IMG/VR virus record: IMGVR_UViG_3300037189_007451
Location: 1-31,999 of that record
DNA from: a virus
Length of the DNA stretch: 31,999 nt
Strand: one strand, 5' to 3'
The notes below the pieces were generated by a model. That model was not told the origin of the DNA. It saw nothing but the letters and a program-made list of their open reading frames with translations, and ran no database searches. Made by a program: the position numbers and the translations under genes. Below, piece after piece: positions 1 to 31,999 of this stretch; the stretch's first letter is position 1, and every line of letters starts with the position of its first letter.

Positions 1-236
1 ATTAGGATATTCTCGAGTTCTTCGTAATCTTCGTTAACTTGATTCCAGTTACGCTTGTGGGCAACTGCGATAGCCTTGGTTAGCAATGCTGGCTTGATCT
101 CTAATTCTTCAGCGATTGCCTTAACAGTATCACGTAATCCACCCTTGAGGTCTTCTACTTCTTGTAGAACTTGGCTACCTTGGTTAATAACGCTGATTAG
201 CTTGGCTTTTTCTTCTGGTCCATAAATTCGACTCAT
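1..236 (-). CDS. dsbA: DsbA-like dsDNA-binding late-transcription protein (3' part cut by window edge)
   Basis: The reading frame starts at the ATG complementary to 234-236 and runs off the left edge, giving 78 complete codons. A strong Shine-Dalgarno (GTAAGGAGAATAAT before ATG) fixes the start. The protein begins MSRIYGPEEKAKLISVINQG and continues with a helical, charged stretch containing EELEIKPALLTKAI. From memory this resembles the DsbA-type small proteins of T4-like cyanophages; in T4, DsbA binds double-stranded DNA and aids late transcription. It is the best marker in the window for a T4-type phage. It is the last gene of a minus-strand run, 52 bp after a small ORF. The family call rests on recalled similarity and general character, not on a catalytic motif. 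The C-terminus is not visible. Confidence 0.7.
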   Translation of the reverse strand, partial: MSRIYGPEEKAKLISVINQGSQVLQEVEDLKGGLRDTVKAIAEELEIKPALLTKAIAVAHKRNWNQVNEDYEELENIL

Positions 237-288
237 ATTATTCTCCTTACTTTTTAACTTTACAGGTTAATGTGTTAGAAGTCAATGG

Positions 289-465
289 TTACTTTACGTT
301 TCGGTCCTTATTGATCTTAAGGTCTTTGGGCATTATATTGCGTTTATCTTTAATAAAGGCTTCTAAACCTCTAGATCCAGGACTTTGGGGATCTAGAGTT
401 TGTTGTTGTATATCCTTCACACCTGGTGTTGGATTGATCTTTCTCTTAACTAAACTGCGTTCCAT
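289..465 (-). CDS. Small hypothetical protein, 58 aa
   Basis: An open frame of 58 codons lies in the space between the multi-glycosyltransferase gene (stop at 473-475) and the dsbA-like gene. It starts MERSLVKRKINPTPGVKDIQ and ends IKDKRNIMPKDLKINKDRNVK with TAA at 289-291. It is rich in Lys, Arg, Asp and Pro and has no membrane segment. I do not recognise the family. Position beside dsbA recalls T4, where small transcription-related genes such as 33 are neighbours, but the sequence gives no clear link to gp33. Support is moderate: no strong ribosome-binding site precedes the ATG, and a late-promoter motif at 470-477 would place the transcript start almost on the start codon. It fills the gap neatly in the local direction. 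Confidence 0.5.
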   Translation of the reverse strand: MERSLVKRKINPTPGVKDIQQQTLDPQSPGSRGLEAFIKDKRNIMPKDLKINKDRNVK

Positions 466-469
466 ACAG

Positions 470-477
470 TATTTATC
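470..477 (-). promoter_or_regulatory. T4-type late promoter motif GATAAATA
   Basis: The minus strand reads GATAAATA here, one base from the T4 late consensus TATAAATA. It overlaps the TAA stop codon (473-475) of the multi-glycosyltransferase gene. With usual late-promoter geometry the first transcribed base would be near 464, on the start codon of the 58-aa ORF, so it may serve the dsbA-like gene or produce a leaderless message. Confidence 0.45.
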
Positions 478-3400
478 GTTTCATCTTCCCAGCATCGACG
501 TTGAATGTAAACTTACCTGTATGTCCGCATATAATAGAAGTATCTGCCCATATCCTAAAGCCCTTATCTAGTGCCTTTCTACAGAAATCTACATCTTCTG
601 ATATGGTATTTTTATGATCTATAGCAGAGTGATACTTAAATTGCGGATATCCGATAGATACCATCACTTCTTTCTTAACTAAAGTACAACCAAAACCACA
701 ACCTGCTATTTCATGTAAGCTATTAGCTGGTAATTTATCAATTGGAATATTTGATACACCACCATGCGCATTCTTTTCATACAGTTCGAGTGTATGTGTT
801 CCAGGAATACGCTGTATATAAAGCCCTGATACGACATCCTTATTGTGTGCTAGTAGCTTAACTAGTGTATCTGAAGAGAACGATATATCACTATCTACTG
901 AGAACAGATAGTCGTATCCTTTAACTACCCAATCTGCTATTAGATTTCTAACTTGATCAACTTGATATCCGAAGAAATATTGGAAATCAGCAACATATCC
1001 ATCCGGTATTACGAGATCATATATAGCTTTGTATGTTGTTGCTTCGATATTGTTGGCTGTTGGTATAGCTATCAATATACGCTTTGTTGGTTTTGAAATT
1101 TTTGTTATCTTTTCCTTCTTTTCTACTGGAATCGCTTCGATAGCAATTGGAGCCGGAAGCGCAGATGGGAGATAACTTTCCATATTGTTCTTAACTTCGG
1201 TATACACTACAGATTCTCTATCTAAAAATCCACCAGTTAGTGTAGTATCTTTAGTTGTTTCTGCAAACGGAGTATAGAAATCTATGTTAGCTACTAGATA
1301 GTTCTTCTTTCCCTGTCTTAACTGTATATCAAAGATAAAGTTATCACCGAAGTAGATATCCAACCCATTTGGAATTGTAATCCAACTCTTCTTATGTATC
1401 CACATCAAACAGCCAAAACCATAAGTATGTTGGCCAACCCATTCGACTATATCAATAGATTTAGTAGTAACAGGTATTTGATTAAAGTCACTAACTCCAG
1501 GACATAGTCCAAATATACCATTCTCTGGTGTAAGCATATCATAGAGCTTATCTAGTACTGCAAGATCATATGCTACGTCATCATTAACGATACAAATTCT
1601 ATCATTGCGACTGTTTTCTACGCCAAAGTTCCATGCTGGATTTACAAAGATGTTCTTTCCAAAATCAAACATCCTTATCTTTGGATTTGAGAAGTCCTTA
1701 TCTGGTGTACGAGTATTATCGTTATTGATGATTATGATATCATCGACTAGATCACAATCACATAGCTTATCAATAAATGGTAAGAACACATCATTACATC
1801 TCCACATAGTAGGTACAACGATAGAATACTTACTACCTATGGGTTTCTTAGTTAATATACTGTTAGCATTCTTAGTCTGTTCAGCTCCGTTAATCTTATA
1901 ATCATTTAATGGATTAGTGTCGTTGTAATTATATACGATATCCTGTACACAAGTTACTTTATCTGGATCAGCAGATTCAATTAGGGCATAAAATACAGAT
2001 CCATCACCACCTGCTTTATACCAATTGCCGTTTTCGTCCTTAAACATACTATCGCTAATATTGTTTAATAGTCCTTTTCTAAAAGTCCTCAGATGTGTAT
2101 AGGGCATATTCCAATTGAATTTATGTTGCCTATATGACTTATTTTCTTTTACAGCTTTTGGATAGGGCTGTGCTATTAGAGGTATATTATCAACCATACT
2201 CCAGCAGCTACCGTAGCTAAAATCAGTAGATTCGCTATAAAGAGTATTATAATAGTTAAAGATGCTGTTGTCATTAATTAAACTATCGTCGCCATCTAGT
2301 AATATAACGATAGCATCGTCGTTCTTGATAGTTCTTATAAATGATATATGATTATAAGGTGCACCTCTATTCTCATTATTTTTAATTAATATGAATTTCT
2401 TACGTATGTCATCAGGCAATCTACCTATAGTATCAGCAGCAATACTAACACCGTCATCGGACGAGTTATCATCAATTAAAACGTGTGTATAATTGTTGTA
2501 ATCTTGTGCAGCAACAGATTCAATACAGCGAGCAATATAATCAGCACCATTATAAAAAGGAGAAACTACGTAGATTTCTTTTTCTATGCCTAGTTTATGC
2601 GATTCAAGTTCAACTGTATTATGATATCGACGCTGCCAAACTTTGTGTACACGATGATTAAGCTTTGTTACAGCTCTATATTCAGCTACTGGTAGATATG
2701 CACCTGTCTTACGGAAGATAAACTGTTTCCACTGTAGAGCTATTCCATCCCACCCTGCGATATCTTTAATTATATTGCAGTAATATTGCTTTTGTTGATG
2801 TAGGTATTTGTTATGATATGCTCTTAAAGTCATATCAACAAATCTATTAATTTGATCCATTTTATTAATATTTGGAAATAGTCCGTTTGGTTCTATAGCA
2901 TAATCTATGAGATAACAGGCCCCATCTAGTGCTATCTCTTCTAATGCTCCAAATCGACAAGTTATAGCAGGCGTGTTATATAGTAGAGATTCTAGCGTAG
3001 ATATTCCAAATGTTTCTGGAAATGCGGATGGATACAGCATAAAACTAGCATTAGTTAAAATATTGGCTATTTCTTTTTGTGAAATAACTCCTGTAAATTC
3101 GATGTCTAGATTAAGATTTTTTGGATCATTTGCCATAGCCCTCCATTTCTTTTCCTGTTCATCTGGTTCTGAAACAGTACTAAATCTATAATATCCACCA
3201 ATGATCTTTAGTTTAGCTTGAGGAATCTGGCTCTTGATGATAGGCCATATGATTTCTACTAATGGAATCATTCCCTTACTAGCACTAGCGTTATAGACAA
3301 ATAGATTAGGGTCTTTAGCAGTTATATCAACTTCTGTATTGTAATTTTTAGCACCGTTTCGTGTAATGAATAACTTATTCTTTAATACTTCAAAGTTTCG

Positions 3401-3904
3401 TCGATTACCGTGATCACAGTTTGTAATATAGGTCGAGTGCCAATCACTGAGTGTGAATATATCAGTGATACGATTACTTACAGCAAGACTTTCTAATACA
3501 TGATCGCCTAAGCAGAAAGTATCATGCATCCAAAGTATACGCATCTTGGCTTTACTTAAGATCCTATCATATAAGTTCATGCTTTGGAAAGGCATGGCTC
3601 TATTATCACGTAGATTTGGATAATCCTTTGGATTAGTAAATGGTATCACTGTTCGGGAGCTAATAACTACATCAAAATCATGATCAAATGCTAAATCTGT
3701 TAATACTCTATAAGTAACTCCGTCATAAATCCCAGGATTAGCATGATCAATATTACAGGTATTAAATACAGTAACATCAAAGCCTATATCTGTTAATTCT
3801 TTAGAGAGTAGTATGACGGCACTTTCGCTTCCACCGAGCCCTTGTTTTTCTAATGTGCTCCCGTCATATGGAATTCCAATGATATCAATGATTGCTATTT
3901 TCAT
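473..3904 (-). CDS. Four-module glycosyltransferase, 1143 aa
   Basis: One uninterrupted polypeptide carries four glycosyltransferase-like modules. Module 1 (about residues 1-400) is GT4/GT-B-like: GLGGSES near residue 22 and a donor-site signature FPETFGISTLE at 295-305. Module 2 (about 443-690) is GT2/GT-A-like: YVVSPFYNGADYI, IDDNSSDDG and a metal-binding DGDD at 537-540. Module 3 (about 692-910) is GT2-like: YSIVVPTMWR with NDD at 774-776. Module 4 (about 941-1143) begins KRILIAIPTANN, has DSD at 1004-1006, the EIAGCGFGC motif near 1065 and SEDVDFCRKA near 1102. No signal peptide or membrane helix is seen, so it is probably cytoplasmic. Acceptors are unknown: host surface polysaccharide or phage proteins are both possible. 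It is divergent from the hldE-like operon. Weak ribosome site AAGGTATAT before the ATG. Confidence 0.88.
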   Translation of the reverse strand: MKIAIIDIIGIPYDGSTLEKQGLGGSESAVILLSKELTDIGFDVTVFNTCNIDHANPGIYDGVTYRVLTDLAFDHDFDVVISSRTVIPFTNPKDYPNLRDNRAMPFQSMNLYDRILSKAKMRILWMHDTFCLGDHVLESLAVSNRITDIFTLSDWHSTYITNCDHGNRRNFEVLKNKLFITRNGAKNYNTEVDITAKDPNLFVYNASASKGMIPLVEIIWPIIKSQIPQAKLKIIGGYYRFSTVSEPDEQEKKWRAMANDPKNLNLDIEFTGVISQKEIANILTNASFMLYPSAFPETFGISTLESLLYNTPAITCRFGALEEIALDGACYLIDYAIEPNGLFPNINKMDQINRFVDMTLRAYHNKYLHQQKQYYCNIIKDIAGWDGIALQWKQFIFRKTGAYLPVAEYRAVTKLNHRVHKVWQRRYHNTVELESHKLGIEKEIYVVSPFYNGADYIARCIESVAAQDYNNYTHVLIDDNSSDDGVSIAADTIGRLPDDIRKKFILIKNNENRGAPYNHISFIRTIKNDDAIVILLDGDDSLINDNSIFNYYNTLYSESTDFSYGSCWSMVDNIPLIAQPYPKAVKENKSYRQHKFNWNMPYTHLRTFRKGLLNNISDSMFKDENGNWYKAGGDGSVFYALIESADPDKVTCVQDIVYNYNDTNPLNDYKINGAEQTKNANSILTKKPIGSKYSIVVPTMWRCNDVFLPFIDKLCDCDLVDDIIIINNDNTRTPDKDFSNPKIRMFDFGKNIFVNPAWNFGVENSRNDRICIVNDDVAYDLAVLDKLYDMLTPENGIFGLCPGVSDFNQIPVTTKSIDIVEWVGQHTYGFGCLMWIHKKSWITIPNGLDIYFGDNFIFDIQLRQGKKNYLVANIDFYTPFAETTKDTTLTGGFLDRESVVYTEVKNNMESYLPSALPAPIAIEAIPVEKKEKITKISKPTKRILIAIPTANNIEATTYKAIYDLVIPDGYVADFQYFFGYQVDQVRNLIADWVVKGYDYLFSVDSDISFSSDTLVKLLAHNKDVVSGLYIQRIPGTHTLELYEKNAHGGVSNIPIDKLPANSLHEIAGCGFGCTLVKKEVMVSIGYPQFKYHSAIDHKNTISEDVDFCRKALDKGFRIWADTSIICGHTGKFTFNVDAGKMKR

Positions 3905-4006
3905 AATAATATATACCTTATTTTTTACTTGCGAAAATATTTTTACTATTGTAAGCTCAATGTAAATATTCCATTATTATATAATAAATTTTTTAGAGAG
4001 TCAAGA
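3905..4006. promoter_or_regulatory. Divergent intergenic region (likely promoter region)
   Basis: This 102-bp, very AT-rich stretch separates the minus-strand multi-glycosyltransferase gene from the plus-strand hldE-like operon, so promoters for both directions are expected here. On the plus strand TGTAAATA at 3961-3968 is one mismatch from the late consensus, and a TATAAT hexamer sits at 3980-3985 without a good -35 partner. AAAATATTTT at 3934-3943 is a perfect palindrome, and 3936-3946 pairs imperfectly with 3962-3970. None of these is decisive. Confidence 0.35.
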
Positions 4007-5173
4007 ATGAATATAGGTCTCATTGGTGATCATATAACTGATGTTTATGTTTTTGGAACAGTGGATCGTATATCTCCTGAATCTCCAATACCTATTTTTT
4101 CAGAATTACACAGAGAATCTACGAATGGTGGCGCTGGAAATGTACAAGCTAATTTAATAGCCCTTGGAAATACTGTTGAGTATCATTGTAATAAGAACAG
4201 TATTAAGACACGCTATGTTTGTAATAATCACATATTGTTTAGATCTGATAATGAGACATATGTTGAAAACACAAAGATAGATTATAATTTTTCTGATGAT
4301 ATTGAGTACGTTATACTAAGTGATTATAATAAAGGATTTCTACATAATAGTTTAGATATTATTAAACATGTAAAAACCCAAGGAAAAAAAGTAATCGTTG
4401 ATCCTAAAAAAGATTTATCAAACTATATTGGAGCTGACATAGTTAAATTAAATGAGAAAGAATTTAAAAACTATAATTCATGTTCTAATATTAGAGATGC
4501 TTTGGAAATGTATGATATAGGAACTATGATAGTAACTATGGCAGATAAAGGTATCTTAATTGCCAATCGTTCTGGACTGCATCAAACTATCTCTACAGAT
4601 CAGCATCAAGTTAGCGATGTTACTGGTGCTGGTGATGTTTTTATAGCTGCTCTTGCACACTATTTAACACATAAGTATGAGATAGTAGACGCAGCTACTA
4701 GAGCTATGAGATTAGCATCTAGATCGGTTACTAAATTTGGAACTTATGTCTTAACTAATGAAGACATCCGGGCAATAGAAAAACATACTGTGTTCACTAA
4801 TGGGTGTTTTGATATATTACATAAAGGACATGTTGAATACCTAAAACAGTCTAGGAAATTGGGAGATAGATTAATAGTAGGATTAAATTCAGACACTTCT
4901 GTATCTAGATTGAAGGGATCTAAAAGACCAGTGAATAAACAAGAAGATCGTAAGTATGTTTTAGAAAACTTAGGATGTGTTGATCAGGTAATAATATTTG
5001 AAGAAGACACACCGTATGAATTGATCAAGAAAATTAGACCAAACATTATAACCAAGGGCGGTGATTATGAAACTATATATGATGTAGTTGGACATGATTT
5101 AGCTAAAGTAGTTTTGATACCGTATGTAACAGGATATTCAACGACAAGTATTTTGGAGAAAACCAATGATTAA
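4007..5173 (+). CDS. hldE: HldE-like bifunctional heptose-7-phosphate kinase / heptose-1-phosphate adenylyltransferase
   Basis: In the ADP-heptose pathway HldE phosphorylates D-glycero-beta-D-manno-heptose 7-phosphate and, after dephosphorylation at C7, transfers AMP to give ADP-heptose. The N-terminal part (about 1-255) is a PfkB/ribokinase-type kinase: GDHITDVYVFGTVDRISPE at the start, GGAGNV at 41-46 and VTGAGD at 205-210 with the catalytic Asp. The C-terminal part (about 260-388) is a cytidylyltransferase-type domain: TNGCFDILHKGHVEYL with HxGH at 272-275, GLNSDTSVSRLKG, TKGGDY and TGYSTTSIL. The start was placed at ATG 4007 (MNIGLIGDH), where homology begins, with AGAGAG upstream; an in-frame ATG at 3929 would add 26 poorly fitting residues. 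At 388 residues it is shorter than E. coli HldE (477), mostly in the kinase half. Its stop overlaps the cupin start by 8 bases. Confidence 0.88.
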   Translation: MNIGLIGDHITDVYVFGTVDRISPESPIPIFSELHRESTNGGAGNVQANLIALGNTVEYHCNKNSIKTRYVCNNHILFRSDNETYVENTKIDYNFSDDIEYVILSDYNKGFLHNSLDIIKHVKTQGKKVIVDPKKDLSNYIGADIVKLNEKEFKNYNSCSNIRDALEMYDIGTMIVTMADKGILIANRSGLHQTISTDQHQVSDVTGAGDVFIAALAHYLTHKYEIVDAATRAMRLASRSVTKFGTYVLTNEDIRAIEKHTVFTNGCFDILHKGHVEYLKQSRKLGDRLIVGLNSDTSVSRLKGSKRPVNKQEDRKYVLENLGCVDQVIIFEEDTPYELIKKIRPNIITKGGDYETIYDVVGHDLAKVVLIPYVTGYSTTSILEKTND

Positions 5174-5522
5174 GGAAATACCAAAAGGCTGGGGTAAAGA
5201 AGTTATTATCGCCCATAATGAATTATATTGTGCCAAGATGTTATGTTACGATCGTGCTGGTAGTACTAGCAGTATGCATTTCCATAAGAATAAAGATGAG
5301 ACGTTTTATGTACAGAAAGGTTCTTTTGAATTGATCACTATTGATACTAATGATGCTAAACAATATTCTCATATATTAACTGTAGGGGATACATGGCGTT
5401 TACGTCCTTTGGATCTACATCAGGTAAAAGCTTTAGAAAATGATTCTGTTATATTTGAAGTGAGTACTTTTGATGAACCTTCAGATAATTATCGTGTAAT
5501 ACCGGGAGATAGCCAGAAATGA
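5166..5522 (+). CDS. Cupin-fold sugar-metabolism protein
   Basis: A 118-residue single-domain cupin. The metal-binding motif 1 is clear as SMHFHKNKDETFYVQKG (His38, His40, Glu45), followed by the small glycine-bounded strand set and motif 2 around RPLDLHQVKAL (His85). It resembles the small cupins related to mannose-6-phosphate isomerase/guanylyltransferase C-termini that occur in polysaccharide clusters. The reaction is not decided by the sequence: isomerase, epimerase or a sugar-binding role are possible. It sits inside the heptose operon, overlapping hldE by 8 bases (ATGATTAA) and the HAD gene by 4 (ATGA), so translation is likely coupled and its substrate is plausibly a sugar phosphate or nucleotide sugar of that pathway. 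Confidence 0.82.
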   Translation: MIKEIPKGWGKEVIIAHNELYCAKMLCYDRAGSTSSMHFHKNKDETFYVQKGSFELITIDTNDAKQYSHILTVGDTWRLRPLDLHQVKALENDSVIFEVSTFDEPSDNYRVIPGDSQK

Positions 5523-5833
5523 AATATATGGTTGATATAGATGGAACTATCTGTACAACAACTATTAATAGTAACTATATCTATGCTGAACCTTTTGTTT
5601 CCAGGATCAAGCATTTTAATGATCTATACGATCAAGTTCATGAGATACATTATTGGACTGCCCGTGGGGGTAATTCTGGGAAAGATTGGTCAGAAGTAAC
5701 TAAAGATCAATTTTTAAAATGGAATGTAAAATATACATCCCTTAATTTTAAAAAACCATCATATGATATCTGGATCGATGATAAAGCACAACATGTGGAT
5801 AGCTATTTTAATGATATTAATAACCGGAAGTGA
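5519..5833 (+). CDS. Small HAD-family phosphatase (possible GmhB-like step)
   Basis: A 104-residue HAD phosphatase with all core motifs: DIDGT at residues 6-10 (Asp6 nucleophile, Asp8 acid/base), WTARGG with Thr47 as motif II, a lysine before the last motif (about Lys79) and IDDKA with Asp87/Asp88. It lacks a large cap domain and is much shorter than classical GmhB (about 190 aa). Located between hldE/cupin and hldD, it could remove the C7 phosphate from heptose 1,7-bisphosphate, the step GmhB does between the two HldE reactions. That assignment is by position only; a general sugar-phosphate phosphatase is equally possible. It overlaps the cupin stop by 4 bases and the epimerase start by 23 bases. 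Confidence 0.82.
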   Translation: MKYMVDIDGTICTTTINSNYIYAEPFVSRIKHFNDLYDQVHEIHYWTARGGNSGKDWSEVTKDQFLKWNVKYTSLNFKKPSYDIWIDDKAQHVDSYFNDINNRK

Positions 5834-6668
5834 TGGATTTATAGGATCTCATCTAGTTCGTAAAGTACATGATAATGTTATATCTGTTAATATAAACAAT
5901 GCATACTCATCTCTAGAGGTTATAAACTGGAATGAAGTAACGCATATCTATCATCTAGGAGCGATATCTAGCACTACTGAATTAGATATAAACAGGATAC
6001 ATGAGTATAATATTAGATATTCTCTAGAATTGTTTGAGATTGCTATTAAGTATGGAATACCAGTAACTTATGCTAGCAGTGCATCAGTCTATGGTAATAG
6101 CTTTACCTATGCGATCAATCCTTTGAATTTTTACGCTCTATCAAAAGCTACAATTGATATATGGGTATTGGATAATATCAATCGATTTTCTAAGATTGTT
6201 GGATTAAGATTTTTTAATGTTTACGGAGACGGTGAAGAGCATAAAGGTAGCCAAGCTAGTCCATTGTGTCAGTTTACAAAATCTGCTATTGAAACGGGTA
6301 ATATAAGAGTATTTGAAAGTTCTGATATCTGTATTAGGGATTTTATTTCAGTTAATGATGTTGTTGAATGTATATTGACCGAAATGCCATCTGGAATATA
6401 TGATGTTGGAACTAGTGATCCTGTTTCTTTTTTAGATGTGGCAAAACTAGTAGCAGAGAAATATAGCGCAGATATAAAAGAGATACCATTTCCTAAAAAT
6501 TTAAAAAACAAATATCAGTTTTACACCTGCGCTAGAAAACATTTTAATAAACAATTCCAGTCAGTGGCTGATTACTTAACGCTCGTTCCCAATATTATCA
6601 TCACTAAGCCGAACATCCTTCTTCCTATTAGTAATAGTAGTTCCTTCAAACCGATCATAAGCATATAG
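5811..6668 (+). CDS. hldD: HldD-like ADP-heptose 6-epimerase (extended SDR)
   Basis: HldD converts ADP-D-glycero-D-manno-heptose to the L-glycero form used in LPS cores. The protein opens MILITGSDGFIGSHLVRK, an NAD(P)-binding GxxGxxG site, followed by SSASVYGNS near 89-97 and the catalytic pair in FYALSK (Tyr108, Lys112). Features specific to HldD rather than other epimerases are LRFFNVYGDGEEHKGSQAS, FESSDICIRDFISVNDVV and EIPFPKNLKNKYQFYTCA, all matching my memory of the E. coli enzyme. Start chosen at ATG 5811 because the Rossmann strand begins there; in-frame ATGs at 5793 and 5763 exist. The normal end is near SVADYL (residue 255); about 30 further residues lie where the gene overlaps the opposite-strand GT25 gene. 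No GmhA isomerase is visible, so the first substrate would come from the host. Confidence 0.88.
   Translation: MILITGSDGFIGSHLVRKVHDNVISVNINNAYSSLEVINWNEVTHIYHLGAISSTTELDINRIHEYNIRYSLELFEIAIKYGIPVTYASSASVYGNSFTYAINPLNFYALSKATIDIWVLDNINRFSKIVGLRFFNVYGDGEEHKGSQASPLCQFTKSAIETGNIRVFESSDICIRDFISVNDVVECILTEMPSGIYDVGTSDPVSFLDVAKLVAEKYSADIKEIPFPKNLKNKYQFYTCARKHFNKQFQSVADYLTLVPNIIITKPNILLPISNSSSFKPIISI
6576..6668. other. 93-bp antisense overlap of two convergent coding ends
   Basis: The 3' ends of the hldD-like gene (plus) and the GT25 gene (minus) share this stretch, each coding in its own direction. On the epimerase side the overlap codes for residues 256-285, which lie beyond the usual HldD end. 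On the GT25 side it codes for DVRLSDDNIGNER and the residues before. There is no room for a terminator between the two operons. Confidence 0.8.
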
Positions 6669-7286
6669 GCCATACTGGCTAATGTTAAAAAGGTCCGCTC
6701 TCATAATAACATCTAATGATTCACAAATGCCGCGTTGTATAGCATAAGATACTAGATTCTTAGCAACGATTGGATCTATGGCATATGCATGTGCCCTACA
6801 GATAAAATGGTAATTATGGTTTAATGTACCATGTGGAGGAATGCTTAAAACAGGCATAGTTTTATTATTTTGTTCAGAACTTCCTAAATATACTATGCTG
6901 TTATACGCTAGATGTTCTTTATATGGTTTTACCATGATAGAATCGTGTTCTAATATTACTAATGGTTGATCTTGTTCAATACACTTAGTCCATAGGCTAA
7001 AATGGCTAAAAAAGCAAGCCACTTCGGTAATACTTAAATGATGATCAAATACTTTTAACCATGATAAGTAGCTAGAATTCTTTGAATGATTGGGCACTTT
7101 TATTTCTTGACCATTAGTACCATCAAATGCATCCCAGACTTGGAAAGGCATTCCAACTGAACGACAACTATGCTGACATCCATTTGACAATCTTTCCGAT
7201 TCTTGGTGATTTTTTAATGTTATAATATAAGCATTATCAACATTAACATTATAACTAAATTTTAAACTTTTGTTAAGATTAATCAT
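6576..7286 (-). CDS. Glycosyltransferase family 25 (LPS-biosynthesis type)
   Basis: A 236-residue protein with the GT25 layout: DNAYIITLKNHQESERL near residues 17-33, an early WDAFDG (51-56), the helix ITEVACFFSHFSLWTKCIEQ (86-105) and PLVILEHDSIMV with the acidic EHD at 113-115 in the position of the family's ExD motif. FICRAHAYAIDPIVAKNLV (161-179) corresponds to the conserved region where these enzymes have a G-T-x-Y-like stretch. GT25 enzymes add galactose or glucose to LPS, and related ones act on collagen hydroxylysine. It overlaps the upstream GT9-methyltransferase gene by 8 bases and therefore is probably co-expressed with it. Its 3' end overlaps the convergent hldD-like gene by 93 bases. 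Acceptor unknown. Confidence 0.8.
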   Translation of the reverse strand: MINLNKSLKFSYNVNVDNAYIITLKNHQESERLSNGCQHSCRSVGMPFQVWDAFDGTNGQEIKVPNHSKNSSYLSWLKVFDHHLSITEVACFFSHFSLWTKCIEQDQPLVILEHDSIMVKPYKEHLAYNSIVYLGSSEQNNKTMPVLSIPPHGTLNHNYHFICRAHAYAIDPIVAKNLVSYAIQRGICESLDVIMRADLFNISQYGLYAYDRFEGTTITNRKKDVRLSDDNIGNER

Positions 7287-9030
7287 TGCTTATATTTCGC
7301 ATCTTCATATCTAGCTTGTTAACAGCATCGTGTGCTTCTTGTGTTGTGTATCGACCTGGCTTATGTACCTGTATCAAGATCTTAGTTGATAAAATCACGT
7401 TAGATAGATGATTCATAGCGTATTCTAATTGTTCTTCTTTAGCCTGTCCTGATTCAACTGCCTTTTGCCAAGCATCGGTAAATTCATACTTAACATCACA
7501 TACTTCAATATCAATATCATGCAAGAAAGCTAGATAGCTATCGCTATCGCTTGCTACGATCTTTTCATAACTACGCTTCTTATCAAACAAGCGGAATGTA
7601 TTTGGTGTTATCACACGAACATGTGATGGATCGTCCCAGGCTATTTCACAACGATGATGCGGCACTTGGATCTCCCACACTGCTCCGTTATTAGAGATGC
7701 GGTACATTTCTTTGACGATATCGATGAAGTTAACACCGTCGTGCCCGAGATGTTCTAGTATATCCTTGGCTACGATATGACCATATTCATTATCTGGCCA
7801 TGGCCACGACTTGCTGTTGAGTTCTACAATCTCGTCTGGATTGCATAAGTCAGAAGCATCAACATTGTGGAAATCATCAAACTTCTTAAATCCACAACCT
7901 AAGTTCAATCTCTTTAGTTCCTTGTCTTGTGAAGGATGTTCTAGGAAATTTAAACCAAATCTAGCTTCAAAGGCACGATATAGATTTTGGAATGTATCGT
8001 TCCATACGCCTTTCTTCTTCTGTCGGAAGAGAGTGACTGATTTATAATATGGACTAGTATTTGAATAAGGAGCTCCTAGCGCCCATGTGTGATATGGCAA
8101 TATAGGAACTATTACCCAAGTTTCTTTACCCATAGCAGCACTGATATGTGCCACACTAGTGCATGATGTAATAACTATATCTAGTTTAGATATAGCAGCC
8201 ATAGTATCTTCCCAAGAAATTAATAGATGTTGCAAATCAATGATATTTTCTGGTAGATCGATTAGATTGTTATCTTTTTGCAAACTGTATACTTGTATAT
8301 CATCATATTTGGCTAATTCAGTGATAAAATTTTCTGGAAACTTACGGAATTGTTGATGTTCAAATTTTGGATTTCCTGCCCATCGTATTCCTACCTTTAC
8401 TTTCTTGTCAGTGCGTATAAATTCACTCCAAGCTTCGACAGATTTTGAACTTGGAGACATATATGGTCCTGAAGGGAGATCATCAAATGTATGACCACAT
8501 AACCAACCTGCACTGAACCCTGGGATCCAATAATCATGTGTAACTTTGTTAGATTCGGCTCTAGTGATACACTGATCAACCCCTTCGATCCTGCTAATAA
8601 CTGAGAACAAAGATGGATCACAAGCTACATAAACTTTTCCAGCACCTAGACGATTTTTTAGTGAAGTAGCAAATCTAGCATGGATAAATTCATCACCATA
8701 ACCACCTTCTAGTGATAAGATAACACCTTTCCCCTCCATATCGTGCTCATTTGGATTAAAAATTGGAGCTGATGTCTTTAACGGAGGGCTACCGTATACA
8801 CTGATAAATCTCCCATTTTCAAGTAGTTGGCATCCTTCTTGATATTGGTTTTGTTGCAATAAAAACCAACCTCGGTTAAAGCTATGTCTAACCCACATCT
8901 CCGGATTTGGATTCCCTTCAGGATCTAATATTCCATCGGGTCCCATTGCTTGAAGCTTTTCGGATGTTTCCCAAGCCTCATCGAAATTTCCTTCGAGCAT
9001 CAGTTTTAATTGAAGATCGATATCATGCAT
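7279..9030 (-). CDS. TPR - GT9 heptosyltransferase-type - SAM methyltransferase fusion
   Basis: Three parts can be read in 583 residues. Residues 1-95 form a TPR-like helical region (LQLKLMLEGNFDEAWETSE, FNRGWFLLQQNQYQEGCQLL). Residues 100-350 match GT9-like transferases that carry TPRs: VILSLEGGYGDEFIHARFA, VKVGIRWAGNPKFEHQQFRK at 211-230, a donor-site region SCTSVAHISAAMGKETWV at 289-306, then LPYHTWALG and SPYYKSVTLFRQ. GT9 includes the ADP-heptose transferases. Residues 373-560 are a class I methyltransferase: LNLGCG at 375-380 (SAM loop), an acidic end in NVDASD, and KDILEHLGHDG at 422-432. The start is fixed by TTAAGGAGAATACT before ATG. The gene lies 31 bp downstream of the giant adhesin gene on the same strand and overlaps GT25 by 8 bases. 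Acceptor and methylated group are unknown. Confidence 0.82.
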   Translation of the reverse strand: MHDIDLQLKLMLEGNFDEAWETSEKLQAMGPDGILDPEGNPNPEMWVRHSFNRGWFLLQQNQYQEGCQLLENGRFISVYGSPPLKTSAPIFNPNEHDMEGKGVILSLEGGYGDEFIHARFATSLKNRLGAGKVYVACDPSLFSVISRIEGVDQCITRAESNKVTHDYWIPGFSAGWLCGHTFDDLPSGPYMSPSSKSVEAWSEFIRTDKKVKVGIRWAGNPKFEHQQFRKFPENFITELAKYDDIQVYSLQKDNNLIDLPENIIDLQHLLISWEDTMAAISKLDIVITSCTSVAHISAAMGKETWVIVPILPYHTWALGAPYSNTSPYYKSVTLFRQKKKGVWNDTFQNLYRAFEARFGLNFLEHPSQDKELKRLNLGCGFKKFDDFHNVDASDLCNPDEIVELNSKSWPWPDNEYGHIVAKDILEHLGHDGVNFIDIVKEMYRISNNGAVWEIQVPHHRCEIAWDDPSHVRVITPNTFRLFDKKRSYEKIVASDSDSYLAFLHDIDIEVCDVKYEFTDAWQKAVESGQAKEEQLEYAMNHLSNVILSTKILIQVHKPGRYTTQEAHDAVNKLDMKMRNISND

Positions 9031-9039
9031 AGTATTCTC

Positions 9040-9066
9040 CTTAATATAGTAGTATTATATATTAAG
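9040..9066. promoter_or_regulatory. AT-rich inverted repeat at the RCC1/GT9 gene junction
   Basis: CTTAATATA (9040-9048) and TATATTAAG (9058-9066) are perfect 9-bp inverted arms around a 9-base loop. In minus-strand RNA the hairpin includes the end of the giant adhesin gene (stop 9062-9064) and touches the strong TTAAGGAGAA ribosome site of the GT9-methyltransferase gene. It could modulate translation of that gene or act as a weak stop. It lacks a GC-rich stem or U-run, so it is not a classical terminator. Confidence 0.35.
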
Positions 9067-12000
9067 AAGATGATATAGTCAATGCGAAATTGATATCAGC
9101 TCTCGTTGCTCCTATAGCTGCCCATTTTGATGTACCAACAACAACTATTGATGAATATACGGCTGTATTATTCTGTGCTAGTTGCCCTGATGCATTATTA
9201 GATCCCCAGAGCCATAATGAACCATCTGACTTAATTGCTGCTAGCGTAGATCCGTTGTTAGTAAGGCCTGCTGTTACCCAACTTCCTTGATTTGCATCTA
9301 TTGGTGTGAATGTGTATGTGGTTAATCCAGTAGGACTTCCACCCGGACCGTAAAGGTATAAGGCACCTTTGGTATCGATAGCTACTGAGTTACGCCCCAT
9401 AGCCGATATTGATTTAAATGCATTATTGGTATATGGTGAGCTTATTAATGCAGGTGCTACAGTAACTGTATACCCATTATACCCCCAGTAATACAATTTA
9501 CCGAATTTATCAAGGGCTATTACATGTGAAGCCCCACCTGATACAGATCTAAAGGATCCACCAGTTAATACTTGTGAAGGAGCACTTCTGTTAGCTGTAT
9601 CTCTAACACCTAAGCGTCCATCTCCATTATATCCAGTAAAAAATACGTTTCCTGAAGGATCCGATAAAGCTATAAAAGCATCCCCACTTGCTACTGCTGA
9701 CCATGAATAAAGATATCCACCAACTGCTCTTGAAGACACTAGTGTAGGAGAACTGCGAGAAGCAGTATCATAAATACCTAACGTTCCGTTAGTATTGTTT
9801 CCCCATACATATGCATTACCAGCAGCATCCAATGCTATCATTCCTCTAGTACCACTTCCTGCATCGACTGTTACAAATGATGTTGTTGTTGGTATTAAGT
9901 TATAATCATACTGATTAAACCCTCCTGATCTACTGTAGTGGCCACCTAATGTTTGTCCTGCTACTCTCAGATATCCACTATTATCTAGATATCCGTACAT
10001 TGAAACACCTGTTTGTGCTGTTCCTTTTGGTAAAACAGCAGATCCATTAGTGATTGAAGATATCTGTGTCAAGTTTGATCTAGCTATATTTGATCCGCTT
10101 AAATTGGCATACCCTATATCACCTGTAAAGTAATAGTTTTGATTTGAATCTACAGCAATCGTTCCACTAGCCAATGCACTAACTGATACCCATGAAATAC
10201 CTACTCCAATTTGAGTTGGAATACTAGTATTCAATATATCACCTGTTCCGAGCTGGCCGGTAGTGTTTAACCCCCATGCCCATAATGATCCATTGAATGC
10301 GATAGCTGCTGCATGATACCCTCCCATTGATACCATTGTCCATGATCCTGGTAGATTAGTATATGTATTACTAGGTGCGATCATATTTGGATAGTTCCTA
10401 GTAGTAGATCCACCATCGCCGGCAAGTCCAGCAGTACCTTGACCCCAGGTCCACAATCTTCCGATCGCATCAATAGCTACAGTACTGCCGTTTCCTCCAA
10501 AACCTGAGCTTCCTCCGCCGCCCTGTCCTCCCATTGATATCATAGTCCATGAACCGTTATATCCATACGCTGTAGAAACCTGTACTGGAGACCTTCCAGT
10601 GTTTGTATTACTGAGTCCTAATTGACCATTATAATTATCACCCCATCCCCATAGAGTTCTATCAGTTTTTATTCCCAACACTGATGGATAGCTTAGATTT
10701 CCTCTTGCTTCTACAGCAATCCAACTACCTGGAATCTGCACCGGATTAGATCTATTTAAGTTATAATTTTCACCGATAGCATAACCCTGACCAATTCCAG
10801 TATATCCCCAAGTCCAAAGTGTTCCGTCGGTTTTAATAGCAGCAACAACACCATCTCCTGATACTGTAGTCCAGCTTCCGGGTATCTGATATCCAAGGTC
10901 ACTAGCGCCCATTACACTATTATTACCTAGCTGACCCAAGTTTCCAGCACCCCAAGCCCATAATCTACTATTAGTATCAACAGCCCAGGTATTACTAAAT
11001 CCTATCATCACTGAAGCCCAAGTCTTAGTTCCAACTTGTACTGGGGAACTTATAGTATAAACACTAGTTCGGGTATGTCCTAATCCTAATTCTCCAGTAC
11101 CATTAAATCCTGACGAGTACATCTTACCATCGTTTGTGATCACAAATCCGTTAACGTCAGCTATTACTGATTGTTTAATGCTATAACCACTCATTACTTG
11201 CGTAGCAAGTCCCGTTGACGAAGACCATCCTATACCTAACTGACCATTGGTACCAATTCCCCAATTCCACAGCGTTCCGTCTGATCTTAATGCAGATACA
11301 CTGCTTGATTTACATGATACACTAGTCCATGAATAATATGAATTATAATGTGTTAGCACAGGATAAAAAGGTGCGCTATGACTACCACCGTCTAATTGGT
11401 GTATTCTACCATTACTAGTATCGCCCCACGCATATATATGAGTTTGTGCATCTGATCTAATAAATCCACCATTAGCTGAAAAACTATCATCTGTACTGAG
11501 TAAGTTTGTTCCTGATAACACTGCTACAGGGCTGGATCTAGTAGTATTTGTTCCATCCCCTGGATATGTTCCTCCTAAACAGTATAGCTGTCCACCGCTT
11601 ATTCCAACTATATTGCTAGTACCAGCATGTATGCCGCTCCAGCTCAATGTTCCAACCTGTGTCGGCGTGGATCTGTTTAGAATATCACCTAGGCCTAATT
11701 GGCCAACGTTATTATATCCCCAAACCCATAGATTTCCATTTGTATCGATAGCTGCTGCGTGGCTTACTGCTATACTTACTTGAGACCAGCGTCTAGTTGA
11801 ATTCGACATCACCTGTACCGGCAATGATCTATTAGCTATATCGCCTAACCCTAATTGTCCAGCAGCATTGTTACCCCAGCTCCATAGTGTACCATCATTC
11901 CTAATAGCCATTACAGCATTAAGACTACATGAAGCTGTACTCCAGATATATGCGTTATATGGTGAAGCTAGTGCAGTAGGAGTTGTTATAGGATTGGCGA

Positions 12001-15000
12001 CAGAATTAACTCCGCCCTCTCCGCTGCTATTTGTCCCCCATGTAAACATAGTCCCATTGATAGATATTGCTATTCCGCCTTGATTTTCTTTTGCCTTTAC
12101 TAACGTAAAACTAGTTCCAGATGCAATCTGCACAGGAGCAGATCTGTCACTGCCAACGCCACCGAACCCTAGATATCCAGAACCGCCATTATCATATCCC
12201 CATGCCCATAATGTTCCATTAGTTTGTATACCAAACACATTGCCATCTCCACCAGAAGCAACGCTTGAATATAACCCTGCAACTTGCACTGGCGACGATC
12301 GTTGAACGACATCATTTTGACCAAGTTGCCCCCAGTTATTATACCCCCAAGCCCATAAGCGACTTTGATCATCTATAGCAAATCCACAAGTGTTCCTTCC
12401 ACCATACACTATCTTAACATAGTTTTTATCAGATGTTGCATTTGGAATTGGACCTAATTTAGTAGGAAGAAGTGTTTGTGTTCCACTAGTAACTGGTGCT
12501 ACTCCGTTTTGTAAAGCGCCGCCCCATCCCCATAGAAGACCTGTTGTATCTATACCAAAATAATTATTAGCCCCAGCTGATATCATTGACCAACTGACTC
12601 CTACTGGAGTACTAACTAGAACTGGTGAAGTATAAGTGGTCGATGTATTATCACCGACGCTATTACCCCATCCCCATAATCTACCAATCGTATCTAAAGC
12701 AAAAAGAGCTGTAGTTCCTAGTCCAATCATAGTAAAACTTTTGTCAGTTATTACTTGGCTTGGAGCAGATCTATTATTAGCAGTAGCATCTCCAGGGAAT
12801 AAGCTACTAGCTCCAGATCCCCACATCCATAATTGTCCACCACTGTTTAATGCCATAACAACACTGGTGTTTAATAATACCTGTCTCCAACTATACGCTA
12901 TAACAACTGGACTTGATCTACTAGTATTTGTTCCATCACCAACGGCGTAAGCTCCTCCATATCCCCATGCCCACAATGTTCCATCATTTCTAACAGCAAC
13001 AGTCGAATTATCAGTAGTTGAAATAGCGTTCCAACTATTAGTACCGATTTGTACAGGACTTGAACGATTAATGACAGTGTTGTCACCTAATTGTCCAACA
13101 GCATTATTGCCCCAAGCCCAAATTCTACCGTCTGATTTTAGGGCTACTATATGACTTGCTCCACTTGCAACATCAGTCCAAGATCCTGCTATCTGTACAG
13201 CAGTTGATTTTAAATCTATTCCTAGCTCTTCATTTCCGCTACTTCCCCAAATATTAATTGAATTTGTGCTAGTAATTGCACCAGCGACAAATATACCTGC
13301 TAATAATCTGTTTCGTGTAGTGCTATACCCTGTACCAATCTGTACTGGGCTTGATCTATTAACAAGAGTACCACTACCTAGCTGATAATTAGCATTATTT
13401 CCCCAAATCCACACTCCTCCGGCATTATCAACCGCAACTGCATGTGATGGACCTGCTGCTATTGAAATAAAGACTTTTCCAGTACCAATAAGGACAGGAC
13501 TTGATTTATTAACAATCGTATTATCACCAAGTTGACCAACAGTGTTAATTCCCCATGCAAATAATCGACCAGTTGTATCAATAGCATAAAAATTGTTACT
13601 TCCTGTGGTAACCATCGTCCAACTGCTAGAACCAATTGCTACCGGACTTGAACGATTAACAATCGTACTATCGCCAAGCTGTCCATATGTATTATCACCC
13701 CAAGTAAGCAAACGACCTAATGCATCTATTCCTGCCATAGCTGTCTCGCTAACTGCTACAGCAGACCAACTGCTAATACCTATCTTATTAGGATACCATC
13801 TCCAAGTAGTTAAATCACTAAGTCCGTTACCCAATATTCCGGATTGATTTCCTCCCCAAGTCCACAACCCACCGTCTGTAGTAACACCTGCGTAATTAGA
13901 ACCAATTCCAACTGTAACCATAGTCCAGGACATTTTTCCATAGACCATTGTAGGGGCGCTTCTGCTCACAATAGTGCCATCACCTATACCATAAGTGGCA
14001 TTAGTACCAAATCCAAGCATTGATCCGTCGAGTCTAATTAAAGCACCATTATTAGTTCCGGCACTAACTGCTGTAAAGCTGCTACCTGCACCGATCTGGA
14101 CTGGACTTGAACGATGAATAATAGTACCATCACCTAATTGCCCGCTGTAATTAAATCCCCAAGCATATGCTTTACCATTGATATCTACTGCTATCGTTGT
14201 TGTTGTTGGTGTTGAATCTCCATTAGAACTAACTGCGTTCCAGCTGCTAGTTCCAATTTGTAATGGTGCACCTGGAAATCCAGCCAAGAATTGATTATAT
14301 AGTGTTGTATTTGTAGTACCTGTAGTACCTGCCCAACCATGTAATACACCTGCGCTAGTAAATGCAAGCCCACCAAAATATCCACCTCCACCAAGTGTTG
14401 TATAGCTAGTTCCTGTACCAATCTGCAATGGACTTGATAGTGTTAATACGCCACCAGTTCCTAGCTGGCCACTAGTGCCTAATCCCCAAGCATAGAGTTT
14501 ACCTAGATTATCTATAGCAAATACTTCGTTATTTCTAGTAGAGCCTACTGTAGTAAAGCTAATTCCTAATGGAAGCACAGCAGTTGGAGCAGATTTGCTA
14601 ACAATAGTAAGATCACCAATCTGCCCACTAGTTCCAAGGCCCCATGCCCAAAGTTTTCCTGTGATATCTATTGCGTACGATGTAGTAAGTTTAGCACTGA
14701 CTATAGTAAAGCTACTAGTTGATGATATTGCTACAGGTGAACTTACGCTTAGAGCAGTTACTACAGCAGCATTGCCAATCTGTCCACTAGTACCTAACCC
14801 CCATGTCCATAACTTCTTCAAACTATCGAGGGCGATTATATGTCCAGTTCCAACATCAACAGCACTCCAGCTGCTAGTAGTTGGACCATATTTAACGATA
14901 CTAGGACCACTGATAGCAACATTGTTGTTGCCCAACGCACCGTTAGTAGGGACGCCGCATACTAGCAAAGTTCCAGTAGTACTTATTAGTGCTGTATTGC

Positions 15001-15710
15001 TGATTCCTGCTGCTACTGCGGTCCAACTATAGTTACCTAACCCTACCATCTGTGGATATGAATAAACTACACCCGAATTAAAGAAATTTCCTACAGAGGA
15101 AGTTGTACCATTAGCTCCCCATCCCCATAGATTACCTTTACTATCTACTGCAAAGGTTTGATTTAATCCAGGGAATACAGCAGTCAGCGCCCCATCAAAT
15201 TGTGCAAGTGCCGCAGCGGTAAACCCGTTTGTAACTAATGTTTGGTTAGTTATAGTACCATTACCTAATTGACCACTAGTATTGAGGCCCCATATTCTCC
15301 ATGTTCCAGTACTTTCTCTTGCAGCTATAGTGCTAGCACCAACACTACTATATACTGCGGTATAGCTAGTTCCTGTTCCGATCTGTATCGGTGAACTCTT
15401 TGCACCAGCTGTACCGTCACCGAGGAACGTGTTACTATTTGCTCCCCATCCCCATAATTTGCCAAGTGTGTCTATGGCATAGAATGTTGATTCTCCACCA
15501 ACGGCCGCAATCGCAGTAAAACTACTACCAATAGGCATAGATACTAGTGTAGGACGACTTCTATTGATAGCAGCACCGTCACCGATCTGACCACTAGTAC
15601 CTAATCCCCATGCCCACAATCTTCCAACAGTGTCAATAGCAGCTACAGCATTAACATTTCCGGCTACAGCAGTCCAACTAATAGGAGTACCGTTTCCTGC
15701 TATTGGTAAT
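9062..15710 (-). repeat. 42 tandem RCC1-type coding repeats (six putative propellers)
   Basis: After the second LamG module the protein is built only of RCC1-type units, about 53 residues (about 158 bp) each. Consensus pieces LWAWGxGTSGQxGDG and [10 protein letters not shown] recur, especially in the 13-15.5 kb part where copies are closest to each other. The last units are degenerate, e.g. [12 protein letters not shown] near the C-terminus. Confidence 0.75.
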
Positions 15711-18700
15711 GGATTATTGACCCTAGTAATAGTAATAGCTGTGCTACTATTATCTATAATAGTAGAATTTTGCAATGATAAGAACACAGTTTGGGTAGTT
15801 ATTGCCTGTATATTAGTTCCTGAACTTTGTGTCGTTGTTAATGCACTAGTCGGCAGAGTAAATGCTCCCGTATATACGCCTAATCCCTTGACTATACGGA
15901 AGTTGCTAATATATCCCTTGAATCCTAGTGTACCTACAGTAAGTGCCATTGCTCCGATTGTAGTTATAGTAGTACTACTAATTAAAGTACCTTCTGCATA
16001 TGTAGTTGCTGCTGGATTTTGTACACCATTAACATATTGAGAAGTATTTCCGCTGACCCTACTAAGTGCTACATGATACCAAACACCTGGCGATAGAGCT
16101 GTACTAACTAATCTAGCAGCAGTACTTACATAATATGTTAATAGATATGCAGCATCTATATACCATGCTGGATAAAGACCCTGTGTTGCGGCAGTCCTAC
16201 TATCGTATATATATTGAATGGCGCCATTGTTAGCATTAGTATATATCCAACATTCGATAGTAAAATCACCTGCACCAAAAGCAAATATTGCATTGTTTGG
16301 CATCGATATATATTCAGCACCGCCACTAAATTTAACGCTATATGTACTAGTATTAAACGGTGTAGGATTTACACTAGCTACCTGTACAGGACTTGATTTA
16401 CTAACAACTGTAACATCTCCTAGCTGGCCACTAGTGCCTAATCCCCAAATCCACAATCTACCTATAATATCGATAGCCATACCCTGCGCCGAGCCCGAAG
16501 AGACTATCGAAAAACTACTACCTGCTAATACTTGTACGGGACTTGATCTAGCAATAACAGTATTATCAGCCAACACTCCATTTGAATTGTTACCCCATGC
16601 AAATAATCGACCACTTGCATCGATAGCATATGTCCAACTAGTTCCACTTTCTACCGCACTCCAGCTACTGTTGTTTACTTTAATTATTGAAGGAAAAGTT
16701 GCAACAGTTTGTGGTATACCGATAGCTCCGGAATTGTTAGCCCCCCATGCCCATAATCCGCCATTACTGTCGATTATGTGTCTAACATCAGTTCCACCAG
16801 CTGAGAATTTTTTTCTATCAGTTGGCCATGTAATCGTGCCCATCTGTATTAAACCGTAATTTTGTGCAAACCTATCACTACCAGTAAATGCAGCTCTGCT
16901 ACCGTATACTAATTGATCAGGCATGAGGTTTACTGTCTGCTTGCCCCATCCAAATACTTTACCATCCTGAGTAACAGCTAACCCGCCTAGATCGTTTAAT
17001 GCTACAGCACTCCAAGCTGAACCTGCTGGTCTGCTTGCTGCTATCTGTATTGGAAAATATGTGTTATAGTTTGTTGTGATAGTATTTCCAATTTGATTTG
17101 AAGTGTTTAATCCCCAACCCCATAATGATCCATCTGTTTTAATACCAACGCCATGGCTATCTGTGACATATATCTTGCTCCATGATGTTGGAGATAACGC
17201 AACGCTAGATGGTGTGCTCATGCTTAATGAGTTTATTCCAGTGCCATTAGTACCATAATCACCAGTTCCCCATGTCCATAGAGTCTTATCGGATTTAATA
17301 GCAAAGTTTACGTTGTAAGAACTCGCGATTGAATTCCAACTATTGCTATCAATCATCACCGGATAATACTTGTTAAAAGTAGTATTATCCCCTACTTGTC
17401 CATAATTATTAATTCCCCATGCATATAATTTACCTGTTGTATCTATAGCAACGCTACTGCTCAATCCAGCACTAATCATTGAAAAAGATGTAAATCCAGT
17501 CCTGTTATATGGGAGATGAATCGTATTGGATATAGTAGGAACTCCGAATCTGTATATAGTGGTATTATTAACTGAGTTATCAATAAATGTTGATGACTGT
17601 AATGCTAATATAGCCACTGTTCCAGCTGATACAGTTGTAGTTAGATCGCCAGTTGGTGGAGTGAAGTTTGTGCTATATATTCCACCGCCGTTAATGATAC
17701 GGAGATTAGACATAAATTGTGTTGAATAAGTACTGCCGTTTGGATCTCTACCAACAGTAAGCCTATATGTTCCGATAGGGTTCCAAGGATCGGTATATGC
17801 TCCGATCGAGATACCATTTATGAATATCCTAGTAGTACCTGCTGCTCTTGAAATCGCTATATGATTCCACTGATAAGCTAGAGTATTAAATGCTGTTAGA
17901 ACTATAATCTTATTTGATTGGGTATATCCAACTTCTCCGTTGTAATATATAATGTTAGTACCATCATACAACAATATCATTCTATAATTGGTACTAACAT
18001 TTGATGATAGATCTATCCAATCTTGACGAACGTTTGTACTTGGAATTAGGTATGACCAAAATTCTATAGTCCAATCATTAGTACCAAACGCAAGAGTAGA
18101 TAGATAATCAGTTTGTAAGTAATCAGCAACACCACTAAAAAATACGCTATAAGATGGTGTTCCACTATAGGACATTACTTGTACTGGTGAAGATCTACCA
18201 ACTAGTCCGCCATCACCTAACTGTCCAACAGCATTATTGCCCCATGCCCATAGACTCTTATCAGATCTTATAGCTAAAACATGAAGATCACCTGCTGATA
18301 CTGCGGTCCAAGATCCCATTACTTGTACTATAGTTCCAACACCAGTGGTATTATTACCCATTTGACCACTAGTTGCTAACCCCCAACCATAAAGTCTTCC
18401 AAGAGAATCTATGGCAAATATGTTGCTTACTCCTGCACTAAATGTAGTATAACTATTAGCCGCAAATATAGGAACTGGTGAATTTGTATAATTACTAGTT
18501 GGCCAACCAGGAATCATGCTTGTTGAGTTATCACCCCATGCCCAGATTGACCCATCTGATAATCTACCCGCACCAAAGGCTTTTCCTAGTGAAAGCTGGC
18601 TCCAACTTAATCCAACTTGTACAGGACTGCTTCTAGATTTACCAAAGTCTCCAACCTGCGGATAGAAGTCTATCGACTTCTGTCCACTACCGTTAAGGAG

Positions 18701-19219
18701 AGGATATCCCCAGGTCCATAATTGTCCAAGTGTGTCTATTCCTGCTGATCTATTATAATTGCTTGATATAGCAGTCCAACTCTTAGTAGGTGCAATCGGT
18801 GTTGGAGTAAAAGCAGCATTAACGCTGTTATTACCTAGTTGACCATATGTGTTAGTTCCCCATCCCCATAGAGTACCGTTATCTCTTATTGCCAGTACAT
18901 GATCTCTTGATGGTAAGCTTATTACGGTCCAAGAATTAGTATCTAGTGCAGCTGGTACAGAATAATCACGTGTTAAATTGTCCCCTAACTGCCCATAACT
19001 TCCGTATCCCCAAGTCCAAAGAGTGTTATCGCTTTTAATAGCTGCAACAGTATCGAAAGAACTTACTATTTTCTTCCAATAGGATGCACCAACCTGTACG
19101 GGAGACGATCTATCAGTGATTGGATATATATTTGCCATACCATTAGTCGCACTTCCCCATGCAAATAACTTCTGATATGTATTGTTATATGTGTTAGCTA
19201 ATAATGTGTTATAAAGCAT
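9062..19219 (-). CDS. Giant RCC1-repeat / LamG adhesin, 3385 aa
   Basis: A 10.2-kb gene for a repetitive protein. The recurring unit is about 50 residues with the RCC1 signature: an AIDxxGxLWAWGxNxxGQLGDG core, then SSPVQI and SWTxVSAG. I count 56 such units by their WG-type motif. Seven precede a LamG/concanavalin-like module at about residues 355-570 ([12 protein letters not shown] ... DWTIEFWSY ... FTPPTGDL), seven lie between it and a second LamG at about 960-1170 ([14 protein letters not shown] ... [11 protein letters not shown] ... [15 protein letters not shown]), and 42 follow. RCC1 units usually form seven-bladed propellers, so eight propellers are implied. There is no signal peptide or transmembrane segment. 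In this context it is probably a long tail fibre or other host-recognition adhesin; LamG domains often bind sugars. It starts 7 bases after the tail-assembly-chaperone-like gene. Confidence 0.85.
15710..16345 (-). other. LamG-type module 2 of the giant adhesin
   Basis: Encodes about residues 960-1170. Landmarks: [67 protein letters not shown] and the tail [15 protein letters not shown]. The same landmarks recur in the LamG protein at 22627-26061. Confidence 0.75.
17505..18160 (-). other. LamG-type module 1 of the giant adhesin
   Basis: Encodes about residues 355-570: [65 protein letters not shown] and PPTGDLTTT. It separates the first seven RCC1-type units from the next seven. Confidence 0.75.
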
Positions 19220-19226
19220 GTTTTAT

Positions 19227-19715
19227 CTATTCCGGTTTACTTGGCCAAATTATCTGAGAGATCGAAGTTAAATTGATGTTAGCATATAATTCAGGAAGTT
19301 CTCGTAACAATCTCCTGTATGTTTTCCATGCTTGCATACCTTCTTCAGACATTGTTTCTACTGCATCTGACAACTGTGTCCAGTCGCATTGCTGCAAATA
19401 CATATTTCGCATGGAACGCATCTCCATCATTACTAGATTTTTAATCATATCGTTTGAATCATCGCTTGGTGACAAATCAATTATCTCGATCGTTTCTATA
19501 ACATTGTTATCTTGGAAACTATAATTCGCATTACCACGTGCTTGTGTATACATATCATATGCAGTCTCATCTTCAATAACCTGATACCAACCTAATTCAT
19601 TTAATGCATTGATATCATTAGCTAGGTGATGTAATCCGCTGACATTTTTCCAAGATTCAGGCAAGCTGCTATATATCTCGATATTTCCATCCTGCGCATA
19701 TGCATATTTTGTCAT
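19227..19715 (-). CDS. Phage tail assembly chaperone-like protein
   Basis: A 162-residue protein whose C-terminal half matches the tail-fibre/tail assembly chaperone pattern seen in many phages: MRSMRNMYLQQCDWTQLSDA, then an aromatic helix AWKTYRRLLRELPEL, ending with IIWPSKPE. This R-x-x-R...CDWT...W..YR..LR...WP..P pattern is what I associate with the Phage_tail_APC family. The N-terminal half (TKYAYAQDGNIEIYSSLPES ... LGWYQVIEDETAYD) resembles the start of tail-fibre assembly proteins with a 'W..V' strand. Such proteins are usually encoded next to the fibre they help fold, so the likely client is the giant RCC1 adhesin starting 7 bases downstream, or the Mtd-N protein upstream. Start at ATG 19715 with AGGA ahead of it. 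Confidence 0.75.
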   Translation of the reverse strand: MTKYAYAQDGNIEIYSSLPESWKNVSGLHHLANDINALNELGWYQVIEDETAYDMYTQARGNANYSFQDNNVIETIEIIDLSPSDDSNDMIKNLVMMEMRSMRNMYLQQCDWTQLSDAVETMSEEGMQAWKTYRRLLRELPELYANINLTSISQIIWPSKPE

Positions 19716-19732
19716 GAAGGTAATCCTATCTT

Positions 19733-20248
19733 TTATCTTGCATCTATTATGCTAGCTACTCCGCGCCAAGTAGTGCCACCGTCGTCGGTAATAAACGATA
19801 ATATGTCAGTACCAGTTGCAGTTAGCCCTGGTGCTACTCCAGAAGCCCATTTTACCGACACCGGCCAAGTCATAGCATACGAGCCACCGTTGGTTAGTCT
19901 CAGCACGATTATAGTAACCTTAGCACTAATTACATTTGAAAATGTCCATGTTAGATTAGTTGTAGCAGTCTTGGTAAAATAGTTTCCCTGAGAGCAGTTT
20001 ATATCTGATGCACTTACAGGATCAGCATCGTGTGTTACTATTCCAGTAACATCAATCCTTGAAGGGACAGTAACAGTACCTGTAAGTGTTGGGCTAGCGC
20101 TCTTAGCCATGTATGTTCCGCCTACAGTAGTTCCATCCATCACAGTTAGCGTGTTTAGAGTAGTATCAAATATCAACTCACCTGCTGCTCCTGTAAATGA
20201 TGAAATCTGCGTAGTAGTTCCTCTACGTAGCTGTATCTGTTTAGCCAT
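19733..20248 (-). CDS. Small fibre protein with Mtd-N-like head domain
   Basis: A 171-residue protein. The N-terminus, QIQLRRGTTTQISSFTG then AAGELIFDTTLNTLTVMDG, is the short beta-rich 'RRGT...W..F..A.GE...DT....L.V.DG' domain known from the N-terminus of the Bordetella phage major tropism determinant and many phage fibre proteins, where it serves in attachment or trimerisation. The rest (DINCSQGNYFTKTATTNLTW ... DDGGTTWRGVASI) matches a C-terminal module often found in aquatic phage structural proteins. It has no C-type lectin domain, and no reverse transcriptase is present in the window, so tropism switching is not suggested. The start codon shares a base with the stop of the upstream fibre gene (TAATG), implying translational coupling. 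Confidence 0.75.
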   Translation of the reverse strand: MAKQIQLRRGTTTQISSFTGAAGELIFDTTLNTLTVMDGTTVGGTYMAKSASPTLTGTVTVPSRIDVTGIVTHDADPVSASDINCSQGNYFTKTATTNLTWTFSNVISAKVTIIVLRLTNGGSYAMTWPVSVKWASGVAPGLTATGTDILSFITDDGGTTWRGVASIIDAR

Positions 20249-22200
20249 TATACTATGCTCCCATAATCGTTAGTTGCGGTTACTGTTTCGGGTACCTGTC
20301 CATAATCTTGATTACTAGATTCTGCTGAAACCCACGCACTATTTATGTATATATAAAGCACTCCATCTCCAGTATTATACCAAAGGTCTCCAACAGCCGG
20401 AGTTGCCGGTGCAGTACTTGAAGCAGTCACGCTACTGCCACCGCCACCACCGCCAGTTCCTGCACTGCCAGTATATCCTATAGCAGCATATGCACCATCG
20501 ATACCTTGTGATCCAGTAAAACCAACTCCTTGTGATCCACTATATCCTACAACTGTGCTAGCTGATCCAACAAAGCCAACAGATCCGCTATATCCACGTG
20601 ATCCACTAAATCCTATAGCAGAATAAGCACCAGCTGAACCCGAATATCCAGTTGATCCAAAGTACCCCCAAGATCCAGTGTATCCAACTGACCCCCAATA
20701 TCCTATTACAGTACTTGCTGAACCAGTAAATCCTACTGAACCGCTATATCCAACAACTGTACTAGCTGATCCTGTATAACCTTTAAAATTGCCTACATTA
20801 GTCCAGCCTGTTGTTGGAGTATTGAATATAATAGTACCAGAAGTAGTAAATGCGTAAGTTTTATATCCACCGCTATTTGTATATGTTGGAAAATTAGTTA
20901 CAGTAGAATCGGCTGATACACTCGAGTAACGTATGAGAACAATACCACTACCACCAGCGCCGCCACTACCAGTTCCGTTAAGCGATCCACCGCCACCACC
21001 GCCACCAGTTCCAGCTGATCCAGCATAGCCATTAGTATCACCTCGGCCACCACCACCACCACCAATACCGCCTAATGTGTTTACACCACTAGTTCCCCCG
21101 CCGCCACCGCCACCAGCATAGTATACTGAATTCCATCCTAGGATACCAGCACCACCATTACCGGGAGTATTAGCACTGGCATTTCCACCAGCAGCACTGG
21201 CACCACCACCACCTGCTGCTGCGCCAGCACCATCTTGTGCCCAACCAGTACCGCCATCATATCCTTGACGTGTTGCGCTTACATATGACGATCCAGGATA
21301 AACACCTTGACCATATGTTTGTCCTTGCCCTCCCCCTGCACCTGGTGCACCGCCGCCACTACCACCATTAAGTCCCGGACGCATAGTGTTATAATTGCCA
21401 CCACCACCGCCACCGTACGCAGTTACTCCAGAGAATGATCCGCCAGTTATTACTGAATCAGTTCCTGAACCTGCTGCGTTTGTTCCAGCAATACCACCAG
21501 CACCACCATTACCAACAGTAATAGTATATGTCACATTTGGCGTAATTGATACTGATGAAGCTGATATTACACCACCACCACCACCACCACCACCAAGATG
21601 TCCACCACCACCACCTCCACCAGCAACGACGAGATAATCAATTGTACTAGGACCACCTACTGATTGGGGCTTCCAAATCCATAAAGTACCGTCGTCAGTT
21701 ATATATCCATCCCCGCTACTGCCAGTGTAGGAGGTAGGATATCCTGGGATAGATGTATATGTACTTACGCTACCTATTAAGTTAAGAAACGCCGAAGATC
21801 CAACTGACCCGGTATATCCAGCAGCAGTACTAGCTGAACCAGTATATCCAGCACCTATTGATCCAGTATATCCGTATGAACCCCAATATCCACCTGAACC
21901 AGTATAGCCAGCACCAGTTGAACCAGTATAACCTAATGAACCCAATGATCCAGTATAGCCTCTAGCAGCATATGCACCATCAGCACCAACTGACCCGGTA
22001 TATCCAGCAGCAGTACTTGCAGAGCCAGTATATCCCGCACCGGTTGATCCAGTATATCCAGCAGCAGTACTTGCAGAACCAGTATATCCAATCGTAGCAT
22101 TAACAGCTTGCCAGACAGTACCATCCCACTGCCAGGACAAATTGTTAGCAGTATGCACATCATTAACGTTTGGTGAACTTGGGAAATTAATTGCTGGCAT
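20248..22200 (-). CDS. Mixed collagen-like and glycine-rich tail-fibre protein, 650 aa
   Basis: The order of parts is: a head (1-36) with FPSSPNVND and NLSWQWDGTVWQAVN; a collagen-like stretch of GYTGS units (37-135); a linker with TDDGTLWIWKP (about 168-178); a glycine-rich domain (186-425) from DYLVVAGGGGGGG to GSGIVLIRYS; a strand-rich spacer; a second collagen-like stretch (473-586) with GYWGS, GYFGS and GFTGS variants; and a short tail with TAPATPAVGDLWYNTGDG and YIYINSAWV (about 597-625). Gly-X-Y repeats are expected to form a trimeric triple helix, and the glycine-rich domain resembles those in phage receptor-binding tips. It is probably a side or distal tail fibre. AAGGTAAC precedes the ATG, and a late-promoter motif lies at 22223-22230. 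Confidence 0.82.
   Translation of the reverse strand: MPAINFPSSPNVNDVHTANNLSWQWDGTVWQAVNATIGYTGSASTAAGYTGSTGAGYTGSASTAAGYTGSVGADGAYAARGYTGSLGSLGYTGSTGAGYTGSGGYWGSYGYTGSIGAGYTGSASTAAGYTGSVGSSAFLNLIGSVSTYTSIPGYPTSYTGSSGDGYITDDGTLWIWKPQSVGGPSTIDYLVVAGGGGGGGHLGGGGGGGGVISASSVSITPNVTYTITVGNGGAGGIAGTNAAGSGTDSVITGGSFSGVTAYGGGGGGNYNTMRPGLNGGSGGGAPGAGGGQGQTYGQGVYPGSSYVSATRQGYDGGTGWAQDGAGAAAGGGGASAAGGNASANTPGNGGAGILGWNSVYYAGGGGGGGTSGVNTLGGIGGGGGGRGDTNGYAGSAGTGGGGGGGSLNGTGSGGAGGSGIVLIRYSSVSADSTVTNFPTYTNSGGYKTYAFTTSGTIIFNTPTTGWTNVGNFKGYTGSASTVVGYSGSVGFTGSASTVIGYWGSVGYTGSWGYFGSTGYSGSAGAYSAIGFSGSRGYSGSVGFVGSASTVVGYSGSQGVGFTGSQGIDGAYAAIGYTGSAGTGGGGGGSSVTASSTAPATPAVGDLWYNTGDGVLYIYINSAWVSAESSNQDYGQVPETVTATNDYGSIV
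20443..20784 (-). repeat. GYTGS-type collagen-like coding repeats (distal block)
   Basis: Short in-frame repeats whose plus-strand DNA shows CCAGTATATCC-type words every 15-33 bases. They encode GYTGS, GYSGS, GFTGS, GYWGS and GYFGS with SASTVVGY interruptions. Confidence 0.85.
20926..21645 (-). repeat. Glycine-rich coding region
   Basis: Runs of GGN codons (plus strand: ACC/GCC/TCC triplets such as CCACCACCACC) encode GGGGGGG-type tracts within residues 186-425 of the 650-aa fibre. This composition, not a separate gene, explains the long proline-rich open frame on the plus strand here. Confidence 0.85.
21796..22092 (-). repeat. GYTGS-type collagen-like coding repeats (proximal block)
   Basis: Encodes residues 37-135 of the 650-aa fibre: GYTGS units joined by TGA, VGA, LGS or ASTAA spacers. 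Several copies of the ASTAAGYTGS unit are nearly identical at DNA level. Confidence 0.85.
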
Positions 22201-22217
22201 TAGTTACCTTTTTTATA

Positions 22218-22595
22218 TTATGTATTTATTGTTGTTTCTTTCCATGATACAGTGTCTTCATCCCAGACATAGAATTTATCATCATTTGGATAAGCAACTG
22301 GCGGCATCCAATTCCAAGTTTCAGTTGAAAGTACCCAACTGTTAAATGGCTTTGGTGGATAAAATACATCGTTTACATCATCATATGTATATCCAATTCC
22401 TGCATAGTTACCGCGCAATGCTATACCTCCGTCTGGCTCATTTGTGTTTGGTGCATAGTGTATATTACCTCTTGTATTATAAGAAGTCTGTATCCACTGG
22501 CCGAGCTCTGGATCAACAAATGTGTTAAAAAAATCAGGTTCAGCAACAATGACTTGAGTTACTTTTCCGTCTACTACTTTCGCAAAATGTCCCAT
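22218..22595 (-). CDS. Conserved phage protein of unknown function, 125 aa
   Basis: The protein begins MGHFAKVVDGKVTQVIVAEP and contains FNTFVDPELGQWIQTSYNTR, a central NYAGIGYTYDDVNDVFYPPK and a C-terminal WMPPVAYPNDD plus FYVWDEDTVSW. From memory, near-identical small proteins with the VIVAEP, GQWIQTSYNTRG and NYAGIGYTYD landmarks are widespread in T4-like cyanophages and other marine phages, usually among structural or fibre genes; none has a function known to me. It is tryptophan- and tyrosine-rich, without membrane helices or a signal peptide. AAGGAAAT precedes the ATG, and a late-promoter motif lies at 22611-22618, so it is probably made late, perhaps as a minor virion or assembly protein. 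Confidence 0.8.
   Translation of the reverse strand: MGHFAKVVDGKVTQVIVAEPDFFNTFVDPELGQWIQTSYNTRGNIHYAPNTNEPDGGIALRGNYAGIGYTYDDVNDVFYPPKPFNSWVLSTETWNWMPPVAYPNDDKFYVWDEDTVSWKETTINT
22223..22230 (-). promoter_or_regulatory. Late promoter motif AATAAATA
   Basis: AATAAATA on the minus strand, one mismatch from the T4 late consensus, just inside the 3' end of the 125-aa gene. Standard spacing puts the transcript start near 22217, leaving a 17-base leader that contains AAGGTAAC before the 650-aa fibre start. Confidence 0.5.
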
Positions 22596-22610
22596 ATTTT
22601 ATTTCCTTTT

Positions 22611-22618
22611 TATTTATT
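22611..22618 (-). promoter_or_regulatory. Late promoter motif AATAAATA
   Basis: AATAAATA on the minus strand in the 31-bp gap before the 125-aa gene. The predicted transcript start is near 22605, giving a leader of about 10 bases that would keep only part of the AAGGAAA ribosome site. Confidence 0.45.
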
Positions 22619-22626
22619 TTTCTCAA

Positions 22627-25600
22627 TTATACTGGAAACGGATACATGTTGACCATGTCTGGCGATCCTGTACGAGTTAAGGCAAGTTTATTATTAGAAG
22701 CATCAAATAGTGTATTATATTGGCATGTTAACAAACTAGTTTGCGTAGTGATAGCCGCAATGTTTGTTCCTGATGATTGTGTTGCTTTTAGTGGTGATGT
22801 TGGAGGAGTAAATGCGCCGGTATATACAGCTACACCTTTAACAACACGCATGTTTGAGATATATCCTGGAAAAGCATATGCTGTATCACTTGAACCTCCG
22901 AATCTAACTGATGTGGTATTAATGCTATAATCAGCAGCCGAATCTGTAGTACCTTGTACACCATTAAGAAAGATTTTCCAAGTTGCGGATTGTCTTGTTA
23001 CTGCAAGATGATACCATGTGTTATTTTGTAGGTATGGAGTTCCAGTGGTTGCCCCAGGATATCTAAGATATACGTTTGTTGCATAACCAGGTCTAGAAAC
23101 GCTTAACCTATCAGTTCCCATTTGTATAAATATTCCAGCAATATTAGCTCCACTATCACCAAACCATGCCATCGGCCCGACTGATTCTAACGGTAGTATT
23201 CTGTAACTATTGTCTAAATATATCCACGATTCAACAGTAAAATCACCAGTACCAAATGCAAAGTTAGATGCGTGGGATGTATCAACATATTGATTTGTAG
23301 AAGTTGTATTTAATTTTAAACTGTAGTTTTTCTGAGCATAGTTTACACCGGAAACAATACCAGAAAATACATCAGTTAAATATGTTTGAACAGTACCACC
23401 ATTCGTTATGGTAAACTTATTAGTTGATGCGTCAACAATATTAGCATATTGACAAGTCAACAAAGTTGTTGATGTTCCGGTAATAGCCGATATGTTAGTA
23501 CCGCTTGATTGTGTTGCTGCCAATGGTGTTGCAGGTGGAGTAAAATTTCCTGTATAAACTGCTGTACCAATAACAATACGAGCATTAGTTATATATCCAG
23601 CGAAATAATTTCCAGCAGTTGTACCATCTAGACCAATGTAGATATCTTTTTGAGTTCCATTATAATAGACTAAAGCAGTTGAACCTATGTTAGATGTAGT
23701 TGAATCAGCAACTCCGTTAACATATAGTGTTATAGTTGTTCCATTCCTAACCACCGCAATGTGATACCAAGCATTTGCTGTTATTGATGTTGTTGTTGCC
23801 GTAACAGTTACTTGTGTGGTGCTTCCGGTAACATATCTAAAAACTAAACGCCCAGAAGAATTAACTATAATATAGAATTGTCCACCAACGACATACCACG
23901 CAGAAAGTATATAACCTTGTTTTGATATGTCTGTTACATATATCCAACTTTCTATAGTAAAATCGTTTGCACCAAACGCTTGATTAGCGTTATATGGAAC
24001 ACTAAGATATTGACTGGTTCCATTGAACGACGCATAATAATTACCAAATGGATTCTGCGATGATGCAGGTGTAGAACCTATATTTGTCATAGCCAAATGA
24101 TTTGTTGATGCATCATATAATTCAGCATATTGACATGTTAATAATTGTGTATTATTGACAGCAGTTAGAGCTGATGTTGATGGTGTAAAGTTAGAAGAAT
24201 AAAGTGCTGAACCGTTAACATATCTAAAGTTTGAAATATATCCTGACCATGGTGCATTTGGTCCGTATGTCGTTTTTCCAATAACATAACCATTAGTACC
24301 ACCTATAGTTCCACTTAATGTTGTTGATGATACTCCATTGGCTCCTGCCGATGCGGTTCTTAATACTCCATTGACATACAGATACAATGTTGTTCCACTC
24401 CTAACAAGCGCAATATGATTCCATGCGTTTGCGGTTATAACTCCCCAAGAAGGCCCGCCAACAGTGTACTGATCTAAAGTTAAAGTATAAGAAGCAGCAA
24501 GATATAATTGATATCTACCACTAGCTTCAGTGCTACCAATCGACCATATTCCCATGTTAGTCGTATATGCTGTAGCATAGACCCAACATTCAACTGTAAA
24601 ATCACCAGTAGCAGCTACGCTAGATGCTGTAGTTAAATACTGACTGCTACCATTGAACGACATGCTATAATCACCAAATGGATTTTCCATTCTGACGACT
24701 GCTGTACCAGTGTTTGTTATAGTAAATGCGTTTGATGAACTATCAGCGATAGTTGCTCCGTTAATTAATAGTGATGTGCCTGTTATAGACGCTAGATTAT
24801 CTGTTGGTGGTGTGAAGTTTGTTCCAGTTGTGTATATTGCTGTGCCTTTTATGATACGTAAGTTACTGACATATCCGCCAATTAATTGGCCTTGTCCTGC
24901 TCCAGTTGTTAAAGCAGTTCTAGCACTGGTATATTGATTGCCTATGACCAATGCATTTCCAACATCAGTCATTGTCAATGCTTGTGATGTAGTGGTAACT
25001 TGTTTACCATTAACAAATGTGGTAATAGTTGCACTAGACCTTATTGCTGCAAGATGATACCACGTATTGACATCCAATGTTCCAAAACTAATTGATTGAA
25101 CTGTTGATGGGCCCGTATTATCGCCAATTAGAAATCCATATGTATTAACTCCAGTTGACTGAAAAGCATAAGAGTGATATCGGGTACTGGCATTTCCACC
25201 TTTACCAAAAAGATATTCGCCATTGGCTGACGCAGTATTTTTATAGTACCAACATTCAATTGTAAAATTACCAGAAGTTAAATCAAGTGCAGTATTATGT
25301 GCTATAACTAATCCACTGGCGGCAGTGTTAAAATATACGCTGTATGCCTGTGTTGAATAGCTAGTATCTGCAACTGTAACTGTATTTGATGTCCCTACGA
25401 TAGTGCCGGCTGTTGACCCAGTGCGGATCTGTATGATGATAGTTTCACTACCTTCGGTTGATAAATCACTCAATAAAGTCTTCGTAAGCGTTCCGTTATC
25501 ACTTGTAATAGCGATACTACCAGAGTTTAAATTATCGCTAAAATCACCAGCACTAGTTGTACCACTATTAGTATAATAAAGTGTACCTGTTCCGAATCCA

Positions 25601-26061
25601 ACAGCATTAATAGTCCAAGTTACTGATCCGCCTTCATTTACAGACGAAGTATCTGGAGTTATGAACAAAACGGATGTATCATATACTGTAACAGATGGTG
25701 ATGTAGCTACAATAGTTCCTGAAGTTGATCCAGTACGTAATTCAAATACTATAGTTTCAGAACCTTCTGTAATGATATCATTAGTTAATGTACGTACTAC
25801 AGTTGCAGTTCCATTTGTCATAGTGACAGATCCTGATGTCAATCCATCGCTAAAGTCTGAACTAGTTGTGGTACCTGATGTGGTCCAGTATAAAACTGTT
25901 CCATCTAATACATATTGTGTAGAAATAGTATAAGTTACAGCACTACCTTCGTTTAATGAAGCTACGCTTGACGAAACACTATAAACCGGTACCATAACTG
26001 CTGATACGACGTTATAATTCCTTGGGGCATAGTTTAATCTTGAAAATGGTTTAACTGTCAT
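22627..26061 (-). CDS. Calx-beta and LamG repeat adhesin, 1144 aa
   Basis: Two tandem Calx-beta-like domains come first (about 25-130 and 131-235), each with S.V.EGS.VT(Y/W)TI, SGTT..DFSD.L.SG and TEGSETI(V/I). Four LamG/concanavalin-like modules follow at about 240-450, 464-660, 675-890 and 912-1130. Each shows (Y)S..FN...QYL, GDFT(I/V)E(C/S)W.Y, WYH(L/I)A..R....T.(Y/F)VNG and GYISN.R.V.G.A(V/I)YT..FTPPT.PL. LamG-type jelly rolls often bind glycans, so the protein is probably a virion component used in host-surface contact. No signal peptide is seen. Its ATG shares one base with the stop of the upstream 110-aa gene (TAATG), suggesting coupled translation. The LamG modules are close relatives of those in the giant RCC1 protein. 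Confidence 0.82.
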   Translation of the reverse strand: MTVKPFSRLNYAPRNYNVVSAVMVPVYSVSSSVASLNEGSAVTYTISTQYVLDGTVLYWTTSGTTTSSDFSDGLTSGSVTMTNGTATVVRTLTNDIITEGSETIVFELRTGSTSGTIVATSPSVTVYDTSVLFITPDTSSVNEGGSVTWTINAVGFGTGTLYYTNSGTTSAGDFSDNLNSGSIAITSDNGTLTKTLLSDLSTEGSETIIIQIRTGSTAGTIVGTSNTVTVADTSYSTQAYSVYFNTAASGLVIAHNTALDLTSGNFTIECWYYKNTASANGEYLFGKGGNASTRYHSYAFQSTGVNTYGFLIGDNTGPSTVQSISFGTLDVNTWYHLAAIRSSATITTFVNGKQVTTTSQALTMTDVGNALVIGNQYTSARTALTTGAGQGQLIGGYVSNLRIIKGTAIYTTGTNFTPPTDNLASITGTSLLINGATIADSSSNAFTITNTGTAVVRMENPFGDYSMSFNGSSQYLTTASSVAATGDFTVECWVYATAYTTNMGIWSIGSTEASGRYQLYLAASYTLTLDQYTVGGPSWGVITANAWNHIALVRSGTTLYLYVNGVLRTASAGANGVSSTTLSGTIGGTNGYVIGKTTYGPNAPWSGYISNFRYVNGSALYSSNFTPSTSALTAVNNTQLLTCQYAELYDASTNHLAMTNIGSTPASSQNPFGNYYASFNGTSQYLSVPYNANQAFGANDFTIESWIYVTDISKQGYILSAWYVVGGQFYIIVNSSGRLVFRYVTGSTTQVTVTATTTSITANAWYHIAVVRNGTTITLYVNGVADSTTSNIGSTALVYYNGTQKDIYIGLDGTTAGNYFAGYITNARIVIGTAVYTGNFTPPATPLAATQSSGTNISAITGTSTTLLTCQYANIVDASTNKFTITNGGTVQTYLTDVFSGIVSGVNYAQKNYSLKLNTTSTNQYVDTSHASNFAFGTGDFTVESWIYLDNSYRILPLESVGPMAWFGDSGANIAGIFIQMGTDRLSVSRPGYATNVYLRYPGATTGTPYLQNNTWYHLAVTRQSATWKIFLNGVQGTTDSAADYSINTTSVRFGGSSDTAYAFPGYISNMRVVKGVAVYTGAFTPPTSPLKATQSSGTNIAAITTQTSLLTCQYNTLFDASNNKLALTRTGSPDMVNMYPFPV

Positions 26062-26393
26062 TACGTAATCTCAGATCCAAATAAGTTCCATGAAATAGAC
26101 GACCCTGCACTAGCATAAACTGATACGATATCAGTAGCAGCTAGTGTTATTCCCAGTGATAATGCTACAGAATCATTTGCAGCAACTGATAAATCATATG
26201 CAATATATTGTTTATTGGCAATAATTGCACCAGCCTGTCGGATAGCGATTCGGACTGCTTTAGAACCACTTGTCCTATTACAAATATTAATTGCTGATAC
26301 AACAGTAGAGGTATCTGCAGGGACTGTATAGAGAGTTTCAAGTGTAGTTGCTGCTGATTCTAGTTGTCCTAGTATTTTATATGTTGTTGCCAT
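26061..26393 (-). CDS. Small virion-associated protein, 110 aa
   Basis: The 110 residues run MATTYKILGQLESAATTLET and then LYTVPADTSTVVSAINICN, RIAIRQAGAIIANKQYIAYD, ANDSVALSLGITLAATDIV and VYASAGSSISWNLFGSEIT. The alternating beta-strand pattern suggests a compact beta-sandwich. Proteins with the same landmarks (LYTVPA, CNR, IAYD, AND, GITL, DIV.VYAS, FG.EI) are familiar from marine phage structural regions, where they are listed as hypothetical or virion proteins; no function is established to my knowledge. A good ribosome site (AGAGGAAGATC) precedes the ATG. It lies between a collagen-like fibre gene and the LamG protein and shares one base with the latter. Confidence 0.75.
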   Translation of the reverse strand: MATTYKILGQLESAATTLETLYTVPADTSTVVSAINICNRTSGSKAVRIAIRQAGAIIANKQYIAYDLSVAANDSVALSLGITLAATDIVSVYASAGSSISWNLFGSEIT

Positions 26394-26405
26394 GATCTTC
26401 CTCTA

Positions 26406-27350
26406 TTATAATCCAAGCAAGAACGACGATACAAAAGAATCAACACCCCCGCTTGTACCTACGCCTGCACTTCCTGCGATAGTAGCAGTGATACCTACCC
26501 ATTGACTACTATTCCCGTCGTCATAATATATATATAATTTACCTTCATCAGATTTGTACCAGAACTGGCCTGCTGTTGGACTTCCTGGTGCAGTTGTAGA
26601 TATGCTTACTGAAGCTCCACCACCACCACCAGAACCGGCTGAACCAGTATACCCTGCGACAGTACTTGCTGAACCGGTATATCCAGCACCAATTGATCCA
26701 GTATAACCAACTGATCCCCAATAGCCTGTTCCGGTCGACCCTGTATATCCAACAAAGGTTCCTGCATCGATGAACCCGTTAATATTACCACCTGCTGACG
26801 AATTTGTATAGATCCAAAGATGACCTGTTGATGTTATTACATAAGCATCGCCTATTGTTTGTCCAGTGGATGGTAAACTAGCTGTAGTAGAATAACTTCC
26901 GATAACATTAATTGATGTTCCTGCTGGTCCGATTGAACCAGTGTATCCAACTGATCCCCAGTATCCTATTACAGTACTTGCTGATCCAGTATAACCAGTT
27001 GATCCAAAATATCCCCAAGAACCAGTATATCCAACTGATCCCCAATACCCGGCTACTGTGCTTGCTGATCCAGTATATCCTACAGATCCCCAATAGCCAG
27101 CTACTGTACTTGCTGAACCAGTATATCCAGAACCTTGTGATCCAGTATAACCAACTGATCCCCAATAGCCAGCTACTGTACTTGCTGAACCAGTATATCC
27201 AGAACCTTGTGATCCAGTATATCCTATTGATCCAGTAAATCCAATATTTAAAGTAGTGGATTTCCAATAAGTACCGTTCCATTGCCATGAACGGTTTCCT
27301 ATTGTATAAATGTATCCATTAGAAGGATTGGTTGGTAGATTAAATGACAT
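26406..27350 (-). CDS. Collagen-like tail-fibre protein, 314 aa
   Basis: Head (1-36): SFNLPTNPSNGYIYTIGNRS followed by WQWNGTYWKSTTLN, the same pattern as the heads of two neighbouring fibres. Collagen-like stretch (37-144): alternating GYTGS and GYWGSV units with the SASTVAGYWGS interruption repeated. A folded linker (about 146-199) contains GDAYVITSTGHLWIYTNS. A second short collagen-like stretch spans 200-238, and the C-terminal module (about 247-314) contains TTAPGSPTAGQFWYKSDEGK and YIYYDDGNSSQWVGI. It is probably a trimeric fibre or whisker-like adhesin. Serine and threonine are abundant in the repeats. Only a weak ribosome site (AAAG) precedes the ATG, and the late-promoter motif at 27358-27365 would leave almost no leader. 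Confidence 0.82.
   Translation of the reverse strand: MSFNLPTNPSNGYIYTIGNRSWQWNGTYWKSTTLNIGFTGSIGYTGSQGSGYTGSASTVAGYWGSVGYTGSQGSGYTGSASTVAGYWGSVGYTGSASTVAGYWGSVGYTGSWGYFGSTGYTGSASTVIGYWGSVGYTGSIGPAGTSINVIGSYSTTASLPSTGQTIGDAYVITSTGHLWIYTNSSAGGNINGFIDAGTFVGYTGSTGTGYWGSVGYTGSIGAGYTGSASTVAGYTGSAGSGGGGGASVSISTTAPGSPTAGQFWYKSDEGKLYIYYDDGNSSQWVGITATIAGSAGVGTSGGVDSFVSSFLLGL
26637..26753 (-). repeat. GYTGS-type collagen-like coding repeats (distal block of the 314-aa fibre)
   Basis: Encodes residues 200-238 with GYTGST, GYWGSV, GYTGSI and GYTGSASTVAGYTGS units. Confidence 0.8.
26919..27242 (-). repeat. GYTGS/GYWGS collagen-like coding repeats (main block of the 314-aa fibre)
   Basis: Encodes residues 37-144. 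A longer module, GYTGSQGSGYTGSASTVAG followed by YWGSV, occurs twice in succession with nearly identical DNA, and a shorter SASTVAGYWGSVGYTGS copy follows. All frames of this block stay open for long distances because the DNA is periodic. Confidence 0.85.
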
Positions 27351-27357
27351 ACTGCTT

Positions 27358-27365
27358 TATTTATC
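27358..27365 (-). promoter_or_regulatory. Late promoter motif GATAAATA
   Basis: GATAAATA on the minus strand within the 36-bp gap between the glycine-rich adhesin gene and the 314-aa fibre gene. The predicted transcript start near 27352 is only two bases before the ATG at 27350. Confidence 0.5.
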
Positions 27366-27386
27366 TTAAAAAAATATTTAAAAAAA

Positions 27387-28364
27387 TTACAAATTTCCAG
27401 TGTTAGTAGAAGGAAATTCTCTAGTTGTACCGCTATCTCCGGACCATATTATCCTTACAGACCCTGATCCTCCTGCATTTGTATCACCTCTAGTGTATCC
27501 ACCACTGTTTCCAGATCCACTGCTCCCACCACCACCACCTCCGTATGATCCTCCAACACCGCCTACATTGCCAGAAATAAAGTTTATTGACCCATTACCA
27601 CCACTACCTCCACCACTACCACCACCCCCGCCAGTTGGTGCATTTGTTCCATAATTGTTATATCCTGTCCCGCCCGTACCATTAGACCCAGATCCTAATA
27701 TTCCAACACCGCCACCAGCAGCTCCTGACGGTGTACCGTTACCATTTCCGTATACTTGAGTGTTGGCAGCACCACCACCACCACCGCCACCTGCTCCATT
27801 AGCTCCATTTCCGCTTGATCCATTACCACCAGCACCGCCAGTACCAGTATATCCACCAGCACCGCCACCCCCACCCCCAGTTGAACCACTGCCACCCCCA
27901 GGCCCACTGCTTAGTGAAGTAGTATATGAACCTCCAGCACCGCCATTACCGCCACCATCTCCAACATAAGTTCCGCCAGTTCCGCCAGTAGTGCTTGTAC
28001 CTTTAGCACCACCACCGCCTTTTACTGTTGATGTACTGATAAAATAACTATCTCCACCTGCCGTAACTGAGGCACTAGGACCGCCAGTGCCCCCAACTCC
28101 AACTACAACAGTATAACTTGAGAACGGGGAGACGGCTATATTATTTTTATATCCTAGACCACCACCACCACCACCACTACCACTTCGAAACCCACCACCA
28201 CCACCACCGATACATACAACAGATACAGAAGTTACTCGAGAAGGCGCCGTCCAAGTGTAAGTTCCAGGTATTATATATGCAGTTTGCCCAGCAGGCGCTG
28301 GCGCTGGCGGGATAAATCCAAAATTTCGTATAGCCCCAGCACCAAATGATCCAAATTTTGGCAT
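27387..28364 (-). CDS. Glycine-rich adhesin-like protein, 325 aa
   Basis: After a proline/alanine-rich start (GSFGAGAIRNFGFIPPAPAP), a short strand region YIIPGTYTWTAPSRVTSVSV leads into a very glycine-rich body (about 52-302) with GGGGGGF, GGTGG, GGAGGSY and GGAGGYTG patterns. The end, GGSGSVRIIWSGDSG then TREFPSTNT, matches the closing strand of glycine-rich domains (compare GSGIVLIRYS in the 650-aa fibre). Such domains occur in phage receptor-binding proteins; the T-even-type gp38 adhesins fold glycine-rich segments into polyglycine II helices, and this protein could do likewise (inference). It has no collagen GYTGS block. AAGGTAAG precedes the ATG, and the gene follows the 286-aa fibre gene by 11 bases, so the two could form a fibre-plus-tip pair. 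Confidence 0.8.
   Translation of the reverse strand: MPKFGSFGAGAIRNFGFIPPAPAPAGQTAYIIPGTYTWTAPSRVTSVSVVCIGGGGGGFRSGSGGGGGGLGYKNNIAVSPFSSYTVVVGVGGTGGPSASVTAGGDSYFISTSTVKGGGGAKGTSTTGGTGGTYVGDGGGNGGAGGSYTTSLSSGPGGGSGSTGGGGGGAGGYTGTGGAGGNGSSGNGANGAGGGGGGGAANTQVYGNGNGTPSGAAGGGVGILGSGSNGTGGTGYNNYGTNAPTGGGGGSGGGSGGNGSINFISGNVGGVGGSYGGGGGGSSGSGNSGGYTRGDTNAGGSGSVRIIWSGDSGTTREFPSTNTGNL
27459..28211 (-). repeat. Glycine-rich coding region of the 325-aa adhesin
   Basis: GGN-codon runs appear on the plus strand as long CCACCACCACC-type tracts. This compositional tract explains the overlapping proline-rich and histidine-rich open frames on the plus strand, which are not considered genes. Confidence 0.85.
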
Positions 28365-28375
28365 ATTATCTTACC

Positions 28376-29236
28376 TTATACAAACTGTGATTGTGCTGCA
28401 AATATTGTGTATGTTGGAGTACTTGATGTTTTTATAACAGCATATGAATATCCATCTACCCCATTAGAATGCCCAACTGTTGGAGCACCATTTAACCAAT
28501 ATGTAGTTACTCCGACAGTAGTACCATCGACTTGTACACTGGTATTATAGTAAGCTGGAGAACTTTGTGTCACAAGTAATTGTACAGTCATTGATTGACC
28601 AGTAGTAAGTATGCTGTTTAGTGTAGTTGATGCTGAATATGCGATGTTTACTGTCCAATTAGCAGTAGCAGCAGTGGAATAATACACAACACTTTGAGAA
28701 GATAGATAAAAATTAAGTGTTGATGGTATAGCTGTTCCTACTACAGTCGCTATTTCAATCATATTATAAAATATCGAAGCTGGAGTACTGCTAGTACCAC
28801 TAAATGTATAGGTAAGATTTTGATTAAATGACCCAGTATAGCCTATTGATCCAGTATATCCAGTTACACCAACACCTCCTGATGCTACAGCTTCAATCCA
28901 TTGGAGGCTATCACCGTCATCCATATAGATTAATTCTATTCCGTCGGTAGTATTAAACCATCTATCTCCAGGTTTAAGTGTAACTGCGGGTATAGTGTCA
29001 CTAACATAATAGTCACTATATCCATTACTTCCAGTGTAGCCCGTTGATCCCCAATATCCAGTATCACCAAGTGATCCAGTGTATCCAACCGAACCAGTAT
29101 AGCCAACCGAACCAGTATAGCCAACAAATGTATTATTTAATCGCCATGCTTGCCCATTCCATAACCATGTTCTACCTCCTACAGTATATGTAGTGACATT
29201 TGTTACCAAATTACTAGTAGGAAATCCTAATGACAT
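28376..29236 (-). CDS. Collagen-like fibre protein with C-terminal beta domain, 286 aa
   Basis: Head (1-36): LGFPTSNLVTNVTTYTVGGR then TWLWNGQAWRLNN, matching the heads of the other fibres. A collagen-like block (39-72) holds GYTGSV repeats and GYWGSTGYTGS. A GDxW module follows (about 84-117): KPGDRWFNTTDGIELIYMDD then SLQWIEA. A short GYTGSIGYTGS hinge (126-136) leads to a C-terminal beta-rich domain (138-286), with LLVTQSSPAYYNTSVQVDGT, WLNGAPTVGHSNGVDGYSY and a closing IFAAQSQF. That last domain resembles C-terminal domains of cyanophage fibre-like proteins as I remember them. Ribosome site AAAGGTAA and a late-promoter motif 27 bases upstream of the start support late expression as a virion fibre. 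Confidence 0.82.
   Translation of the reverse strand: MSLGFPTSNLVTNVTTYTVGGRTWLWNGQAWRLNNTFVGYTGSVGYTGSVGYTGSLGDTGYWGSTGYTGSNGYSDYYVSDTIPAVTLKPGDRWFNTTDGIELIYMDDGDSLQWIEAVASGGVGVTGYTGSIGYTGSFNQNLTYTFSGTSSTPASIFYNMIEIATVVGTAIPSTLNFYLSSQSVVYYSTAATANWTVNIAYSASTTLNSILTTGQSMTVQLLVTQSSPAYYNTSVQVDGTTVGVTTYWLNGAPTVGHSNGVDGYSYAVIKTSSTPTYTIFAAQSQFV
29021..29122 (-). repeat. GYTGS-type collagen-like coding repeats of the 286-aa fibre
   Basis: Encodes residues 39-72. Three consecutive GYTGSV/GYTGSL units are followed by DTGYWGSTGYTGSNG. Confidence 0.8.
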
Positions 29237-29262
29237 GTATTATATTACCTTTATATTATCTA

Positions 29263-29270
29263 TATTTATC
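29263..29270 (-). promoter_or_regulatory. Late promoter motif GATAAATA
   Basis: GATAAATA on the minus strand, overlapping the TAA stop (29266-29268) of the protease gene. The expected transcript start near 29257 gives a 21-base leader with AAAGGTAA before the 286-aa fibre start, the best-fitting late promoter in the window. Confidence 0.55.
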
Positions 29271-31032
29271 TTAATCTTATACTGGTTCTAGGATATAAGA
29301 TTCCAGAGCTAGGTCTTGCCATAACATTTTGTTTTGGATACATTTCTCCATTAGATGGTCTTTCTTGTGGCAAATAGAGGTATCTATTATAACCACCTTG
29401 TAAACTATATGGATCGCTTGTCCATGATGGGCTTGAACCGCCTGTATCTGCTAGTTGAGAAGTTTTAGCACATCCTGTTATATATGATAACGCTTGAGCA
29501 GGACTCATACGAGGATATAGTTCTAGCAAACATGCTAATATTCCAGCTACTTGTGGAGCAGCCATGCTGGTTCCAACATCTCTTCCTATATAATAATTAC
29601 TATTTCTACTATCGGGTGAACTAGTACCACCCCAGTCTCCAGTTGATGTTGTTATTGAACTCACTATCCAGGTACCTGGGGCATAGATGTCAACTCTAGG
29701 ACCAGTGTTACTGTAATATGCTTTTCTTTCTGCTGCGATAGCATCTACTGCACCAACAGATATAACTCCAGGTGTTGCTGAAATAGCACATCCTTTGTGT
29801 TGATTCCATAGATAAAAAGAAGTAGATGTTCCATATGCTGCTACAAACCAATTAGCATAATCAGATCCTGATGATTTATCTATGAAAAAACTTTCATTCC
29901 CAGCAGCAGCAACTATTATAATCCCATCATTTATTGCTTGGGTTATATCAGCTGCATCAGCACTAATATACCACGGAACTGTTGTATATACTGTTCCACT
30001 CGATGTGCGATTATACATTCCAACTGAATTTAATTGAGCTGATGTAAATGGAGTATAAGGACTAGACCCAAATGGACCAACAGTTGTTCCTCTTCTATTA
30101 GCTTGAACTACTGAATATAATGTTAAACTTGTAGTTGGAAACTGGAGACTAGTACCGTAACTACAATTACAGATAGTGGGATTTTTTCTACCTGTTGCAG
30201 GATTGATAGGTTTATTCCTATGGAAAGCTCTAACATAATCCCATATAATAGTAGATCCAATTCCCTGTTCACCTAAAGGTCCTAGTTGATATATGTTAGC
30301 ATCTCTTGCCCAACCGCAGGTATTTCCGGCTACAGTGCCAGTTGTATGTGCGCCATGATTGGCATTAACTGTACTACTATCAGTAGCATAAGAATAAGAA
30401 CCAGATAGAAGTGTAGCAGCATCGTCATCTAATGAAGTAGCTATACTGTTTAATTGATACCAATCGTATTGTACATATCTACTACCACCAGTCCCGTCGG
30501 CATTAACGGCAAATTCTGGATGATTTGGTACTCCGCAGATTCCATCCATAATTATAACATCAACATTTTTTCCTGTCGGGCCTATAGTAATCGTAGTATT
30601 TTGATTTTCAGATACATAGGAATTAGAACTATCATAACCTGATGCAGTATATGTATTGCTAGTACCCCATCCGGATCGTTGTACACCTTCAATACATCTA
30701 AGTAATGCCCAATTCCTATAACTAGGATCCATTGCTACGTTAGCTGGAGTTTTACTAAAGTTTCCTGTTTGTGTATATGAGGATAAATTTCTACTTGCTT
30801 CTATTAATTTGACAGGTTTAACATCTAAAATACGGAGATCCTGTGATAACGCATCTGCTTCATCTAATGTTAGCATATAATGGGTATTTAGGCTTAATGG
30901 CCTACGCCGATATACTGGAACTGCTCTTTCAGGAATAGCGTCACTACCACCGATTGTTTCTAAATCGTTATATAATGATTCTTGATCTTCAACATTATTG
31001 CAAGTAACAACAAATTCTTCCAATTCATCCAT
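29266..31032 (-). CDS. Subtilisin-like serine protease (S8), virion-associated candidate
   Basis: A 588-residue protein with a complete S8 catalytic set: Asp163 in VDVIIMDGICG, His226 in NANHGAHTTGTVAGN, oxyanion Asn379 in IIIVAAAGNES and Ser489 in GTSMAAPQVAG. Supporting motifs are ICNCSYGTS (about 287-295) and VISVGAVDA (about 423-431). Residues 1-110 lack S8 motifs and may be a prodomain or virion-binding region; no secretion signal is seen, so it probably acts in the infected cell or from the virion. The last about 35 residues (ERPSNGEMYPKQ, RPSSGILYPRTSIRLR) hold a duplicated P-S-x-G-x-(M/L)-Y-P motif. Embedded among fibre genes and separated from the upstream collagen-like gene by one base, it may process fibres or degrade host surface proteins. 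Confidence 0.85.
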   Translation of the reverse strand: MDELEEFVVTCNNVEDQESLYNDLETIGGSDAIPERAVPVYRRRPLSLNTHYMLTLDEADALSQDLRILDVKPVKLIEASRNLSSYTQTGNFSKTPANVAMDPSYRNWALLRCIEGVQRSGWGTSNTYTASGYDSSNSYVSENQNTTITIGPTGKNVDVIIMDGICGVPNHPEFAVNADGTGGSRYVQYDWYQLNSIATSLDDDAATLLSGSYSYATDSSTVNANHGAHTTGTVAGNTCGWARDANIYQLGPLGEQGIGSTIIWDYVRAFHRNKPINPATGRKNPTICNCSYGTSLQFPTTSLTLYSVVQANRRGTTVGPFGSSPYTPFTSAQLNSVGMYNRTSSGTVYTTVPWYISADAADITQAINDGIIIVAAAGNESFFIDKSSGSDYANWFVAAYGTSTSFYLWNQHKGCAISATPGVISVGAVDAIAAERKAYYSNTGPRVDIYAPGTWIVSSITTSTGDWGGTSSPDSRNSNYYIGRDVGTSMAAPQVAGILACLLELYPRMSPAQALSYITGCAKTSQLADTGGSSPSWTSDPYSLQGGYNRYLYLPQERPSNGEMYPKQNVMARPSSGILYPRTSIRLR

Positions 31033-31033
31033 T

Positions 31034-31999
31034 TTATAGTTCCATCTGTACCATTGTTAGGGTTACTGTAACTGCTTGTGTACTGGCATTATAGTTTGTA
31101 ACAGCTAGATATATATTTGTGCTAGGTGTACCATCATTATTAAACCCAAATATCCCTGGAGTAATTAATTGTGTTAAGTATCCAGTAGTTGTTAATATTT
31201 CAGCGATAACACCACTTCCTGGAGTTGGATCACTACCGATTGATCTAGATGCATCTGCTGTTCTAGATGCACTATCGGTATATATTCTCACCCAAGCTTC
31301 ACAAGATGTTTGTATTTTAAATAATACATATGATTTATATCCTGTAGCTGTAACATTTCCAGTAGCAAGATTTGCTATAGATGCTGTTGTTGCTGTTATT
31401 GTATTTCTTGCTACACCACTGGATCCTGCTGAACCACTATATCCAGCTACTGTGCTTGCTGATCCAGTATAACCTACCGACCCCCAATAGCCGTTTGATC
31501 CCCAATAGCCAGTATTACCTGCAGGACCTGCAATACCTAAATTACCAAATTCAACCCATTCGTACGATGATCCGTCGTTGATATAGAGATATTCTATACC
31601 TGATGTATCATCTATCCAAATATCTCCAACATTTGGACTAGACGGAGCTGTGCTACTTATAGTTGTTTGAACAGCACCTTTAGATCCAACAAATCCAATT
31701 GATCCAGTATAGCCAGTTGACCCAAAGTAACCCCATGACCCAGTATACCCAACTGAACCCCAATATCCTTCACTACCAGTATATCCAACTGACCCCCAAT
31801 AGCCTTGATCACCGATTGATCCAGTATAGCCAGTTGATCCAAAGTAACCCCATGACCCAGTATAACCTATTACACTACTTGCTGAACCAGTATACCCAGT
31901 GTCACCTATTGAACCAGTATAACCGACTGATCCCCAATACCCCTCAGATCCAGTATATCCAACTGATCCCCAATATCCCTCAGATCCAGTATATCCAAC
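31034..31999 (-). CDS. Collagen-like fibre protein (5' end cut by window edge)
   Basis: The frame is open without a stop from the window edge to TAA at 31034-31036, giving 322 codons; the true start lies outside. From the edge inward it encodes GYTGSEGYWGSV-type collagen-like repeats including GYTGSASSVIGYTGS and GYFGST, then a GDxW module (APSSPNVGDIWIDDTSG, EYLYINDGSSYEWVEF), a short GYWGS/GYTGSASTVAGYSGS hinge and a C-terminal domain with ATGYKSYVLFKIQTSCEAWV, RIYTDSASRTADASR, GVIAEILTTTGY and AVTVTLTMVQMEL. That C-terminal domain is familiar from cyanophage structural proteins. An internal GTG at 31291 could be taken for a start but lies inside this domain. The gene precedes the protease by one base. 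Confidence 0.8.
   Translation of the reverse strand, partial: VGYTGSEGYWGSVGYTGSEGYWGSVGYTGSIGDTGYTGSASSVIGYTGSWGYFGSTGYTGSIGDQGYWGSVGYTGSEGYWGSVGYTGSWGYFGSTGYTGSIGFVGSKGAVQTTISSTAPSSPNVGDIWIDDTSGIEYLYINDGSSYEWVEFGNLGIAGPAGNTGYWGSNGYWGSVGYTGSASTVAGYSGSAGSSGVARNTITATTASIANLATGNVTATGYKSYVLFKIQTSCEAWVRIYTDSASRTADASRSIGSDPTPGSGVIAEILTTTGYLTQLITPGIFGFNNDGTPSTNIYLAVTNYNASTQAVTVTLTMVQMEL
31677..31999 (-). repeat. GYTGS/GYWGS collagen-like coding repeats (continuing past the window)
   Basis: Tandem units GYTGSEGYWGSV, GYTGSIGD, GYTGSWGYFGST and GYTGSIGF. The segment GYTGSWGYFGSTGYTGSIG occurs twice. Plus-strand words such as CCAGTATATCCAACTGATCC repeat nearly exactly. Confidence 0.85.

Follow-up and report, generated by a model that had tools for sequence, protein, structure and literature searches.

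The minus-strand gene at 9062–19219 encodes a protein of 3,385 residues that is, with a probability of about 0.75, a host-adsorption fibre or adhesin of a jumbo-type tailed phage, its 56 RCC1 units forming eight closed seven-bladed propellers. All positions refer to the window, i.e. the complete stretch of 31,999 nucleotides analysed (IMG/VR record IMGVR_UViG_3300037189_007451). We infer the closure of every ring, the location in the virion and the ligand. In the proposed arrangement, the propellers would be strung like beads along one chain, each ring starting at a C strand and being closed velcro-fashion by the A and B strands at its end, and in each of rings 1 and 2 a LamG domain would be inserted into the loop between blades that precedes the closing blade. 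The propellers may act as spacers within a semi-rigid chain and/or as multivalent binding surfaces. The LamG domains, concanavalin-like judging from their sequence, are probable carbohydrate binders, and a chaperone encoded upstream probably assists assembly.

The gene is a single unbroken ORF. Pfam searches with the protein returned RCC1 (PF00415; E 1.7e-199) and the RCC1-like domain (PF25390; E 0), both exceeding the curated cut-offs, and two stretches of Laminin_G_3 (PF13385; E 5.2e-21); no families other than RCC1 and LamG were found with Pfam or PHROG. The ORF is also intact on a second contig (L005), identical to the window in 31,997 of 31,999 bases, and no exact DNA repeats of 35 bp or more were found inside it. 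The 56-unit count is therefore real and not an assembly-repeat artefact.

When the chain was split at the LWxWG strand, 47 literal and nine degenerate WG anchors were obtained, i.e. 56 units, with an anchor spacing of 45–67 residues except across the LamG inserts (275 and 279 residues). A circular-profile Viterbi procedure, written for this analysis and independent of the WG splitting, gave the identical 56 anchors plus three spurious ones within LamG. A broader phage profile recovered 55 of the 56 units, the one missed being unit 51. The arrangement 7 + LamG + 7 + LamG + 42 put forward in the sequence-only reading is thus confirmed by WG motif, and its total equals 8 × 7.

The strand order in each unit is C (LWxWG), D (SSPVQV), A (SWxxVSAG) and B (HxxAI). 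Sixteen residues precede the first strand, C of unit 1, and the chain stops directly behind the last one, B of unit 56, which is the canonical RCC1 ‘velcro’ frame at both termini. The three segments contain 7, 7 and 42 C/D strands but 6, 7 and 43 A/B strands, and 56 complete units are therefore obtained only if LamG is treated as an insertion. LamG1 lies in unit 7 and LamG2 in unit 14, each between strands D and A, at the inter-blade connection half a unit ahead of the ring boundary. A MAFFT alignment with 14-unit homologues had every WG column in register and showed LamG1 as a clean insertion at the D-to-A connection of unit 7. The LamG modules had been thought to sit exactly at propeller boundaries; this is not quite the case, as both are inside a unit. 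The gene and its parts are as follows.

9062–19219, minus strand: giant RCC1 gene, 3,385 aa, 56 RCC1 units and two LamG inserts
18173–19171, minus strand: ring 1, from strand C of unit 1 to strand D of unit 7, aa 17–349 (seven-blade geometry in the model)
17495–18172, minus strand: LamG1 insert, aa 350–575, between D and A of unit 7 (PF13385; an insertion relative to all 14-unit homologues)
17432–17494, minus strand: strands A and B of unit 7, aa 576–596 (12-residue motif; frame as in the L136 modules described below)
16373–17431, minus strand: ring 2, units 8–14 up to strand D, aa 597–949 (unit count and model)
15683–16372, minus strand: LamG2 insert, aa 950–1179, inside unit 14 (PF13385, best stretch aa 966–1110)
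15623–15682, minus strand: strands A and B of unit 14, aa 1180–1199 (unit split)
14501–15622, minus strand: ring 3, units 15–21, aa 1200–1573 (count; lag-7 similarity to rings 2 and 4)
13418–14500, minus strand: ring 4, units 22–28, aa 1574–1934 (count; lag-7 similarity)
12362–13417, minus strand: ring 5, units 29–35, aa 1935–2286 (count; lag-7 similarity to ring 4)
11276–12361, minus strand: ring 6, units 36–42, aa 2287–2648 (count only; low-confidence model)
10139–11275, minus strand: ring 7, units 43–49, aa 2649–3027 (count only; low-confidence model)
9065–10138, minus strand: ring 8, units 50–56, aa 3028–3385 (count only; low-confidence model)

Strands A and B of unit 7 (residues 579–593) would close ring 1 against the N-terminal C and D strands (16–22 and 37–48), and those of unit 14 would close ring 2. 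Ring 8 is the most divergent of the rings and ends on strand B (15-residue motif).

An alternative frame can be drawn in which the rings are made of whole ABCD blades without velcro closure. The LamG domains would then lie at exact boundaries, ring 1 would be two strands short and ring 8 would have two to spare. This frame takes the WG count of 7/7/42 at face value, and the 42-unit part has the normal tight B-to-C hairpins, six residues being the rule in relatives, where the B-to-C junction has this length at nearly all unit boundaries. It would, however, leave half-blades unpaired at both ends. Moreover, in the C-to-B frame the single-ring seven-unit phage proteins have each strand seven times, so that velcro closure is required of them, and the linkers and collagen stalks of relatives are found between B and C and not between D and A. 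About 15 junctions of at least 12 residues were seen in multi-ring proteins. Ten of these follow unit 7, 14 or 21 (in L142, L062, L221, L144 and L145, twice in L053 and three times in L136); the remaining long B-to-C junctions are in L141, L089 and L133. We consider the whole-blade frame quite improbable and retain the C-to-B frame with velcro closure.

The L136 protein (7681–15015, minus strand; contig IMGVR_UViG_3300034105_004893) is a homologue of 2,445 aa. It consists of four modules of exactly seven units, each running from C to B and set apart by collagen stalks or a short linker, and it carries a Peptidase_S74 chaperone domain, a tail-fibre hallmark, at its C-terminus. It constitutes a natural single-ring series within one fibre. 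In the 14-unit protein of L062 (9593–11896, minus strand) the inter-ring linker resembles by eye the N-terminus of the single-ring S-SRM01 gp337; the sequence suggests a linker as expected from the fusion of two single-ring genes.

The RCC1 repeat normally closes into seven-bladed rings. The structure of residues 1–949 was predicted with AF2 using an alignment of 29 sequences; alignments extending past LamG2 or containing LamG rows were out of register and were left out. The RCC1 parts of the model mostly have pLDDT values of 70–96, and LamG1, for which the alignment had no homologues, has values of 25–40. A Foldseek comparison of the model with the PDB returned UVR8 first (TM 0.84–0.88 of target); the units of rings 1 and 2 thus curve as in a seven-bladed ring. 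In the C-to-B frame the closure strands of these two rings would pair; the Foldseek match is given without the matched query residues. Structure prediction of successive slices had been expected to show seven-bladed rings throughout, and this geometry was obtained for rings 1 and 2; AF2 of rings 6–8, based on nine sequences, was too low in pLDDT (mean 49.8) to be interpreted.

Pattern scans of viral contigs yielded 310 complete, non-redundant ORFs with RCC1-type motifs, 250 of which, the window protein excluded, were countable without gaps. The WG count was a multiple of seven in 241 of the 250, with 7 units in 213 ORFs, 14 in 18, 21 in six, 28 in two, and 42 and 49 in one each. The other nine ORFs had 5 (three ORFs), 6 (four), 8 (one) and 13 units (one). 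Among ORFs with at least ten units, 28 of 29 were multiples of seven (p ~5e-23 against 1/7). The unit count of 56 is not due to chance, and the window protein is an extreme example of this rule. The L135 protein has 28 units. Outside the gap-free set, L161 has 35 units (1,797 aa), and L200 has 55 detected units and one evident missed unit, i.e. 56, in 2,870 aa and has no LamG. Real or probable exceptions with many units are L163 (19), L141 (25–26) and L282 (13). A rule specific to phages was considered and rejected, as bacterial RCC1 ORFs from the same pattern search comply in 28 of 35 cases; the rule thus reflects the seven-bladed ring. On a contig of 49,857 bases (G003), three adjacent giant RCC1 ORFs (L132, L133 and L134) extend over about 35 kb, the largest open frame having 5,169 aa and the others 3,105 and 3,286 aa. 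They possibly represent one frameshift-broken gene larger than that of the window protein, of phage or bacterial origin; larger RCC1 arrays may exist.

The regularity of the array had been attributed to duplication of whole propellers, and part of this stands. When the similarity matrix of the 56 units was double-centred and 27 lags were compared, lag 7 came out best (family-wise p = 0.01). The signal comes from units 1–35 (z = 4.7), and the adjacent ring pairs 1–2, 2–3, 3–4 and 4–5 each fit best in register, which supports duplication within rings 1–5. Units 29–56, however, gave no lag-7 signal, and a tree of the units labelled by ring position did not show the anticipated period-7 clustering (p = 0.48). 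The period-7 test of other multi-ring proteins gave no significant lag 7 (mean z 0.3), and whole-ring duplication can therefore not be claimed generally from unit similarity. Close relatives are more informative. Pairwise comparison of L130 (49 units) with L161 (35 units) gave offsets of 0, −7 and −14, which at the sequence level amounts to gain or loss of whole rings. L130 and L223 (42 units) align at offset −11 over a block of 8 units and at offset 0 to either side of it, in sequence terms an out-of-phase replacement with the count undisturbed. These patterns suggest that whole rings are gained or lost, that blocks can be shuffled out of phase and that selection keeps multiples of seven.

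The ring boundaries of the window protein are not marked by a special linker, including those after units 21, 28, 35, 42 and 49 in the 42-unit part, and the best PF25390 stretch (aa 1821–2108) is offset in phase from the rings proposed here. The ring phase in the 42-unit part consequently rests on counting. As an alternative to separate closed rings, the 42 units after LamG2 might form a single continuous superhelix of blades, or the rings might differ in blade number and reach a multiple of seven only in sum. The plain boundaries would fit such an arrangement, as would the missing lag-7 signal in units 29–56 and the low confidence of the model of rings 6–8, and 7+8 propellers have been predicted for a 15-blade WD40 protein (PMC9218822). 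A superhelix, however, does not require the multiples of seven seen in nearly all relatives with at least ten units. In addition, L136 isolates seven-unit modules, and the 14-blade WRAP forms two seven-bladed rings (PMC6805158). We regard a superhelix or mixed rings as unlikely. The eight seven-bladed propellers claimed from the sequence are well supported by the count, by the multiple-of-seven rule and, for rings 1 and 2, by the model; for rings 3–8 they are predicted.

More generally, phage RCC1 fibres might be quantised bead-chains in which blocks are exchanged out of phase, the total is held at a multiple of seven by selection, folding counts the blades, and whole rings are gained or lost. 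The window protein would then be the eight-ring, linker-free case, with each ring closing at a six-residue B-to-C junction. We propose this tentatively, with the odds somewhat against it.

The giant gene is located in a fibre cassette and is accompanied by a gene for a fibre chaperone. The neighbouring genes of the cassette are listed below.

19227–19715, minus strand: tail assembly chaperone gene (PF16778 Phage_tail_APC, E 7.5e-13; PHROG tail fiber assembly)
19733–20248, minus strand: small fibre gene, 171 aa, with a Major tropism determinant N-terminal domain (PF18454 Mtd_N, E 1.1e-12; PHROG tail fiber)
20248–22200, minus strand: glycine-rich protein with GYTGS repeats (sequence; PHROG 2295)
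22627–26061, minus strand: 1,144-aa protein with four LamG domains (four PF13385 stretches; PHROG virion structural and baseplate wedge families)

The Phage_tail_APC gene lies directly upstream of the giant RCC1 gene with a gap of 7 bases. The GYTGS-repeat proteins of the cassette are collagen-like. The 3,385-aa protein has no recognisable virion anchor, with 16 residues preceding ring 1 and nothing following ring 8, and neither a trimerisation nor an S74 domain.

Other genes of the window were recorded as well. The 1,144-aa protein has two apparent Calx-beta-like repeats ahead of its LamG domains. A subtilase (Peptidase_S8; 29266–31032) is encoded among the fibre genes and is perhaps involved in fibre processing. 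Sugar genes are present on the opposite (plus) strand to the cassette at 3929–6668, namely a PfkB kinase fused to a cytidylyltransferase (heptose kinase/adenylyltransferase-like), a cysteine-dioxygenase-like protein, a phosphoheptose isomerase match and a nucleotide-sugar epimerase. The product of 473–3904 has 1,143 aa and contains at least two domains of glycosyltransferase families 1 and 2. A tRNA-Glu (CTC) called by ARAGORN at 841–933 is inside this glycosyltransferase ORF and is probably spurious.

RCC1 genes of other phages are found in comparable positions. The three copies of S-SRM01 (gp335/337/344) are neighbours of genes for the baseplate and tail fibres. In the T7-like phage PollyC the RCC1 gene (gp38) is in the fibre position, between internal virion protein and holin genes, and its product shows a weak match to the T7 tail-fibre N-terminus, below the curated cut-off. 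Phages of the PBECO4/121Q group contain several RCC1-like genes, and mass spectrometry detected GAP32 gp1 in virions (PMC5259590). The near-identical contig encodes a DNA polymerase whose closest counterparts are those of the jumbo phages Phosso and Atu_ph07 and of the PBECO4/121Q group. A cyanophage origin, prompted by the synteny with S-SRM01, was set aside in view of this polymerase.

The name ‘regulator of chromosome condensation’ would imply an intracellular DNA-condensing or regulatory protein rather than a fibre. PHROG places the family in the category ‘DNA, RNA and nucleotide metabolism’, and a role in DNA organisation was speculated by the authors of phAPEC6 (PMC7247149). The PHROG name, however, is inherited from eukaryotic RCC1, and the location in the fibre cassette, the LamG domains, the homologue with collagen stalks and an S74 chaperone and the fibre-gene position in PollyC all argue against such a role, which we judge very improbable. 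An adsorption fibre is the preferred reading.

The RCC1-like domains of UVR8, RCC1 and HERC RLD share with the window protein the repeat, the seven units per ring, the start at strand C and the end at strand B. They comprise one ring per chain instead of eight, lack the two LamG insertions, and function as GEF or photoreceptor, whereas the window protein is in a viral fibre context. The same repeat family is present in the tailed phages S-SRM01 (gp335/337/344), BUCT-ZZ01 (14 units), GAP32 (gp1), 121Q, PBECO4 and phAPEC6; the proteins checked have one or two rings, compared with 56 units and LamG in the window protein. The L136 fibre, encoded on a 165 kb viral contig (G005), contains several seven-unit RCC1 modules in the same frame as the window protein but has collagen stalks or linkers between the modules and an S74 end, neither of which is found in the window protein.

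Outside this family, WRAP of Nostoc (PDB 2YMU), a 14-bladed WD40 protein, consists of two seven-bladed propellers (PMC6805158). It likewise has tandem blades without dedicated stalks, but is of WD40 lineage with 14 near-identical blades, compared with 56 diverged RCC1 blades. The largest case in a survey of highly repetitive propellers is a NACHT protein of Penicillium camemberti with 47 blades (PMC9218822). It is also a very long tandem array, but its WD40 blades were amplified by two-blade units and their number is not a multiple of seven. The survey described a continuum of blade numbers and amplification without a counting system (PMC9218822).

The architecture had been called unusual for a phage fibre, which holds for its size but not for its kind, RCC1 propellers being common in such genes. 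RCC1 propellers, phage RCC1 proteins, LamG in fibres and tandem propellers in one chain (WRAP, PMC6805158) are already known. New are the size (56 units, whereas the survey of highly repetitive propellers reports no more than 47 blades; PMC9218822), the LamG insertions at the blade that closes the ring in two consecutive rings, and the counting rule together with the indels of entire rings among phage relatives.

The phage RCC1 proteins represent a natural data set in which the counts range between 7 and 56 and are nearly always multiples of seven; it includes relatives differing by whole rings and others with blocks swapped out of phase. Whole-propeller copying versus blade counting by folding thereby becomes directly testable. 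The findings also suggest that phage proteins labelled ‘regulator of chromosome condensation’ are adsorption fibres and not DNA-condensing factors.
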